From contig NZ_CP123872.1 in NCBI RefSeq assembly GCF_031598375.1, positions 1,965,001-2,029,000 of the forward strand: DNA of 64,000 nt. The letters are read 5' to 3'. The translations under genes and the position numbers were made by a program. The stretch is from Temperatibacter marinus (lineage in GTDB: Bacteria; Pseudomonadota; Alphaproteobacteria; Sphingomonadales; Kordiimonadaceae). Within the stretch, counting starts at the first letter, position 1; every line of letters starts with the position of its first letter. A model generated the notes under the pieces. That model searched no databases. It saw nothing but the letters and a program-made list of their open reading frames with translations, and was not told where the DNA came from. Of the stretch, positions 1 through 64,000 are shown in pieces.

Positions 1-1371
1 GGTGTAATTACAGCGGAACAATATCAGCAGATGGTGAATGAATTCACTAGCCATTTGGAAGCAGAATTTGAGGCTGGAAAAAGCTATAAGGTGAATGAGG
101 CCGATTGGTTCCAAGGTCAGTGGGAGGGTCTTGCAACAGCAAAAACAGATCCTGAGATGCGACGAGCAGATTCTGGCGTTGATGATGAAACTCTTCGTGA
201 AGTCGGGGAGGTTCTTACGACCTTGCCAGAGAATTTCCATCCCCATAGAACCTTGACTAGAATTTTGAAAAACAAAGAGCATATGTTTGAATTTGGCGAT
301 CGGTTTGATTGGTCAACTGCTGAAGCCTTGGCTTTTGGTACATTGCTTAAAGAAGGCTACGGCGTGCGCCTTTCGGGCCAGGATTGTGGCCGCGGTACAT
401 TCTCGCAGCGCCATGCTGTTTTTGTAGATCAGAAGACTGAGCATAAATATCGTCCCCTCAAGCATGTGAATGAAGATGCACATTTTGAGGTATTGGATAG
501 CCCGCTTTCTGAATTTGGTGTTCTTGGCTTCGAATATGGCTATACACTTGCAGAACCGAAAACTCTAACCCTTTGGGAAGCACAATTTGGCGACTTTGCC
601 AATGGTGCCCAGATTATGATTGACCAATTCATCTCTTCTGGTGAAGCAAAGTGGTTGCGTATGTCAGGCCTTGTAATGCTTCTTCCTCATGGTTATGAAG
701 GTCAAGGCCCAGAGCATAGTTCAGCACGCTTTGAGCGGTTCTTACAAATGTCAGCTGAAGACAATTGGCAAGTTGCAAACTGTACAACGCCGGCAAACTA
801 TTTCCACATTTTGCGTCGCCAGATGCATAGGGAATTCCGTAAACCGTTGATCATGATGACACCAAAGTCATTGTTGAGGCATAAGCTTTGTACGTCGACA
901 TTAGCGGATTTTGGTCCAGGATCGCAATTCCACCGTGTTCTTTGGGATGATGCAGAACATGGATCGGCTTCTGAGCTTAAACTTGCTGCAGATGATAAGA
1001 TCAAGCGTGTGGTGTTATGTACAGGTAAAGTTTACTTTGATTTACTTGAAGAGCGAGATAAACGCGAACAGTCGGACACTTATCTGATGCGTGTTGAACA
1101 GCTTTATCCTTTCCCAGCCGACGTGCTAACGAAGGAACTGGCGCGCTTTAAGAATGTTGAATCAATCATGTGGTGCCAAGAAGAACCTAAAAATATGGGA
1201 GCTTGGTCCTTTGTTGATCCATTTATCGAAGACGTACTGACATCATTAGAAATTAAGCCAAATCGAGCGTCCTATGCGGGCCGTGCAGCAAGCGCTGCAA
1301 CTGCCACAGGGCAAGCGTCTGTTCATGCAAGACAGCAAGCAGCGTTGATTGATGAAGCATTAAAAGGTTAA
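1..1371 (+). CDS. sucA: 2-oxoglutarate dehydrogenase E1 component, C-terminal part (5' end outside window)
   Basis: This is the last 456 codons of the ThDP-dependent E1 subunit, which decarboxylates 2-oxoglutarate and passes the succinyl group to the lipoyl arm of E2 in the TCA cycle. The frame is already open at base 1, so the gene is partial; the ATG at 31 is internal. It carries the transketolase-like pyrimidine-binding half (GQDCGRGTFSQRHAV near window residues 126-140, LEYGYxxxxP-like FEYGYTLAEP) and the E1 C-terminal domain ending RQQAALIDEALKG. Its stop lies 23 bp before sucB, followed directly by lpdA, which is the standard alphaproteobacterial order. Identity is secure from sequence and context. 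Confidence 0.96.
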   Translation, partial: GVITAEQYQQMVNEFTSHLEAEFEAGKSYKVNEADWFQGQWEGLATAKTDPEMRRADSGVDDETLREVGEVLTTLPENFHPHRTLTRILKNKEHMFEFGDRFDWSTAEALAFGTLLKEGYGVRLSGQDCGRGTFSQRHAVFVDQKTEHKYRPLKHVNEDAHFEVLDSPLSEFGVLGFEYGYTLAEPKTLTLWEAQFGDFANGAQIMIDQFISSGEAKWLRMSGLVMLLPHGYEGQGPEHSSARFERFLQMSAEDNWQVANCTTPANYFHILRRQMHREFRKPLIMMTPKSLLRHKLCTSTLADFGPGSQFHRVLWDDAEHGSASELKLAADDKIKRVVLCTGKVYFDLLEERDKREQSDTYLMRVEQLYPFPADVLTKELARFKNVESIMWCQEEPKNMGAWSFVDPFIEDVLTSLEIKPNRASYAGRAASAATATGQASVHARQQAALIDEALKG

Positions 1372-1394
1372 TTAGAGGGTAGGAGACTAGACCC

Positions 1395-2636
1395 ATGGCA
1401 ATCGAAGATATTCGTATTCCGCAACTCGGTGAATCAATTACAGAAGGCAGCATTGGCTCATGGCTTAAAGCTGTCGGCGATGCCGTTGCAGCAGATGAAC
1501 CCATCGTAGAAATTGAAACTGACAAAGTGGCGATGGAAGTTCCAAGCCCTGTTGCAGGTGTCATTCTAGAACTGTTGGCAGAAGAAGGCGACACTGTTGA
1601 AATCGGTGCACTGATCGCTAAAGTTGATACTGAAGGTAAAGGCGCAGCGCCCGCACCAAAAGCAGAAGCAGCCCCAGCAGCTGCAGCCCCCGCTGCATCC
1701 GCACCGCCTGCATCTGTCCAAGCGCCGACTGGTGCTGCAGGGGACTTGATGCCTATGTCGCCGGCTGTTCGCCGCATTGTTGAAGATTATAATATTGACC
1801 CTTCTTCTGTTCAAGGAACAGGTAAAGATAACCGGCTGACAAAAGGCGATGTTCTTAAGGCAATTGAAAATGGATCGGCACGATCTTTCTCTAACGCGCC
1901 AGCGGCACAATCTGCAGCCGCCGCTGTTGAAAGTGGGCCGCGCGAAGAGCGTGTGAAAATGACACGCCTTCGTAAAGTGATCGCCTCACGCCTGAAGGAT
2001 GCTCAAAATACAGCCGCGATGCTCACCACTTACAATGAAGTTGATATGACGGCTGTCATGGAAGCTCGTGCGAAATATAAAGATCTTTTTGCAAAGAAGC
2101 ATAATATCAAACTTGGCTTTATGTCTTTCTTTACGAAAGCTTGCTGCTTAGGATTGAAAGAAATTCCTGCAGTCAATGCTTTTATTGAAGGCGATGAAAT
2201 TGTTTATCACAATTACGCAAATATTGGGGTGGCTGTTTCTTCCCCTGCAGGCCTGGTTGTGCCGGTTTTAAAAGATGCACAGGATATGTCTTTTGCAGAT
2301 ACTGAACTGACAATTGCTGGTTTTGGTAAGAAAGCCCGCGACGGCAAGCTTACTATTGATGAGATGCAGGGCGGAACATTTACCATCTCGAACGGGGGGA
2401 TTTTTGGCTCTTTGATGTCATCTCCAATTTTGAATGCACCGCAATCAGCAATTCTGGGTATGCATAAAATTCAAGAGCGTCCTATGGCCATAGGGGGTAA
2501 GGTTGAAATTCGACCAATGATGTATCTGGCTTTATCTTATGATCATCGGATCATTGATGGTCGTGAAGCTGTGACTTTCTTGGTTCGCGTGAAAGAAGCT
2601 TTAGAAGACCCAACGCGTCTCCTACTAGACATGTAA
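1395..2636 (+). CDS. sucB: 2-oxoglutarate dehydrogenase E2, dihydrolipoyl succinyltransferase
   Basis: E2 core of the oxoglutarate dehydrogenase complex, 413 aa. Domains in order: a lipoyl domain (residues 1-78) with the lipoylated lysine in ETDKVAMEV, an Ala/Pro-rich flexible linker (about 85-115), the E1/E3-binding peripheral domain ([15 protein letters not shown], about 121-160), and the acyltransferase domain with the catalytic [12 protein letters not shown] motif near the C-terminus. The size is normal for SucB (about 400 aa). The start follows AGGAG by ten bases. It lies between sucA and lpdA with short gaps, consistent with one operon. Confidence 0.97.
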
Positions 2637-2650
2637 GAAAAGGATTTATT

Positions 2651-4054
2651 ATGTCTGAATATGATGTTGTCGTAATTGGTGCTGGTCCTGGTGGGTATGT
2701 CGCGGCTATACGCGCTGCGCAACTCGGCTTAAAAACAGCCTGTGTTGAAAAGAGAGAAACACTCGGTGGGACCTGTCTGAATGTGGGATGTATGCCTTCA
2801 AAGGCCTTGCTAAATTCCTCGCACCATTATCATGAAGCTAAACACGGGACAGAGAAATTTGGGTTCACCGTGAAGGGCGTTGATTTAGATTTACCTTCTA
2901 TGATGAAATCAAAGGATGACATCGTGAATGGGTTAACAGGCGGGATTGAATTTCTTTTTAAGAAAAACAAAATAACGTGGATCAAAGGTACGGGAACGTT
3001 TTCGGCAAAAGATACTCTGGATGTCACATTGAATGCCGGAGGCACTGAAAAAGTAAAAGCTAAAAACTTTATCGTTGCGACAGGGTCTGATGTCGCTAGT
3101 TTGCCTGGTATTGAAATTGATGAAACGACGATTGTTTCTTCTACTGGTGGCTTAGAACTTAAAGACGTGCCTAAAAAGATGGTTGTTATTGGGGGCGGCG
3201 TTATTGGTATGGAGCTTGGCTCTGTATGGCAACGTCTTGGCGCCGAAGTGGAAGTTGTTGAATTCCAAGACCAGTTGCTCTTTGGTATGGATACAGAAGT
3301 GCGCAAAAACTTTGGACGTATGATGAAGAAGCAAGGCTTTAAGTTGCACCTTTCCTCAAAAGTAACTGGTGTCGAAAAGACGAAATCTGGCGCAACTGTT
3401 ACATTTGAGCCTGTTAAAGGTGGGGATTCCAAAACAATTGATTGTGACATTGTTCTCATGTCTGTAGGACGGCGACCTTATACAGATAGCCTAGGACTAG
3501 AGACCGTGGGTGTTGAGATGGATGACCGGGGCCGGATTAAGATCAATCATGATTTCTCAACTAATGTGCCAAGCATTTGGGCGATCGGTGATGTCGTAGA
3601 AGGCCCTATGCTTGCCCATAAGGCCGAAGATGAAGGTGTCTGTGCTGCTGAAAATATTGCGGGCGAAACGGGTTATGTGAACCATGATGTTATTCCTGGC
3701 GTTGTTTATACACACCCTGAAGTTGCCTCGGTCGGTAAGTCTGAGGATGAACTGAAGGAGGCAGGTGTTAAATATACAGCTGGAAAATTCCCATTCACTG
3801 CAAATAGTCGTGCCAAAGCAAACCAGGATACAGATGGGTTTGTTAAGATTTTAGCAGATAAAGAAACAGACCGGATATTGGGTGTTCATATTATTGGGGC
3901 TGACGCAGGCAATATGATTGCTCAAGCTGCTACTGCTATGGAGTTTGGTGCGAGTGCAGAAGATATTGCACTCACCTGTCATGCGCATCCCACTGAAACT
4001 GAGGCGATGAAAGAAGCGGCGCTTGCTGTTCATGGTCGTCCGATTCATATGTAA
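2651..4054 (+). CDS. lpdA: dihydrolipoyl dehydrogenase (E3)
   Basis: FAD-dependent disulfide oxidoreductase, 467 aa, that reoxidises the lipoyl arm of E2 and reduces NAD+. Visible features are the N-terminal FAD dinucleotide motif GAGPGG (residues 11-16), the redox-active disulfide GGTCLNVGCMPSK (about 40-52), the NAD-binding GGGVIGMELG (about 180-189), and the C-terminal interface motif HAHPTETEAMKEAA carrying the catalytic His-Glu pair. It sits 14 bp after sucB and is closed by a terminator, so it is probably the E3 of this complex and may also serve other complexes. Confidence 0.98.
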   Translation: MSEYDVVVIGAGPGGYVAAIRAAQLGLKTACVEKRETLGGTCLNVGCMPSKALLNSSHHYHEAKHGTEKFGFTVKGVDLDLPSMMKSKDDIVNGLTGGIEFLFKKNKITWIKGTGTFSAKDTLDVTLNAGGTEKVKAKNFIVATGSDVASLPGIEIDETTIVSSTGGLELKDVPKKMVVIGGGVIGMELGSVWQRLGAEVEVVEFQDQLLFGMDTEVRKNFGRMMKKQGFKLHLSSKVTGVEKTKSGATVTFEPVKGGDSKTIDCDIVLMSVGRRPYTDSLGLETVGVEMDDRGRIKINHDFSTNVPSIWAIGDVVEGPMLAHKAEDEGVCAAENIAGETGYVNHDVIPGVVYTHPEVASVGKSEDELKEAGVKYTAGKFPFTANSRAKANQDTDGFVKILADKETDRILGVHIIGADAGNMIAQAATAMEFGASAEDIALTCHAHPTETEAMKEAALAVHGRPIHM

Positions 4055-4091
4055 TCGTATATTTACACTATATATTTAAGAAAAATTAAGG

Positions 4092-4122
4092 AATACCCTC
4101 TAAAAACAGAGGGTATTTTTTT
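4092..4122 (+). terminator. intrinsic terminator of the sucA-sucB-lpdA operon
   Basis: An 8-bp perfect stem, ATACCCTC (4093-4100) with GAGGGTAT (4109-4116), has an A-rich loop and is followed by a T run. It begins 38 bases after the lpdA stop. Confidence 0.92.
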
Positions 4123-4180
4123 GGTTTTAGTGATTGAGCCAAACAGTGGAATGATACGGCTATGTATGGGGTGTACGGCT

Positions 4181-6967
4181 ATGGTGAATTTAAATTTTGC
4201 GCGCTTAACAATTGTGATCGGTGTCGTGTTAACACTGATCTCTTCTTATTTGATATACACTTACGAAAAAGCAGAGAAGACTGACGCATTTCTAAACAGA
4301 AGCCAGATTGCCAGCACTGTACTTGGGAATAAACTTAGACATCATGTGAATCTTATCAAAGAATTGGAAGCCTTTCTTTCAGCTTCAAATTATGTGTCCC
4401 AAGATGAATTTGATAAGTTCTTGAATGTGGCCTTTTCAGGAATTCAATCCATGATTTCTGTGTATACAATGGATCAGGTTGAAACAAGTGAACTGGCGGC
4501 ATGGACAGCAACATTACAGAGAGAAAATCCTGAGCGCCATGCTTCGACAGTTCCCTATGAATATACGAAAGATTGGCGGAAAATATACGATCTTCCTAAA
4601 CGGCGCCATTATCTGGTGGCTTATAAATGGAACGATAAAGATCCTTATATCAAGAGTGGATTTGATTATGGCAGCTATAGTATTGTTGCTGATTACTACA
4701 CAAACCATACACGCGATGATGAGGTTTACATTTCCCCCATTCAATTTCAGCGAGCCTGGGGGGCCACTCATTCCGGTTATTGGGTTGTCTCAAAGTCGGT
4801 CATTAAAGAAGAAAATGGTGTTCAGAAAAGAAAGCATATCGCGACGGCTTTGATTGATATCCGGAAGTTTTTAAAGTCAGTGATGGATGATTTGGAGTTT
4901 AATAACATTCAGGTTTCTCTGCTCCAAACGGAATTTATAGACCCAAGTGATGCAGAGATTGAGTTGCAGGGGGCAGATCCCTTTGCCACTGCAGTGAATT
5001 ATGAATATGGTCAAAAATATTCTAAATCCGATTTTGAGTATGATGGACTGACAGGGCTTTACTTGAAGGGAAAAATTAATTTTCCATATTCAAATATTAA
5101 TATGGTTTTTACCCCCACAGGTGATCTTTATAGTCCAAGTCTTCTGAGTCCCACTTTGGTCTTGTTTTTTGGCCTGCTGGTGACAGCTTTATTGTTTTGG
5201 TCTGTGAACAACTTACAAAAGACTAAAGCGTTGGTTGAAAAGAAGGTTGAGCGTAAAACAAAAGATCTTGTAACAGCGTATAATAACCTTGAAGAGAAAC
5301 AGTCTGAACTCGCAACTCTCAACAGAGAGTTAGAAAAAGCTATGACAGCCGCTCAGTCTGCGAATAAAGCGAAATCTCAATTTTTAGCCAATATGAGTCA
5401 TGAGCTTAGAACGCCTTTGAATGCGATTATTGGCTATTCTGAAATGCTGAAAGAGGATGCTGAAGATGAGGATAATGACGATCAAGTCGATGATTTAGGT
5501 AAAGTCCTCAGCGCCGGCCGTCATCTTCTTGGCCTCATAAATGATATTCTCGATTTATCACGGATTGAAGCGGATAAAATGAATCTCATTATTGAAGAGG
5601 TCGGTATTGAAGAAATGGTGAGAAGTGTTTCTTCTACGACGGAGCCTCTCTTTAAAAAGAATAACAATTATTTCTCGTTTGATGTTTCCTCAAAATTAAC
5701 CTTGATGCATACAGACGAGCAACGAGTTAGGCAAATTCTATTTAATTTATTAAGTAATGCAGCCAAGTTTACCGCAGACGGTAATGTTCGTCTGATAGTG
5801 GACGGTGCGTCTGATCACGGTAAAGAGCAGGTTGTTTTCCGTGTTGAGGATACTGGTATTGGGATGTCAGAAAATCAGGTGGCAAATATTTTTGAAGCCT
5901 TTACCCAAGCTGATGCAAGTACAACTCGGAATTATGGCGGGTCCGGTCTTGGGCTTGCAATATCAAAGGAATTTTCAGAGCTACTGGGCGGTGATCTTTC
6001 CGTGCGCAGTACTTTGGGGGAAGGGTCTACCTTTACCTTTAAACTGCCGCTTGCCCAGGATGACATTCTCGCGAGCCAGGGGAAAACGACTGTTGAGCCG
6101 CTATCGAGTTCTATCCTCCCATCAGTAGGAGATCAGTCGGCTTCATTAGAAGAGACTGTGCAAGATACAACCGATGCAATTGTTGCTCAAAAACATGACG
6201 GGAATGAAACATCACCTCGGGTTCTTATCATTGATGATGAGTCTGTTGCGCGTGAAATAACCAAGCGCTATCTATCCTCTAAAAACGTGGAAATTCTTGA
6301 AGCTGAAAACGGTAATGAGGGTCTTCAGATGGCTCGAGAATTTGAGCCTGATTTGATCATTTTAGATATAATGATGCCAGAGTTAAATGGTTGGGCAGTT
6401 CTAGAATTACTGAAGGCAGAAGATAAGCTAAAAAATATACCTGTCATAATTTGTACAATGGTTGATGAAGCAAAAAGAGGTTATGTTCTTGGCGCAACAG
6501 ATTATATTCAGAAACCTGTGAATAAAGATGACCTTTTAAAGCGTGTCACTATGAATTTGGAGGATAGTCCATTTACAGAGAGTACAGTCTTGATAGTTGA
6601 GGATGAAAAAGACATTCGAGATATGATGGACCGCCTTTTAAAGCAGGGTGGATTCACTACGTTAGTTGCTGAAAATGGTAAGATAGGGCTTGAGAAATTA
6701 AATAAAAACGATGTGGATGTCATTCTTCTAGATCTAATGATGCCCGTCATGGATGGTTTTGATTTTATGGAGCACTTTAGAAGAGATGAACGCCATAATG
6801 ACATCCCAATTATCATTGTAACAGCAAAGGAAATCACCACCGAAGATAGGATGCGTTTGGACAGTAAGGTTTACAATATTATGCGTAAGGGTGACTATTC
6901 AAGGGATCAATTGTTGTCAGAAGTTGATCGACTGACAAATCGTGCAATCAATGAGTCACGTGTTTAG
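4181..6967 (+). CDS. hybrid sensor histidine kinase with two C-terminal receiver domains
   Basis: Membrane hybrid kinase of about 928 aa. I chose the ATG at 4181 because the open frame further upstream begins inside the preceding terminator, and the first membrane segment (about residues 5-26) starts here. Order: TM1, a periplasmic region of about 300 residues that resembles a CHASE-type sensor, TM2 (about 323-344), a coiled coil, HisKA with phospho-acceptor His about 407 (FLANMSHELRTPLN), HATPase_c (NLLSNAAKFT, DTGIGM, GGSGLGLAIS), receiver 1 (acceptor Asp about 729 in LDIMMP) and receiver 2 (Asp about 851 in LDLMMP). A stand-alone receiver starts 42 bp downstream, suggesting a phosphorelay. 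The ligand is unknown. Confidence 0.9.
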   Translation: MVNLNFARLTIVIGVVLTLISSYLIYTYEKAEKTDAFLNRSQIASTVLGNKLRHHVNLIKELEAFLSASNYVSQDEFDKFLNVAFSGIQSMISVYTMDQVETSELAAWTATLQRENPERHASTVPYEYTKDWRKIYDLPKRRHYLVAYKWNDKDPYIKSGFDYGSYSIVADYYTNHTRDDEVYISPIQFQRAWGATHSGYWVVSKSVIKEENGVQKRKHIATALIDIRKFLKSVMDDLEFNNIQVSLLQTEFIDPSDAEIELQGADPFATAVNYEYGQKYSKSDFEYDGLTGLYLKGKINFPYSNINMVFTPTGDLYSPSLLSPTLVLFFGLLVTALLFWSVNNLQKTKALVEKKVERKTKDLVTAYNNLEEKQSELATLNRELEKAMTAAQSANKAKSQFLANMSHELRTPLNAIIGYSEMLKEDAEDEDNDDQVDDLGKVLSAGRHLLGLINDILDLSRIEADKMNLIIEEVGIEEMVRSVSSTTEPLFKKNNNYFSFDVSSKLTLMHTDEQRVRQILFNLLSNAAKFTADGNVRLIVDGASDHGKEQVVFRVEDTGIGMSENQVANIFEAFTQADASTTRNYGGSGLGLAISKEFSELLGGDLSVRSTLGEGSTFTFKLPLAQDDILASQGKTTVEPLSSSILPSVGDQSASLEETVQDTTDAIVAQKHDGNETSPRVLIIDDESVAREITKRYLSSKNVEILEAENGNEGLQMAREFEPDLIILDIMMPELNGWAVLELLKAEDKLKNIPVIICTMVDEAKRGYVLGATDYIQKPVNKDDLLKRVTMNLEDSPFTESTVLIVEDEKDIRDMMDRLLKQGGFTTLVAENGKIGLEKLNKNDVDVILLDLMMPVMDGFDFMEHFRRDERHNDIPIIIVTAKEITTEDRMRLDSKVYNIMRKGDYSRDQLLSEVDRLTNRAINESRV

Positions 6968-7009
6968 AAAATACGGCATAAAAAACGACAGAGAGATAGA
7001 GGGGCGACC

Positions 7010-7378
7010 ATGTCAACAATTCTGATAGTTGAAGATAATGAAATGAATAGAGACATGCTGATGCGACGTCTTAAGCGAAAAGGCTTTGATGTCGTCTGTT
7101 CTATAAATGGTCAGGAAGGGGTTGATATGGCCCTCAAATTAATTCCTGATTGTATCATTATGGATATGAATATGCCCGTCATGGACGGTTTTGAAGCCAC
7201 GCGATTCTTAAAGGCTAATGAGGCTGTTTCACATATCCCTATTATTGCCTTAACTGCATATGCCTTAGATGAGGATGAGAATAAATGCTTGGCGGCTGGA
7301 TGCGATACCTATGTTGCTAAGCCTCTGGATTTTAAAGAATTACTCGCTAGTATGGCTGCCTTTGAGATTACCGCCTAG
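7010..7378 (+). CDS. single-domain response regulator, DivK/CheY-like
   Basis: A 122-aa stand-alone receiver domain without an output domain. It has the acidic pair in VEDNE (residues 8-12), phospho-acceptor D52 in IIMDMNMP, switch Thr82 in ALTAY and conserved Lys104 in AKPLD. The VEDNEMNRDML start and the C-terminal AKPLDFKELL resemble DivK and the Cyanobacteria/alpha DivK-like family more than chemotaxis CheY. It starts after GAGGGG, 42 bp behind the hybrid kinase, so it is probably the terminal or intermediate acceptor of that relay. Whether this is the true cell-cycle DivK cannot be decided from one window. Confidence 0.9.
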   Translation: MSTILIVEDNEMNRDMLMRRLKRKGFDVVCSINGQEGVDMALKLIPDCIIMDMNMPVMDGFEATRFLKANEAVSHIPIIALTAYALDEDENKCLAAGCDTYVAKPLDFKELLASMAAFEITA

Positions 7379-7704
7379 ATCCTACTAAAGAGAAAGCTGG
7401 ATAGCATTAAACAGAAGGAGACAGCGATCAGATGCGGAAGATAGATCAGTTGATCTAAAGTCAATCCGATCTTATGAATCTTTCTGTCGCGGTAAAGCAT
7501 AAGTGAAAATTTCAATCCTGTAACTGCTGCGCTAATCCCGCTGAGGGATTGTAAGAGAATGATGAAAATTGAATTCTCTGTTTGTAGATACGGCCAGAAA
7601 GAAAAAGCCGCGAATACAAGCAAGATAGCAAACAGGCTTAGTGCTACATAGAGAAGCAAAAAAGAATAAAGCCGTATGAGACGAATGAGGTGTAGATCGT
7701 TCAT
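7375..7704 (-). CDS. small hypothetical membrane protein
   Basis: I do not recognise this 109-aa protein. It has a short basic N-terminus and three to four hydrophobic segments (about residues 11-35, 45-69 and 88-107), separated by a basic loop LMLYRDRKIHK, so it should be an inner-membrane protein. It begins 3 bp downstream of the xerC stop on the same strand, which suggests co-transcription with coq9 and xerC. Its stop codon overlaps the convergent receiver gene by 4 bp. Compact packing and a clean hydrophobic pattern support a real gene. Confidence 0.7.
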   Translation of the reverse strand: MNDLHLIRLIRLYSFLLLYVALSLFAILLVFAAFSFWPYLQTENSIFIILLQSLSGISAAVTGLKFSLMLYRDRKIHKIGLTLDQLIYLPHLIAVSFCLMLSSFLFSRI

Positions 7705-7707
7705 GCC

Positions 7708-8622
7708 CTAAGCCCTTGGATGCGCGTTATCATAAATATCTTTGAGGCGGGCTGCGTCTATGTCGGCATAGACTTGTGTCGCCTTGAGGTCTGTATGGCC
7801 GAGTAATTCTTGTATGGTTCTTAAATCACCACCGGCAGAGAGAAGGTGGGTAGCAAAACTATGTCTCAGGGCGTGCGGCGTTGCTGTGGCTGGTAGCCCA
7901 AGTGCCGCTCTCACTGATTGCATTGCTTTTTGAATAATACGAGGATTGCATCGCTTTCCTCTCGCTGAATAAAAAAGAGGAGATTCTTTTGAAATTATAT
8001 AGGGGCATAAATTTTTATATCGATCCAGTGCATCATGAATGATTGGCAGAAGAGGAATAAGACGTTCTTTATCTCGCTTGCCTTTTATCATGATTGAAGT
8101 GGCACGGGATTGTATATCCCTGCCATTTAATTGAAGCGCTTCACTAATCCGAAGGCCACACCCGTATAAAAGGATAAGGACTGCAGTATCTCTTGCACCC
8201 TGCCAATCGTCTTTAGCAAAATCGCCTATGGTATCAATGACAGTCTCACTATCTGCTTCGGTGAGCGGTCGGGGTAAGCTTGTTGTAACTTTTGGGGCTA
8301 TGACGGCACTGATAGAGTCATTCTTGAGATGATGGACACGCGAGCAATATCTATAGAAATTTCGAATTGAAGAGAGGCGGCGAGATACAGACTTAGGGCC
8401 TTTACCAGTCCGTCTTTCCTCAGCCAGGAAGGCTCTGAAATCTCTGACATGGAGGCTTTCCAAAAGTCGGGGCGTGATGTCTTGACCTTTATAATCTCTT
8501 AAAAAGGCAATGAAAAACCCTAGATCACGTGAATAGGCTTGAACACTATGGTGAGATAGCCTTTTTTCCGTTTCGAGATAAAGGCGCCATTGATGAATGA
8601 TCTTGTCTAAAGAAAGGGTCAT
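7708..8622 (-). CDS. xerC: tyrosine recombinase XerC
   Basis: Site-specific tyrosine recombinase, 304 aa, which acts with XerD at dif to resolve chromosome dimers. An N-terminal SAM-like core-binding domain (residues 1-100) is followed by the catalytic domain with Arg158 (CGLRISEAL), Lys182, His250/Arg253 (HALRHSFATHLL), His276 (LLGHTDLKATQVYAD) and nucleophile Tyr285. The C-terminal HPRA is typical of alphaproteobacterial Xer proteins. It overlaps coq9 by 4 bp. XerC rather than XerD is inferred from the coq9/housekeeping context and overall resemblance; the two paralogues are hard to separate by eye. There are no flanking repeats or integrase cargo, so it is not a mobile-element integrase. 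Confidence 0.88.
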   Translation of the reverse strand: MTLSLDKIIHQWRLYLETEKRLSHHSVQAYSRDLGFFIAFLRDYKGQDITPRLLESLHVRDFRAFLAEERRTGKGPKSVSRRLSSIRNFYRYCSRVHHLKNDSISAVIAPKVTTSLPRPLTEADSETVIDTIGDFAKDDWQGARDTAVLILLYGCGLRISEALQLNGRDIQSRATSIMIKGKRDKERLIPLLPIIHDALDRYKNLCPYIISKESPLFYSARGKRCNPRIIQKAMQSVRAALGLPATATPHALRHSFATHLLSAGGDLRTIQELLGHTDLKATQVYADIDAARLKDIYDNAHPRA

Positions 8623-9275
8623 GAAGCGTTAGGGTACCTCAAGCGTCCAAAGAATTTAGAGAGGGACGGCATGTTTTTTGTGACCTCTTTAATTTGAAAC
8701 TTAGTTGTTTCAATTTTCATGACATCTTCTATCCGTCGATCGAGAAATTCCCAAGTCCCGTCATTATTCTCGGTTTCATCGTTAAGCCAATAGGTTAGGA
8801 CGGCTGAATAGACAGCCGATAAAGTCATTCGTTTTGTATACCAATTATGGTCTGTGCTTGTATCGCCAATAGCTCTCCACATAAGATCAGACGTATCCCA
8901 TAAAGCTTTCATCCCAATCGGTGCATATTGGGGGAGCGCTAAAAGAGCCACGCCTTTGCGGACAATATCTTTATCAGCGTGTGCACCTTGCAGGCGTAAC
9001 TTAATAGCCTGTGTAATTTTATCTCTGATTTTCATCTCGTTTAAAGGGAGAGCCTGGATGGCGACTAGAAGTTGCTCATCGGCTTGTTTCAGATGGTCTT
9101 GAAGGACCTCAATAGGCCCTTGTGGATAGGCAAGCTCAGCTATTTCAGGACTAATCCCAAGGTCATCAGCGGCTAAGGACATGGTTTTTTTTGTCCAACC
9201 ATCAAATGCTACATGGGGGAGCATGGCCTCTAAAAGTTTAGGGCGTATTTCAAGCGGTGTCTCATCATTAGTCAT
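8619..9275 (-). CDS. coq9: COQ9 family ubiquinone biosynthesis protein
   Basis: A 218-aa protein of the COQ9 family, a TetR-like-fold lipid-binding accessory factor that supports the hydroxylation steps of ubiquinone synthesis. The C-terminal half has the family pattern (ALWDTSDLMWRAIGDTSTDHNWYTKRMTLSAVYSAVLTYWL, here split around residues 124-165), and the N-terminal third (AMLPHVAFDGWTKKTM) resembles the start of TetR-like folds. It is first in a tight minus-strand run with xerC. Presence of COQ9 is typical of Alphaproteobacteria and mitochondria. Start is an ATG with AGAAGG ten bases upstream. Confidence 0.9.
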   Translation of the reverse strand: MTNDETPLEIRPKLLEAMLPHVAFDGWTKKTMSLAADDLGISPEIAELAYPQGPIEVLQDHLKQADEQLLVAIQALPLNEMKIRDKITQAIKLRLQGAHADKDIVRKGVALLALPQYAPIGMKALWDTSDLMWRAIGDTSTDHNWYTKRMTLSAVYSAVLTYWLNDETENNDGTWEFLDRRIEDVMKIETTKFQIKEVTKNMPSLSKFFGRLRYPNAS

Positions 9276-9358
9276 GCAGTCTGCCTTCTCTAAGCTATTG
9301 TTTCATCATAATATAAGGCTTCCGCGCCGTCTAGACTTATAAATTAAAAGAGAATCGC

Positions 9359-9387
9359 TTGCACTTCCCAAAAAACTTTGATAGAAA
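9359..9387 (+). promoter_or_regulatory. candidate promoter of rpsU
   Basis: A TTGCAC -35-like hexamer (9359-9364) is separated by 17 bp from TAGAAA (9382-9387), about 75 bases upstream of the rpsU start. Match to the housekeeping consensus is fair, not strong. Confidence 0.45.
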
Positions 9388-9460
9388 GCCCCCCTTGTTA
9401 GTGGCTTTAGGTACCCGCCTTGAGTCGCATATCTTAACTTTAGAAAGGGGTGAACAACCA

Positions 9461-9679
9461 ATGCAGGTTGTTGTACGCGAAAATAATGTGGATCAAGCTC
9501 TTCGTGCACTGAAGAAAAAACTTCAGCGTGAAGGTGTATACCGCGAAATGAAGATGCGTCGCTTTTACGAAAAGCCTTCTGAAAAGAAAGCTCGTGAACA
9601 GGCTGCTGCAGTACGTCGTGCTCGTAAACTCGAGCGTAAACGTCTGGAGCGTGATGGTCTAGTGGCTCGTCGTCGTTAA
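9461..9679 (+). CDS. rpsU: 30S ribosomal protein S21
   Basis: A 72-aa basic protein of the small ribosomal subunit. It starts [20 protein letters not shown] and ends in a run of arginines and lysines ([14 protein letters not shown]), as S21 does. The open frame extends upstream to 9359, but the ATG at 9461 is preceded by AGAAAGGGG at the right distance and gives the family's length. It is monocistronic, with a strong terminator directly after it. Confidence 0.96.
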
Positions 9680-9718
9680 AATTTTCTGAGCTGGCTTACC
9701 CGCCAGTATCGAATTAAG

Positions 9719-9750
9719 AGACCTTTTCCTTCGTGGGAAAGGTCTTTTTA
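9719..9750 (+). terminator. intrinsic terminator of rpsU
   Basis: An 11-bp stem with one G-T pair (9719-9729 with 9735-9745), a TTCGT loop, and a following T-rich tract. It starts 40 bases after the rpsU stop and ends just before the next gene. Confidence 0.93.
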
Positions 9751-9781
9751 TATGGATTGTATATGGGGTAAATTGAGTAGC

Positions 9782-10573
9782 ATGTTTAGAGTATGTATCT
9801 TTCTTCTGTGTGTCGTAATCAGCTGCAGTATTAAAGCAAAAGAAAAAGAACTGCGCGTTGCGGTTCTTAATCAATATCCCTTTGTTATTGTCAAAGATGG
9901 CAAGGTCACTTCTGGCCTTCTTGTAGAGAAAATGCGCCTCTTAGTAGAAAAGGCGGGCTATAAAGCGACCTTTTATTCCATGCCATCAGCAGGACGCTTA
10001 TTAGACTTGCTCGAACGGGGTCGTATGGATGCAGCCTTATCACTTTTCTATTCAGAGGAAAGAGCGAAGCGATACGAATTTGTCGAATCTCCGCTTTATA
10101 TGCACAGTGTGTTAGTATTGCTGTCGAATAAAACTTACCCCCAAGGGATTAAGTCTCTGAATGACCTTCAAAAAGGACGCATAGGGTATATCCGAGGATT
10201 TTATCTTGGTAAAAAAGTTGATCCTTTTATGAGAAAAATTGGTGCCGAATATAAAATGGATATCAATAAACCACAAAAAGCTCTCAAATTGATGCTGAAA
10301 GGGCGCGTAACCAGCACAATTTCTGACTTTGAAATCCCTAATTTATCAAATGGAGCAGTCTATACTTGTAAGGGGCTTGAATATCGCGTCGAACATCTGG
10401 ACAGTGTTCCCTCCTATATTGCCATGCATAAAAGCAGCAGACATGCGAATATTGCAAGACAGTTAAATAATGCTCTCATTGAAATTGAGAATTCAGGTTT
10501 GGGTCTCGCTGTAAAGCAGAAATTTTGGCATCAGCAACCTAAGAATGGGTGTATCGCCTTTAACGGATCGTAA
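9782..10573 (+). CDS. orphan extracellular solute-binding protein, family 3-like
   Basis: A 263-aa protein with a signal peptide (MFRVCIFLLCVVIS, mature part starting around KAKEKEL) and the two-lobed type 3 solute-binding fold: RVAVLNQYPFVIVKDGKVTSGLLVEKMRLL, RLLDLLERGRMDAALSLFYSEERAKRY and a GYIRGFYLG segment (each given in parts here). No permease or ATPase gene is near, so it is either an orphan binding protein or a periplasmic sensor. I chose the ATG at 9782 because the earlier one at 9752 touches the rpsU terminator and leaves no ribosome-binding site. The stop codon overlaps the terminator of the convergent ALDH gene. Ligand unknown; polar amino acids are only a family-level guess. Confidence 0.8.
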   Translation: MFRVCIFLLCVVISCSIKAKEKELRVAVLNQYPFVIVKDGKVTSGLLVEKMRLLVEKAGYKATFYSMPSAGRLLDLLERGRMDAALSLFYSEERAKRYEFVESPLYMHSVLVLLSNKTYPQGIKSLNDLQKGRIGYIRGFYLGKKVDPFMRKIGAEYKMDINKPQKALKLMLKGRVTSTISDFEIPNLSNGAVYTCKGLEYRVEHLDSVPSYIAMHKSSRHANIARQLNNALIEIENSGLGLAVKQKFWHQQPKNGCIAFNGS

Positions 10574-10601
10574 AAAAAACCACTCTGCAGGTGCAGAGTG
10601 G
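10572..10601 (-). terminator. intrinsic terminator of the saccharopine dehydrogenase-ThDP-ALDH operon
   Basis: On the minus strand, a perfect 10-bp stem CCACTCTGCA/TGCAGAGTGG (10580-10601) with a 2-base loop (which probably opens to 4 or more) is followed by eight T residues (10579-10572). On the plus strand the stem has no T tract, so it serves the minus-strand operon that ends at 10632. Confidence 0.9.
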
Positions 10602-10631
10602 TGTGGGTTCTTGTGAGCGTATATCTGACAT

Positions 10632-12137
10632 TTAAATGTCGAATTTAATACCCTGTGCCAATGGCAACTCACGGCTATAATTTACAGTGGATGTTTGACG
10701 GCGCATATAGGCTTTCCATGCATCTGATCCACTTTCTCGACCGCCTCCAGTTTCTTTCTCTCCACCAAAGGCACCGCCGATTTCAGCGCCGCTTGTACCG
10801 ATATTCACATTGGCAATCCCGCAATCTGAACCAGAGCTACAGATAAACATTTCTGCTTCTCTCATGTCATTCGTAAAGATAGAAGAGGAGAGCCCCTGTG
10901 GCACATCATTCTGCATTGTCATTGCTTCTTCAAACTCAGAATATTTCATAATATATAAAATAGGAGCAAAGGTTTCTTCGCAGACACTTTCTGACTGAGC
11001 AGGCATTTCTACAATGGCAGGTTTTGCATAGTAGCCGCCTTCACAGCCCTCAACAGTTACTTTTTCACCTCCAAAGACAGCCCCGCCTTCAGCTTTTGCA
11101 GCGTCAAGCGCTCGTTGCATGGCATCAAAGCTATCTTTATCGATCAAGGGGCCAACAAGGGCGCCAGACAGCGGATCACCAATCGAAATGCTTTCGTATG
11201 CTTTCTTGAGGCGCGGTACAAGGTTGTCATAGACAGAATCGTGAACAATCAATCGGCGTGTTGATGTGCAACGCTGACCTGCTGTTCCCACAGCACCAAA
11301 AACGATGCCTGGGATCGCCATATCAAGATCTGCAGTTGGGGCAACGATAATAGCGTTATTCCCGCCCAGTTCTAGGAGGCATTTTCCAAAGCGAGCTGCA
11401 ACTCGAGGACCGACAGCTCGGCCCATTCTTGTAGATCCTGTCGCACTGATGAGTGCCATACGCTCATCATCAACCATTGTCTCTCCAACATCGGCATGAC
11501 CTATGATCACCTGACTTAGATTGGCTGGGGCATCATCGCCAAATTTAGCGATAGCGCGCTCTAGAAGTGCTTGGCAGGCCAGTGCTGTAAGAGGTGTCTT
11601 TTCACTGGGCTTCCAGATGATGCTATCACCGCAGATGAGAGCAAGTGCCGCATTCCAAGACCAAACAGCCACAGGAAAGTTAAAAGCAGAAATGATGCCA
11701 ACGGGGCCGATAGGCTGCCAGTATTCACGCATATGGTGGCCGGGTCGCTCAGAAGGGATGGTTTGTCCATTAATAGCTCTAGACAGGCCTACAGCAAATT
11801 CACAGATATCAATCATCTCTTGGACTTCGCCTTTGCCTTCCTCGAGTATTTTACCGCATTCAGCAGAAACAAGAGCCCCAAGAGCATCTTTGTGAGTGCG
11901 GAGTTCATCTCCTAGCAATCTCACAAGCTCACCTCGCCGCGGTGCTGGCAAGCTTCGCCAAGCTTTGAAAGCTTCTACAGATTGTTCAATCTTGTGAGTT
12001 ACAGAAGAGGGGATATCAGTCCCTACACTGCCAATAAATTCACCATTGATTGGCGTTGTGACATCTAAATTGCCGACTGTAAGATCTGCAGGATCTAAAT
12101 ATAATTCTTTGAGTAGGTTTGCAACTTTCGTTTTCAT
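10632..12137 (-). CDS. ALDH7-type aldehyde dehydrogenase, probable alpha-aminoadipic semialdehyde dehydrogenase
   Basis: NAD(P)-dependent aldehyde dehydrogenase of 501 aa. General base Glu256 lies in LLELGGNN, catalytic Cys290 in GTAGQRCTSTRRL, the cofactor-binding ISATGSTRMGR around residues 230-240 and NFPVAVWSWN around 153-162; these are characteristic of the ALDH7A1/AmaB group, which oxidises 2-aminoadipate 6-semialdehyde to 2-aminoadipate. Last gene of a minus-strand operon with saccharopine dehydrogenase and a ThDP enzyme, 9 bp after the ThDP gene. Saccharopine dehydrogenase releases exactly this aldehyde, so the assignment to lysine breakdown rests on family plus context. Betaine-aldehyde or other ALDH roles are less likely. 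Confidence 0.88.
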   Translation of the reverse strand: MKTKVANLLKELYLDPADLTVGNLDVTTPINGEFIGSVGTDIPSSVTHKIEQSVEAFKAWRSLPAPRRGELVRLLGDELRTHKDALGALVSAECGKILEEGKGEVQEMIDICEFAVGLSRAINGQTIPSERPGHHMREYWQPIGPVGIISAFNFPVAVWSWNAALALICGDSIIWKPSEKTPLTALACQALLERAIAKFGDDAPANLSQVIIGHADVGETMVDDERMALISATGSTRMGRAVGPRVAARFGKCLLELGGNNAIIVAPTADLDMAIPGIVFGAVGTAGQRCTSTRRLIVHDSVYDNLVPRLKKAYESISIGDPLSGALVGPLIDKDSFDAMQRALDAAKAEGGAVFGGEKVTVEGCEGGYYAKPAIVEMPAQSESVCEETFAPILYIMKYSEFEEAMTMQNDVPQGLSSSIFTNDMREAEMFICSSGSDCGIANVNIGTSGAEIGGAFGGEKETGGGRESGSDAWKAYMRRQTSTVNYSRELPLAQGIKFDI

Positions 12138-12146
12138 AGAGACCTC

Positions 12147-13796
12147 TTATAGTTTTGTGTAGTTTTTCCCTGGTGCAATTGCACGGGGATCAACGGTTAT
12201 TTCGATTAAGCTCGGACAATCAACTGTCTGTGCGGCGGTAAGAATCAAATTGAAATCTTCAGTTTTTGAAACCCGCCAAGCTTGCATGCCAAAGCTTTTG
12301 GCAAGAGCTACAAAATCTGGATTGGTTAAGTCAGTGCCGCTTATGCGGTCTGGATAGGTATTTTCTTGATGCATCCTGATGGTGCCCAGCATGCTATTGT
12401 TAAACACAAGAAAGATAACATTGGCTTTATAGCGAACTGCCGTAGCAAGTTCTTGAACACTCATCATGAAGCAGCCATCGCCAGCTGCACAGAGCACAGT
12501 ACGTTCTGGAGCAATAAGTTTTGCTGCAATGGCGGCAGGCACTCCGTAACCCATAGCGCCAGATGTAGGTGCTAATTCGCTGGGAAACTTTCTATATCGC
12601 CAAAATCTATGAAGCCACGCGGCATAATTACCTGCACCATTACAAAAGATACTATCCTCAGGGAGCGTATTCTTCATATGGGAATAGAGGTCCGCAACCT
12701 GAACATCGCCTTCACAGGCAACTGGCTCATTCCATTTTTCATAAGAATGGCGACCTTCAGTGACAAGAGTTTGCCATTTTTCGGCATGTTTAAACCTACT
12801 GTCCTTAAGCGCGCGTAAAAAGGTTGTTGGGGTGGCATTGATACCAAGGTCTGGTTGGTAAACACGACCAATTTCTTCAGCGCCTGCATGAATATGAATA
12901 AGAGTTTTATCCAAAACTGGCGGGTTGAGGCGGCTATATCCTCCTGTGGTCATTTCGCCGAGACGCGCACCCAGAACAATCAGGACATCGGCCTCTTCCA
13001 TTTGCGCTATAAGCGATGGATTAGCACCAATACCCATATCTCCCATATAATTTGGATGATCATTGTTCATTCGATCAGCGCATCTGAAACTTGCACAGAC
13101 AGGCATGCTGTTATTCTCTGCAAATGCCAAAAGCGCCGCACAGCTTTCATCGGTCCAACCACTGCCGCCAACCATAAGAAGAGGGCGCTCTGCATTTTCT
13201 AGAAGTTCACTAAAAGCAGCAAGATCAGTTTCACTAGGGGCTGGCTTTGATGGCATAAAAGGAATTGATTTTTGTGCAGTTGTCAGGGATGTGAGCATAT
13301 CTTCTGGCAAGGCTAAGGCGACAGGCCCAGGACGACCGCTGGTGGCAACACGATAGGCGCGACCAATATATTCTGCAATCCTATCAGCGTCATGGATTTC
13401 AGCGGTCCATTTTGTCACTTCTGATAAGAAGTGCGTATAGTTAACCTCTTGAAAAGCTTCTCTGTCCCGCTGGTCGCTTGCAACTTGTCCAATAAGCATA
13501 ATCATTGGGGTGCTATCTTGGAAAGCTGTATGAAGCCCAATGGTTGCATGAGTAGCACCAGGCCCTCTTGTAACGAAGCAAAGGCCTGGTTTTCCGGTCA
13601 TTTTACCATATGCTTCAGCCATGTTCGCAGCGCCTGCTTCATGACGACAGGTTATGAAAGGCAGGGAATCTTCTTTTGCATGTAAGGCATCAAGGGCTGC
13701 GAGATAACTTTCGCCAGGTACGCCGAAAGCCATGTCTGCCCCATTGTCTAACAATGCTTGGATGAGGGCTTCGCCCCCTGTAATCTGCTCGCCCAT
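12147..13796 (-). CDS. thiamine diphosphate-dependent enzyme, acetolactate-synthase-like
   Basis: A 549-aa ThDP enzyme with the three-domain layout of acetolactate synthase/benzoylformate decarboxylase. The N-terminal pyrimidine-binding domain carries Glu53 (CRHEAGAANMAEAYGK) and RGPGATHATIGLHTAF. A central Rossmann-like domain follows. The C-terminal PP domain has the metal/ThDP motif starting GDGCFMMSVQELATAV and ending NN. No regulatory ilvN/ilvH partner gene is beside it, which argues against it being the biosynthetic acetolactate synthase. It lies between saccharopine dehydrogenase and ALDH7 in one operon, so a role in lysine or 2-oxo-acid breakdown is inferred. A 2-oxoadipate or related 2-oxo-acid substrate is a guess only. 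Confidence 0.85.
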   Translation of the reverse strand: MGEQITGGEALIQALLDNGADMAFGVPGESYLAALDALHAKEDSLPFITCRHEAGAANMAEAYGKMTGKPGLCFVTRGPGATHATIGLHTAFQDSTPMIMLIGQVASDQRDREAFQEVNYTHFLSEVTKWTAEIHDADRIAEYIGRAYRVATSGRPGPVALALPEDMLTSLTTAQKSIPFMPSKPAPSETDLAAFSELLENAERPLLMVGGSGWTDESCAALLAFAENNSMPVCASFRCADRMNNDHPNYMGDMGIGANPSLIAQMEEADVLIVLGARLGEMTTGGYSRLNPPVLDKTLIHIHAGAEEIGRVYQPDLGINATPTTFLRALKDSRFKHAEKWQTLVTEGRHSYEKWNEPVACEGDVQVADLYSHMKNTLPEDSIFCNGAGNYAAWLHRFWRYRKFPSELAPTSGAMGYGVPAAIAAKLIAPERTVLCAAGDGCFMMSVQELATAVRYKANVIFLVFNNSMLGTIRMHQENTYPDRISGTDLTNPDFVALAKSFGMQAWRVSKTEDFNLILTAAQTVDCPSLIEITVDPRAIAPGKNYTKL

Positions 13797-13835
13797 AAGC
13801 GCCCTCTCATGTCAAAAGATAAATAGAAGAGACTT

Positions 13836-14951
13836 CTATTCTGCAGCATTGATCACCAATTGATCAACCCCCTCTTTCTTTGCATAAGCTGAGCCAAATC
13901 GATTTGCAATAAAGATATTAAAATCAGCATCTTCTTGGCGAACAAAGCCCTTCTGAGGGAGGTCCCCATTGACTAACATATCAAGCATGCAACAAATACC
14001 TGCTGCTGTCGTGATCTGAATGCCGGTTTGCATTTTGCCGTTCACTTCCCCTGCATAGACTTTCTGAGAGTAGCTTTCCTGCATGAATTTGCCATTTTGA
14101 GTGCCAGAAACTGTCGCATAAATTACAACAACATCCTGCTGCGTAAGAGGCAGAGCATTTTCGAATATTTCCCGCATCAAATCTTGACGCTCATTAAGGC
14201 GAAGGTCTTGCAAAAGAAGTTTGAGAATATCACGGTGGCCTGGATAGCGCATTGTGCGATAATTTAAGTTCCTCACTCTACCTTCTAGTGTTTCGCAGAG
14301 TGTTCCAAGGCCGCCTGATGTATTAAAAGCTTCATATTCGACGCCATCAATGCATAGATTTTCGAGTTGCTCGAGCGGAGGCGTTTCAGTTTTTACGCCG
14401 TCGATAATGGCTTCACATGGCTGACAGTATTCATTGATTAAGCCATCTGTCGACCATGTCAGGTTATATTTTAAGGCGTTGGATGGCATCACGGGAAGGG
14501 CACCAACGCGCATGTGAACATTATGGAGTGTGTCAAAATTCTTTGTTAGATGATGCGCAACAATGCCTATGAAACCTGGGGCAAGGCCGCACTGCGGTAT
14601 AAAGGCAGTTTCACTATCTTCGGCGAGATCTTTTACAAGGCGTGTTGACTTAACATCTTCTGTGAGATCAAAATAATGCGCCCCTGCTTTTTTAGCCGCC
14701 GGTGCAATCACATGGGTCATCACATGACCGCATGCCATAAGGACAGCGTATTTTCCTGCCATAACTGCATCCATTGCTTTTTCATCTAAAGCATCAACAA
14801 CAGCTGTTTCTATGCGCTGGTGCTTTGTGATACGTGCAAGAGTCATCTCATCGCGGTCTGCAACGGTCACCATATAATCCCCGCAGTCTGCAAGCATGCT
14901 GCTGATCATCTCGCCGATTTTACCGCCGCCCATTACTAAGATATTTTTCAT
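13836..14951 (-). CDS. saccharopine dehydrogenase family protein (lysine catabolism)
   Basis: A 371-aa oxidoreductase with an N-terminal Rossmann fold (VMGGGKIGEMIS) and the saccharopine dehydrogenase C-terminal domain (TWSTDGLINEYCQPCEAI, GVEYEAFNTSGGLGTL, NYRTMRYPGHRDILKLLL). I chose the ATG at 14951, which has TTGGAGGG just upstream; the longer TTG-start reading would place that ribosome-binding site inside the gene. Upstream gene of the ThDP-ALDH7 operon. The expected reaction is saccharopine to glutamate plus aminoadipate semialdehyde. The related carboxynorspermidine dehydrogenases look similar, but the ALDH7 neighbour favours lysine degradation. A lysine-ketoglutarate reductase domain is not present in this protein or in the window. 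Confidence 0.85.
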   Translation of the reverse strand: MKNILVMGGGKIGEMISSMLADCGDYMVTVADRDEMTLARITKHQRIETAVVDALDEKAMDAVMAGKYAVLMACGHVMTHVIAPAAKKAGAHYFDLTEDVKSTRLVKDLAEDSETAFIPQCGLAPGFIGIVAHHLTKNFDTLHNVHMRVGALPVMPSNALKYNLTWSTDGLINEYCQPCEAIIDGVKTETPPLEQLENLCIDGVEYEAFNTSGGLGTLCETLEGRVRNLNYRTMRYPGHRDILKLLLQDLRLNERQDLMREIFENALPLTQQDVVVIYATVSGTQNGKFMQESYSQKVYAGEVNGKMQTGIQITTAAGICCMLDMLVNGDLPQKGFVRQEDADFNIFIANRFGSAYAKKEGVDQLVINAAE

Positions 14952-15082
14952 TTTGCCCTCCAATAGATGTATCGTTTAGAAATAAACCCTAAGGACATGC
15001 CCAGACCTAAGGTTCTAAAATGTGTGACTTTCTTCCCGCCCTAAATTCAAATGCCTGCTCCTCCCCCGAGGTGTAGACAAAA

Positions 15083-15122
15083 GAAAAAAGGGAACAGGGT
15101 AAGGGTGGTGACCCCTGTTCCC
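15083..15122 (-). terminator. terminator-like hairpin in the leader of the saccharopine dehydrogenase operon
   Basis: On the minus strand a perfect 10-bp stem GGGAACAGGG/CCCTGTTCCC (arms 15113-15122 and 15090-15099, 13-nt loop) is followed directly by TTTTTTCTTTTG. It points toward the saccharopine dehydrogenase start, about 130 bases further on. It is either an attenuator in the operon leader, or the end of a short leftward transcript with a second promoter beyond it. No minus-strand gene upstream needs it. Confidence 0.75.
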
Positions 15123-15223
15123 CCAGAAAGGTTTCCGTTAAAGACTAGCAAGTCGATTACAACCATAAAGTCAGGGACGAAACAGGCTATCGCATACCTG
15201 TTTCTTGAAAACCAATAAAGATA

Positions 15224-15268
15224 TTGTGACAAAAGAAACTGTTGAAATGAAGTGTAAAATTGTACAAT
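15224..15268. promoter_or_regulatory. candidate Lrp-type operator pair and regulator promoter
   Basis: Two related dyads, TTGT-G-ACAA (15224-15232) and ATTGTACAAT (15259-15268), lie 35 bp centre to centre in the divergent region between the lysine operon and the Lrp-type gene. A TTGAAA element (15242-15247) followed by CAATAT (15265-15270, spacer 17) or TACAAT (spacer 15) could be the regulator's promoter, so binding at the second dyad would cover its -10. The remainder of the 353-base gap (14952-15304) holds the leader hairpin and no gene I trust. Confidence 0.4.
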
Positions 15269-15304
15269 ATGATGCATAGTTTTTAACATAATAACGGAAA
15301 TATC

Positions 15305-15733
15305 GTGAAAATGGACAAGAAGGATGAAAAGCTAGTTGCCTTGCTGCGCAGAAATGCACGACTGTCAACCAGTGAAATTGCACGTCAGATCGGGATGTCT
15401 CGGACGACAGTTCAAGACCGTATCAACCGGTTAGAAGATATTGGGGTGATCGCAGGTTATACCTTGAAGATGGGTGAAAAAGGCGAGACAGGGGTTAGAG
15501 CGCATGTGATGCTCAAAATTCAGCCCCGGGCTCAGGTTGCCGTGGTGGCTTCTATGAAGAAAATGGATGAGGTGTTGTCCATTTACACAATTTCTGGTGA
15601 ATATGACATGATTGCAATTGTTGGGGCGTCTACGACATCTGCGCTTGATTATGCTTTGGATACTCTTGGTGGCATTGAAGGTGTTGAGCGTACTAAGACC
15701 AGTATTTTGTTAACAACTAAATTAGAACGTTAA
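15305..15733 (+). CDS. Lrp/AsnC family transcriptional regulator, divergent to lysine operon
   Basis: A 142-aa Lrp/AsnC regulator: N-terminal winged helix-turn-helix (STSEIARQIGMSRTTVQDRI, about residues 19-38) and a C-terminal RAM ligand-binding domain (about 68-140, with ISGEYDMIAIVGA). The start is a GTG at 15305 with CGGAAA upstream; an in-frame ATG at 15311 is the alternative. It is divergent from the saccharopine dehydrogenase operon, the usual arrangement for a local amino-acid-responsive regulator. Inference: it senses lysine or a catabolite, and controls that operon and itself. Confidence 0.92.
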   Translation: MKMDKKDEKLVALLRRNARLSTSEIARQIGMSRTTVQDRINRLEDIGVIAGYTLKMGEKGETGVRAHVMLKIQPRAQVAVVASMKKMDEVLSIYTISGEYDMIAIVGASTTSALDYALDTLGGIEGVERTKTSILLTTKLER

Positions 15734-15764
15734 TGATAAAATATCATAAGCTCGACATGCCAAG

Positions 15765-17117
15765 TTAAAATGTCAGGGTAAAACAAGCGCCCCCTTGTTC
15801 TAAATTGGTTACTTTCACGTTCCCACCATGAGCAATCATGACTTGTCGAGTGAGGGCCAAGCCAACACCTGACCCATCTCGTTTTGTTGTGAAAAAAGGC
15901 ACGAAAATCTTTTTTATAATTTCGTCTGCTATGCCAGGACCGTTATCACTAATCTCTAATACAGGACGCCCTCGCTTGCTGAGAAAACCTTTGATCCATA
16001 TTGTAGGATTGTGAGTACCGATTAATGCCTGCTCAGCATTTTGGATCATATTTATGAGAATTTGCTCGATCATATTTGCATCTACAGAAACATCCAACTC
16101 GGTGGGTTCAATGGAAATGTTGATCATGAGCTCTTTATCTTCCCATTGCTGTGTTCCTAGCACTTGCGCCTGTTTGACCAACTCTCCAAGCAAGATCGTC
16201 TCTTTTTGCGGCGGGGGAAGACGGGTAAGTCTGCGATAGCTTGAGACAAAACTCATCAGGCCGTCACTGCGCCTTGCTACTGTTGTGACAGCATCTGATA
16301 CATCTTGTAGTTCTTCGACCAGTTCGGGATTGTCTGCAACTTTTGTTTTGACATCTTCGACCAAGTCTACAGAGGTTGTTGCTAAGCTTGCGACAGGCGT
16401 AATGCTATTCATTATCTCATGTGTTAGGACTCGAACGAGATCTTGCCATGCTTGAAGTTGAACAACGTCTAATTCACTTTGAATGTCTTGCAGACTGATG
16501 AGCTTCTCACTTTTGCCGCCAAATATGATTTGTGTTGCGGCTAGAGAAAGTTTTTCTTCAACACCGTCATTTTCAAATAAGGCTAAGCGCCTTTCCCCTG
16601 GTGGAATAGTCGTGATTTCTCTGAGGAATTCTTCACCAAATTGGCTAAGATTGCTCAGGCGAGTAATTTTAGCACTACCAAATAATCGTCGAGCAGCATT
16701 GTTCCACAAAGTGATCAACCCATCTTGATGGACTGAGATTAAGGGCACGGGAACATGTTCAATAAGTGCTTTCAGCCGGCGGAGCTCACGTTCTTGATCA
16801 GCACGGACTTCTTGGAAACGGTCAAGAATATCTGTAAAGGCTTCGCCTAGCTCCCCGAAACCAGCTCCCATACCACTGAGTTTAAAGCGCTGCGAGAAAT
16901 CAGCATAGCGCGCAGCGTCAAGAAACCGTGTAAGTTCCTTGTTTGTTTTTGAAACGAAACGAAAAAATTCAGTGAGAAGTACGGCAAGAACACCAATGAC
17001 TAACAGTGTCGCGGCATGGTATCCTGGTGTATTAAAGAGCAGCACTAAAATAGAGATACACCCGATTAAGAGAGTGGTTCTGAGCGCAATTAATAATGAA
17101 AATTTCTTAAAGCCCAT
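15765..17117 (-). CDS. sensor histidine kinase, NtrY-like
   Basis: A 450-aa membrane kinase. Start chosen at ATG 17117 (GGATGGA upstream), which places two adjacent membrane segments at residues 5-27 and 33-53. These are followed by a HAMP-like/coiled region, a PAS-like domain (about 115-210), HisKA with acceptor His about 233 (VRVLTHEIMNSITP) and HATPase_c (MIQNAEQAL, ISDNGPGI, FFTTKRDGSGVGLAL). The almost absent periplasmic loop suggests sensing within or near the membrane. It overlaps the upstream response-regulator gene by 11 bp, so the two are translationally linked partners. The kinase domain resembles NtrY and other sigma-54-activator partners. Confidence 0.9.
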   Translation of the reverse strand: MGFKKFSLLIALRTTLLIGCISILVLLFNTPGYHAATLLVIGVLAVLLTEFFRFVSKTNKELTRFLDAARYADFSQRFKLSGMGAGFGELGEAFTDILDRFQEVRADQERELRRLKALIEHVPVPLISVHQDGLITLWNNAARRLFGSAKITRLSNLSQFGEEFLREITTIPPGERRLALFENDGVEEKLSLAATQIIFGGKSEKLISLQDIQSELDVVQLQAWQDLVRVLTHEIMNSITPVASLATTSVDLVEDVKTKVADNPELVEELQDVSDAVTTVARRSDGLMSFVSSYRRLTRLPPPQKETILLGELVKQAQVLGTQQWEDKELMINISIEPTELDVSVDANMIEQILINMIQNAEQALIGTHNPTIWIKGFLSKRGRPVLEISDNGPGIADEIIKKIFVPFFTTKRDGSGVGLALTRQVMIAHGGNVKVTNLEQGGACFTLTF

Positions 17118-18510
17118 GTTTTTCCATCCGTCTGTAGAGTGCAGCTCTTGTGAGACCAAGTTCTTTAGCTGTATGCGAAATATTATACTGGTTTTTTCTC
17201 AGGGCGACTTCAATGGCTTTCTTCTCGATGCGCTCAAGGTTTAAATCATCGTCTACAAGAGGTGTGCTTTTAGGTTGCGCTGTTTTCGTTTCACCTTCAC
17301 CACTTGTGTCCATCGAGAAATCTTGCGGTTGAAAGCTTTCCCCTTCAGCAAGAATAATGGCTCGCTCTATGGCATGGCGCAAGGCCCTCACATTGCCAGG
17401 CCAGTCATAGTTCGTCATCGCTTCAATGGCAGCCTGACTCAGAGGTTTGATGGCTTTTTGATATTTCTTCGAATAGTGAGCAATATAATGCTCGGCTATG
17501 GCTAAAATATCTTCCCGTCTCTCTCTCAGCGGAGGAAGATTAATCTCAACAGTATTTAATCGAAACAGTAAGTCTTGTCTGAAATGGTCTTCGTTCATTA
17601 TGGACGTCTTAGGGATATTGGTTGCAGTAATAATTCTTACGTCAATTGGAATTACGTCATTTGATCCTAGGGGTGTAATTGTTCTTTGTTCTAGAACTGT
17701 TAACAGTTTAGCTTGCAAATGCTTCGGTAAATTGCCGATTTCATCAAGGAAAAGAGTGCCGCCTGATGCAGCTTGGAAGCGCCCAGTTCGATCTTCTCTT
17801 GCACCGGTGAAGGCGCCTTTTTTATGCCCAAATAATTCACTTTCAAAAAGGCTTTCTGATAGAGACCCTAGATCCACAGACATAAAGACATTGTTCCTAC
17901 GCAAGCTTGCTGTGTGAATGGCCCGTGCAGCCAGCTCTTTGCCTGTACCATTTTCACCGAGGATAAATACATTGGCTTCGGTTGGTGCTGTCCTAGAGAT
18001 TAATGTGAGCACATCATTCATGGGACCTGACGAAGAGATAATCATATTATGCTGAGAGGGTAGAGATGCTGCGATAAGGGCTTCATTTTTCTGCTTTAGA
18101 GATTTTGCTTCTACCCTCGTTTTTCCAAGCTTTACACAGGCTGATAGAGTTGCGACGACTTTTTCATTTTGCCATGGTTTCGCAATGAAATCAGTGGCTC
18201 CAAGTTTCATGGCTTCAACAGCAATATTAACGCCGCCATGCGCAGTAATCATAACAATGACGGCACTTGGATCAATTTCCAAAATTTTTCCAAGCCAGAT
18301 AAACCCTTGCTCACCTGTGCTTTCACCTGGGCCAAAATTCATATCCAGAAGAATAGCGTCAAATTGATGGCTACTCAGTAATTCTGGGATAAACTCTGGT
18401 TTGTTGCAGGTCATGACTTGTTTGAAATGCCGTCTCAAAAGAAGTTTCCCTGCCGTGAGAATATCTTCGTCATCATCAACAATTAATATTTTTCCGTCTT
18501 TTTTTGTCAT
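17107..18510 (-). CDS. sigma-54-dependent response regulator (NtrC family activator)
   Basis: A 467-aa NtrC-type activator: receiver with acceptor D56 (LLDMNFGPGE), central AAA+ domain with Walker A GENGTGKE, the sigma-54-contacting GAFTGA loop and LFLDEIGNLP, and a C-terminal Fis-type helix-turn-helix (NISHTAKELGLTRAALYRRM). I prefer the ATG at 18510; the longer frame to 18558 would run into a 16-bp dyad that looks like a binding site. Transcribed divergently from the ABC-transport operon, whose promoter is an excellent sigma-54 match. The regulatory loop kinase - activator - sigma-54 promoter is therefore visible in sequence. Confidence 0.93.
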   Translation of the reverse strand: MTKKDGKILIVDDDEDILTAGKLLLRRHFKQVMTCNKPEFIPELLSSHQFDAILLDMNFGPGESTGEQGFIWLGKILEIDPSAVIVMITAHGGVNIAVEAMKLGATDFIAKPWQNEKVVATLSACVKLGKTRVEAKSLKQKNEALIAASLPSQHNMIISSSGPMNDVLTLISRTAPTEANVFILGENGTGKELAARAIHTASLRRNNVFMSVDLGSLSESLFESELFGHKKGAFTGAREDRTGRFQAASGGTLFLDEIGNLPKHLQAKLLTVLEQRTITPLGSNDVIPIDVRIITATNIPKTSIMNEDHFRQDLLFRLNTVEINLPPLRERREDILAIAEHYIAHYSKKYQKAIKPLSQAAIEAMTNYDWPGNVRALRHAIERAIILAEGESFQPQDFSMDTSGEGETKTAQPKSTPLVDDDLNLERIEKKAIEVALRKNQYNISHTAKELGLTRAALYRRMEKHGL

Positions 18511-18538
18511 ACGCTTATTCTTTAGACTATTTTGTAAG

Positions 18539-18599
18539 TGTTCAATATTGTACACCAAATGTTCGAAAACGTACAGTAAAGAATGTTCGAAATCGGACG
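18539..18599. promoter_or_regulatory. three 16-bp dyads, candidate enhancer sites (UAS) of the sigma-54 activator
   Basis: Three sites share the form TGTTC-N6-GNAC(A/G): TGTTCAATATTGTACA (18539-18554), TGTTCGAAAACGTACA (18560-18575) and TGTTCGAAATCGGACG (18584-18599). Each is a near-perfect dyad of the form TGTnC...GnACA. Centres are 21 and 24 bp apart, roughly two helix turns, and they end 40 bp before the -24 element. This is the expected layout for a Fis-domain activator working from upstream enhancers. Confidence 0.8.
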
Positions 18600-18638
18600 T
18601 TTTTAGAAAAAATTTATTTAAAACAACACTTTAGTATT

Positions 18639-18653
18639 TGGCACAGCAGTTGC
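18639..18653 (+). promoter_or_regulatory. sigma-54 (-24/-12) promoter of the adaptor-ABC operon
   Basis: TGGCAC (18639-18644), five bases, TTGC (18650-18653): an exact match to the core sigma-54 consensus TGGCAC-N5-TTGC. It faces the operon beginning with the small ORF at 18698 and the adaptor gene at 18790. Confidence 0.92.
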
Positions 18654-18697
18654 TACTAAAAGGGTGTATCTGAATAACCCGAGGTACGATAGCGATA

Positions 18698-18781
18698 ATG
18701 AAAATGAAAAACTACAAAATTAAGACTGGTAATACGACAGATAACAAGCCAGCATTGGGCGAGGAGTTAGAAAGTGGGTAG
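18698..18781 (+). CDS. 27-aa small ORF at the head of the ABC operon
   Basis: An open frame ATG...TAG encodes a 27-residue peptide beginning MKMKNYKIKTG and ending GEELESG: a basic first half and an acidic end. It lies between the sigma-54 promoter and the adaptor gene, and its stop codon is embedded in the adaptor's ribosome-binding region (TAGAGGAAAATATG), an arrangement that could couple translation. A GAGG lies 13 bases before its ATG, which is longer than ideal. It could be a leader or regulatory peptide, a peptide precursor, or chance. I recognise no family. Confidence 0.4.
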   Translation: MKMKNYKIKTGNTTDNKPALGEELESG

Positions 18782-18789
18782 AGGAAAAT

Positions 18790-20256
18790 ATGTCAGATAA
18801 CAATGATAATAATGACGGTAAGCCTATTGAGGGAAATGAGCCTCGCAAGCTGAAGCAAATTAAAATGCCAAAAGGCAGAAAAGCGACGCAGGCAAAAAGT
18901 GATGCTCAAGATCTTTCTGATCAAAAGGGAATGAAGAGTTCACTTCACAGCGAGCTTCAAGCGGGAAGACAAGGCCATGAAGGGGCTCAATCTGGTGCGG
19001 GCATGGACCGCCAAGTGACAAAAAAGAAAACATGGCTTCCTAAATGGGCAGCCTACGCGCTCGTCTTGGTCATTGGTAGTTACTTTATCTATGACATGAT
19101 GGCAGGGTCTGGGGGGCGCTCACTTAAGGTGAATGAAGACAGGATTGTTATATCAGAGGTGCAATCAGGTATATTTGAAGATTTCTACCCCCTTCGCGGC
19201 CGTGTGACACCGGCTAAAACTGTCTATCTTGATGCAATAGAAGGAGGGCGTGTTGAAAAAATCCTTGTTGAAGACGGTACTTTACTGAAAGCTGGCGACC
19301 CTATTGTTATATTATCTAATACGAGCCTTCAGCTAAATGTTCTCGGGAATGAAGCTCGTGTTGCAGAGCAATTGAATAACATGCGCTCAATTGAGCTGAG
19401 GTTAGAGCAGAATAGACTTCAGCATAAACGAAATTTGACCGACATTCGGTATCAGATTAGTCTTTTATCTCGTCAAGTTTTGCGAGAGAAAGAGTTGGCG
19501 GAACGCGGGAATGTCGCGCAATCAAAGTTTCAAGATACTCAGGATACCTTGAATTGGTATAAGCAACGTCTTGAGCTAACACTTGAGAGCCAAGCTACTG
19601 ATACAAGAATGCAAGAAGAGCAGCTTTCCTTTCTTAAGGCGACAGCAGCGCGTCTTGAAAGCAATCTCGAGATTTCTCGCGCAAATTTGGATAATATGAA
19701 TGTAAAAGCACCAGTTAATGGCAAGCTTTCTGGGTTTGATGTGGAAATTGGAGAAAGCATCAGCCGTGGAGGCCGCTTGGGTCAAATTGATACACCTAAT
19801 AATTACAAATTAGAAGCTGATATAGATGAATTTTATCTTGGTCGCGTGGATATTGATCAACGGGCTAGCTTTGATCGGGGCGGGAAAACCTATGATATGC
19901 GTGTATCAAAAATATATCCTCAAGTGACAAATGGCCAGTTTCGCATAGATCTATCTTTTTTGGACCGCCAACCTTCTAATATTCGTCGGGGCCAGACCAT
20001 TCAAAGTAAGCTAACCCTTGGGGATAGTTCAAAAGCACTGATGATTCCTAATGGTGCCTTTTATCAGGATACAGGGGGAAATTGGATTTTTGTCGTGGCC
20101 AGTGACGGGTCGCAAGCTGTGCGTCGTCAGGTTAAGATGGGACGAAGAAACAATCGCTTTATCGAGATTATCGAAGGCCTAGAGGAAGGGGAGCGTGTGG
20201 TGACTAGCCCTTATACAAGTTACACTCAAATGGATAGACTGAAATTATCCAAATAA
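18790..20256 (+). CDS. periplasmic adaptor (HlyD/MacA-like membrane fusion protein)
   Basis: A 488-aa adaptor subunit. An unusually long hydrophilic, charged cytoplasmic N-terminus (about residues 1-78) precedes a single membrane segment (about 80-100). Next come the first half-lipoyl strand (DAIEGGRVEKILVEDGTLLK), a long alpha-helical hairpin (about 175-305), the second half-lipoyl segment (KAPVNGKLSGFDVEIGESIS), beta-barrel and membrane-proximal domains (to about 485). It should bridge the inner-membrane permeases encoded downstream to a periplasmic or outer-membrane partner. Starts after GAGGAAAAT. No TolC-type outer-membrane channel gene is in the operon. Confidence 0.9.
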   Translation: MSDNNDNNDGKPIEGNEPRKLKQIKMPKGRKATQAKSDAQDLSDQKGMKSSLHSELQAGRQGHEGAQSGAGMDRQVTKKKTWLPKWAAYALVLVIGSYFIYDMMAGSGGRSLKVNEDRIVISEVQSGIFEDFYPLRGRVTPAKTVYLDAIEGGRVEKILVEDGTLLKAGDPIVILSNTSLQLNVLGNEARVAEQLNNMRSIELRLEQNRLQHKRNLTDIRYQISLLSRQVLREKELAERGNVAQSKFQDTQDTLNWYKQRLELTLESQATDTRMQEEQLSFLKATAARLESNLEISRANLDNMNVKAPVNGKLSGFDVEIGESISRGGRLGQIDTPNNYKLEADIDEFYLGRVDIDQRASFDRGGKTYDMRVSKIYPQVTNGQFRIDLSFLDRQPSNIRRGQTIQSKLTLGDSSKALMIPNGAFYQDTGGNWIFVVASDGSQAVRRQVKMGRRNNRFIEIIEGLEEGERVVTSPYTSYTQMDRLKLSK

Positions 20257-20299
20257 TAAAATACCAAGATTAATCAGCGAGGAAGAAAGGAAAAATAAA

Positions 20300-20989
20300 A
20301 TGTCCATGTTGAAATTACACAATCTTTCGAAAATCTATAGAACTGACGAGGTTGAAACGGTTGCCCTTGATAAAGTTCAAGTTGAAATTGAGCAAGGTGA
20401 ATTTGTTGCGATTATGGGCCCTTCGGGGTGCGGCAAGTCAACATTGTTGAATATCATTGGCATGTTGGATACACCCAGCGACGGCAATTACTTTTTTATG
20501 GATGAAGATATTTCAGATTATTCAGAAGGGCAACTTTCTGAAATTAGAAAACATAATATTGGATTTATCTTCCAAAGCTTTAACCTGATTGATGAATTGT
20601 CGGTGGAAGAAAATATCGAGCTTGCCTTACTGTATCACAATATCCCATCAAGTGAGCGTAAAGCCCGCGTTGCAAAAGTTATGGATAAAGTGGGCATCGC
20701 GCATAGAGCAAAGCATATGCCAAGTCAGCTTTCAGGGGGACAGCAGCAGCGTGTGGCTGTTGCCAGAGCAGTTGTTGGCGATCAGGCTCTTATTCTTGCT
20801 GATGAGCCAACAGGAAACCTTGATAGTGCTCACGGGCAGGAAGTCATGGAAATGCTTCAAGCGCTGAATGATGAAGGCACAACCATCATTATGGTGACAC
20901 ACTCTCCAGCCCATGCTGATTATGCCCGCCGGACAATCAATCTGTTTGATGGCCATGTGGTCACAGAAAATTTACGGGCCGCTCAGTAA
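20300..20989 (+). CDS. ABC transporter ATP-binding protein, LolD/MacB type
   Basis: A 229-aa nucleotide-binding protein: Walker A GPSGCGKSTLLNIIG (about residues 40-54), Q-loop in FIFQSFNLIDELSVEENIELAL, signature LSGGQQQRVAVARA (about 142-155) and Walker B LILADEPTGNLD. It belongs to the MacB/LolD/FtsE group that drives type VII mechanotransmission transporters rather than substrate import. It lies 43 bp after the adaptor gene and is followed by three cognate-type permeases. The 148-base gap to the first permease has a 6-bp inverted repeat (21024-21029/21042-21047) and nothing else that I can support. Confidence 0.94.
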   Translation: MSMLKLHNLSKIYRTDEVETVALDKVQVEIEQGEFVAIMGPSGCGKSTLLNIIGMLDTPSDGNYFFMDEDISDYSEGQLSEIRKHNIGFIFQSFNLIDELSVEENIELALLYHNIPSSERKARVAKVMDKVGIAHRAKHMPSQLSGGQQQRVAVARAVVGDQALILADEPTGNLDSAHGQEVMEMLQALNDEGTTIIMVTHSPAHADYARRTINLFDGHVVTENLRAAQ

Positions 20990-21137
20990 AACGCAGGCCT
21001 TTCATTAAGTTGGGAGTATGAAGCACTGATGGATCATTCTGTCAGTGGATGGGGGACATTTGCCAAAATAGTCTCCTGAAATAAGCGGCAGAATAATAAG
21101 CCGTGCTAACGATAAACAAAGTGAAGCGAGAAAAAAA

Positions 21138-23573
21138 ATGTTTCAGAATTATGTGTTGATTGCGCTGAGAAATTTAAAAAAGAATAAGCTTTATGCTCTG
21201 ATAAACATCATGGGTCTTGCCATAGGGCTGACCATTTTTATGTTTGGCGGGATACTCGCCGATTATGAATTAAACCATGATACCATGTTCGCTCAGCATA
21301 AGCGCATCTATACAGTGGGCGCAACTCTTCACCCAAATGCTAATATTGGTGTGCAAGAGCTCAGTTCAACCTACACAGCCATGGCACCGCTCATTCAGGC
21401 CTCAATGAGCGATGATGTGGAGGCCGTCGCTCGGACAGTGAGGCGGGGTTATTTGGCAAGTGCAGGGGATAAGCATTTTAATGAGACCATTCGTTTCATG
21501 GATAAAGAATTACTCGCAATTTTTGATTTCGTCTATCTAGAGGGGAATAGTCGGGCGCTGGCTGATCCAAAAGGGGCCGTTCTATCACGTGATCAGGCCA
21601 TAAAGATGTTTGGCCGCCTCGATATTGTTGGTAAGACCATCATGCTGGATCATACACATGACTTAACCGTCAGGGCAGTGATTGAAAATTTACCTGAAAA
21701 TAGTCATTTCTTATCCTCCATAATAGATACCAACGGGTACAATATTTTTGCACCGCTTGAGAGTTTAAATCGGATAGACGATTGGGATCTTCAAGGGAAT
21801 TGGAATAACTTGTCCATGGGGAATAACGTTTATGTACTGACTAAGAAGCCTATGGATATTGACGAATTAACAGCGAAAATTAATACGGTCTTTGTGAATA
21901 ATGTAGATCCAGAGATTCGAGAAAATTTCATGACAGCGCAGACAGTTAGGCCCATCTCAAAAGCCAATTCATCTGTGTGGGATGCGATCGGAATTCCAGC
22001 AATTGAAATTGTACTGATCCTTGGAACTTTTGTCCTCATTATAGCGATTGTCAATTATACAAATCTGGCTGCAGCGCAAAGTATGGGGCGTGTTCGTGAA
22101 GTAGGAATGCGCAAAACCTTGGGTGCGGATCGGAAGCAACTGCTAATTCAATTTTTAGTCGAAAGCATAACGATTGTTTCTATCGCAATGATCATATCGC
22201 TTGTGATTTTAGAGGTGTTGGTCCCTAGTTTTAATGCCAGCCTTGGTCGGGTAGTCACACTGAATTACGGTGAATTGCTGCCATGGCTCCTTTTAATCAC
22301 GCTTGGTGTTGGCCTTCTTGCAGGTCTCTATCCTGCCTTTCTAATCACGCGCGTGAATCCTATTGAAGCGCTTAAGCAAATGACCATGAAAGGGGCGCGA
22401 GGCAGTTTATTTAGATCTGTGATGATTGGATTGCAGTTCACTTTATCAATTCTGATGCTCGCAATGGTGATGATCATCTATTTCCAAAATAAAAAAGTCG
22501 AAGATGCCAGTCAAATCTTCCCAAAGGATGAAGTCCTGACACTTACAAGCATGAGCAAACAGTCTATTCGCGATCGAGAAGATACATTGAAACTTGAATT
22601 GATGAAACTGCCTGATGTGGAGCAGGTAACTTTTGCCAGCCAAGTTCCATTCGAGCAAAGCAACAACCAACGCTCAGTCTCTAGGATAGAGGGTGATGAA
22701 AATAACCGGTTACCAACAAATGTCCTTTATACAGCGGAAGGTTTCTTACCTACTTTTGATATTAAACTGCTTGCAGGTAGAAATTTTGAAAGAGGGAATA
22801 GTGGAGACATTCGCTTGAATAGGGAAGATCGTGATAGCAATGTCATTATCAATGAACTTCTGGCCACGCGTTTAGGCTATAAGAATGCGCAAGAGGCAGT
22901 TGGACAATCATTTTATGGAAGACCTGGGGAACTGGCAGCCTTTCGTTATAACATTATCGGTGTCGTAGAAACGCAGAATATTCTTGGACTGCATAATGAA
23001 GTTAAAGCTTGGATCTTTATGAATGACTGGGACCCGCATTTCTATGGTGCAATCCGAATTAAAAAGGGCGCGCCCGCCTCTGTCATAAAAGAGATCGAAG
23101 AAACATGGAAGGCTGTCATTCCTGACTATCCAATTGAACACCAATTTCTGAATGCGGTCTTTGAAGGGATCTATAATATTTTCAGAACATTAAACATGGT
23201 CATCACGATGTTTGCAGCTGTCGCATTGAGTTTAGCTCTCATCGGATTGTTCGGGCTCGCAGCGTTTATGGCCCGTGGAAGGACTAAAGAGATTGGTATT
23301 AGAAAAGTATTAGGGGCATCGGTGTCACAATTAATCCGTATGATGCTTCTGCAATTTTCTAAACCTGTCATCGTGTCTTTATTGATTGCGTTGCCATTGA
23401 CGTATTTCTTAGCAGGCCAGTATCTCAATCTATTCTCAGATAGGATTGATACTCTTGTACCGATTACATTGCTAGCTGGCTTCTCGGCGATTTTCTTGTC
23501 TTGGAGTGTCATTGCTCTTCATGCAATGCGTGTCGCTAGATCCAATCCAATTTTGGCTTTGCGATACGAATAA
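21138..23573 (+). CDS. FtsX/MacB-type ABC permease 1
   Basis: An 811-aa permease with eight predicted membrane helices: one near residues 18-42, a first large periplasmic MacB-PCD domain (about 45-285), three or four helices around 290-455 (the first FtsX core), a second periplasmic domain (about 456-690) and a terminal three-helix FtsX core (about 690-795). The double FtsX layout means one chain can carry both permease halves. The C-terminus ends NPILALRYE, as in the other two copies. Resembles permease 3 more than permease 2 at the N-terminus (ALRNLKKNKLYALINIMGLAIGL vs ALRSLSKNKLYAAINLIGL; shown in part). Confidence 0.9.
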   Translation: MFQNYVLIALRNLKKNKLYALINIMGLAIGLTIFMFGGILADYELNHDTMFAQHKRIYTVGATLHPNANIGVQELSSTYTAMAPLIQASMSDDVEAVARTVRRGYLASAGDKHFNETIRFMDKELLAIFDFVYLEGNSRALADPKGAVLSRDQAIKMFGRLDIVGKTIMLDHTHDLTVRAVIENLPENSHFLSSIIDTNGYNIFAPLESLNRIDDWDLQGNWNNLSMGNNVYVLTKKPMDIDELTAKINTVFVNNVDPEIRENFMTAQTVRPISKANSSVWDAIGIPAIEIVLILGTFVLIIAIVNYTNLAAAQSMGRVREVGMRKTLGADRKQLLIQFLVESITIVSIAMIISLVILEVLVPSFNASLGRVVTLNYGELLPWLLLITLGVGLLAGLYPAFLITRVNPIEALKQMTMKGARGSLFRSVMIGLQFTLSILMLAMVMIIYFQNKKVEDASQIFPKDEVLTLTSMSKQSIRDREDTLKLELMKLPDVEQVTFASQVPFEQSNNQRSVSRIEGDENNRLPTNVLYTAEGFLPTFDIKLLAGRNFERGNSGDIRLNREDRDSNVIINELLATRLGYKNAQEAVGQSFYGRPGELAAFRYNIIGVVETQNILGLHNEVKAWIFMNDWDPHFYGAIRIKKGAPASVIKEIEETWKAVIPDYPIEHQFLNAVFEGIYNIFRTLNMVITMFAAVALSLALIGLFGLAAFMARGRTKEIGIRKVLGASVSQLIRMMLLQFSKPVIVSLLIALPLTYFLAGQYLNLFSDRIDTLVPITLLAGFSAIFLSWSVIALHAMRVARSNPILALRYE

Positions 23574-23614
23574 GAAGACGACAGTACGGATAATATAAGA
23601 AAAAGGATAGGACA

Positions 23615-26131
23615 ATGTGGATTAATTATTGCCTCTCAGCGTGGAGAAATCTCATAAAAAACGGTATGTTTTCAGCCATCAATATCTTTGGGCTTGCCCT
23701 TGGGTTAATGAGCTGCATTTTGATCATGTTATTCGTTCAAGACGAATTGGGCTATGAGAAAAACCTGCCTGAGAGTGAGAAAATTGTTAGGCTTCACACC
23801 AGCTATACTCCCGCGGGCCGTGTACCATTCCACACGATCCGAAGCGCAGGTCGTATGATGGAAGCCATAAAATCATATGCAAACGCGCAGGTTGCGGAGG
23901 GAACGCGTTTATTAAGTGTTGGTTTTACGGCGCAGGTTGACGGAGAAGCCTTTAACGAGACTGTAACCTATGCTGATGGCTCTTTTTTTTCGCTCTTTGA
24001 TTTCCCTTTCATTGCGGGGAGTAAGGCTGAGGCTTTTAATAACAAAAACGATATGGTTTTAACCAAGGAAATGGCGATTAAATATTTTGGAAGGACAGAT
24101 GTTGTAGGAGAAACATTGACCTTCAATTCGCCGATGACTCCGCCCTTGCCATATAAAATTACAGGTGTTCTTGATGCGCTTCCCACGAATACTCATCTGA
24201 ATTTCACCTTCCTCATTCACCTTGACCCTGCCTTGTTCGATCCTTTTCCAAATATGCTGAATACATGGTCTAGCGTGAATACTTATACATATTTTAAACT
24301 GAAAGAAGGGGCGGAAATTGAAGAGCTGCAATCGCGCATTTCACAGTTCATCAATACGGAGAGCGTCTTTAAAGATCAAGTGGCCCAGATGTCTGCAGAA
24401 GCGAAAGCCACAGACTTTGTTCAACATAAGCTTATGCCAATCCAGGATATCTACCTCAACGCCCGCACACAAGCGGGAAGCATTGGTGATATGAAAGCGC
24501 TTGGAGATAAAACCCTTGTTTATACTTTTATGACTGTAGCGATCCTGGTTCTTTTGATTGCCTGTATCAATTTCATGAATTTAGCGACAGCCAGAGCCAC
24601 AGGCCGAGCCCGTGAAGTTGCCCTCCGGAAAGTTATGGGGGCGTCGCGCACTCAAGTAGCGCTTCAATTTTTAGGAGAGGCGGTTCTTGTTTCTTTCATC
24701 GCTCTGCTTTTTGCAATAGCAGCAGTTGAGCTTATTTTGCCGAGCTATAATGAAATTTTATCTCGTGACTTAGCCCTTGATTTCACGGCAACACCTTTGG
24801 CGTTGCCGATGCTACTTGGCACTTCCTTAGTGGTTGGTCTTGTAGCGGGGTCATATCCAGCCCTTTATCTTTCAGGATTTTTGCCGGCCCGCATTTTAAA
24901 GGCGAATAAGAGTGCGGAAACGAAAGGTTCAAGTCGATTTAGGTTTGCTCTTGTCTTGTTTCAGTTTGCGATCTCAATTGGTTTGGTGGTGAGTACAGCT
25001 GTTGTATACGGGCAAACCTTCTATGTCTTGAGTAAAAACCCTGGATATGAGGTTGGGCAGAAACTTGTTGTCAGCGGCAGAAATTTGCCTGATGAGCAAA
25101 AAGAAATGATGCGCACGGCTTTGTCCAAAGTTGACGGCGTAACCTCAGTCTCTTGGGCTTCGGAAGTGCCTACCCAAGATAATGAAAATAATACAGGTTT
25201 TACACTTATAGATAGTGATGGCAGGACAGTTGAAGGACAGCAGTCAGTGGTAATCAATTATCACACAATGGGTGTCGGTTTCTTCGAAAGCTATGATGTC
25301 ACCCCTCTTGCCGGCCGGTTGTTTAGTGATGACTATGGGACAGATCGTATCGTAGCCTTACCTGAAGGTGCGACAGAGATGGGCAGGTCAACTATCCTGC
25401 TTAACGAGTCTGCTGTAAAAGCCTTGGGATTACCATCCATCGAAGCTGCGATTGGTCGCCGTGTTAGAGCAAATGTATTCAGAGCTGGCAATTATGAGCT
25501 AGAAATCGTTGGGGTGATCCCTGATTTATATTATCGGTCAATGAAATACGGCGTTAGACCTAGCGTTTATATGCAAAATCCTGCTGCGTTCAGATCAATG
25601 ACGGTCTCATATGCACGTCAAGACGTCACAAATTTGGTGGAAGAGTTATCATCAATTTGGCGTGAGCGGGCGCCGCTCCAGCCCCTTGTCATCCAACATT
25701 TAGATGAGATGATGGCGTCACAATACGCAGCTGAAACAGCACAAGGTAAAATTTTCGCAGCTTTTGCATTGCTTGCTATTGTGATTGCATGTCTTGGTTT
25801 GTACGGCCTTGCTAGTTATACGGCAGAGAGACGGACAAAAGAAATTGGCATTCGGAAAGTACTTGGCGCTGGCTTGATTGACATCATTAGTCTGTTGGTT
25901 TGGCAGTTTTCAAAACCTGTTATGTTGGGTGGATTGATCGCCGCCCCGATTGCTTTCCATTTCATGAATGAATGGCTTATGGCCTTTGAATATAGATTAG
26001 GTCAAGAATTTGTCGTCTTGATGGTCGCTATTGCCTCAGTGGTGGCTCTTCTTGTGAGTTGGGTCACAGTTGCCAGCCGTGCTTATAAAGTAGCATCTCA
26101 AAATCCCATCAATGCACTTAGATACGAATAG
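23615..26131 (+). CDS. FtsX/MacB-type ABC permease 2
   Basis: An 838-aa paralogue with the same plan: N-terminal helix (about residues 15-40), periplasmic MacB-PCD domain, FtsX helices around 300-475 (with CINFMNLATARATGRAREVA), a second periplasmic domain, and a C-terminal FtsX core (LYGLASYTAERRTKEIGIRK). It ends NPINALRYE. It is the most divergent of the three copies in its N-terminus and periplasmic domains, so it may contact a different ligand or partner. It starts 41 bp after permease 1 and ends 9 bp before permease 3. Confidence 0.9.
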   Translation: MWINYCLSAWRNLIKNGMFSAINIFGLALGLMSCILIMLFVQDELGYEKNLPESEKIVRLHTSYTPAGRVPFHTIRSAGRMMEAIKSYANAQVAEGTRLLSVGFTAQVDGEAFNETVTYADGSFFSLFDFPFIAGSKAEAFNNKNDMVLTKEMAIKYFGRTDVVGETLTFNSPMTPPLPYKITGVLDALPTNTHLNFTFLIHLDPALFDPFPNMLNTWSSVNTYTYFKLKEGAEIEELQSRISQFINTESVFKDQVAQMSAEAKATDFVQHKLMPIQDIYLNARTQAGSIGDMKALGDKTLVYTFMTVAILVLLIACINFMNLATARATGRAREVALRKVMGASRTQVALQFLGEAVLVSFIALLFAIAAVELILPSYNEILSRDLALDFTATPLALPMLLGTSLVVGLVAGSYPALYLSGFLPARILKANKSAETKGSSRFRFALVLFQFAISIGLVVSTAVVYGQTFYVLSKNPGYEVGQKLVVSGRNLPDEQKEMMRTALSKVDGVTSVSWASEVPTQDNENNTGFTLIDSDGRTVEGQQSVVINYHTMGVGFFESYDVTPLAGRLFSDDYGTDRIVALPEGATEMGRSTILLNESAVKALGLPSIEAAIGRRVRANVFRAGNYELEIVGVIPDLYYRSMKYGVRPSVYMQNPAAFRSMTVSYARQDVTNLVEELSSIWRERAPLQPLVIQHLDEMMASQYAAETAQGKIFAAFALLAIVIACLGLYGLASYTAERRTKEIGIRKVLGAGLIDIISLLVWQFSKPVMLGGLIAAPIAFHFMNEWLMAFEYRLGQEFVVLMVAIASVVALLVSWVTVASRAYKVASQNPINALRYE

Positions 26132-26140
26132 GATACTTTA

Positions 26141-28570
26141 ATGTTTGGAAGTTATATAAAAATTGCGCTGCGTAGCCTGTCTAAAAATAAACTCTATGCT
26201 GCTATTAACTTGATAGGACTGGCCCTTGGATTAGCTGTTTATCTGATCAGTGGGTTGATAGCACACTATGAAAAAAACCATGATCATATGTTTGAAAATA
26301 GGGACCGGACTTATACAGTTTCCAGCTATAATAATCCTCTAAATAACAACGCGAATGTAGAGAGTTCCGGCACATATATGGCCCTTCAACCACTTATGAA
26401 GGTACAAATGCCGGAGCTGACGGTTGCCCGTGGTTTGGACATGGAAGTTCTTTTGCAAACTGATGATAAAGGCTTTTATGAACAGGCAAAATTCATTGAT
26501 CCTGAGTTTTTAGATATTTTTAACTTTGACTATTCTTCAGGGGGAAAGGCATCTCTAACAGGCCCAAATCAAGCCATATTGACAGAAGAAATGGCGGTGA
26601 AATATTTTGGGACCGTTGACGCTGTGGGGCGGCGATTTGATATCCGTGGACAAGACACTGTGACATCTATTCTCGTGGTTGCGATCATCAAAGAGGTTGC
26701 TGTAGATAGCCATTTTAACTCGGACTTGATGGGGAATGACCGCCTTGGGCTCATGGTGCATATTAAAACAATTGATACTATTTGGGACTTTTTAAAACCA
26801 GATACAAACTGGGGTTGGCTTTCTTCGAGGTACCATAGTTATATTATGACTGATGGTGCTGTCTCGCTTAACTCACTCAACACGCGTGTTAACCAATTAT
26901 ACATGCAATCTGCACCCAAACGGGAATTGGATGTGGTGAGTAAGCTGGTTGTCCGTCCTCTCGTGGATAAGAATCTTTCAACATGGTTTTCTGTAGGCAT
27001 ACCTGTGATTGATATTATGGAGTATCTCGGTCTTCTTATTCTTGTGGTGGCTATTGTGAATTATTCCAATCTGGCAACAGCACAAAATATGGGGCGCTTC
27101 AAAGAAGTTGGACTGAGAAAAACATTAGGCGCGAACAGAAAACAATTGTTGGTCCAATTCATGGTTGAATGCGAAAGTATCGTTTGCATGGCTATGGTGC
27201 TTGCTCTGGTGCTTGTCGAACTATCAATCCAGCCCTTTAATGCTGCGTTAGGGAAAAATCTTATCATTGATTATGTCGCCATAACCCCATGGGTACTGAC
27301 GACTACGGTCCTTGTTGGCCTGATGGCAGGGAGCTATCCTGCTTATATGATTACGAAGATGTCTGCGTCTGATGCTATAAAAAATGTGGCACAGAAAGGA
27401 CGATCAGGCAGTCTCTTTAGAAATATTATGATCGGTGTACAATTTGTTATTTCTATTGTCATGCTGGCAATGGTGCTCGTCGTCACGTCTCAAAATAACG
27501 AGATGACAAAGGATAGTGAGATATTTCCAAAGTCTCAAGTTATGACACTGAGTCGTATAGATGATCAGGCTATTATGGATAAGAAAGAAACCCTCTATAA
27601 CGAACTCATGAAGTTAGCTGATGTGGAAAATGTGAGTTTTGCCTCCCAAGTGCCTTTTGTGAATCAAAATTGGACGTGGACTGTCTCTAAAGTTAAAGGT
27701 GAAGATCAGGGTGTCAGCATGAATAACATGCACGGCGACCCAAATTTCCTTGATTTATATGATATACCAATAGTAGCGGGCCGGAATTTTGATGACAAAA
27801 ACAGCTCAGATGAGGCAAAATCAGGTGATCCCCTTGCGAAAGTTATCATCAATGAAAAAGCTGTCTCTCTTCTAGGGTTTGAGACGCCATCAGAGGCGCT
27901 TGGGCAGTCTGTTTATGTGGGCGACCCTAAAAACCCTTACGAGTTATCCATTCTAGGCGTTATGGAAGATCGCAATGTCTTGGGGCTTCAAAATCATGTT
28001 AAGCCGTTTATTCTAAGATGGCGAGAAGCCAATTATAATTATGTTTCTATTCGGCTTAGAAAAGGAGCTTCAAGTCAAACTATTGATAAGATAGAAGATC
28101 TTTGGAAACAGCTGTTCCCAAAGAATCCAATTGAATGGTCTTTCTTAGACAGTCGCTTTGAAGAAAACTTTAAAATCATGAAAGCATCTGGGTCTATTTT
28201 AGCGGGTTTTGCTACTCTTGCCATGACGTTGGCGCTTTTTGGTCTCTTTGGTTTGGCTGCTTTTATGGCAGAACAACGTACCAAAGAGATTGGCCTTAGG
28301 AAGATCTTAGGCGCAGGGATCAAGCAAATCGTGCCTATGTTGCTCCTGCAGTTTTCTAAGCCAGCCCTTTGGTCGATGCTCATTGCCTTTCCGTTGGCCT
28401 ACTATAGTGCGACACGCTATCTTGAGATTTTTGCCACGCGCATCGATAGCACAATCTTTTTGATCGTCTTAGCCTGTAGTTTTTCAGTCTTACTGTCTTG
28501 GCTGACAATTTCTGTCCATGCACTGAAAGTAGCCAGAGAAAACCCTATCAAAGCTTTAAGGTATGAATAA
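26141..28570 (+). CDS. FtsX/MacB-type ABC permease 3
   Basis: An 809-aa paralogue, closest to permease 1: both share an N-terminal KNKLYA motif, the YSNLATAQNMGR/YTNLAAAQSMGR segment, a VASQVPF/FASQVPF segment in the second periplasmic domain, and the NVLGLQNHVK/NILGLHNEVK motif. Same eight-helix double-FtsX layout, ending NPIKALRYE. Last gene of the operon; a strong terminator follows at 28646. Three permeases with one ATPase implies that alternative pairings share the ATPase, or that a hetero-oligomer forms. Confidence 0.9.
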   Translation: MFGSYIKIALRSLSKNKLYAAINLIGLALGLAVYLISGLIAHYEKNHDHMFENRDRTYTVSSYNNPLNNNANVESSGTYMALQPLMKVQMPELTVARGLDMEVLLQTDDKGFYEQAKFIDPEFLDIFNFDYSSGGKASLTGPNQAILTEEMAVKYFGTVDAVGRRFDIRGQDTVTSILVVAIIKEVAVDSHFNSDLMGNDRLGLMVHIKTIDTIWDFLKPDTNWGWLSSRYHSYIMTDGAVSLNSLNTRVNQLYMQSAPKRELDVVSKLVVRPLVDKNLSTWFSVGIPVIDIMEYLGLLILVVAIVNYSNLATAQNMGRFKEVGLRKTLGANRKQLLVQFMVECESIVCMAMVLALVLVELSIQPFNAALGKNLIIDYVAITPWVLTTTVLVGLMAGSYPAYMITKMSASDAIKNVAQKGRSGSLFRNIMIGVQFVISIVMLAMVLVVTSQNNEMTKDSEIFPKSQVMTLSRIDDQAIMDKKETLYNELMKLADVENVSFASQVPFVNQNWTWTVSKVKGEDQGVSMNNMHGDPNFLDLYDIPIVAGRNFDDKNSSDEAKSGDPLAKVIINEKAVSLLGFETPSEALGQSVYVGDPKNPYELSILGVMEDRNVLGLQNHVKPFILRWREANYNYVSIRLRKGASSQTIDKIEDLWKQLFPKNPIEWSFLDSRFEENFKIMKASGSILAGFATLAMTLALFGLFGLAAFMAEQRTKEIGLRKILGAGIKQIVPMLLLQFSKPALWSMLIAFPLAYYSATRYLEIFATRIDSTIFLIVLACSFSVLLSWLTISVHALKVARENPIKALRYE

Positions 28571-28645
28571 GTATAGTTTGGGGCGAAGGCTGAATGAGGT
28601 AAGGACCTAAAAGAGCTGGTCAAATAGGGTGTTACGCCTTATCTA

Positions 28646-28680
28646 GGAGAAACAAAATTGTTTCTCCTTTTGATTTTTGG
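28646..28680 (+). terminator. intrinsic terminator of the ABC-transport operon
   Basis: A 9-bp perfect stem GGAGAAACA/TGTTTCTCC (28646-28654 with 28659-28667), AAAT loop, followed by TTTTGATTTTT. Confidence 0.92.
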
Positions 28681-28687
28681 ATCTGTA

Positions 28688-29671
28688 ATGAAATGTATTG
28701 GCCGTCCTCTTAAGCAGACTGTTGCTCCCTTTAAATCTCGATTTCCTTGGTGGGGCGCAGATCTGCAAACCATTCGAAGTTCGCTGTATGTGGAAGAGGG
28801 AATCACCGAGACATATCGGCTGGCAATCCCAATTGACGGAGACAATAAAATCTCTGTTGCAGTCAATGACCCTTCTGAACCATGGACAGGGAAGTTACTC
28901 CTCTTGTCTCATGGTATGGGCGGGACGGAAGGCAGCGGTTATATGCGTCGCACAGCCCGATATTTTCTAGATCGTGGATGGAAAGTTGCACGGCTAAATA
29001 TGCGAGGTGCGGGGAAATCAGCGGAAACATCTGCGCCGCCCTATCATGCAGGGCTAACAGGGGATTTAAGTGCAGTTCTGACAGGATTGACTGAGTGTGA
29101 ACCAGAGGCAGATATATTTTTAATGGGTTTTTCTTTAGGCGGCAACCTCACTCTTAAATATCTAGCGGAAGGCGACGTGCCGGAGAATGTGAAAGCAGCT
29201 GTGAGCATCTCTGCTCCCATCGACTTAACCGCGGCTTCTGCTGTCTTGAGTAAAAAGAGAAACGCGCTCTATGTCACCTATCTGGTGAATCAGCTTAAAC
29301 GGGATTTAAAGAAAGCACCATCCGTGATGGCACCCGATGCTCTGGAAAAAATAAGATTTATCCGAGAGCTTGACGATCAGCTTATTGCACCGTCATTTAG
29401 TTTTAAAGATCGTTTTGATTATTATGAACAAATGTCTGCTGGTCAATTTATGCACCGAATCAAAACGCCAACCTTAGCTATTCATTCAGAGGATGATCCT
29501 TGGATTCCCTACGAAACTTACCTCAAGGCGGTAAAAAATGACCACCCCTTTGTCTCAATTTTATTGACAGAGGCTGGGGGACATGTGGGTTTCTTTGGGA
29601 AAGGCTCTAAAATTAATTGGTTTATTCCAGTAGCTTACGACTACTTTATCTCAGAAAGCGCTACGTCCTAA
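28688..29671 (+). CDS. YheT-family alpha/beta hydrolase
   Basis: A 327-aa serine hydrolase of the YheT/COG0429 group. The nucleophile elbow is GFSLGG, with LLSHGMGGTEGSGYMRRTA forming the oxyanion region, an Asp in HSEDDPWIP and a His in EAGGHVGFFG completing the triad. The N-terminal FPWWGADLQTI motif is characteristic of YheT proteins. I chose the ATG at 28688, since the longer frame would begin in the terminator hairpin. Substrates of this family are poorly defined (short-chain or lipid esters). The gene appears monocistronic. Confidence 0.88.
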   Translation: MKCIGRPLKQTVAPFKSRFPWWGADLQTIRSSLYVEEGITETYRLAIPIDGDNKISVAVNDPSEPWTGKLLLLSHGMGGTEGSGYMRRTARYFLDRGWKVARLNMRGAGKSAETSAPPYHAGLTGDLSAVLTGLTECEPEADIFLMGFSLGGNLTLKYLAEGDVPENVKAAVSISAPIDLTAASAVLSKKRNALYVTYLVNQLKRDLKKAPSVMAPDALEKIRFIRELDDQLIAPSFSFKDRFDYYEQMSAGQFMHRIKTPTLAIHSEDDPWIPYETYLKAVKNDHPFVSILLTEAGGHVGFFGKGSKINWFIPVAYDYFISESATS

Positions 29672-29809
29672 CCCTCTGTATTATCATTATTATTTAAAGT
29701 TTTAATTAAAACTATCACTATCTATTGCTCAATTTAACTAAACTTGTTTTCCTATAAGCGTGGTGGGTGGAATCATTGTTGCAAGGGCATCTTATATAGG
29801 AATAGACGA

Positions 29810-30769
29810 ATGGTTTCAGAATTGAATGATCTTAACCTTATAGAAGGTGATTTATTAGATAAGATGCTTCTGGCGCAGCGCGTGGGAAAATTCCTTCGCT
29901 CTGATAAAGAAGAAAAAGAGCGCTTAGTTATAGAAAATGTTGCTCACTTGTTGGCCAAAGATCTTCACAATGCTGTACGAGAAATGTTGGCATTTGAAAT
30001 CCGAAACTGTACTCTGTTGAATGCTGAGCTTGCCGAGACGATTGCAACTGACATCCAAAGTGTCTCTAAGCCTTTTTTAGCTGAAACACCTACATTTACA
30101 GATGATCAATTAGCAACTCTCATTCCTAAATTACAGAATTTTGCTCACGTAACGCTCGCCAAACGTAAAGATATTGGTGAAGAGACTGTTATGGCTCTTG
30201 TGACTGTTGCTGATAGTGAGGCTGTGACATTCGTAGTAAGAAATCACGACGTAAGTATTCCAGAAAAAGGCATGCTGACTGTAATGGATCGTTTTCCAGA
30301 TCAAACAACACTCATGGACTATATGAGTGAAAGGACAGACTTGCCAGTTTCTATCGCCTTGGATTTGATTGAGCGGATTTCAGCTGTGTATAAGAATGCG
30401 CTTATTCAGCGTTATAATGTCAGTGAACCAGTAGCAGAGATCGTGCGTAAGAAATCGACGGCTGAAGTGATTTTAGATCGTCTAAACAAGTTGGAAGACG
30501 GCCGCGTACATGGCTATGTGATTGATCTCCACCGTGAAGGAAAAATATCCATTGATCTGATCTTAGAGCTTGGTCCCAACTTAAGTCATCAATTTTTACT
30601 AAGTAGTATTGCAGTCCTAACAGGCAATACGGTATCAGAAATTCGGGTCATTCTCTCTCTTGAGGATACAAAAGATTTTGTTCGCTTTTGCAAAGGAAGT
30701 GGTTTCACAGATCATCAATCTGTGAAACTACTTCGTCTGATCAAACAAGTGAATGAAAGCCTTAGTTAA
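29810..30769 (+). CDS. DUF2336 domain-containing protein
   Basis: A 319-aa soluble, helical protein of the alphaproteobacterial DUF2336 family, whose repeats look HEAT-like. It has no catalytic motif or membrane segment. I use the ATG at 29810, preceded by TAGGAA; the longer frame to 29744 adds a sequence unlike the family. The function is not known; family members are often found near two-component or cell-cycle genes, which is not informative here. Its 3' end overlaps the convergent transporter gene by 8 bp. Confidence 0.82.
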   Translation: MVSELNDLNLIEGDLLDKMLLAQRVGKFLRSDKEEKERLVIENVAHLLAKDLHNAVREMLAFEIRNCTLLNAELAETIATDIQSVSKPFLAETPTFTDDQLATLIPKLQNFAHVTLAKRKDIGEETVMALVTVADSEAVTFVVRNHDVSIPEKGMLTVMDRFPDQTTLMDYMSERTDLPVSIALDLIERISAVYKNALIQRYNVSEPVAEIVRKKSTAEVILDRLNKLEDGRVHGYVIDLHREGKISIDLILELGPNLSHQFLLSSIAVLTGNTVSEIRVILSLEDTKDFVRFCKGSGFTDHQSVKLLRLIKQVNESLS

Positions 30770-32237
30770 AAACCATTGGGACAATTAAGTAGCATAATCC
30801 AGTCACAATGAATGTGCCCAATATGTTAAGCCATAGTCCTGCACGAACCATCTGAGGGACCTGGATGTGTCCTGTAGAGAAGACGACAGCATTTGGCCCC
30901 GTCGCCACAGGCAACATGAAAGCACAGCTGGCAGCCATAGCGACAGGCGCAGCCAGCATGATAGGATCTAGACCTGCTGTTGTAGCGAGCGCAGCTAACA
31001 CTGGGACAAGAGCTGCCGTGGTTGCCGTATTGCTGGTAAGTTCTGTCAGAAAGATCACAAGGGCGACGATCGCCAGAATTATGAGAATTAATGGGGCCGC
31101 TGACATCACTGTCATGGCATTTCCAAGCCACAGTGCTAAACCAGAAGATTGAATAGCCGCAGCAAGGCTTAAGCCGCCTCCAAATAAGAGAATAACGCCC
31201 CATGGAAGTTTTGTGGCCGTCTCCCAATCAAGAAGCGCGCTGGTTTTTTGGTCATCCCCTGCGGGAATTAGGAACATTGTTAGGGCTCCGCCAATGGCAA
31301 TATGTGTGTCTTTTAAAGACGTGAGAAAGGGTAATATGTTGACGAGCCATTCAATATCATCCAGCACGGTTCGGAAACTCCACATAAAGGCCATTGCCGC
31401 CATCACATAAGCGACACGCTTTTCGGGTGTAGAAATTGCCCCCATTTTATTGAGTTCCTTTTCGACAACCTCTTGGCCTCCTTTGATGCTCTCACCGTCA
31501 AAAGGAAAGACAAGTTTTGTGAGCACGAACCAGGCAGTAGGAACCATGACAAGAACTACTGGTAGGGCAAAAAGCATCCACTGAAGAAAGGTAATTTCTA
31601 TTCCCATGTTAGAGTTAATATATTCTACTACAAAAAGATTTGGGGGGGTCCCAATTATAGTTCCCAAACCGCCAATGCTCGCAGACCATGCACATCCGAT
31701 AAGCAGGGCGATCGTAAAGCGCTTGATATCTTTAGCTTCCCCGATGATTGTTGTGGCGACTGTAATTGCAATCGGGACAATCATTAGGGTTGTCGCTGTA
31801 TTTGAAATCCACATGGAGAGCAGCGCTGACGCTGCCATAAATCCTGCAATAAGATTAGCAGGATGCTCCCCAACTTTATCAAGGATATTGAGGGCGATTC
31901 GCCGATGAAGGTTCCATTTTTGCATGGCCATTGCAGCAATGAAGCCACCAAGTAATAAAAAGATAACAGGCCGTGCATAAGGCAAGGTTGCTTCAGCTGA
32001 TGATGTAATACCTAAGAGGGGTAAGAGAATGATAGGCAAAAGGCTGGCCGCTGGAATAGGGATGGCTTCTGTGGACCACCAACACCCCATCCATAGAGCC
32101 ACAGAGACGACGGCCCAACTTTCAACAGTCATCCCTTCAGGTGCAGGAAATAACCACAAGATTAGGGCGAGTATTGGCCCTAAAAATAATCCAACTGTTT
32201 GAACTTTAGTGCGTGTTTCTTGAATAGTCCCAGCCAT
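30762..32237 (-). CDS. SLC13/DASS-family sodium:dicarboxylate (or sulfate) symporter
   Basis: A 491-aa inner-membrane transporter with about twelve hydrophobic segments. The two SNT signature motifs are present: SNTATTLMIVPI in the first half and LTSNTATTAALVPV in the second; these form the sodium and substrate sites in VcINDY-type transporters. WWSTEAIPIPAASLLP in the N-terminal half is also typical. The ATG at 32237 has AAAGGGGAG upstream; the longer TTG frame contains that site. Substrate is probably C4-dicarboxylates such as succinate, though sulfate cannot be excluded. Single gene between convergent DUF2336 and the prs terminator. Confidence 0.9.
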   Translation of the reverse strand: MAGTIQETRTKVQTVGLFLGPILALILWLFPAPEGMTVESWAVVSVALWMGCWWSTEAIPIPAASLLPIILLPLLGITSSAEATLPYARPVIFLLLGGFIAAMAMQKWNLHRRIALNILDKVGEHPANLIAGFMAASALLSMWISNTATTLMIVPIAITVATTIIGEAKDIKRFTIALLIGCAWSASIGGLGTIIGTPPNLFVVEYINSNMGIEITFLQWMLFALPVVLVMVPTAWFVLTKLVFPFDGESIKGGQEVVEKELNKMGAISTPEKRVAYVMAAMAFMWSFRTVLDDIEWLVNILPFLTSLKDTHIAIGGALTMFLIPAGDDQKTSALLDWETATKLPWGVILLFGGGLSLAAAIQSSGLALWLGNAMTVMSAAPLILIILAIVALVIFLTELTSNTATTAALVPVLAALATTAGLDPIMLAAPVAMAASCAFMLPVATGPNAVVFSTGHIQVPQMVRAGLWLNILGTFIVTGLCYLIVPMVFN

Positions 32238-32285
32238 GATCAACTCCCCTTTTTAAAGAAAGATACTTATTATCTGTCTTTGATC

Positions 32286-32315
32286 AAGAAAAAAGCCTCG
32301 TCCCATGACAAGGCT
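32286..32315 (-). terminator. intrinsic terminator of prs
   Basis: On the minus strand a 9-bp stem AGCCTTGTC/GACGAGGCT (32307-32315 with 32294-32302, one G-T pair), 4-base loop, followed by a T run (32293-32288), 29 bases after the prs stop. Confidence 0.9.
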
Positions 32316-32343
32316 TTCTATATCTGATTGCATGATTACCTGA

Positions 32344-33285
32344 TTAGTCAAAGAGACTCGAGACAGATGTTTCATGAGCGATACGGCTCACAGCTTCTGC
32401 AAGCAGCGGCGCTACAGAGACGACCCGCACTTTATCACAGCCCTTAACACTATCAGTAGGGGCAATACTATCTGTAATGATTAATTCGTCCATAACGCTA
32501 TTGGTAATACGATCAATAGCGGGCCCAGAGAGAACTCCGTGGGTCACACAAGCAGAAACACTTGCAGCGCCCGCTTCGTGAAGCGCTTTTGCCGCATTAC
32601 AAAGAGTGCCTGCACTATCTACAATATCGTCTACCAAAACACAGTGATAATCTTTCACTTCGCCAACAATATGCATGACTTCTGAAATGCCAGCCTTTTC
32701 ACGGCGTTTATCAATAATAGCAATTGGCGCATCAATCCGCTTAGCATAGGCGCGAGCGCGAACAACGCCGCCAACATCAGGAGAGACAACCATGACTTTA
32801 TCTTTGCCAGCATATTTTTCTTTTAGATCCCGTGTAAGGACAGGTTGTGCAAAAAGATTATCCGTTGGTATGTCAAAAAAGCCTTGAATTTGTCCAGCAT
32901 GAAGATCCATAGTCAGCACCCGATCAGCACCTGCTGTGGTAATTAAGTTCGCAACCAATTTTGCAGAAATAGGTGTTCTTGGACCTGGCTTTCGATCTTG
33001 GCGAGCATAGCCATAATAGGGCACAACTGCCGTGATGCGTCTGGCGCTGGCTCTGCGCAGAGCATCAATCATAACCAGCAATTCCATAAGGTTATCATTA
33101 GCAGGGAAATTTGTTGGCTGGATGATAAATACATCTTCACCGCGCACATTCTCTTTAATCTCAACCCAAATCTCTTCATCAGAGAACCGTTTAACGTCAG
33201 CGTTGGTTGTTGGAATGTTCAAATAGGTGGCAATAGCTTCAGCTAATTCGCGGTTAGAGTTACCGCTTAGAATTTTCATGCCCAT
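32344..33285 (-). CDS. prs: ribose-phosphate pyrophosphokinase (PRPP synthetase)
   Basis: A 313-aa class I PRPP synthetase making PRPP from ribose 5-phosphate and ATP for nucleotide, histidine and tryptophan synthesis. Visible motifs: [11 protein letters not shown] at the start, [20 protein letters not shown] (the flexible catalytic loop region), the ribose/ATP-binding [32 protein letters not shown], and the PRPP loop [19 protein letters not shown] stands 5 bases before the first ATG (33285); the second ATG two codons on is possible. Its own terminator lies downstream. Confidence 0.97.
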
Positions 33286-33438
33286 GAGGGACCTCCGTAA
33301 AGAGTTTCAGACCAAGATGAGTGATATCTTGCTCTCTTTATTGCTTTAAACTTCATGTAGCAGGGGGCAGGGGGTGTGTAAAGTCCGACTGAAAGCTGAA
33401 CGAAAGTTTGAGCCATATTTAGTCGATAAACGCTCTAT

Positions 33439-34239
33439 TCATGGCCCCCCGTGTAACATTATTGCGCTAATGAGCCGTCCATAGTCCTCTTCACCGGCAT
33501 GTGTGGCCCGTCTATAAGAATAGTAATGCCCCGAATCAGTGTAGGTGTCTTCGTGAGCGTTCCAAATATTTGAGAGGCCAGACTTCTTCAATTCATCTTC
33601 TACAAAACATGGCAGATTGAATTGCCAGTGCTGATGATCTTTCCCAGGGCTGAAATATTTATCATTGGTTGCTGTATCTTTAAGGAATGCACCAATGAAT
33701 TCTTCCGTGACTTCGTAGGAGGGTTGGGCGAGTGTGGGGCCGATTGCAGCGCGAATGCCGTCAGTGGATGCGCCCAGGGAAATCATGAGATCAACTGTGC
33801 TTTGAATGATGCCTCTCTTTGCCCCTTTCCATCCCGCATGCGCAGCCGCTATGACCTTTGCCTGTTCGTCATAAAACAAAATGGGAGTACAGTCTGCAGT
33901 AAGAATACCGATGATTACACCAGGCGTATTTGACACAAGAGCGTCTGCTTTTTCTGGCTCGCCGGCCCAATGACCAGAAACGGTGACAGCAACATTCTCA
34001 TGCACTTGATACGGCGTAATCAGAGGTGTATCGCGTCGGCATGAGAGATCTTGTGCCACTAACATTCTATTCTCATGAACGGCTAGCATGCTGTCTTTTG
34101 ACCCAGATCCGCAATTCAATCCTTCATAGAGCCCTGTAGAGGTGCCTCCGCATCGGGTATAAAAGCCGTGCGATACATGGGGCGCTGATAGCGAAGGGGC
34201 TATTATTTTTTTCAAACCGCTCTCAGGGATATTAAGCAT
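33439..34239 (-). CDS. pgeF: purine nucleoside phosphorylase/laccase-domain protein (YfiH family)
   Basis: A 266-aa member of the Cu-oxidase_4 (YfiH/PgeF) family: metal-site motifs HGFYTRCGGTS near the N-terminus, GILTADCTPILF and AAAHAGWKGA in the centre, and THAGEEDYGR at the end. Family members have been described as broad-range purine nucleoside phosphorylases and as peptidoglycan editing factors. I start at the ATG 34239 with AAAAGGG upstream; this overlaps the stop of the upstream methyltransferase gene by 8 bp, so translation is likely coupled. The lgt - MidA-like - pgeF order is common in Alphaproteobacteria. Confidence 0.9.
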   Translation of the reverse strand: MLNIPESGLKKIIAPSLSAPHVSHGFYTRCGGTSTGLYEGLNCGSGSKDSMLAVHENRMLVAQDLSCRRDTPLITPYQVHENVAVTVSGHWAGEPEKADALVSNTPGVIIGILTADCTPILFYDEQAKVIAAAHAGWKGAKRGIIQSTVDLMISLGASTDGIRAAIGPTLAQPSYEVTEEFIGAFLKDTATNDKYFSPGKDHQHWQFNLPCFVEDELKKSGLSNIWNAHEDTYTDSGHYYSYRRATHAGEEDYGRLISAIMLHGGP

Positions 34240-35326
34240 GTTCAAACCCTTTTGCTCTTGTTTCAATCTTGCTTTCCAGACAAATGACCTTGAACAGGGT
34301 GCCCATTTGGTCTGGAGCAGTCAGTCTTTTAAGTCCTGTTAATATCTCTGTTTGTTCTTTTTTCTGCTTCCCCTCAGAGAGCTGCATTGCGCGTTGGCCC
34401 GCTCCTATAGCCATTAGAAAGGCTCCTTGGTCTATGGGGCCTGATACGGTAAGGCCTTTCTCTGAGGCAGCATCTTTGATGGCGGCAAAATTCACATGAG
34501 CTGTTAAATCCGCTCTGCCTGGAGACTGAAGAGGATCCACATACTGATGGTTTTTGATCGCTTGGAAGCTATCGCCGACAGAATGGGCGTTATAACCATA
34601 GTCAATAAAGAGACAGCTCCCCCCGGCCGTTTCGAGTAAATGCGAGATATCACTGACAAGCGATAAAGCTGCAGGGCAGACTTCGATAAGAGCCTCTTCC
34701 TTTGCCTCTTGCTTTAGACTTTCTTGTGCAAGTAATAAGGTATTGCCTGCAGGGCTTAGACTATAGGCAAGTTCGGCGTCAAAAAAGTTGACACGTTTTT
34801 CGAGCCAGATGCCTTTTTGTTTTTGATATTGATGGATAGGAAGGGCGTCTATGAATTCATTACCAATAATTAACAAGGGCCCTTGCCCCTGATATTCTTT
34901 TAGAGAAGAGAGATGCGTGAGATTAAGGTCATATTCTTTGACTTTTTGGCGCTGTATTTCTTTGAGTTTTTTACTCATTTCCACCATGACTAAGGTGACA
35001 GCTTTGTGGAAACCAGGAATATTTTTTGTTACGCGGAGGATGTCATTCATAAGCACCCCGCGACCGGGGCCCAGTTCAAGTAAAGTAAAGGCAGAGGGAC
35101 GACCTAAAGCTTCCCATCGTTCTGCCAGCCATAGTCCTATCATTTCGCCAAAAATTTGATGAATTTCTGGGGCTGTAACAAAATCACCTTTGGTTCCAAA
35201 TACTTCCTGATTTTGATAATAGCCATGTTCAGGATGCATAAGGCAGTCAGCCATATAGTCTGCAATGGTAATTGGACCATGCCGTTTTATGCGCTTTTTT
35301 AAGATATCAAAAAGAGAGTTTGTCAT
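34232..35326 (-). CDS. MidA/NDUFAF7-family class I SAM-dependent methyltransferase
   Basis: A 364-aa protein of the COG1565 (DUF185) family, homologous to mitochondrial NDUFAF7, which methylates an arginine in a complex I subunit. It has the N-terminal HPEHGYYQNQEVFGTKGDFVTAPEI block (cited in two parts), the SAM-binding LELGPGRGVLM, and NEFIDALPIHQY. It begins 2 bp after the lgt stop and overlaps pgeF. A complex I assembly role in bacteria is inferred from the mitochondrial homologue. Confidence 0.9.
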   Translation of the reverse strand: MTNSLFDILKKRIKRHGPITIADYMADCLMHPEHGYYQNQEVFGTKGDFVTAPEIHQIFGEMIGLWLAERWEALGRPSAFTLLELGPGRGVLMNDILRVTKNIPGFHKAVTLVMVEMSKKLKEIQRQKVKEYDLNLTHLSSLKEYQGQGPLLIIGNEFIDALPIHQYQKQKGIWLEKRVNFFDAELAYSLSPAGNTLLLAQESLKQEAKEEALIEVCPAALSLVSDISHLLETAGGSCLFIDYGYNAHSVGDSFQAIKNHQYVDPLQSPGRADLTAHVNFAAIKDAASEKGLTVSGPIDQGAFLMAIGAGQRAMQLSEGKQKKEQTEILTGLKRLTAPDQMGTLFKVICLESKIETRAKGFEHA

Positions 35327-35328
35327 CG

Positions 35329-36150
35329 TTATTTCTTACGCTTAAAGCCTTGGGACATAAGCCAACCGGCAAAGATAAACATAGGAATTGTTAATAATTG
35401 TCCCCGAGAGATTTCAATGCCCAGCATGGAAGACAACCCGAGGTGTGCGTCTGGTTCACGGAAATATTCAACCGTAAAACGAGAGAGCGCATAGCCAGCA
35501 AAAAAGAGCCCGGCAATAATGCCTGCTTTTTTCTTTAATTGTGTGAAGTGATACAGATATTGTAATATTAGAAATAGTATAAGTCCTTCGAGGAGGGCTT
35601 CGTAGAGCTGACTTGGGTGGCGCGGAAGTTGTTCTGGGTCTGAAGGAAAGACCATGCCGACCCAGCTGTCTGTCGGACGCCCGTAAAGCTCTCCGTTGAT
35701 GAAATTTGCTAGACGTCCAAGAAGCAAGCCTATAGGGCTAACAATTGCTACAACATCAGCGACCCGCATCAGATCAAGTTTTTGCTGGCGGCAAAAAAGA
35801 ATGACAGCTAGGACAACACCAATCAAGCCACCGTGAAAGCTCATTCCCCCGTCCCAGAGTTTTAATATGGCTAATGGGTTTTCCATATAATAAGGGAAGT
35901 TATAAAACAGGACATATCCAATCCTCCCACCGATTATAACACCCATGGCAGCGTTAAAGAAAAAATCATCAATATGATGCGTGGCCATTGGCGCGCCAGG
36001 TTTAGAACTGATCCGTCTGATAGACCACCAAGCAAATAATAGTCCAAAGATGTAAGCTAATGAATAATATCTTAACTGGAAAAAGCCCAAATCTATGTAG
36101 GGGTCAATTTGAGGAAAGGTTAAACTGAAAGCGCTAAGTATGATTTCCAT
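35329..36150 (-). CDS. lgt: prolipoprotein diacylglyceryl transferase
   Basis: A 273-aa polytopic inner-membrane enzyme (about seven hydrophobic segments) that adds diacylglycerol to the lipobox cysteine of prolipoproteins. It has the Lgt signature around GRLANFINGELYGRPTDS, the conserved HGGLIG segment carrying the essential histidine, YAFGL-like YIFGLLFAWW, and the conserved YE in PSQLYEALLEG. AGGAT precedes the ATG. First gene of the lgt-MidA-pgeF run and divergent from ubiK. Confidence 0.96.
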   Translation of the reverse strand: MEIILSAFSLTFPQIDPYIDLGFFQLRYYSLAYIFGLLFAWWSIRRISSKPGAPMATHHIDDFFFNAAMGVIIGGRIGYVLFYNFPYYMENPLAILKLWDGGMSFHGGLIGVVLAVILFCRQQKLDLMRVADVVAIVSPIGLLLGRLANFINGELYGRPTDSWVGMVFPSDPEQLPRHPSQLYEALLEGLILFLILQYLYHFTQLKKKAGIIAGLFFAGYALSRFTVEYFREPDAHLGLSSMLGIEISRGQLLTIPMFIFAGWLMSQGFKRKK

Positions 36151-36289
36151 GCTAAATCCTGATTATTTATCTGTCTGCTTAATGAACATTTATGGCCCCT
36201 ATATGTCAAGGGAAGGAAGAAGCTTCTTGCAAACTGATCTTTCATACACCATATGAACAATAAGAAATATTTTTAGGGCGAGAAAACAG

Positions 36290-36535
36290 ATGCAAACAAA
36301 TAATAAATTCTTTGATGATATGGCACAACTTGCTAGCGGCGCTGCAGGTGCGGTTCACAGTGTTAAAAGTGAAATGGAAGGCCAATTTCAAGCCTGGCTT
36401 GAACGTCAATTGTCATCCATGGACTTGGTAACACGAGAAGAATTTGAAGTTGTTAGGTTGATGGCTGAAAAAGCCCGTGATGAAAATGATGCTTTGAGGG
36501 CTGAGTTAGAGGTGCTGAAGTCATCGAAAGACTAG
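36290..36535 (+). CDS. ubiK: UbiK-family ubiquinone biosynthesis accessory factor
   Basis: An 81-aa protein of the BMFP/COG2960 family: an amphipathic N-terminal helix (FDDMAQLASGAAGAV) and a C-terminal coiled coil (SSMDLVTREEFEVVRLMAEKAR..., about residues 43-78) that trimerises. In Enterobacteria UbiK binds UbiJ in aerobic ubiquinone synthesis. A conserved alphaproteobacterial neighbour of lgt. Starts behind GGGCGAG. Confidence 0.88.
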   Translation: MQTNNKFFDDMAQLASGAAGAVHSVKSEMEGQFQAWLERQLSSMDLVTREEFEVVRLMAEKARDENDALRAELEVLKSSKD

Positions 36536-36827
36536 GCATGATAGTGACTAATATAATTTCCTCCTTAAGTAATAATCTTGCAAAAGACCCTTTTTAATCG
36601 GTGTTTTTCTCTAAGAGTGTAATTGTCGCTTGCCAAAGGGCTTTGCCTATGAGACTCTTGCCTTAGTCACACATGACAGAGATCTTTGGGCAGGGACTGA
36701 GTGACATTAAAATAGTCACTGGCTATAAAAAGACAGTCAAAAATGGGACGGTAACGGGTCTAACTCGCTTGTTTGGGCATAGGGCAAGCAGTTGTTTACG
36801 GACCTCATCTCTAGGGGGATGTCTCAT
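36536..36827. other. 292-base intergenic region with nested hairpins, no gene seen
   Basis: There is no credible ORF. Possible structures are a nested hairpin, AAGAGT (36613-36618) with ACTCTT (36654-36659) enclosing CAAAG-GG-CTTTG (36634-36645), and a separate stem AGTGAC/GTCACT (36700-36705 with 36715-36720). It may be the leader of the YbjN gene or encode a small RNA; I cannot match it to a known RNA family. Confidence 0.35.
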
Positions 36828-37337
36828 ATGACTAGTTTATCTACTGACCACGCAATCCTTGAACTTCCAAATCCAATTGATCTTGCTGAAGAAATGGCTG
36901 GCGCAAATAATTGGGATTTTTCTCGAGAAGAAGATGAGTTAATTATCCTTTTAAGTGGTGAATACTGTGATATGCATTTGAGGCTTTTTTGGCATCAGGA
37001 GTATAAAACCTTACAGTTGGTGAGTTTTCTTGATCTTAAAATTCCTGAAAATCGTCTCTCTGACATGCAAAATGTTATCCATCGTATAAATGAAACAATG
37101 TTTTTGGGGCATTTTGAATATTGGCATAACGAGAGTGCTATTCTTTTCCGGCATGCGAGCCTTGCAAGTGATCCTATGGCGGGCAGCATTACTGCAGATC
37201 ATTTGGCAAATCTCATTGAAATTGCTGTAAAAGAATCGAATAAGGTTTATCCTGTCTTCCAATTTATCATGTGGGGCGGTCTTAGTCCTGAGGAAGCTAT
37301 TGAAGCCTCAATGCTTGAATGTGCAGGTAGTTGCTAG
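36828..37337 (+). CDS. YbjN domain-containing protein
   Basis: A 169-aa soluble protein of the YbjN family, whose fold resembles type III secretion chaperones. It has the family blocks WDFSREEDELIILLSGEYCDM, LVSFLDLKIPENRLSDMQNVIHRIN (in parts) and GHFEYWHNESAILFRHA. I chose the ATG at 36828 because AGGGGG lies 9 bases upstream; the in-frame ATG at 36819 abuts that site. E. coli YbjN is linked to stress and motility, but the biochemical role is not known. It sits just upstream of proC, a common alphaproteobacterial pairing. Confidence 0.88.
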   Translation: MTSLSTDHAILELPNPIDLAEEMAGANNWDFSREEDELIILLSGEYCDMHLRLFWHQEYKTLQLVSFLDLKIPENRLSDMQNVIHRINETMFLGHFEYWHNESAILFRHASLASDPMAGSITADHLANLIEIAVKESNKVYPVFQFIMWGGLSPEEAIEASMLECAGSC

Positions 37338-37546
37338 CTAAGTTCGCCTCTCTAAGTAGACTCATTTTTATAGGCAAGGGCGTCTCTTCTTTTGACGGGA
37401 CGCTTTAATCTTTTGCATATTCTCTCACAGGCAAAAAAAATCTCATTATGGTGCAATTCCTATTTCCTTTTTGCGGAAAGATAGTAAACTAAGACCATCA
37501 GGTCCCAACTCTGATATAATTTATGTTTTACCGAGGAGGCTTCACA

Positions 37547-38380
37547 ATGTGGGAAGCAATTTCCGAAGAAAAACCACTCGTCATTATCGGATGCGGTAAA
37601 ATGGGTGGTGCAATGGCGCGCGGATGGCTGAAAGCGGGCTTGCCCGAAAGCCATCTTCTCGTCGTAGATCCTGTTGCTGCCCGCACGGGTGTCGAAGGAA
37701 TAAGCTGTAGTTGTGTCTTTCCGTCTATGGAGGAATTACCTGCAAACATTTACCCTTCAGTGATTATTTTAGCAATTAAACCGCAAATTATGGATGCAGT
37801 GCTTCCTGCTGTAGCGGCAAATATGCAGGGTGGGCCACTGATAATATCGGTCGCTGCAGGGACTAGAATTGGATATTTTTCAAAAAGCTTAGGCAGGGAT
37901 GCACCGATTGTGAGGGTCATGCCGAATACACCGGCTTCGATCGGATGCGGTATAACAACCCTGGTCGCCAATGATTATGTCTCTGAAAGTCAAAGAAAAC
38001 TTTCGGAACAGCTTATGAAGGCTGTAGGGAAAACAGTCTGGCTTTCTTCTGAAGATCAAATGAATGCTGTTACAGCCCTATCTGGTTCAGGACCTGCTTA
38101 TGTATTTCATATGGTAGAAGCTATGGCTGCAGCAGGGTCAGCGATGGGGCTGGATGACGAGTTGGCAATGACTCTTGCTAGAGAGACCATCGCAGGAGCG
38201 GGGGCGTTGTTATCCCATGACACACGCAGTGCAAAAATATTACGAGAAGAAGTGACAAGCCCAAAAGGAACTACCGCAGCCGGTTTAGAGGTCTTAATGG
38301 GCGCAGATACGAATTTGTCTCAGTTAATGAGGCAAACTGTACGGGCAGCAAAAAAACGTGGTGAAGAGCTAGGCTCCTAG
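37547..38380 (+). CDS. proC: pyrroline-5-carboxylate reductase
   Basis: A 277-aa NAD(P)H-dependent reductase catalysing the last step of proline synthesis. Rossmann motif GCGKMGGAMARGW (about residues 14-26), VRVMPNTPASIGCG, and the signature near the C-terminus LREEVTSPKGTTAAGLEVL. GAGGAGG precedes the ATG at 37547, which I prefer over the longer frame. Its stop codon overlaps the convergent phosphatase gene by 4 bp. Confidence 0.96.
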   Translation: MWEAISEEKPLVIIGCGKMGGAMARGWLKAGLPESHLLVVDPVAARTGVEGISCSCVFPSMEELPANIYPSVIILAIKPQIMDAVLPAVAANMQGGPLIISVAAGTRIGYFSKSLGRDAPIVRVMPNTPASIGCGITTLVANDYVSESQRKLSEQLMKAVGKTVWLSSEDQMNAVTALSGSGPAYVFHMVEAMAAAGSAMGLDDELAMTLARETIAGAGALLSHDTRSAKILREEVTSPKGTTAAGLEVLMGADTNLSQLMRQTVRAAKKRGEELGS

Positions 38381-39216
38381 GCAGGGAATTTTTTTTCCCA
38401 TTTTTCTCGAGCCGGAATAAAATGTGTCAGTACATCGCTATAGAGGGTGCGATTACTAGCGACCACATGTGCACAGATTGGTTTTCTTTGATTGTAAACA
38501 AAAAGCTGTCCATGGCCGTTGGTGACAAGTCCTCCGGCTTCTCGAACAATCAAATCAGCAGCTGCGATGTCCCATTCGTTTTTAGGTCTTAGGGATACAC
38601 AGCAATCGGCCTGAGCATCAGCTACTTGTGCTAACCGCAAACCAATTGAATTTTGTTGTTTACACTGCATCTCTTCCGGCCAACTGATCGGCCAAAGGTT
38701 TTCTGAACGAAAAGCATTTTCACATCCGCGCATGCGGGCATCAGATAGACTTTTTTGCCAAGAGACAATAATTTCTTCGTCGTTTTTAAAAGCACCTTTG
38801 GAAACCTCGGCCTCGTAGAAGGCTTGCTGCGCTGGCGCATAAAAACACGCTAAGACAGGTTTGCCCGTATAGACAAGAGCAACGGATATACCCCAATCAT
38901 CAGAGCCTTTCATAAAAGCTTTCGTGCCATCGATAGGGTCAACTATCCAGACCCTTTTGCATTTCAAGCGGTCCATGCTGTCCTCGGTTTCTTCAGACAG
39001 CCAGCCATATTCGGGTCTATTGCGCATGAGGTGTTTTTGAAGATATTTGTTAACGGCTATATCCGCTTCTGTAACAGGATTGTTTTCTGATTTATCCCAG
39101 CTTTCAAGGTCATCATTGCGAAAATAGTGCATGGCAATATCAGCAGCTTCTCGCACTGTTTTGTGCAAGAGCTTTTTGTCCTCTTCAATGGACCAATTAT
39201 TCGCTATCTTAGCCAT
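38377..39216 (-). CDS. cysQ: inositol monophosphatase family protein, CysQ-like 3'(2'),5'-bisphosphate nucleotidase
   Basis: A 279-aa Mg2+-dependent, Li+-sensitive-type phosphatase. Metal-binding motifs: WLSEETED, DPIDGTKAFMKG and the C-terminal WDIAAADLIVREAGG. Within the superfamily, the length and the DPIDGT(K/R)xF form fit CysQ, which recycles PAP during sulfate assimilation; a histidinol-phosphatase or inositol phosphatase role is not excluded. The ATG at 39216 is used, with GAAAG upstream. It lies 30 bp after pmbA on the same strand. Confidence 0.85.
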   Translation of the reverse strand: MAKIANNWSIEEDKKLLHKTVREAADIAMHYFRNDDLESWDKSENNPVTEADIAVNKYLQKHLMRNRPEYGWLSEETEDSMDRLKCKRVWIVDPIDGTKAFMKGSDDWGISVALVYTGKPVLACFYAPAQQAFYEAEVSKGAFKNDEEIIVSWQKSLSDARMRGCENAFRSENLWPISWPEEMQCKQQNSIGLRLAQVADAQADCCVSLRPKNEWDIAAADLIVREAGGLVTNGHGQLFVYNQRKPICAHVVASNRTLYSDVLTHFIPAREKWEKKFPA

Positions 39217-39246
39217 GTGAGCTTTCAAAAGATCTAAAAAAGTCGT

Positions 39247-40587
39247 CTATGTACCTGCTACCATCATGCCATCAACTCTTAGAGTAGGGCTATTCACACC
39301 GTATTTAAAGGTTAAATCACTTGCAGCGGTCATGTTTTTAAACATTTCTTTCAAATTGCTAGCAATGGTTACCTCATTGACTGGCGTAGTAAGTTCTCCA
39401 TTTTGAATTCTAAACCCTGAAGCGCCTCGACTGTAATCACCCGTAACGCCGTTAACCCCCATGCCAATTAATTCAGTGACATAAAAACCATCCTTAATGT
39501 CCTTAATCATTTCAGCAGGAGAGATATCGCCCGCTTGGATGTAAAGGTTAGAAAGGCCAATACCAGGAGGTGAGGATGTACCGCGACTTGCATGCCCGGT
39601 AGTTTCCATGCCCAACTGTTTGGCCGATGCACTATTAAGCGTCCAAGTTGTTAACATTCCGTTATCAATCAGTTTCATAGATCCAACCGATACACCTTCG
39701 CCATCAAACTGCTTTGATTTGAGGCCGCGTTTCATAAAGGGGTCATCGATGATTGTAATGCCCGAGTTAAAGATCTGTTGATGTAATCCATCCTGAAGGA
39801 AACTTGTCCCGCGGGCGATCGCAGGCCCAGATATGGCGCCGGTAAGGTGACCAATGAGGCCATTGGCAACGCGAGGATCAAAAACAATAGGGATTTGGCC
39901 ACTTGGCAACTTGGTTGCGCCAAGACGTTTGACGGCTTTTTCACCAGCAAGGCGCCCCACATCTGAAGCGCAGGCAAGGTCTGTGAAATGTCGAGCGCTG
40001 GTGAAGTCGTAATCTCTCTCCATCGCCGTGCCTTCGCCCGCAACGGCTGAAATACTTGCTGAAAAGCTACTGCCTTTATAGTGGCCTGAAAAGCCATGGC
40101 TTGTGGCGAGTGAGATTGCCCAACTCCCAGCTGAAGCCCCTGCACCGTCACTGTTTGTGACACCTTCGACACTGCGAGCGGCCTCTTCTGCTTGAGCGGC
40201 AATTTCTGCCAGTGTATCAGCGCTGACGTCTGTTGCGTCAAACAATTCTAGGTCCTGTAAACTTCCCTTGAATAACTTTTCTTCTGGCGCAAGGCCGCAG
40301 TAGGGGTCTTCAGGTACCGCTTGGGCCATTTCAACTGTCCGCTTTACCAAGGATGAAAGAGAGCTTGCAGAGCGGTCACTGGTGCTTGTCATCGCCTGTT
40401 TTTGACCAAAAAAGACACGGAGACCAATGTCTGCTCCTTCAGATCCGTCGACATCTTCAAGTTTGCCGTCTCGCCAGCTTACGCCCTTACTTGTCGCATC
40501 CACAGCGACTGCATCTGCGGCATCAGCCCCGAGTGCTTTTGCGCGTTTCACAAGGTCATCAAGAATATCGAGAGTATTTTCAGACAT
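39247..40587 (-). CDS. pmbA: TldD/PmbA (TldE) family metalloprotease subunit
   Basis: A 446-aa PmbA-type subunit. In the TldD-TldE heterodimer, TldD carries the zinc site and PmbA/TldE is the partner lacking HExxxH, as here. Visible blocks are SWRDGKLEDVDGSEGADIGLR (in two parts), the C-terminal GVNGVTGDYSRGASGF and NLKEMFKNMTAASDL. The complex trims unstructured peptides such as microcin B17 and CcdA. tldD is not in this window. Placed directly upstream of cysQ, an arrangement frequent in Alphaproteobacteria. Confidence 0.95.
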   Translation of the reverse strand: MSENTLDILDDLVKRAKALGADAADAVAVDATSKGVSWRDGKLEDVDGSEGADIGLRVFFGQKQAMTSTSDRSASSLSSLVKRTVEMAQAVPEDPYCGLAPEEKLFKGSLQDLELFDATDVSADTLAEIAAQAEEAARSVEGVTNSDGAGASAGSWAISLATSHGFSGHYKGSSFSASISAVAGEGTAMERDYDFTSARHFTDLACASDVGRLAGEKAVKRLGATKLPSGQIPIVFDPRVANGLIGHLTGAISGPAIARGTSFLQDGLHQQIFNSGITIIDDPFMKRGLKSKQFDGEGVSVGSMKLIDNGMLTTWTLNSASAKQLGMETTGHASRGTSSPPGIGLSNLYIQAGDISPAEMIKDIKDGFYVTELIGMGVNGVTGDYSRGASGFRIQNGELTTPVNEVTIASNLKEMFKNMTAASDLTFKYGVNSPTLRVDGMMVAGT

Positions 40588-40590
40588 AAA

Positions 40591-42513
40591 TTAATCTTTC
40601 CCTTTAAGTTCATAAATCGCGCTGTCATACGGCCCTAGATCAATGACTAATTTTTTGCGTGACTCATCATAAGAGATCAGCCCGTTAACACCCGAGAGCG
40701 CGACTTTTGATAGAGTAGCTTGTTCTTCAGCAAATCCAAGTTTTTTCAACAAATTATCTGTCACTGGGACTGAAAAAGACTGTGCACTTTCACCGTCAAG
40801 ATTTGCAGCGATGATGAGGATTTGCCCGTCTTTCTCACGCAAGAAGGCAAAAGACTTGCTGTTCTTATCGTCTAGAGGTTTTGGATAGAGCGCTGTATAT
40901 TCTCCTTGCAGGGCAGGCATGGAACGGTGAAATTGCATTAAGGAAACATAGAAATCCCTTAACTGTTTTTCTGCCTTTGTCAGAGCGCCGCCGTCAAAGA
41001 GGCCATTGTTCATCCAGCGTTGATGGGCTGGGACCCCCATGTAATCAAATATGCTGGTCCTTGAAGGATCCCCAAAGCCAGGCTCTTCGGAACCATCTTC
41101 GCCGACTTCTTGGCCTGAATATATCATTGTTGGACTACGAGAGGAAAGAGCGCTGATCACCATCATTGGTTTTCCTGCTTCGGCCGAGCCAGCAAATTCT
41201 GAACTGGCGATTCTTTGTTCATCGTGATTTTCGAGAAAATGAAGCATATGCGCATCGATATCACTAAGCCCTTGAAGAATGGGATCGATTTTGTGAGTAG
41301 TTTCTTTGCCTTGGATGATCCATTTCAAGGTATCGTAGAGTTCTACCTTGTCATAAAGATAGTCCATTTTCCCAAGGTGAATATAACGACGATACAGGGT
41401 CGGATTATAGACTTCTGCTAGAAGGAGTGCTTCGGGGTTATTTTGTTTGATATGACTGTTTAAGTAACTCCAAAATTCTACAGGAACCATTTCAGCCATA
41501 TCATATCTAAAGCCATCGACACCAAGTTGGGTCCAAAAGAGTGCTATGTCACGGAATTTTTCCCAACTGTCTGGCACCTCTTTGGTCTTCCAAAATAGAA
41601 GATGATCAGAGGCCGTTTTTTGGGCATAGCTATCAGGCAGGCTAGGAAAGTCATATGTACCATCAGGGCGCACCCCATAATTTACTTTGACGGTCTCATA
41701 CCAATCATTAAAATCTGGCTGGGCTTTTCGACTGCCATTGCCAGTCCATTTCGCGGGGTATTCCTCGAATTTTCCATCGATTAGCGGATGCGGCTCTCCA
41801 CCAATAGGCTTATAGTCATTTAGGGGGTGAGGGACTTGGAAGCTTTTCCCCGGAATATAGTAGAAATTATTATCCCGTTCATAAGCGACCGCCGTATTAT
41901 CTGCTGCGCCAAAATCAGCGACACCAGCGGGTTTTCTCAGGGACTTATAGTTTCGAGCCACATGATTAGGAACAATATCAATCATTACTTTCATACCAGC
42001 ATGATGAATGCGGTTCACTAAGGCTTTGAATTCGTCTAACCGATTTTCTGGCTGATCTGCAAGATAGGGAGTGATATCGTAATAATCGACGACAGCATAG
42101 GGACTGCCCGCTCGACCTTTAATGACGTCGGGATCATCGAGAGGGATGCCATAGGCTGTATAGTCACCAACAATAGCATGCCGAGGCACGCCGGTTAGCC
42201 AAATATGGGTGATGCCCAATTCATGGATGCCTGCTAAGGCCTCAGGAGTGAAATCAGAAAATTTCCCTACACCGTTTTGTGCGATAGACCCCCAAGGAAT
42301 ATTGGCGGTTTTCTTATTGCCGAACAAGCGCGGAAATACTTGATATAGGGCAATTTTTCCGGCTGGATTCTTATAAGTGATTTTAGGGTTGGCTGCCAAT
42401 TCCATTTGTTTCTTTTCTCGGGTTTCTAGTATTGATTTATTGGAAAAATAGAGCCACACATTCGCGCCCAAAATCAGAATGACAGCAATGCCGAGTAAAA
42501 GCTTTTTATTCAT
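40591..42513 (-). CDS. membrane-anchored GH13 alpha-amylase family glycoside hydrolase
   Basis: A 640-aa GH13 enzyme with an N-terminal signal anchor (about residues 4-23). The conserved regions are present: DIVPNHV (about 179-185), nucleophile Asp338 in GFRYDMAEMV, acid/base Glu367 in LLAEVYNP, and Asp431 in FLENHDEQR. A beta C-terminal domain follows. GFRYDMAEM and the lack of extra binding modules resemble maltodextrin- or trehalose-type hydrolases/transglycosylases; I cannot name the substrate. It probably acts in the periplasm, tethered to the inner membrane. GAGAGGGA precedes the start. No sugar transporter or regulator is adjacent. Confidence 0.88.
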   Translation of the reverse strand: MNKKLLLGIAVILILGANVWLYFSNKSILETREKKQMELAANPKITYKNPAGKIALYQVFPRLFGNKKTANIPWGSIAQNGVGKFSDFTPEALAGIHELGITHIWLTGVPRHAIVGDYTAYGIPLDDPDVIKGRAGSPYAVVDYYDITPYLADQPENRLDEFKALVNRIHHAGMKVMIDIVPNHVARNYKSLRKPAGVADFGAADNTAVAYERDNNFYYIPGKSFQVPHPLNDYKPIGGEPHPLIDGKFEEYPAKWTGNGSRKAQPDFNDWYETVKVNYGVRPDGTYDFPSLPDSYAQKTASDHLLFWKTKEVPDSWEKFRDIALFWTQLGVDGFRYDMAEMVPVEFWSYLNSHIKQNNPEALLLAEVYNPTLYRRYIHLGKMDYLYDKVELYDTLKWIIQGKETTHKIDPILQGLSDIDAHMLHFLENHDEQRIASSEFAGSAEAGKPMMVISALSSRSPTMIYSGQEVGEDGSEEPGFGDPSRTSIFDYMGVPAHQRWMNNGLFDGGALTKAEKQLRDFYVSLMQFHRSMPALQGEYTALYPKPLDDKNSKSFAFLREKDGQILIIAANLDGESAQSFSVPVTDNLLKKLGFAEEQATLSKVALSGVNGLISYDESRKKLVIDLGPYDSAIYELKGKD

Positions 42514-42577
42514 TTTTCAATCCCTCTCAATTCGAAGTTGGTTTTAGGGCATAATAAGCAAGGAAAGCAATGTGTAA

Positions 42578-42606
42578 CTTTTTGCATTAAATCCCTGCTT
42601 TTTGCA
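42578..42606. repeat. 9-bp direct repeat in the GH13/7TMR-DISM divergent region
   Basis: CTTTTTGCA occurs at 42578-42586 and 42598-42606, 20 bp apart, about two helix turns. This could be a binding site for a regulator of either gene. The rest of the 250-base gap shows nothing else that I can support. Confidence 0.3.
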
Positions 42607-42763
42607 AAAATTACTCATCTTAATTCAAAGTGCTCGTTGTAAAGCTCTTGATTTGCAGATCTAATCTCACTTAGGGTGCTGTTCCTTGTTGGTATAGGGG
42701 TGTTGGAGAGATCTAATAAAATTTGGTTTAAAATATCTTTGGGTTGTTTTCATAGCAGCGGCG

Positions 42764-43963
42764 ATGGCTCTTTTTTCCATCTATATGATCGGACACAAAA
42801 ACCTGATGTGCTCCTCTGCTTCTGGACAGGATCAGGCGATTATAAATTTAAGTTGCTGGACTGCGAACAACACCGTTTCTTTGAATACCGAGTGGGACCT
42901 TACAGTCGATAATTTACCGCGTGATTTTTCTGTGGTGCAAGTTGATGAGCAACCATGGATTAGGGCGCCTATCCAAACACTATGGTCTACTCAGGGGTTT
43001 GCTAAAAGAGGCACTTCTGTTCTCTATAAAGTCACACTACTTCTTCCTGAAAATAGCCGTGATCTTTATCTTGATGTTGGAGAAGCTCGTACAGCTTTTC
43101 GGGTATACGCCCGTCCTGACTCTATGCTTTATAAAAAACTCTACGAGAATGTATCAGAAGCAGGGTTTCATCAGTTCCTAAGCGGAAAGATTAAGGATCC
43201 TATTGTCAGGCTGCCTGATGCTAAAGAGACACTTACGATATTACTTCAAGTTGCTAACGGACCTGCAATCGAGGGCGGTATTCATAAGGTTCCTGCACTA
43301 GGATCTCTAGGTGCGTTAACCGAACAGCGGAGTTATCAGCTTTACTTTGGTCTTCTGATATTGGCGATAGTTCTGTTGCTTATTCTTTTAAATGTTGGCT
43401 TTAAAGGGACAATTTCAGGGAAGAGGGCTCGGTTTTATCTGATCATGATATTATGTGGTTTCGCGTTGCGACTTTTCGATACATCTCGATTGATTGGCTA
43501 TTTGGAAGCAGATCTGCCCTATACGGTTTACTATCAATTGGGCTGGTCAACGATGTATTTTATCTTCATGTTCTGGCTCATTTACGTGAGAGAAGCTCTG
43601 GATATTGCGCTCCCTAAAGTATGGCATAGTTTTACCATTATCTTTTTGAGTGGAATGGTCTTAAGTGCTTGGATATTCCCTCTTTCCGTAACGCTTGGTT
43701 TGGCACCTTATATTAGGATATATGTTATATTTATTGCCACATGGTCGTTATATCTTCTCATAAGGTATGGGATGGAACATCTTCATACAAAGCGGGTAAT
43801 TCTATTAATCGGAATGTTTGCTCTCGCTCTCTGTGGTGTGCTTGACATGGTTCTTCAATCTATCGGCATTTTTAATCATTTGACTCAAATAGGACTTCTG
43901 TTCTTTGGCTTAATGCAAACCGTCTATATGCATCTTCATGCTGATGAGAGAAAGCACCCTTAG
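42764..43963 (+). CDS. 7TMR-DISM-type membrane receptor without output domain
   Basis: A 399-aa (as drawn) protein: an extracytoplasmic beta-rich domain (about residues 40-175, with TLWSTQGFAKRGTSVLYKV and LYLDVGEARTAFRVYA) of the 7TMR-DISM extracellular type, then seven hydrophobic helices (about 190-395). It ends soon after the last helix (LHADERKHP), with no kinase, GGDEF or other output domain. The only canonical start in frame (42764) lies inside a hydrophobic stretch that continues 16 codons upstream, behind TTGGAGAG, to a possible ATA codon at 42716; the true start may be there. Ligand unknown; carbohydrate sensing is a family-level guess that would suit the divergent GH13 gene. Confidence 0.7.
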   Translation: MALFSIYMIGHKNLMCSSASGQDQAIINLSCWTANNTVSLNTEWDLTVDNLPRDFSVVQVDEQPWIRAPIQTLWSTQGFAKRGTSVLYKVTLLLPENSRDLYLDVGEARTAFRVYARPDSMLYKKLYENVSEAGFHQFLSGKIKDPIVRLPDAKETLTILLQVANGPAIEGGIHKVPALGSLGALTEQRSYQLYFGLLILAIVLLLILLNVGFKGTISGKRARFYLIMILCGFALRLFDTSRLIGYLEADLPYTVYYQLGWSTMYFIFMFWLIYVREALDIALPKVWHSFTIIFLSGMVLSAWIFPLSVTLGLAPYIRIYVIFIATWSLYLLIRYGMEHLHTKRVILLIGMFALALCGVLDMVLQSIGIFNHLTQIGLLFFGLMQTVYMHLHADERKHP

Positions 43964-43973
43964 TTTTTCAGTT

Positions 43974-44008
43974 CAAAAGAGAAAAGCCGCACCACTGTTG
44001 GCACGGCT
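43974..44008 (-). terminator. probable terminator of the flgFGAH operon
   Basis: On the minus strand AGCCG-TG-CCA/TGG-TG-CGGCT (44008-43985) forms a stem with a symmetric internal mismatch and a 4-base loop, followed by TTTTCTCTTTT. It lies about 110 bases after the flgH stop. Confidence 0.55.
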
Positions 44009-44119
44009 ACTGCAATTTGCAGATTATAGTTAAGCTTTTTCGGTAAGTTAGTACAAAACTAGTAGAGCACCTCCTTTGTTAGTATTAATCCTTATGTATC
44101 AGGGCACTATAGCCTGACA

Positions 44120-44917
44120 TTAAAAGGGAAATAGGACGTCAAACACCTGTTGGCCGTAGCGCGGTTGCTGCACGTCACTGAGTTTACCCTTGCCGCCGTA
44201 GAACAAACGTGCTTGGGCGATTTGGGCGTGTAAAATCGTATTAGAAGATGAAATGTCTTCGGGGCGAATAATGCCGGTTAAGATGAGATCGCGGCGTTCA
44301 AAATTGACGACGGTCTCTTGTCTCGCTTGAATAACAAGATTTCCATTAGGAAGGATGTCAGTCACAGTCGCAGCAACACTTAGGTTGATGCTTTCACTTC
44401 GATTGACAGAGCCGTTCCCTGTATATCCACTGCTGGATGATCCTCCGACGAGGGAACTGCTATCGAAAGCGCCTCGTACAGCGGAATTCACAGGAGAAAT
44501 ATTTGCATCACCAGTTTTTGTATAAAGATAGGGGATGGCTTTTTCTAAACCAAAAAAGTTAGGTAAGCCGGCAGATTCGCTTCCAGATCGAGACGTGGTC
44601 GAACTGTTACCGATCTGAGCGCTATCATTAATAGACACATTGACAGTCAGGATGTCGCCCACTCTGCGCGCCCTTTGATCTTTAAAGAAACCACGAGCAC
44701 CCGCACGCCATAAGCTCGTGCCGCGCACTTGTTTTTGCGGAGAAACATCAGCTTTACTCATAGCCAGAGATGGTTCAGTTGCAGGTGCCTTGACATCTTT
44801 GATGGGTGTCATCGCTGGGGCTGTACCAATGTTGGATAATCTATCCACTGCACCGCAGGCACTGAGGGCCAATATCGCAGAGCATAGGACAACTTTTTTG
44901 ACTATAGATCTTTTCAT
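44120..44917 (-). CDS. flgH: flagellar basal body L-ring protein
   Basis: A 265-aa outer-membrane lipoprotein forming the L-ring around the flagellar rod. A lipoprotein signal peptide ends in the lipobox LSAC with Cys21. The family blocks are GTSLWRAGARGFFKDQRARRVGDILTV (in parts), ESINLSVAATVTDILPNGNLVI and GIIRPEDISSSNTI. Last gene of the flgF-flgG-flgA-flgH run, 17 bp after flgA. CAAGGA precedes the ATG. Confidence 0.96.
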   Translation of the reverse strand: MKRSIVKKVVLCSAILALSACGAVDRLSNIGTAPAMTPIKDVKAPATEPSLAMSKADVSPQKQVRGTSLWRAGARGFFKDQRARRVGDILTVNVSINDSAQIGNSSTTSRSGSESAGLPNFFGLEKAIPYLYTKTGDANISPVNSAVRGAFDSSSLVGGSSSSGYTGNGSVNRSESINLSVAATVTDILPNGNLVIQARQETVVNFERRDLILTGIIRPEDISSSNTILHAQIAQARLFYGGKGKLSDVQQPRYGQQVFDVLFPF

Positions 44918-44934
44918 GGGTCGGTCCTTGTTAC

Positions 44935-45963
44935 TTATCGAGAAGCCAGTTTTAAGGGGCGGTTAGGTTGAACCCTAACGCTATTTACGCCGTGGACAAT
45001 TGCTTCGAATGTTTTCTTGCTACGGGTATTTTGAATGATGATAGTCTCTCCTCTCGCGCCGTCTTCCATTGCTTTAGCAGTCATGGAAATGGTAAGAGGC
45101 CCAGTCTTTAAGGTGACGCTGATAAGGTCCCCTTTTTTGATGATCTGAGGGCGCTGGATTGAGGATGTTTGGATAGGCTGATTTGGTCTTAATGTTCGAA
45201 CAGGAGACATGCCGATCAGCTCGCGGTCACTAATAATATAGCGATCTCGAATGGAATTATTCTTAACTTCTTTCCAGGTGATGTCTTCTTGTCTGATCAC
45301 CTCGCCTTTGAGAAGAGCTGCGCTTAGGACGGGAATTTTTGTCATCACATCCACACGACCGTTCACTCTTTTTTGTTTAAAGGCATTCTCTCCCTCAGGA
45401 ATGAGAAGCGTGAGTGAAAAATTGTCTCGGCGTTGATTAAGTTTCAAATTATTAATTTGAACCTCATCCAGAGAGCGTGTGGTGGGGATCATGATATTTT
45501 GACCAAAACCAAAGAGCTGAATGCGGATATTTTCTTCGCCAATCTCATTGTGGATGGCACTATCAATCAAAGGCTGAACATCGTCTTGAGAAAGTTCCAA
45601 GCCGATGCGCGAGATCGTCATTCTGAAAGTATAGTCAGGTTTTGACCAATTTACATTGTTTGTTTTAGCGATTCTCTCAAGCTCATAGCTGCTGACTTTT
45701 TTAACCTGACCAGGCTTAGGAGATTTCATGATGATTTTATCAGGATCTTCCAGCGTATAGGTAAGCTCTTCACCGAAGAGCTGTGCGAGCGTCACAAAAG
45801 AGGTCTCTATCTCTATGGATTCTGCTAAGGCTACGGAAATAGAAGGATCTGAAGTGCTGGCATATGTTGTTGAAGCAGTAACCATAAATCCGCTGGAAAT
45901 AATCCCTGTCGCAAGCGCCAGCTGGTGCAACTTGGTCTTGATATGTACGTGATAGTTAAACAT
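44935..45963 (-). CDS. flgA: flagella basal body P-ring formation protein
   Basis: A 342-aa periplasmic chaperone for P-ring assembly. An N-terminal signal sequence (about residues 10-35) precedes a long N-terminal domain and the C-terminal SAF and beta-clip regions typical of FlgA (LLKGEVIRQEDITWKEV, GMSPVRTLRPNQPIQ, ENTRS-like IIQNTRSKKTFEAIVHG). It is longer than many enteric FlgA proteins (about 220 aa) but similar to alphaproteobacterial ones. It lies between flgG and flgH, and flgI is not in this window. Confidence 0.93.
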   Translation of the reverse strand: MFNYHVHIKTKLHQLALATGIISSGFMVTASTTYASTSDPSISVALAESIEIETSFVTLAQLFGEELTYTLEDPDKIIMKSPKPGQVKKVSSYELERIAKTNNVNWSKPDYTFRMTISRIGLELSQDDVQPLIDSAIHNEIGEENIRIQLFGFGQNIMIPTTRSLDEVQINNLKLNQRRDNFSLTLLIPEGENAFKQKRVNGRVDVMTKIPVLSAALLKGEVIRQEDITWKEVKNNSIRDRYIISDRELIGMSPVRTLRPNQPIQTSSIQRPQIIKKGDLISVTLKTGPLTISMTAKAMEDGARGETIIIQNTRSKKTFEAIVHGVNSVRVQPNRPLKLASR

Positions 45964-46008
45964 CGTTTTATCCTTTAGAATTATGGTTACTGAATTGGGC
46001 TATCGCTC

Positions 46009-46791
46009 TTAACGCATATTATTTGCGGAACTGAGCATCTCATCGGCTGTTCGGATGACTTTTGAATTCAATTCGTAGGCACGTTGAGCAGATATCATGT
46101 CGGTGATCTCTCCAACGGCATTCACATTAGAATTTTCAAGAAATCCCTGAAGAATAGCACCGACGCCGTCCTCAGTTGGATTCCCCGGTAGTGGGGCACC
46201 AGAAGCCTGAGTTTCAACCATCAGACTGCCGCCAACCGATTCTAGGCCGGCTTCGTTGGCAAAGCGTGTCAGTTGAAGCTGACCAACCTGGTTTGGCTGA
46301 ACCTGACCAGCGATCTTTGTATAGACAGTGCCTTGCTCATTAATGCTTACGTCAATAGCGTTGTTAGGGATGTTAATAACAGGCTGAACGATATAGCCTT
46401 CAGTCGTCACAACGCGTCCTTGGTTGTCTACTTGGAAAGAGCCAGCACGTGTGAAAGCCTGGTTTCCGTCTGGGGTTTGGACTTCAAAAAATCCTTTCCC
46501 GTTAATGGCTAGGTCAAATTCATTCCCGGTGCTTTGCAAAGCACCCTGGTCAGAAATTCTATAGATTCCTGCGGTTCTTACACCAACACCAATTTGCACA
46601 CCGGATGGGACAACTGTATCTGTGGAGGAGTTGGATCCGACACGCTCAATATTTTGATAGAGTAGATCTTGGAACTCAGCGCGAGACTTTTTAAAGCTCG
46701 TCGTATTCATGTTGGCAATATTATTTGATATCACCTCGATGTTGCGCTGCTGGGCAAGCATACCTGTCGAGGCTGTACTTAACGCTTTCAT
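46009..46791 (-). CDS. flgG: flagellar basal-body distal rod protein
   Basis: A 260-aa distal rod protein. N-terminal flg_bb_rod motif (MLAQQRNIEVISNNIANMNTTSFKKSRAEF, in parts) and the FlgG-specific NQAFTRAGSF...VTTEGY block, with the C-terminal ISAQRAYELNSKVIRTADEML. AAAGGT is placed 7 bases before the start. Between it and flgF lies an 82-base gap holding a perfect 7-bp hairpin GCTTCAC/GTGAAGC (46818-46835), without a T tract. Confidence 0.97.
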   Translation of the reverse strand: MKALSTASTGMLAQQRNIEVISNNIANMNTTSFKKSRAEFQDLLYQNIERVGSNSSTDTVVPSGVQIGVGVRTAGIYRISDQGALQSTGNEFDLAINGKGFFEVQTPDGNQAFTRAGSFQVDNQGRVVTTEGYIVQPVINIPNNAIDVSINEQGTVYTKIAGQVQPNQVGQLQLTRFANEAGLESVGGSLMVETQASGAPLPGNPTEDGVGAILQGFLENSNVNAVGEITDMISAQRAYELNSKVIRTADEMLSSANNMR

Positions 46792-46874
46792 CTTATTTAC
46801 CTTTCTTTGGTTTTATTGCTTCACGCAGGTGAAGCGGGTTATTTTGGTGACGTTGCACCAAGAATTCTTTCGGC

Positions 46875-47627
46875 TTAGCCGCTTACTTTGGCCAATCTGT
46901 TCAAGCTGTCTTTTCTCATGTCTTCATAAGAATTCGTATTTTTGCCAGATCGTTCATAAGCACGCTGTATATCAATCATTTTCGTGATCTCTTCGATGGC
47001 GTTCACATTTGAACTCTCAATTGCTTTCTGAGTGACTCTTAATTCGTCAGGCTCAGGATCTGCTCCAATTTCATTGGTTCTGTAGAGGGAAGTGCCAAGT
47101 CGCTTCATAGCGCCAAGGTTCTCAAAGATCTTAAAGCCAAGCTTTCCCTTTTCTTCCGCCTGACCATCTACGTTGGTCACAGAGAGGGTGCCGTCTTTGG
47201 CAATAATGATATCGCGCTCTTCTTCTTCGAGTTGAATGGGAGATCCGCTATCGTCTAGAACACGCTCCCCAGATAAGAGGGTGATATAGCGTTCGTTATC
47301 GAGGCTCAATCGGCCATTTCTTGTATATTGAGTGTCGCCATTCTTTCCTTCTACACTGAGGAAGGCTTTACCACTGATAAATATATCGAAATTATTGCCG
47401 GTATTAACCAGGTTCCCTTCTGTCATCGTCCGGGAAACGCCGTAATCGATGACGGAGGCAACTTTGCCTGTAATGGTGCCGGGCGCATCCATAAGATATT
47501 CTTTGAACAGGACCTGCTCTTTCTTGAAGGCGGTCGTATTCATATTAGCAATGTTATGCGCCACAACGTCCATTTTACGTTTAAGCGCAGATCTGTGAGC
47601 AAGACTCACATATAGTGCGGTATCCAT
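46875..47627 (-). CDS. flgF: flagellar basal-body proximal rod protein
   Basis: A 250-aa proximal rod protein with an N-terminal flg_bb_rod motif (KRKMDVVAHNIANMNTTAFK), a central DTQYTRNGRLSLDNERY block and C-terminal IDIQRAYERSGK. It resembles FlgG but has the shorter, divergent middle typical of FlgF. First gene of the flg operon; a sigma-54-type promoter lies 125-140 bases upstream on the same strand. Confidence 0.94.
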   Translation of the reverse strand: MDTALYVSLAHRSALKRKMDVVAHNIANMNTTAFKKEQVLFKEYLMDAPGTITGKVASVIDYGVSRTMTEGNLVNTGNNFDIFISGKAFLSVEGKNGDTQYTRNGRLSLDNERYITLLSGERVLDDSGSPIQLEEEERDIIIAKDGTLSVTNVDGQAEEKGKLGFKIFENLGAMKRLGTSLYRTNEIGADPEPDELRVTQKAIESSNVNAIEEITKMIDIQRAYERSGKNTNSYEDMRKDSLNRLAKVSG

Positions 47628-47754
47628 TTGTATCTCTCCTGCTTACGCAGTTAACCTTAAAAGCTCAATCCAGACTTTGTTGCCGCGACCAGGGTCTTTT
47701 ATTGCCCTTTATTGATGGTTCATGGCTGTGCCTGTTATTGTTGCTTTCAGATAT

Positions 47755-47769
47755 GCATAAGCTGTGCCA
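47755..47769 (-). promoter_or_regulatory. sigma-54-type promoter for flgFGAH
   Basis: On the minus strand TGGCAC (47769-47764), five bases, ATGC (47758-47755). Only one base differs from TGGCAC-N5-TTGC. It is directed toward flgF. Confidence 0.78.
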
Positions 47770-48023
47770 GTTTTTAATATTCAATAAAAACAATGAGTTG
47801 TGATAATTCTGTGCATCAATATCTGAAAAAAATTAGACGACAGGGGGGGAGTGTTGCCCAGCTATAGGTAGAATTGACCGGAGGGCGATGATGTTTTTTC
47901 CTGCTTGACCTTGAGCCTGACGGGAATGCTGTGTATGGGGTAGGGGATATTTATAAATAAGAAAATATGGTAACCCTATCAAAATAAAGCTAGAATCATG
48001 AAAATATTTATGTTTTTATAAGT

Positions 48024-48038
48024 TGGTTCGATATTTGC
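48024..48038 (+). promoter_or_regulatory. sigma-54-type promoter for fliL operon
   Basis: TGGTTC (48024-48029), five bases, TTGC (48035-48038), keeping the invariant GG-N10-GC spacing. It ends 48 bases before the fliL start. Together with the opposite promoter it accounts for the 459-base divergent gap, in which I see no gene. Confidence 0.72.
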
Positions 48039-48086
48039 TTATTAAGTATGAATGTAATTTTGCGACCGCAATAAGAAAGGCAACAG

Positions 48087-48701
48087 ATGTCTGAAGATGA
48101 GCCGATAGGTGAAGCTGAACTAGTCGAAGGACTGGAAAAGAAGAATTTCAGCGGAAAGAAACTTGTTATTATAGGAGGGGCTGTTGTTGTCCTTCTGCTC
48201 ATTGTTTTTGTTGTGATGTCTTTAATGGGCGACGATGATGAGAAGCCTCAAGAGACTGAAGCTGATCGACTGGATAAGCAAGCCCAAGAAACAATTCAAG
48301 CACGCGAAGAGCCTCAAATACAAGAAGTTATTGGTGAATTCAATGTGCCTCTAAGATTGCCGAGTGATAGTGATAATCCCGCAGCCTCAAATGCGGTGGA
48401 CGGGGATGGTGATATTACTGTTCAATTGAACACAGGTGATTCTTCTCAGGCCTACTTGAGTGTCAATGTCACCTTACTTGTGGACCGGGAGCGGTTTAAA
48501 ACACAAATCGAAGAGCAGAAATCTGCCCTCATCATTAGTGAGTTTATTACCTACTTAAGTGAACTCAGATTAGAAGATGTGGAAGGAAGTCGCGGAAAAG
48601 AACGTCTTAAAGAAGAGCTCCTGTCTCGAATTAATCAATCCCTTGCCCCGATAAGAGTGAAAGATGTGTACTTCACTAAATTCCTTGTGAGTGCGGGTTA
48701 G
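48087..48701 (+). CDS. fliL: flagellar basal body-associated protein FliL
   Basis: A 204-aa single-pass inner-membrane protein associated with the stator. Short acidic cytoplasmic N-terminus, a membrane helix (about residues 31-50), an acidic linker, and a periplasmic stomatin-like domain (about 120-204) with FLxxLR-like ITYLSELRLEDVEGSRGKERLKEELLSRIN and the C-terminal VKDVYFTKFLVSAG. It is the first gene of the operon leading to fliM. Confidence 0.92.
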   Translation: MSEDEPIGEAELVEGLEKKNFSGKKLVIIGGAVVVLLLIVFVVMSLMGDDDEKPQETEADRLDKQAQETIQAREEPQIQEVIGEFNVPLRLPSDSDNPAASNAVDGDGDITVQLNTGDSSQAYLSVNVTLLVDRERFKTQIEEQKSALIISEFITYLSELRLEDVEGSRGKERLKEELLSRINQSLAPIRVKDVYFTKFLVSAG

Positions 48702-48741
48702 TTGCAAGAGGGTTGTAGTTGTTTAAAGGACGATACCAAGA

Positions 48742-49890
48742 ATGATCGATGATGACGAAAATGTAGATGATGATGCGTTAGCCGCCGAATGGGAAGCCAT
48801 GGCTGGGGACGACGAGGATGAAGATGTCGATCAGGATGCTATGGCTGCCGAATGGGAAGCTATGGCAGGTGATGATGGCGACACCGGCGGTGGTGAAGGG
48901 GAAGAAGACGATGATGGTAGTACGCCAGGCCGGGTTCTTGATCAGACAGAAATTGACAGCCTTCTTGGATTTGATGGGGACGATGGTTCAGGAGAAACCA
49001 CAGGCATTCATGCCCTAATCAATAGTGCACTTGTCTCTTATGAGAGACTGCCGATGATGGATATTATTTTCGATCGTATGGTCAGAATGATGTCAACCTC
49101 CCTAAGAAATTTTACATCAGATAATATCGAAGTTTCCCTCGACAATATTACCAGTGTTCGTTTTGGTGATTATCTAAACTCCATACCACTGCCGGCAATG
49201 CTTTCGGTTTTCCGCGCAGAAGAATGGGATAATTATGGCCTGATGACAATTGACTCGAGTTTAATCTACTCGATCGTTGATGTGCTTCTAGGCGGGCGCC
49301 GCGGTACAGCTGCTATGCGGATTGAAGGGCGTCCTTATACGACCATTGAACAGACACTGGTTGAGCGTATGGTTTCAGTTGTTTTGAAAGATATGTGTAG
49401 TGCCTTTGAGCCTCTCTCAAAAGTGAATTTTGTCTTTGACCGTCTAGAGACCAATCCACGCTTTGCAACCATTGCACGCCCGCCTAACGCCGCTGTACTC
49501 ATTAAATTGAGAGTGGATATGGAAGATCGAGGCGGTCGGCTTGAAATCCTTTTCCCTTATGCGACTTTAGAGCCTATTCGTGAACTTCTCTTACAGCGGT
49601 TTATGGGGGAAAAGTTTGGCCGAGATTCAATTTGGGAAAGTCATTTGGCTACTGAATTGTGGAAAGCTAATGTGGAATTGAATGCCATTATGGACGAAGA
49701 GACTATGTCTCTGAAGGATGTTATGGATCTCCAGATAGGACAAACGTTGGTGTTCAATAAAACGCCCAATGATGAGGTGGTTATCAAATGCGGCGATGTT
49801 CCAATGTTCAGTGGGTCCATCGGACGGGCGGGTAAGCATGTTGCAATCCAAGTACGCCGGGCTGCAGAAAGACTAGCAACAAAAGAGTAA
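48742..49890 (+). CDS. fliM: flagellar motor switch protein FliM with N-terminal acidic repeats
   Basis: A 382-aa C-ring switch protein. The CheY-binding EIDSLLGF motif is at about residues 70-77, preceded by an acidic extension with a duplicated 15-residue element (DDALAAEWEAMAGDD at 10-24; QDAMAAEWEAMAGDD at 31-45). The CheC-like middle domain follows (about 100-290), then the C-terminal SpoA/FliN-like domain (about 300-380, VMDLQIGQTLVFNK). Known FliM proteins have EIDxLL at the very N-terminus, so the 70-residue extension is notable. AAAGGA precedes the ATG. Confidence 0.94.
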   Translation: MIDDDENVDDDALAAEWEAMAGDDEDEDVDQDAMAAEWEAMAGDDGDTGGGEGEEDDDGSTPGRVLDQTEIDSLLGFDGDDGSGETTGIHALINSALVSYERLPMMDIIFDRMVRMMSTSLRNFTSDNIEVSLDNITSVRFGDYLNSIPLPAMLSVFRAEEWDNYGLMTIDSSLIYSIVDVLLGGRRGTAAMRIEGRPYTTIEQTLVERMVSVVLKDMCSAFEPLSKVNFVFDRLETNPRFATIARPPNAAVLIKLRVDMEDRGGRLEILFPYATLEPIRELLLQRFMGEKFGRDSIWESHLATELWKANVELNAIMDEETMSLKDVMDLQIGQTLVFNKTPNDEVVIKCGDVPMFSGSIGRAGKHVAIQVRRAAERLATKE

Positions 49891-49969
49891 ACCGGTTATA
49901 GTATTGATGAATTTGAGAAATTTGTTAATTTTTCGGTAACCCTAGTTTGTTAGTATAGGAATAGAGAGT

Positions 49970-50425
49970 ATGACTCCGCTTTTGGCTTTGGTGATTGATG
50001 GTGTTCTAGCTGTGCTGCTTATTGCGGCAATTGGTGCTTGCATGGTCGTCTACAAGAAATTGAACGCGATCCGAAGCGGACAGGATGAGATGAAGGCGAT
50101 TGTTCAAGAGCTGAATACGGCTGTCATAGAAGCGCAGCGCAGCGTAGGGCAATTGAAACATACAGCCGTTGAGGTTGAAGAGCAGCTTCAGACACAGGTT
50201 AAAAAGGCCAAAGTGTTATCTGATGAGCTGCTTTTAATCACAGAGGCTGGTAATAATTTGGCCGATCGGATTGAGCAACGATTGACGAAGGAATCTGGAA
50301 AAGGCTCTGATCCGCTGCATACAGTCAGTGAAAAGAGCGAGGCAGATTTATTTGGAAGTCAGCCTAAGAAAAAAGTGAAGTCAGAACAAAAACAATTGCT
50401 AGAAGCTCTAAAAGAAGCGCGCTAG
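49970..50425 (+). CDS. DUF6468 flagellar-locus membrane protein
   Basis: A 151-aa protein with one N-terminal membrane helix (about residues 5-28) followed by a coiled coil (about 35-105) and a lysine-rich tail. This arrangement matches the DUF6468 family, found between fliM and motE in alphaproteobacterial flagellar clusters. Function is unknown; position suggests a stator- or switch-associated role. Starts after AGGAATAGAG. Confidence 0.75.
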   Translation: MTPLLALVIDGVLAVLLIAAIGACMVVYKKLNAIRSGQDEMKAIVQELNTAVIEAQRSVGQLKHTAVEVEEQLQTQVKKAKVLSDELLLITEAGNNLADRIEQRLTKESGKGSDPLHTVSEKSEADLFGSQPKKKVKSEQKQLLEALKEAR

Positions 50426-50467
50426 CCAAAAAGAATTAAACAAGTCTGGATTGGACGAGAGGATAAA

Positions 50468-51133
50468 ATGATGCTGAGTAACGTTAAGCTGTTTCCGACG
50501 TTAATAATTGTATCCCTAATTGCTTTGGTATTGAAGGTTTCAAGTGTATGGACTGGTGTTGAGCTCATGAATGCTCCAGTGGTCGCACAAGAAAATCAGG
50601 AAGAAGATAAGCCTGAGAAAAAAGACGATAAGCCTGCTGCTGACAAAAAAGATGATAATCAACCCGCTGATTTGGATGATATCGTGAATGGGGATGATCT
50701 GTCTTCGACAGAGGAAGATAACATTCTCCAGAAGTTGCGCCAACGAAGCGCTCAGATCGATCAGCGAGAACGTTCAATTGACCTGAAAGAAAAGCTTCTG
50801 TTGAAAGTTGAGCAAGACATTGATTTTAAGATTAAAGATCTTGAACGTATTCGTGGAGAGATCAAAATTCTTCTGGGCGAGTTTGAAAAGCATGAGAAGG
50901 ACAAGTTGAATAAATTGGTAGCTATGTATTCTAATATGAATCCCAAAAGAGCTGCGCCAATTTTTGTTGAGCTTAAGCAAAAGGATTTAGCAACGCTGCT
51001 GAAAGTCGCGAGCAACATGCCCGAGAAGAAATTTTCAAAAATTCTTGAGTTGATGCCTGCATTGCAAGCTTCAGAGCTGACGACAAGCATGGCTGAAATG
51101 GCGAAGCCAGATGCCTCAATTGCATTGCAATAA
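50468..51133 (+). CDS. motE: MotE-family protein (MgtE_N-like)
   Basis: A 221-aa protein with an N-terminal membrane/signal segment (about residues 9-30), an acidic Lys/Asp/Glu-rich linker (about 40-75), a coiled coil (about 85-145) and a C-terminal MgtE_N/FliG-like helical domain (about 150-205, YSNMNPKRAAPIFVELKQKDLATLLKVASNMP in parts). Domain order fits MotE, a periplasmic chaperone for MotC in Rhizobia. In this gene order a partner role with the downstream MotB-like proteins is an inference. Confidence 0.83.
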   Translation: MMLSNVKLFPTLIIVSLIALVLKVSSVWTGVELMNAPVVAQENQEEDKPEKKDDKPAADKKDDNQPADLDDIVNGDDLSSTEEDNILQKLRQRSAQIDQRERSIDLKEKLLLKVEQDIDFKIKDLERIRGEIKILLGEFEKHEKDKLNKLVAMYSNMNPKRAAPIFVELKQKDLATLLKVASNMPEKKFSKILELMPALQASELTTSMAEMAKPDASIALQ

Positions 51134-51158
51134 GTGAGAGTAGGGGCGGGAGTAATAT

Positions 51159-51800
51159 ATGACGGATTCAGTGGTTGATCTTGATGATCGAATTTCAGCA
51201 GTAAAAGAACAATATGGGGAAGAAATTCCTATTGATACTGTTGGGGAAGTCGTTTCTTCACTCGTTTCAGGAACATCTCAAGCCGGCGATATACAGCATA
51301 TTGCAGGTGAGTTGAAGGAGCTCTTAGATTTCATTACCGCGGCTCGCGATGAGTTAGGGTCTATGCGACCTAAGTCTTTATCGGCTGTCGATATTCCCCG
51401 AGCTGCTGATGAACTGTCTGCTGTTGTGGAAAATACAGAAGCTGCTGCTGGGACTGTTATGGACGCTGCTGATACGCTGTCTGAAATTGCCTTTTCAATG
51501 GAGGGAGACCAGGCGGACACTCTAATGAAGCTGTCTACCGATTTGTTTGAGGCAAGTAGTTTTCAGGACATCACCGGCCAGCGTATTAACAAAGTTGCTT
51601 CAACACTTGACCATCTTGAAGATAAATTAATCGCCCTTGCAGAGGCAATCGGGGATGATTACGTGGAAACAGTAGAAGAAGAAGTCTTTGACGAGGGCGG
51701 AGATGTTGTAAATGATGAAGCCCTTCTTCATGGACCACAACTTGATGGAGAAGGTAATTCTCAAGCGGATATTGATGCATTGCTTGCGAGTTTTGATTAA
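51159..51800 (+). CDS. cheZ: protein phosphatase CheZ
   Basis: A 213-aa helical phosphatase of CheY-P. The catalytic motif FQDITGQR gives Asp137 and Gln141 with the CheZ spacing, and the C-terminal QADIDALLASFD is the CheY-binding helix. A long helical hairpin (about residues 45-165) precedes it. GGGAG is placed 6 bases before the ATG. Its location inside the flagellar operon rather than with cheA/cheY is common in Alphaproteobacteria that have CheZ. Confidence 0.92.
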   Translation: MTDSVVDLDDRISAVKEQYGEEIPIDTVGEVVSSLVSGTSQAGDIQHIAGELKELLDFITAARDELGSMRPKSLSAVDIPRAADELSAVVENTEAAAGTVMDAADTLSEIAFSMEGDQADTLMKLSTDLFEASSFQDITGQRINKVASTLDHLEDKLIALAEAIGDDYVETVEEEVFDEGGDVVNDEALLHGPQLDGEGNSQADIDALLASFD

Positions 51801-51850
51801 TCACGCACAGCATGGAATTTTGAATATCTTTTTGAAGGCCGATTAGTCCT

Positions 51851-52579
51851 ATGAAAGAGTTGATGTCACATTCAAATAGAAACATTTCCTCTGAAGAGTC
51901 TGGCGGTAATTCTACGCTGGGCATGTTTTTAGCTCTTTACTTAATTCTATTGGGTTTTTTCATTGTTCTGACGGCTTTGTCAGAGCCTTCTACCAATAAA
52001 TCTTCTGAAGTGATGAAAAGCGTTAATTCTAGCTTTAAAGAGCTCGCCACGGAAACGTCTGGCGAAAAGGTGGCTCAGAATGACTTTCCCGCAGCTCGGG
52101 ACGATAATTTTCTTAGAGCAGTTAATGAACGTTTGAAATCATCCCTGAACATCGAAGGACGTTTTGGTTCAGAAGGTGGAAATGTCCTGCGTGTAGCAAT
52201 CGATGCTGATCAGCTTTTTGCTCGGGGTTCTCTAATTTTGAACAGAGAAAAACAGGCGATTATACAAGATATTCTTGAACCCTTTGAAGCGGCAACACGG
52301 GGATCTAAAGAATTATTCATTCTATACGGCATTGGTACAGGAATTCTGAGTGCAGATGAAACGAGGCCCGATCAATTCGCGGTCATGCGGTCAGAGTCTC
52401 TGAGAAAAACAATTGAGCAAACTCACGGCGGAAAATTAAAATTCACATCAGGATTAGTTAAAGAGAAGAGTAATACTATCTTTTTCGTTTTTCGGCATAA
52501 ACAGCCAGTGAGCCTGAGGCTTTCTGCTCTCTCTGGTTCGGTAATTGAGATTGAGGGGAATACTCATGACTCAGAATGA
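51851..52579 (+). CDS. MotB-like membrane protein lacking the proton-channel aspartate
   Basis: A 242-aa protein with a MotB-like N-terminus: a short cytoplasmic tail, one membrane helix (about residues 25-44, FLALYLILLGFFIVLTALS) and a periplasmic OmpA-like region (about 95-225, with QLFARGSLILNREKQAIIQDIL). The helix has no aspartate at the position where MotB carries its proton-binding Asp, and peptidoglycan-binding residues are poorly conserved. Its 3' end overlaps the next MotB-like gene by 14 bp. It may be a structural or regulatory partner rather than a stator itself. The start could instead be the in-frame ATG at 51863. Confidence 0.7.
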   Translation: MKELMSHSNRNISSEESGGNSTLGMFLALYLILLGFFIVLTALSEPSTNKSSEVMKSVNSSFKELATETSGEKVAQNDFPAARDDNFLRAVNERLKSSLNIEGRFGSEGGNVLRVAIDADQLFARGSLILNREKQAIIQDILEPFEAATRGSKELFILYGIGTGILSADETRPDQFAVMRSESLRKTIEQTHGGKLKFTSGLVKEKSNTIFFVFRHKQPVSLRLSALSGSVIEIEGNTHDSE

Positions 52580-53246
52580 GGAAGATCCTTATGAGAACTC
52601 AGAGGGTTCAGCCTGGACGGTGACCTTTGTTGACCTCATGTCTCTTATGTTGACCTTCTTTGTCCTGCTCTTCTCAATGAATACTGTTCAAAGCGCAGGC
52701 TGGGAGAGTCTTGTGGACTCAATGAAGCAGCAGTTCAGTGTTAAAGAATCTGCGGTTCAAGTCGAAGATGATAGTCGTAAGTCAGCTGTTTCTGAGATCC
52801 GCGGTAAAAATGTTAGGTATTTAGCAACACTCTTTGAAAATAGTTTGAAGGATGATCCTTTGTTTAGGGGCGGATCTTTTGATCTCGTAAACAATCAATT
52901 GGTGATGACAATCCCTGCGGAAAATATTTTTCTTCAATCCGATCATCTTATTTCACCAGACCAAGCGAAGAAATTTATTGAGTTGGGCATAAAATTGGCG
53001 CAATTGCCAAATAACATTATAATTAATGGTATAAGTCCTCAGGATGCTCAATTTCTGGAGCCTTATAGAAACCCAAGTGAAAAGGCAATTGCAATGGCGA
53101 GGTCTGTTGCTGCTGTTTTCGATAATAGAGGGGTTAAAGGGGCGATGACCATAATTGGCCGAGAAGAAAGATCTGGATCGAAAGAGCGGATTGAAATTAA
53201 AGTTCTGGACGAAGGTGTGAAGCGAGGTATTTATGAAATACTTTAA
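52566..53246 (+). CDS. MotB-like protein with channel aspartate
   Basis: A 226-aa protein. The membrane segment (about residues 17-40) reads WTVTFVDLMSLMLTFFVLLFSM, whose Asp corresponds to the MotB proton-binding residue in ADFMTLLMxFFxxM. The periplasmic part is short and OmpA-like (ENIFLQSDHLISPDQAKKFIELG). I start at ATG 52566 (GAGGGG upstream). It overlaps the genes on both sides by 14 bp each. The motA partner is not in this window. MotB family is well supported by the helix; whether it forms the stator is inferred. Confidence 0.75.
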   Translation: MTQNEEDPYENSEGSAWTVTFVDLMSLMLTFFVLLFSMNTVQSAGWESLVDSMKQQFSVKESAVQVEDDSRKSAVSEIRGKNVRYLATLFENSLKDDPLFRGGSFDLVNNQLVMTIPAENIFLQSDHLISPDQAKKFIELGIKLAQLPNNIIINGISPQDAQFLEPYRNPSEKAIAMARSVAAVFDNRGVKGAMTIIGREERSGSKERIEIKVLDEGVKRGIYEIL

Positions 53247-56200
53247 CAAAGTATCAGGCGTAGGACGCATGTCTTACACTGTTAAATCAACAGTAGTTGC
53301 TGCCCTTTTGATGACAGCGCTACCTGCCCTTGCAGGCAGTGCCACTTCAGCAAATTCTGCGGTTACTGCCTCTCAAGCACAGGCTCAGGTCCCTGTTAGA
53401 GGGAGTGAGCAAAATGGCTTCACGCGGTTGATTTTTGATTTTCCAGTCGAAGTTCCTTTTCAAGTTGTTAAGACAGGTACAACGCTCGAAGTTATCTTTG
53501 AGGCCTCTTTTCAGCCTGCCTTTACGGGTGCTGTACAGTCTGGCATGACGAATTTTACGGCTCCATCATCTGTTGGCACAACGACAACAACGACAGTCCG
53601 TTTCACAGTGAATGCTGAGGCATACCCTAGACAATATCGTCGGGGAACGTCTGTGTATTTAGATATATATCCTGTGACGCCAGCTTTTGTGAGAGATCGT
53701 ACCCGTCGTATGCGAGAGAGGCTGGCTCAGGGAACTGTGCGTCCACAAGTCACGAGCCCTACACCGGCACAAACATCCAGTTCAAGGCCTGCATCTACGC
53801 CAGATACAGCTGAAGCTCGCACCGCGGCTACGCCAGAAGAGTCTAATGCAGCTACAACGCAAGGTGCGCCGGCTACGAGCGGGGCTACACCAGAAAATCG
53901 TACAGAAAATCAATCAACGTCAGATGCTAATGTGCCTCCTGTAGGGGATGAGCCCCCTTCAGCCGCCGCGGCCGTAAAAAAACCTGATGAAGAGATAATC
54001 CAGAAAGAAAAACCAAAGCAAGATCGTGATTTAAGCAACCTTGTTTCGACGACTGAATTAAAACCTAAAGACGATAAGAAGCCTCAGGACGACAAGAAAA
54101 AAGAAGCTCTGGAAGGACCTGAATATACGCAAGGCGAATCTAAAGCTGTGACGGATGGCCAGGATATGGATGTCCAACTGACTGTCACGAAAAAGTCTAA
54201 AGGGGTTATCTTTGAAACCAATGATGGCATAGCGGGTAGCGGCGGTACATTGTCAGTGGATGTGAATAGTCTGCCTGATTTGTCAGGCGTTTCTTTCATA
54301 TTCAATATGCCAGGAATTGTTCCAGCAGCTGCTTTTGAGCGCTATGGTAATCTTTGGATTGTCTTTGATGGTAAAATGAATATTGATGACCGCGGGATGC
54401 TTGAAGCCAAGAAAATTCTTGAGGGGCGCGTGCAAGGGGTTTATCCCGTTGAGCATAAAGACGCAACCATCTTACGCATGGCGATCACGGCAAACCAAAA
54501 TATTGTCATGGAAGTTATTGAAGATCGATGGGTTCTACAACTTAAAGATACGCCGACACGGCCACGCTTCCCTCTTTTACCTCAGCGTAGAAACGATACG
54601 CTGAATGGCAATCATATCTTTGTTGAAGCCAATCAAATTGGAAATAAGCTTACCTTTGAAGACCCAACAATTGGGGATGAAGTGGTTGTTTTACCTCTTT
54701 TAGGTATGGGAAGAGGTCTTTCTTCTAAGAGGGATTATGCTGAAGCTATCTTGATGAAAACCGCTCAAGGCATTGCAATTGAACCCTTATCAGACAAAGT
54801 TATTATCAACCGTTTTAGAACAGGCGTTGCCATTAAAACCGAGGTCTTGTCAAAAGTTGGAGAGATGTCTGCAATTTTAGCGCAAAAACTAGTTGATTTT
54901 GATGCTTGGCGCATAGGCTCGACAAGAGATTATAAGAAAAACCGTGCACGACTTATGTTGAAGCTCTCTCTTGCAGAGCGGAAACAGAGAAATAAATATA
55001 GATGGGACCTAGCTCGGTTCTACTTAGCACATAACCGTCCGACGGAATCTCTTGGTTTGTTAGGATTGATGGTTGAAGACGATCCCACAATTGAACGTAA
55101 AGGGGACTTCCTTGCTGTAAGAGGTATTGCAAATTACCGAATGGGGCGCATGGCTGAATCTGGAGCAGATCTCTTTAAGACAACCTTGAATGGTGAGCAG
55201 GATATCGAGCTTTGGCGGGCGAAAATTAAAGAAAGCCGCGGGGCTTTTAAGGACACACTGGACCATTACAGACGTGGTAAAGATGTGATTGGAGGCTATG
55301 TGCCTGCCGACCGTGCCTCTATTCAACTGGCCGTGATACGTGCGGCTCTTGCTGAAGAAAATTTCCGTATGGCCCAGCAGGAACTTGATCTCTTTCAGGA
55401 AATGAAAACGGATAACCTTCGAGAGCGTCAAGTGACAGAAGGCAAATATCTTAGAGGAAAACTTGCAGAAGCACAGGGGCGTCAGTCTGAGGCTCTTGGG
55501 TATTTTGATGAAGTTTCTTCGTCACTTGATCGAAGATTATCTGCATATGCTCGATTTAGTAGAGTGATGCATAATCTAAAGATGAAGGATATTTCGGATG
55601 ATGAAGCTATTGCAGAACTCGAACGATTGTCATTCGCCTGGAGAGGGCCAAAGTTTGAAGGGTTAGTGAAGTCTAAACTCGTTGAACTTTATGAACAGAA
55701 AAAGCATTATAACATGGCTTTTGATGCCTTAAAATATGGAACAATTTATTTTCGTTCTGAAGCAACAAAACATCGCTTTCCTGAGCGCATGCGTAATCTC
55801 TTTAAGCGTCTATTCTTGAATGGTGAGGCGAACAGTCTCCCTGCTAGTCGCGCAGTAGCTATGTTCTTCCAATATCAAGAACATAACCCAAAGGGGCCCG
55901 ATGGTGACCGTATTGTTATTAATCTTGTGGACCGCCTTGAGCAGATGGATCTGCTGGACGATGCGGCTAATCTTTATCTACACTTAATTACAACGCGAGT
56001 TGAAACTCAGTCTGCGAAGGCCAGTTTAGCGGCTGATTTAGCCCGTGTTTATATCTTAGATAAGAAACCTGAGAAGTCTTTAGACATTATTCGCGCAACG
56101 AAGCAAATGGGCCTGCCTGAGGATATTATTGACAAAAGACGCTGGGTTGAAGCCAAGGCCTTGATTGAACTAGGTCGCTATGAAGAAGCGGAAGTTCATC

Positions 56201-56604
56201 TTGAAGATGATGGGTCTTCTATGGCTAAAGAGTTAAGAGCAGACCTTTACTGGGGAGCACAGGATTATGAACAGGTTGTTACATCTACCCGAGTGCTGTT
56301 AGGAGATAGCTGGCGTCGTAACGAAATGCTTGATTCGAAAAGCCGCCTGTTCCTTATTCGATCTTGTATTGCCATGGCATTTAATCGAGATCGTGAAGGA
56401 TTAAAAGAAATGCGAGATCGCTATGGCCTTCAGATGCGTGTAGGTGACTTGAATACTGCTTTTGAGCTATTGACGAATCAAGAGGATCTTTCTGGTGGAG
56501 AGCTCAACAGTATTGTGGAACAGATTGCAAGTATCAATAAACTGCGTACATTCATGCGTGATTATAATAAAGATTTCTCTGATAAATCTGCACAATCTCA
56601 ATAA
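53233..56604 (+). CDS. large periplasmic AMIN-like/TPR protein of the flagellar locus
   Basis: A 1123-aa protein with a signal peptide (about residues 18-35), an N-terminal AMIN-like beta domain (about 50-145, with a second related region around 330-450), a Pro/Ala/Thr/Lys-rich disordered linker (about 155-300), and a long helical repeat region (about 590-1110) of TPR type (for instance RPTESLGLLGLMVEDDP and IELGRYEEAEVHLEDDG). It overlaps the MotB-like gene by 14 bp, with GAGGT placed correctly, so co-translation is likely. Role unknown; a periplasmic scaffold linking peptidoglycan and flagellar stator is an inference from domain types and position. Confidence 0.72.
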   Translation: MKYFNKVSGVGRMSYTVKSTVVAALLMTALPALAGSATSANSAVTASQAQAQVPVRGSEQNGFTRLIFDFPVEVPFQVVKTGTTLEVIFEASFQPAFTGAVQSGMTNFTAPSSVGTTTTTTVRFTVNAEAYPRQYRRGTSVYLDIYPVTPAFVRDRTRRMRERLAQGTVRPQVTSPTPAQTSSSRPASTPDTAEARTAATPEESNAATTQGAPATSGATPENRTENQSTSDANVPPVGDEPPSAAAAVKKPDEEIIQKEKPKQDRDLSNLVSTTELKPKDDKKPQDDKKKEALEGPEYTQGESKAVTDGQDMDVQLTVTKKSKGVIFETNDGIAGSGGTLSVDVNSLPDLSGVSFIFNMPGIVPAAAFERYGNLWIVFDGKMNIDDRGMLEAKKILEGRVQGVYPVEHKDATILRMAITANQNIVMEVIEDRWVLQLKDTPTRPRFPLLPQRRNDTLNGNHIFVEANQIGNKLTFEDPTIGDEVVVLPLLGMGRGLSSKRDYAEAILMKTAQGIAIEPLSDKVIINRFRTGVAIKTEVLSKVGEMSAILAQKLVDFDAWRIGSTRDYKKNRARLMLKLSLAERKQRNKYRWDLARFYLAHNRPTESLGLLGLMVEDDPTIERKGDFLAVRGIANYRMGRMAESGADLFKTTLNGEQDIELWRAKIKESRGAFKDTLDHYRRGKDVIGGYVPADRASIQLAVIRAALAEENFRMAQQELDLFQEMKTDNLRERQVTEGKYLRGKLAEAQGRQSEALGYFDEVSSSLDRRLSAYARFSRVMHNLKMKDISDDEAIAELERLSFAWRGPKFEGLVKSKLVELYEQKKHYNMAFDALKYGTIYFRSEATKHRFPERMRNLFKRLFLNGEANSLPASRAVAMFFQYQEHNPKGPDGDRIVINLVDRLEQMDLLDDAANLYLHLITTRVETQSAKASLAADLARVYILDKKPEKSLDIIRATKQMGLPEDIIDKRRWVEAKALIELGRYEEAEVHLEDDGSSMAKELRADLYWGAQDYEQVVTSTRVLLGDSWRRNEMLDSKSRLFLIRSCIAMAFNRDREGLKEMRDRYGLQMRVGDLNTAFELLTNQEDLSGGELNSIVEQIASINKLRTFMRDYNKDFSDKSAQSQ

Positions 56605-56731
56605 TTTGCAGCCTGCGAAATTTTAAAAACCATATATTTATTATATAGATAGTCATGTCTACATTTCCTTCACAAAAAGGTGATGAGGATATGATTATCT
56701 TTTTTGCGAAGCCTGGGCCATGATCAGGGTG

Positions 56732-56754
56732 TTGAAACAAACCAACCAATTTGG
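56732..56754. promoter_or_regulatory. possible promoter/operator of the bufferin operon
   Basis: A TTGAAA element (56732-56737) precedes the dyad CCAA-T-TTGG (56746-56754). A -10-like GTTAAA or TTAAAC follows at about 56755. This is the only regulatory-looking sequence in the 180-base gap after the TPR gene; it is weak evidence. Confidence 0.3.
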
Positions 56755-56784
56755 GTTAAACAATAATTGCATATGGAGGACATC

Positions 56785-57075
56785 ATGCAAAACACACTTA
56801 AAAAAGCAGTAGTTGCAACAGGTGCGATGGCATTGGCTCTTTCAATGGCGACAGCGACAGCATCAGCTTCATCGTCTAACGTTATCGAAAAAGGCAAAGG
56901 CAAGAAAGTAAAGTGCTACGGTGTAGCAGCGAAAGGCAAGAATGATTGCCAAACAAAAAATCACTCATGCGCAGGTGAAGCAAAAGCTGACAACGCTGCG
57001 GACGAGTGGGTATATATGCCAATGAATCTTTGCAAGAAACTTGCGAAAAGCAGTGTAGGTAAGCCTCGTAGCTAA
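56785..57075 (+). CDS. bufA: DUF2282 precursor peptide, bufferin 1-type RiPP
   Basis: A 96-aa secreted precursor of the DUF2282 family. An N-terminal signal peptide (about residues 1-29, cleavage after ASA) precedes a short core region with four cysteines at 44, 55, 62 and 83: [17 protein letters not shown] and the final C. This four-Cys pattern is the hallmark of type 1 bufferins, in which central cysteines are modified by the MNIO enzyme and the product binds copper. The true start is the ATG at 56785 (TGGAGGAC upstream), not the earlier in-frame ATGs. The MNIO, DUF2063 and DoxX genes follow. Modification and metal binding in this organism are inferred from family. Confidence 0.88.
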
Positions 57076-57097
57076 TCCTTATCAAGGTAAGAATTAT

Positions 57098-57131
57098 GCG
57101 TTCAGGGTTTTCACTCTGAGCGCCTTTTTTT
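57098..57131 (+). terminator. intrinsic terminator between the bufferin precursor and its maturation genes
   Basis: A 10-bp stem (57098-57107 with 57114-57123, two G-T pairs), loop TTTTCA, followed by CTTTTTTTA. It lies between bufA and bufB and probably sets a high precursor-to-enzyme ratio by partial readthrough. Confidence 0.9.
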
Positions 57132-57141
57132 AGGAATTTTT

Positions 57142-57999
57142 ATGCACAAGCGTCACTCAGATCTTCCCCTTGGAGTAAGTTTAAAATCTGATCATTACGA
57201 TGCGATTATTTCAGCAATGCCAAGTTTGGACTTTTTTGAAATCCATGCTGAAAATTATATGATGCCTGCCGGGCCTCATATTCGTGCGCTTCAAACTATT
57301 CGTGAGCACTATGATATATCAGTTCATGGCGTTGGCTTATCACTTGGAAGTGCTGAAGGACTAGACAAAGATCATCTGCGGCGTTTCAAGCATCTTGTTG
57401 AATGGATAAACCCCTGCCTGGTTTCTGATCATCTCTCATGGTCCGTAAGTCATGGGGCCTATTTAAATGACCTTCTTCCCTTACCATTGAATGAAGAATG
57501 TCTTGAGGTCGTCTGTAGAAACATCTCAGAGGTTCAAGATGTCCTTGGCAGGCAGTTACTTGTTGAAAATCCTTCAAGCTATTTGTCCTATACGCACTCA
57601 AATATGGGCGAAGCTGAATTTCTCAATGAAATGGCACACAAGACAGGTTGCGGTCTTTTGCTGGACATTAATAATATTTATGTTTCAGCAACAAACTTGG
57701 AGTATTGTGCCAAAACCTTCCTTCGGGAGATCAATCTGGGTGCAGTAAAAGAAATTCACCTTGCAGGGCATGCAACAAAAATTATCGACGGACGCACACT
57801 ATTGATAGACGATCATGGGTCTCGCGTCGCTGATGAGGTCTGGAGTTTGTACAAATATGCTCTCGAGGGTGGCATTGGCGGTGCGACGCTCATTGAATGG
57901 GATAGTAATTTACCTGATTTTTCAGTCTTTATGGAAGAAGCAGATAAAGCGGCCGCGCTTATAAATGTGCCTCCCTCTCAGCGCGAGGCCTTATTATGA
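57142..57999 (+). CDS. bufB: DUF692 multinuclear non-heme iron oxidase (MNIO), bufferin maturase
   Basis: A 285-aa TIM-barrel enzyme of the MNIO (DUF692) family, which modifies cysteines in precursor peptides. Candidate iron ligands lie in the usual segments: EIHAEN (Glu33, His35, Glu37), VHGVGLS (His62), SDHLSW (His97), VENPSSY (Glu142), DINNIY (Asp175), HLAGH (His206, His210), DDHG (His225) and EWDSNLP (Glu252, Asp254). GVSLKxDHY near residue 11 is a further family block. Followed by bufC with a 4-bp ATGA overlap. Confidence 0.94.
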   Translation: MHKRHSDLPLGVSLKSDHYDAIISAMPSLDFFEIHAENYMMPAGPHIRALQTIREHYDISVHGVGLSLGSAEGLDKDHLRRFKHLVEWINPCLVSDHLSWSVSHGAYLNDLLPLPLNEECLEVVCRNISEVQDVLGRQLLVENPSSYLSYTHSNMGEAEFLNEMAHKTGCGLLLDINNIYVSATNLEYCAKTFLREINLGAVKEIHLAGHATKIIDGRTLLIDDHGSRVADEVWSLYKYALEGGIGGATLIEWDSNLPDFSVFMEEADKAAALINVPPSQREALL

Positions 58000-58796
58000 C
58001 AGATGAATTTCGCTCTCCCTATGACTTGGCAAGTCTGCAAAAGGATTTCACAAAAAGGCTTTCTAATCCTTCCTGTGAAGAAAGTGACATTGAAGATTAT
58101 ATACAAGGGGGACTTTTTGAGCCTTCGGAACGTCTTCAGATCCATCAGAATAACGTACACCTTTCTCTGGTTGATACAATTGTATCCAGTTTTCCAGTGA
58201 CTTCTTCTATGACGGGGGATGATTTTATTAGAGCTGTCGCACGGGAGTTCGTGAAAACTGAATTACCATCAGCACCAATGTTATCTGCCTACGCACCGCG
58301 CTTTGCTGACTTTTGGCTTGGCTTTGATAAGGCACAAGACTATCCCTTTATAGCAGATATGCTGAGGGCCGAAGCTGCGATAGATTATGTACAGGAAATG
58401 CCTGAATCAATCCCAATATCCCCAGTTGAATGGCAAAAATTATCACAATCAAAAATATTGTTGGAAAATAATTCCTTAAAAATTACAAAATCTAAAATTG
58501 CTTTTTGTAGTCGATGGCCTATTATAGACATGTGGCTTGCAGCAACGGGCCAACTTGATTTTGATGGGATTGAAATGGCAGATAATCCGCAGAATATCCT
58601 TGTGATCAATGTGGAAGGAGATGTGTTTCTGCATTCCTTAAGCCAATCTGAATATGATTTTTTGTCCTATAAGGGTGAAGAGAATGGGGTCGAGCAACGC
58701 TGTGAAATATATCTTAAAAACGCTGAAGAATTTGGAAAAGATTCTTTAGGGTCGGTGATGGCATCACTTTTTGAAAAGGGTATATTTATATACTAA
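57996..58796 (+). CDS. bufC: DUF2063 protein, bufferin maturation partner
   Basis: A 266-aa protein of the DUF2063 family. The N-terminal domain has the family pattern (LQIHQNNVHLSLVDTIVSSFPV, LPSAPMLSAYAPRFADFW) that binds the MNIO and presents the precursor. The C-terminal half is a variable alpha/beta domain (about residues 135-266). The ATGA overlap with bufB implies coupled translation and a complex. It lacks catalytic motifs. Confidence 0.9.
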   Translation: MTDEFRSPYDLASLQKDFTKRLSNPSCEESDIEDYIQGGLFEPSERLQIHQNNVHLSLVDTIVSSFPVTSSMTGDDFIRAVAREFVKTELPSAPMLSAYAPRFADFWLGFDKAQDYPFIADMLRAEAAIDYVQEMPESIPISPVEWQKLSQSKILLENNSLKITKSKIAFCSRWPIIDMWLAATGQLDFDGIEMADNPQNILVINVEGDVFLHSLSQSEYDFLSYKGEENGVEQRCEIYLKNAEEFGKDSLGSVMASLFEKGIFIY

Positions 58797-58825
58797 GACC
58801 TCAGGGTCGATAAAAGGATTATAAT

Positions 58826-59275
58826 ATGGTTGAATTCTATAACTCGCTTGTTAGGAAATTAGAGTCCCTTCCTGCACCTGATATAAATCTCATTGCACGG
58901 CTTTGGATCGCTTATATTTTTTGGAAATCAGGCAGAACTAAAGTCGATGAAGGTTTCCTGGAGCCATCTGAGACTACATATCTGCTTTTTGAAAATGAAT
59001 ATGCGCTTCCTCTTCTGCCATACGATCTTGCAGCCCATATGGCCATATATGCAGAAACTTTTTTACCCCTATTGTTGATTGCGGGCTTCATGACAAGGGT
59101 CAGTGCGACCATGTTGCTGGGCATGACAGCAGTCATCCAGATATTTGTTTATCCAACAAGTTGGCCGGACCATTTGATGTGGGCTGTTGTACTTGTATTC
59201 CTTGTATTACGAGGCGGTGGGGCTATCTCACTGGATAGAATAACCATAGAAAAGAAAACAGTTAAGGCTGTTTAA
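58826..59275 (+). CDS. DoxX family membrane protein of the bufferin operon
   Basis: A 149-aa protein with four hydrophobic helices (about residues 18-38, 70-93, 95-112 and 118-137) and a DoxX-like pattern (RLWIAYIFWKSGRTKVDEGF, LLPYDLAAHMAIYAETFLPLLLIAGFMTR, in parts). DoxX genes are regular members of DUF692-DUF2063 operons. Function is unknown; redox or quinone-linked support of the maturation is only suggested for such proteins. It starts 29 bp after bufC. Confidence 0.85.
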   Translation: MVEFYNSLVRKLESLPAPDINLIARLWIAYIFWKSGRTKVDEGFLEPSETTYLLFENEYALPLLPYDLAAHMAIYAETFLPLLLIAGFMTRVSATMLLGMTAVIQIFVYPTSWPDHLMWAVVLVFLVLRGGGAISLDRITIEKKTVKAV

Positions 59276-59298
59276 TCGACGGATCGAGAGGTATTGTA

Positions 59299-59790
59299 AT
59301 GGACGATATAGATCGCAAAATTTTAGCACTCTTACAAGAAGATGCAACCCTATCTACAGCTGAAATTGCTGAAAAAGTAGGACTTTCTACGACGCCCTGC
59401 TGGCGCCGGATTCAATCCTTAGAGTCTGAGGGGTTTATTACCAAACGTGTAGCAATTGTTGATCGTGAGAAAGTAAATGTCCCACTTGATGTGTTTATTG
59501 CCATTAAAACAAACCAACATAATATCGATTGGTTTGGGAAATTTTCCAAGGCTATAGATGAGTATGATGAGGTTGTAGAATTTTATCGTATGAGCGGCGA
59601 GGTTGATTATCTCATGCGTGTTGTCGTGCCCGATATGGCGGCTTTTGATACTTTTTACAAACGATTAATATCTAGTGTCGAGCTCTCTGATGTGAATAGT
59701 AGTTTCGCTATGGAACGGATTAAATATACCACAGCTGTTCCGCTAGACTATATGATGGATTCCCCAACACCGAGACGTCGGAGACGATAA
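59299..59790 (+). CDS. Lrp/AsnC family transcriptional regulator
   Basis: A 163-aa Lrp/AsnC regulator with N-terminal helix-turn-helix (STAEIAEKVGLSTTPCWRRI, about residues 19-38) and a RAM domain (about 65-140, FYRMSGEVDYLMRV). The TTPCWRRI recognition helix is the commoner Lrp type, unlike the first Lrp gene in this window. It has an unusual arginine-rich C-terminus (PTPRRRRR). It begins 23 bp after the DoxX gene and 2 bp before pepN, so it may be co-transcribed with either. Control of the bufferin operon is possible, not shown. Confidence 0.92.
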   Translation: MDDIDRKILALLQEDATLSTAEIAEKVGLSTTPCWRRIQSLESEGFITKRVAIVDREKVNVPLDVFIAIKTNQHNIDWFGKFSKAIDEYDEVVEFYRMSGEVDYLMRVVVPDMAAFDTFYKRLISSVELSDVNSSFAMERIKYTTAVPLDYMMDSPTPRRRRR

Positions 59791-59792
59791 GC

Positions 59793-62471
59793 ATGAAATT
59801 TGATGTGATTGATACCCAGCCTAAAGAAATACTTTTGGCTGATTATGCCGCCTATCCTTTTGCCATTGATACAATTGCTCTGACTTTTAAGCTCTCTCCA
59901 GCAGAGACAATAGTTACGTCTAAACTGTCGTGTAGAAGATTAGGACAGGCTTCGACCGTCCTCGAGCTTAACGGCGGGCCTTATATGTCTCTTCTCTCTC
60001 TTCACATGGACGGTGTGCTTTTAGAGGCAGAAAAAGACTATGACCTTTCTGAAGAGCATTTGCGGGTTTATAATGCGCCTAAGTCATTCGAACTCACTGT
60101 TGTCACCTCCATTAACCCTCAAGAAAATACACGCCTGGAAGGTCTATATCTTTCCAGTGGTAATTTTTGTACCCAGTGTGAAGCTGAAGGCTTCAGACAT
60201 ATTACTTATTATCCAGATCGACCAGATGTGCTGTCAGTTTTTTCTGTTCGTATTGAAGCCTTAATGGAAGACTATCCGGTCTTGCTCTCTAATGGCAATC
60301 CTGCGGGTGCAGGTGAGATTGCGGGTGGATATCACTATGCCATATGGAATGATCCGCATCCAAAGCCAGCCTATCTTTTTGCACTTGTTGCTGGCAACCT
60401 GGCCTGCTTGACAGATAAGTTTCACACTTCTTTAGGGCGGGATGTAACCCTCAATATTTATACTCTTGAGAAGGATCAAGCTAAATGTGATTATGCTATG
60501 GGTGCACTAAAACGGTCCATGCAATGGGATGAAGAAACATACGGACTGGCTTATGATCTTGATGTTTATAATATCGTTGCAGTTTCGGACTTCAATATGG
60601 GAGCGATGGAAAATAAAGGCTTGAATGTCTTTAATACGAAATATGTCTTAGCGAGTCCAGACACTGAAACAGACACTGATTTTGCACATGTTGAAGGTGT
60701 GATAGGACACGAGTATTTCCATAATTGGACAGGTAACCGCGTGACATGCCGCGACTGGTTTCAATTAAGTTTGAAAGAGGGGCTAACGGTGTACCGTGAT
60801 CAAGAATTTTCCAGTGATATGGGGTCACGTGTGATTAAGAGGATTGATGATGTAAAGGCTTTGCGCGCCGCTCAGTTCCCCGAAGATGCAGGACCATTTG
60901 CACACCCAGTCAGACCTGAAAAATACATTGAAATCAATAACTTTTATACAGCGACTGTTTATAATAAAGGGGCTGAAGTTATTCGAATGATGGCAACCAT
61001 TATTGGCCAGGCTGCTTTTAGAAAAGGTATGGACTTATACTTTGAAAGACATGATGGCTCTGCAGTTACCTGTGAAGATTTTGTTCAAGCAATGGAAGAT
61101 GCCTCAGGCTTTGACTTGAGGCAGTTTAGATTATGGTATTCTCAGGCAGGGACCCCAGAAATTAAAGTTGATGTAAAAAAAGGGCAAGGCAGTAAAACTA
61201 TTCTTTCCGTGTCGCAGACTGTTCCTTCTACCCCTGGTCAGGATATGAAAAAACCTATGGTAATTCCTATTGTCATGGGATTTGCTACGGAGCATGGAGA
61301 TTGCTTAAGTGCGCAGGGCCTAAGCTCTAATATCCGACCTCTCGGGAATGGCAGCTTTTTACTAATGATGACCCAAGGGGCTGATGAATTTACTTTTGAA
61401 GGGGTTGAGCCTACAGCTGTACCAAGCCTGTTGAGAGGCTTCTCTGCTCCTGTGGAGATGGAAACCACACTGTCAGAATTACAGCAATATTTTATACTGA
61501 ATTTTGATACCGATTCCTTCAACCGCGTTGAAATGAGCGACCTGCTTCTGAAAAAAGAAGTTTATAAAATTGCGGAGCAAATTGAAGCGTCACAAACGAA
61601 GACAGTTTCCAACAAATTAATCAAAAGCCTTGGACAATGTCTGGAAGCTTATGAACGTGATCCTGCTTTGATATCGTCGATACTTTCTATGCCCAGCGAG
61701 AATGATTGTATCAGTTCCATGAAGCGATTAAGTATTGATGCTGTTTTTGAGGCGCGTCAGTTCTTAGGAAAAAAGATTGCCCATCGATTGAGAAAGTCAC
61801 TTCAATCTGTTTATTTATCTTCGCGCAGTGCCGCTAAAAGTCTGTCCTTGAAGGGGGATAAACAAGCTGTTCATTTTAGACGTCTTCAAAATGTCTGTTT
61901 ATCATATATGGCGAAAACTGGGGGACATGCTGAGAATAGATTGATTGTGGACCAGTTTCAGGACAGTACCACTATGACGAATAAATTGGCTGCGCTTCAA
62001 GCATTGGTTCATAGTTCAATTGGCAAGCGTAAACAGCTTATTCGCCATTTTTATAAGGCCTATCGAAAAGATGAACTGGTTGTTGATAAATGGTTTGCTG
62101 CGCAGGCTCTTTCAACACATGAGAATGTTCATTCTGAGATTGCTCTTCTGCAAAATCATAGAGACTTTTCCTATACAAACCCCAACAGAATACGCTCCTT
62201 AATTGGGATGTTTACCATGGGGAACTTAAGTGCATTTCACCGACGATGCGGCAAGGGGTACGAAATTTTGGCAAATGCAATCTTGAAATTAGATGATATT
62301 AATCCTCAAGTTGCAGCTCGTATGTTAACGCCGCTTGGCCGCTATCATAAGTTGGATAAAGAGCGGCAAGTCTTGATTGGCAAGCAGTTGAAACGGATTT
62401 TAGCAAAAGAGGGGCTTAGTAAGCCGGTGTATGAAATGGCAAGCAAGGCCTATGAGGGGTTGAAAAAATAA
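59793..62471 (+). CDS. pepN: aminopeptidase N (M1 family)
   Basis: An 892-aa zinc aminopeptidase of the E. coli PepN type, releasing N-terminal residues from peptides in the cytoplasm. The exopeptidase motif GAMEN lies at 270-274, the zinc site HEYFHNWTGNR at 306-316 (His306, Glu307, His310) and Glu329 in KEGLTVYRDQEF. N-terminal beta domain (about residues 1-195), catalytic domain (about 196-445), DUF3458 Ig-like domain (about 450-555) and C-terminal helical domain follow in order. Starts 2 bp after the Lrp-type gene. The size is as expected. Confidence 0.96.
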   Translation: MKFDVIDTQPKEILLADYAAYPFAIDTIALTFKLSPAETIVTSKLSCRRLGQASTVLELNGGPYMSLLSLHMDGVLLEAEKDYDLSEEHLRVYNAPKSFELTVVTSINPQENTRLEGLYLSSGNFCTQCEAEGFRHITYYPDRPDVLSVFSVRIEALMEDYPVLLSNGNPAGAGEIAGGYHYAIWNDPHPKPAYLFALVAGNLACLTDKFHTSLGRDVTLNIYTLEKDQAKCDYAMGALKRSMQWDEETYGLAYDLDVYNIVAVSDFNMGAMENKGLNVFNTKYVLASPDTETDTDFAHVEGVIGHEYFHNWTGNRVTCRDWFQLSLKEGLTVYRDQEFSSDMGSRVIKRIDDVKALRAAQFPEDAGPFAHPVRPEKYIEINNFYTATVYNKGAEVIRMMATIIGQAAFRKGMDLYFERHDGSAVTCEDFVQAMEDASGFDLRQFRLWYSQAGTPEIKVDVKKGQGSKTILSVSQTVPSTPGQDMKKPMVIPIVMGFATEHGDCLSAQGLSSNIRPLGNGSFLLMMTQGADEFTFEGVEPTAVPSLLRGFSAPVEMETTLSELQQYFILNFDTDSFNRVEMSDLLLKKEVYKIAEQIEASQTKTVSNKLIKSLGQCLEAYERDPALISSILSMPSENDCISSMKRLSIDAVFEARQFLGKKIAHRLRKSLQSVYLSSRSAAKSLSLKGDKQAVHFRRLQNVCLSYMAKTGGHAENRLIVDQFQDSTTMTNKLAALQALVHSSIGKRKQLIRHFYKAYRKDELVVDKWFAAQALSTHENVHSEIALLQNHRDFSYTNPNRIRSLIGMFTMGNLSAFHRRCGKGYEILANAILKLDDINPQVAARMLTPLGRYHKLDKERQVLIGKQLKRILAKEGLSKPVYEMASKAYEGLKK

Positions 62472-62638
62472 GTAAGATATCAACTATTTAGATCGTATTG
62501 GCTGGATGGAAATACTGAAATCCCTTTTATGGGGTATAATAATGGCATTCATGATTATAAATTGATTTATTCGATTAGATTGTATAAGGGTTGCATAACT
62601 ATAGGAAGATTAGGGTCTCACGATACACATTCAAAATG

Positions 62639-62663
62639 CAAACAATACAACTTTAATTGTTTG
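62639..62663. promoter_or_regulatory. inverted repeat upstream of the XRE regulator gene
   Basis: CAAACAAT (62639-62646) and ATTGTTTG (62656-62663) form a perfect 8-bp dyad with a 9-base spacer, 70-95 bases before the XRE gene. This is a candidate operator, possibly for self-regulation. The remainder of the 260-base gap is A+T-rich and shows nothing else. Confidence 0.35.
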
Positions 62664-62731
62664 TTTGGTTGTATCAATACCATATAAAGTATTATAGTTA
62701 TATCACCGTGATGATAAATTAGGATATAATA

Positions 62732-63142
62732 ATGAATGATTTAGAACTAAAGTCCCCTGATCCAGTCGACACATATGTCGGGGGTCGGGTACGCGCTCGT
62801 CGTAAGATGTTGGGACTCAGTCAAACTCAATTGGGCGAAGAATTGGGAGTGACTTTTCAGCAGGTTCAAAAATATGAACGCGGCACGAATAGGATTGGAT
62901 CAAGCAGACTGTTTCGAATGGCAACCGCTTTAGACGTACCCGTTGCTTATTTCTTTGAAGGCGCAGAAACTTCCTTGCCTGGATATTCTGATAGCGTAGT
63001 CTTGGATGAAGACACATTCCAGCGTGAAGAAACACAGGAATTGGTACAAGCCTATTACCGTATCAATGATCCCCGTATCCGCAAGAAAGTGTTGGGTCTT
63101 GCCCGTCTCCTCTCTTCGGGAGTTGATGAATACGGCATGTAG
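62732..63142 (+). CDS. XRE-type helix-turn-helix regulator
   Basis: A 136-aa regulator with an N-terminal HTH_3 domain (about residues 16-72, LSQTQLGEELGVTFQQVQKYERG) and a short C-terminal tail with helical segments (ELVQAYYRINDPRIRKKVLGLARLL in parts). This layout is common in Alphaproteobacteria, where such genes are often chromosomal housekeeping regulators rather than phage repressors. Its target is unknown. AGGATATAATA precedes the ATG; a terminator follows. Confidence 0.9.
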   Translation: MNDLELKSPDPVDTYVGGRVRARRKMLGLSQTQLGEELGVTFQQVQKYERGTNRIGSSRLFRMATALDVPVAYFFEGAETSLPGYSDSVVLDEDTFQREETQELVQAYYRINDPRIRKKVLGLARLLSSGVDEYGM

Positions 63143-63162
63143 CTTTTGTCTGCATAGAATTG

Positions 63163-63192
63163 AAAAGCCAGCTTTATGCTGGCTTTTTTGTT
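63163..63192 (+). terminator. intrinsic terminator of the XRE regulator gene
   Basis: A 10-bp perfect stem AAAAGCCAGC/GCTGGCTTTT (63163-63172 with 63178-63187), loop TTTAT, followed by a T-rich tract. The stem is symmetric enough to work in both directions. Confidence 0.9.
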
Positions 63193-63307
63193 TTGAAATA
63201 ATATTTCAAAAATAATTTAAAAATCATTCCTTTTATTGTCGACATCAAGAAATGCCAAAGTTATAAACGCGTAAAGTTGTGTTTATTTCTAGAGTTGGAG
63301 CCTCTTT

Positions 63308-64000
63308 ATGCCTGAGTATCGTTCAAGAACATCCACCCATGGTCGCAATATGGCAGGGGCGAGGGCCTTATGGCGCGCAACCGGCATGAAAGATGAAGAT
63401 TTTCAAAAGCCGATCATTGCCGTGGCCAATAGTTTTACACAGTTTGTGCCGGGTCATGTTCACTTAAAAGATATGGGGCAATTGGTCGCTCGTGAAATCG
63501 AACAAGCTGGGGGAATCGCCAAAGAATTTAATACCATTGCTGTTGATGATGGTATCGCCATGGGGCACGACGGTATGCTCTATAGTCTTCCCAGCCGAGA
63601 GATTATTGCTGATAGTGTTGAATATATGGCAAATGCGCATTGTGCCGATGCCCTGATTTGTATTTCAAACTGCGATAAAATCACTCCGGGCATGTTGATG
63701 GCTGCGATGCGGTTGAATATTCCAGCTATATTTGTTTCTGGCGGTCCTATGGAGGCTGGAGAAGCTGACTATGAAGATGGTAGCATTCGAAAACTAGATC
63801 TTGTGGATGCGATGGTTGATGCAGCTAATCCTGAAATCTCTGATGAGGAAGTTGCTAAGATTGAGCGATCTGCTTGCCCAACATGTGGCTCTTGCTCTGG
63901 GATGTTTACTGCAAATTCAATGAACTGCCTTATGGAAGCCTTAGGACTTGCTCTGCCTGGGAATGGGACAACACTTGCGACTCATGCGGACAGAAAACAT
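63308..64000 (+). CDS. ilvD: dihydroxy-acid dehydratase, N-terminal part (3' end outside window)
   Basis: The first 231 codons of IlvD, which dehydrates 2,3-dihydroxy acids in valine, leucine and isoleucine synthesis. Start [22 protein letters not shown] (in parts) at ATG 63308 with TTGGAG upstream. Visible iron-sulfur and active-site segments are [30 protein letters not shown] and [18 protein letters not shown], with [11 protein letters not shown]. The frame is open through base 64000. Full-length IlvD is about 610 aa, so roughly 38 percent is present here. Confidence 0.97.

Follow-up and report, generated by a model that had tools for sequence, protein, structure and literature searches.

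As set out in the accessible parts of the papers cited here and below, the closest described systems are the Buf1 bufferin clusters (DUF2282/MNIO/DUF2063/DoxX), alternatively named captophorins (PMC13097082). In Caulobacter crescentus, a Buf1-type operon is controlled by the SigF/NrsF circuit (PMC3511200). Transcriptional regulators often accompany MNIO clusters according to a supplementary table (PMC13097082), so that an entry for Lrp may be present there. Among other systems, microcin C has a transcription terminator between the precursor gene mccA and the first enzyme gene mccB (PMC6495379), and Pyrococcus CopR is a copper regulator of the Lrp/AsnC family with a metal-sensing TRASH domain (PMC7830388). 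The accessible main text of PMC12452194 contains no mention of Lrp, AsnC, terminator, promoter, operator, palindrom or Kordiimonas, and the accessible text of PMC13097082 none of Lrp, promoter, operator or glutathione. None of the literature matches listed joined bufferin or DUF692/DUF2282 with Lrp, gshA or Kordiimonas.

The window, meaning the whole stretch of 64,000 nt of Temperatibacter marinus DNA that was analysed, contains an ordinary Buf1 operon, which on family grounds is predicted to produce a small secreted copper-binding peptide (bufferin). The genes lie on the + strand in the order bufA-bufB-bufC-doxX, followed by lrp 23 bp after doxX and pepN 2 bp after lrp. bufA (56785-57075) encodes a Buf1 (DUF2282) precursor of 96 aa with four Cys, which matched PF10048 (E 7.9e-18; 64.6 bits, cut-off 22.4) and reached 37 bits against NCBIfam Cu_RiPP_BufA2, under the cut-off of 60. 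Its Cys pattern is kept across relatives, and its N terminus, judged by eye, appears signal-like, with a basic start, a hydrophobic core and an AxA motif. bufB (57142-57999) encodes the MNIO (DUF692) maturase, matching PF05114 with 334 bits and, as in Buf1 clusters, exceeding the cut-off of NCBIfam NF050167 MNIO_BufB (363 bits, cut-off 310). Its PDB relatives are 3bww, 8hci and MbnB, and an alignment of 39 BufB proteins has 30 polar positions conserved in 95% or more of them. bufC (57996-58796), which overlaps bufB by ATGA, encodes a DUF2063 (PME-type 1) partner protein (PF09836, E 1.5e-15; 57.6 bits, cut-off 27.2); its match to NF050145 HvfC was under the cut-off, and a sequence search found no solved relative. 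doxX (58826-59275) encodes a membrane protein and is the usual fourth gene of bufferin clusters (PF07681, E 1.8e-16; 60.9 bits, cut-off 23.6); it is present in 25 of 26 family relatives with buf. The parts first noted for this locus (DUF2282, DUF692, DUF2063, DoxX, terminator and lrp) are thus all present, and the family matches together with the gene order support its identity as a bufferin-type operon, bearing out the earlier note on this point.

The likeness to Caulobacter CC3254-CC3257 (PMC3511200) lies in the four core genes, their order and the four-Cys precursor. Same-order relatives of the cluster include Kordiimonas. The chromosomal position is marked by the upstream gene for a protein of 1123 aa (53233-56604, +), the last gene of a flagellar/chemotaxis block, whose product had no Pfam match. 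Of 26 family relatives, 25 have a homologue of this protein upstream of buf, with gaps of up to 1405 nt, and in the remaining one the locus ends at a contig end; in G007, a genome lacking buf, the homologue directly precedes lrp. An Rfam search of 56000-60000 returned no structured RNA at the gathering score.

Unlike Buf1 clusters such as that of Caulobacter, the window carries a dyad operator, an internal terminator and a downstream lrp-pepN pair. An operon of this kind is under SigF/NrsF control in another member of the class (PMC3511200), but a search of the window genome for NrsF (PF06532) gave no match, with a positive Caulobacter control, so that the circuit known from Caulobacter is absent here. 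In the 180 nt that separate bufA from the upstream gene, inspection by eye likewise found no TGTAAC. In a class survey, the motif TGTAAC-N16-19-CG was found at 8 of 18 NrsF-linked loci, a list compiled by hand, and at 7 of 65 other loci; dyads were found at 1 of the 18 and at 17 of the 65. The earlier remark against an ECF-sigma circuit is partly borne out by the absence of NrsF from the genome, but the link to Lrp proposed in its place is unsupported.

What is new at this locus is a conserved dyad upstream of bufA, a predicted operator that in the family also occurs before gshA. At 56667-56702 (+), the dyad TTCACAAAAAGGTGA is followed by TATGATTATC, with half-sites TCAC at 56670-56673 and GTGA at 56680-56683 and the bufA start 115 nt downstream. 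Its designation as an operator follows from conservation and from a held-out PWM, which scored it 21.2 and placed it first among the 27,930 positions of a 14 kb stretch. The pattern TCAC-N6-GTGA-N6-TATNAT has its sole match without mismatches in the window genome at this site; with up to 2 mismatches there were 64 matches, about as many as the 63 for the reversed pattern. The site has diverged, lying outside two family consensus patterns at up to 2 and up to 1 mismatches respectively, and neither family consensus-pattern scan gave a match in the window genome. A possible -10 element of the bufA promoter, CATGAT (56719-56724, +), was picked by eye from its position relative to the operator and from TAATAT-like elements in relatives.

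Conservation of the dyad was followed in relatives, using an automatically chosen set of 59 genomes for the buf, lrp, gshA and pattern comparisons. TCAC-N6-GTGA stands upstream of bufA at all 27 family buf loci, the window included, although the relatedness of these genomes means that such counts are not independent. Of 15 same-order buf loci that have no linked lrp, 5 carry related dyads. At class level, 18 of 83 loci had dyads, with about 1.3 expected from the sequence downstream of bufA, and 65 had none; outside the family the spacing varies from 6 to 8. These 83 were the usable loci out of 90 (6 were dropped for lack of the Cys motif and 1 for too little upstream sequence), the 90 themselves being a subset of the matches listed for 111 genomes.

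The second conserved position of the dyad is gshA, identified by PF04107. The strict dyad precedes gshA at 18 of 27 family loci, against 0.014 expected per locus; two genomes with partial gshA matches and no locus (G025 and G028) are excluded from the 27. When a PWM trained on bufA sites was used, 21 of 27 family loci had the best match of the whole gshA locus in the 200 nt preceding the gene, compared with a mean of 1.43 and a maximum of 7 for 300 column-permuted PWMs. Seven of the nine loci lacking the strict dyad come from genomes with a bufA dyad; gshA of the window species has only a symmetric variant (TAACTAATTCGTTA). Across 29 family genomes, a pattern written after the bufA and gshA sites had been seen gave 39 matches with at most one mismatch (21 at bufA, 11 at gshA and 7 elsewhere, assigned by coordinates) versus 10 for the reversed pattern. 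The listed surroundings of two of the seven matches elsewhere (G008, G002) contained no recognised regulator. Among 14 other same-order genomes, dyad plus box occurred at gshA in G051 only; the plain dyad was found there in G045 and G050, and none in G035 and G041. A longer N7 pattern allowing up to 3 mismatches gave 36 matches in ten genomes versus 6 when reversed, three of the 36 being known bufA sites, which suggests that more targets may exist. Because the dyad is common to bufA and gshA in Kordiimonadaceae, bufferin and glutathione are probably co-controlled in this family.

The intrinsic terminator between bufA and bufB (57098-57124, +; -16.6 kcal/mol, T7 tail) ends 17 nt before bufB. 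It is one of 11 + strand candidates at -12 kcal/mol or better in the 64 kb window; a looser search over 56000-60600 yielded 8 terminator-like sites versus 3.1 in shuffled sequence, and among the 8 it has the longest and most GC-rich stem. The layout is that of mccA-mccB in microcin C (PMC6495379), a RiPP precedent for a terminator between precursor and enzyme, but here, besides the window species, one of 28 same-order relatives has a terminator of this kind. That relative (G014/L045) has a bufA-bufB terminator of -27.6 kcal/mol, as strong as the window's and unrelated to it. The other 27 lack a comparable hairpin: 25 had none by the same criterion, and L036 and L061 had hairpins of -8.8 and -6.4. 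The terminator is thus real in sequence but local, and we consider it improbable that bufferin operons use this hairpin as a conserved, functional switch of stoichiometry; as a conserved element it was rejected. The earlier proposal that the hairpin sets stoichiometry stays plausible for the window species only.

The lrp gene (59299-59790, +) encodes an Lrp/AsnC regulator with an AsnC-type HTH and a ligand domain (PF13412, PF13404, PF01037), and the next gene (59793-62471, +) a pepN-like M1 aminopeptidase (PF01433, Peptidase_M1, E 1e-55). The reading in which this Lrp binds the bufA dyad and couples bufferin to amino-acid status has some points in its favour: every MNIO-bearing family genome (27 of 27) has lrp directly after buf, as do one genome of f2 and one of f7, the lone exact match at bufA is what a local regulator would give, and G007, which lacks buf, retains a dyad that precedes lrp by 333 nt. 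Against it, dyads occur at buf loci without a linked lrp, including that of G035 (rated 100% complete), which has dyad and box but no close Lrp orthologue (best E 3e-20); the reverse is seen in the f2 and f7 loci (L061, L064), where a linked lrp comes with no clear dyad, so the operator is not tied to Lrp. The other conserved target, gshA, is far from lrp. The gap before lrp contains no TCAC-N6-GTGA in the window or in 26 relatives, and in 14 of 26 family relatives it contains an intrinsic terminator. The HTH hardly varies among 15 orthologues, some of which come from genomes without buf. pepN is the steadier neighbour of lrp: of the 26 family relatives with buf, 25 have the two genes side by side (a contig end cuts one of these), and the pairing persists where buf is absent (L076, L078). 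Outside this group, none of 75 Lrp orthologues showed a match to buf or pepN in the fetched flanks, some of which ended at the contigs' ends, the scan covering the best 80 matches listed. Control of bufferin by the adjacent Lrp is in our judgement very improbable and was rejected as the leading reading on these grounds. Lrp is probably a conserved neighbour pairing with pepN rather than the buf regulator, and the amino-acid link of the earlier note is not supported. A metal-sensing role of the kind played by archaeal CopR was likewise rejected: the protein belongs to the same family as CopR (PMC7830388), but it has no TRASH-type or other metal-sensing domain in Pfam and a single Cys, inside the HTH.

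If the adjacent Lrp is set aside, the dyad may be read by an Lrp/AsnC paralogue. A general copper/redox regulator (of the MerR/CueR type, a response regulator of the OmpR type or a LysR protein of the OxyR/LsrB type), with a regulon beyond bufA and gshA whose other sites are too degenerate to see, is conceivable but doubtful. An activator would fit the arrangement of a dyad close to the promoter and an AT-rich box downstream, the excess of longer-pattern matches over the reversed control also speaks for this reading, and S. meliloti LsrB, which senses redox state and directly activates gshA (PMC6315971), offers a likeness in trans-acting redox control of alphaproteobacterial glutathione synthesis. 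The family scan of 29 genomes, however, returned little beyond bufA and gshA. LsrB/VtlR itself was rejected as the reader, because the published box, GCAT-N3-TG-N3-T (PMC7486931), is unlike the dyad; no bufferin link for LsrB appeared among the matches listed. No regulator gene was recognised by eye beside nine dyad-bearing loci outside the family; bufA was placed in two of these by a filter and the other seven were relisted, bufA not being visible in some, and Pfam was used for two neighbours (Asp/Glu racemase, protoglobin).

The best reading of the sequence comparisons is that a trans-acting regulator other than the adjacent Lrp controls bufferin and, in relatives, gshA. Transcription would start at a promoter upstream of bufA, where a dimeric trans-acting regulator, as the conservation suggests, would bind the dyad at 56667-56702. 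In the window species, the terminator after bufA would yield extra precursor transcript, and bufBC-doxX, probably also lrp-pepN, would depend on read-through. By analogy with the family, BufB with BufC would convert two central Cys of BufA to 5-thiooxazoles before export, BufA would leave the cytoplasm via Sec, the mature peptide would chelate copper in the envelope and DoxX would assist the system. In Kordiimonadaceae, bufferin and glutathione would together form a thiol/copper stress response.

Collectively, the data are probably best explained by a Buf1 operon under a dyad-bound trans-acting regulator, with gshA co-controlled in Kordiimonadaceae and Lrp as a neighbour. With somewhat less assurance, we lean towards a second Alphaproteobacterial class of Buf1 regulation that replaces SigF/NrsF, in which a trans-acting redox/copper sensor would act through TCAC-N6/7-GTGA plus an AT-rich box and drive gshA in Kordiimonadaceae. 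The adjacency of lrp, though conserved in the family, appears here to be a poor guide to regulation. An operator present at loci without NrsF and common to gshA in one family may offer a handle on how other bacteria sense the need for bufferin. If the second class holds, one thiol-copper regulon would cover both the copper-chelating RiPP of the periplasm and the glutathione of the cytosol, and the prediction is that envelope copper buffering and cytosolic glutathione would be switched together.

The Temperatibacter marinus genome (3.18 Mb, one contig) holds one MNIO match and one DUF2282 match, and the operon carrying them is an ordinary bufferin cluster. As the earlier note had proposed, genes for the DUF2282 precursor (bufA), the MNIO (bufB), the DUF2063 partner (bufC) and DoxX form a set; BufB exceeds the NCBIfam MNIO_BufB cut-off and BufA contains the four Cys typical of Buf1. 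Solved relatives of BufB include 3bww, 8hci and MbnB, and an alignment of 39 BufB proteins has 30 positions (polar, charged, aromatic or Cys) that are each kept in at least 95% of them. Two bufferin papers (PMC12452194, PMC13097082) describe a 5-thiooxazole at the two central Cys, a disulphide between the outer pair, and copper binding; by analogy, the window peptide would share this chemistry and bind copper. Elsewhere, two bufA genes stood in tandem ahead of a single bufB (L053 in genome G021), and two genomes carried second, divergent clusters of the NDCAAGPGTSCAG type with neither linked lrp nor dyad (L035 in G003, L046 in G014). A DUF2282 gene with a Lys/Glu-rich C-terminal tail was found close to a contig end (L080, 4392-4751) in G047, which has no MNIO match. 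An EF-hand protein gene immediately followed the cluster at L062 (G035, 7805-8281), and a protoglobin gene on the same strand immediately preceded bufA at L286 (G257, 8637-9176).

All on the + strand, the genes in this part of the window run from a 1123-aa protein through bufA, bufB, bufC (overlapping bufB by ATGA) and doxX to lrp and pepN. The 1123-aa protein, without Pfam match, closes a flagellar/chemotaxis block directly upstream of buf (48087-56604; domains FliL, FliM, DUF6468, CheZ and MotB-plug) and is separated from bufA by 180 bp. The last genes of this block hold the same place across the family Kordiimonadaceae; in the named collection, the relatives that share this gene order belong to Kordiimonas and Kordiimonadales.

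The + strand hairpin between bufA and bufB is a good candidate for an intrinsic terminator. It ends 17 nt before bufB, leaving scant space for a separate promoter. By the same criterion, 25 of 28 same-order relatives had no terminator there, and hairpins were weak in L036 (-8.8) and L061 (-6.4). Similar or greater strength was found at one locus (L045 in G014), with unrelated letters, and the terminator is therefore a species-level feature. The proposal that it sets stoichiometry stays plausible for this species by analogy with microcin C (PMC6495379), but does not extend to the relatives.

A TCAC-N6-GTGA dyad (56667-56702 in the window) was found upstream of bufA in the window and all 26 family relatives, in most cases followed by an AT-rich box. 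The window site is too diverged to match either family consensus pattern scanned; with a PWM trained on the 26 relatives' sites and the window site held out, it ranked first among 27,930 positions. A family-pattern scan of 59 genomes returned 24 matches in 22 genomes (21 at bufA, 3 at gshA), against zero with the pattern reversed. Among 15 same-order buf loci without linked lrp, five had a TCAC-N5-8-GTGA dyad, with box-like sequence at spacing 7 or 8 (L062, L065, L066, L070) or plain (L075); L069 and L071 have PWM hits that rank top in their loci. Two loci with linked lrp (L061, L064) had no clear dyad. Class-wide, 18 of 83 usable loci carried TCAC-N6/7-GTGA no more than 420 nt ahead of the first Cys region (about 1.3 expected); real operators are fewer, because several of the 18 sit far upstream or lack the box. 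In contrast to the dyad loci, L073 (G055) has GTAAC elements upstream of bufA. Its buf cluster adjoins a divergent ECF sigma factor gene and a zf-HC2 gene.

The three gshA matches (G008, G011, G023) lie upstream of the glutamate-cysteine ligase gene (PF04107). Within 200 nt upstream of gshA, 18 of 27 family loci had the strict dyad (0.014 expected per locus), all in buf-bearing genomes, and the bufA-trained PWM found its locus-best match in 21 of 27 (300 permuted PWMs: mean 1.43, maximum 7). The nine loci lacking the strict dyad include those of G007 and G027, without MNIO match; the other seven, window genome included, carry the bufA dyad. The gshA of the window genome has the variant TAACTAATTCGTTA, both half-sites altered alike. 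Among 14 gshA upstream regions outside the family, dyad plus box was found solely in G051 and a plain dyad in G045 and G050. In the last scan, covering 29 family genomes, 39 sites matched (21 bufA, 11 gshA, 7 other), none of them in the window genome; the reversed pattern matched 10.

In all 27 MNIO-bearing genomes of the 29 in the family (own genome counted), buf is closely followed by the best Lrp orthologue, and this also holds in one f2 and one f7 genome. Next to lrp stands pepN in 25 of 26 buf-bearing family relatives (exception L038). In the window, lrp follows doxX by 23 bp and precedes pepN by 2 bp; as the 23-nt gap holds no terminator, lrp-pepN may be read from buf. In relatives, doxX and lrp are 79-166 nt apart, except at L052, which lacks a doxX match and where lrp lies 268 nt from bufC; in 14 of 26 relatives a terminator as strong as -12 kcal/mol or stronger stands in the gap before lrp. 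The suggestion that Lrp links the system to amino acids was not borne out: the lrp-pepN pair persists in G007 and G034, both without MNIO match, and G035 carries dyad and box with no Lrp match better than 3e-20. Across 15 orthologues, some from buf-less genomes, the Lrp HTH hardly varies. Among the best 80 loci from a scan of the named collection, 75 orthologues outside the group, 62-69% identical to the window Lrp, had no buf or pepN match in the flanking sequence fetched (up to 8 kb). The simplest view of Lrp is as a neighbour of buf.

G007 (L076), rated 100% complete, keeps the buf-flanking genes and, between the upstream gene and lrp, a bufA-like dyad (score 20.3), consistent with loss of buf; its gshA dyad is absent. 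Judged from these sequences, G007 probably lost buf and left the operator behind. The proposed operator-based control of the cluster differs from the SigF/NrsF circuit known over the same kind of operon in Caulobacter; since the operator stands upstream of the likely promoter, its position suggests that the putative reader is an activator.
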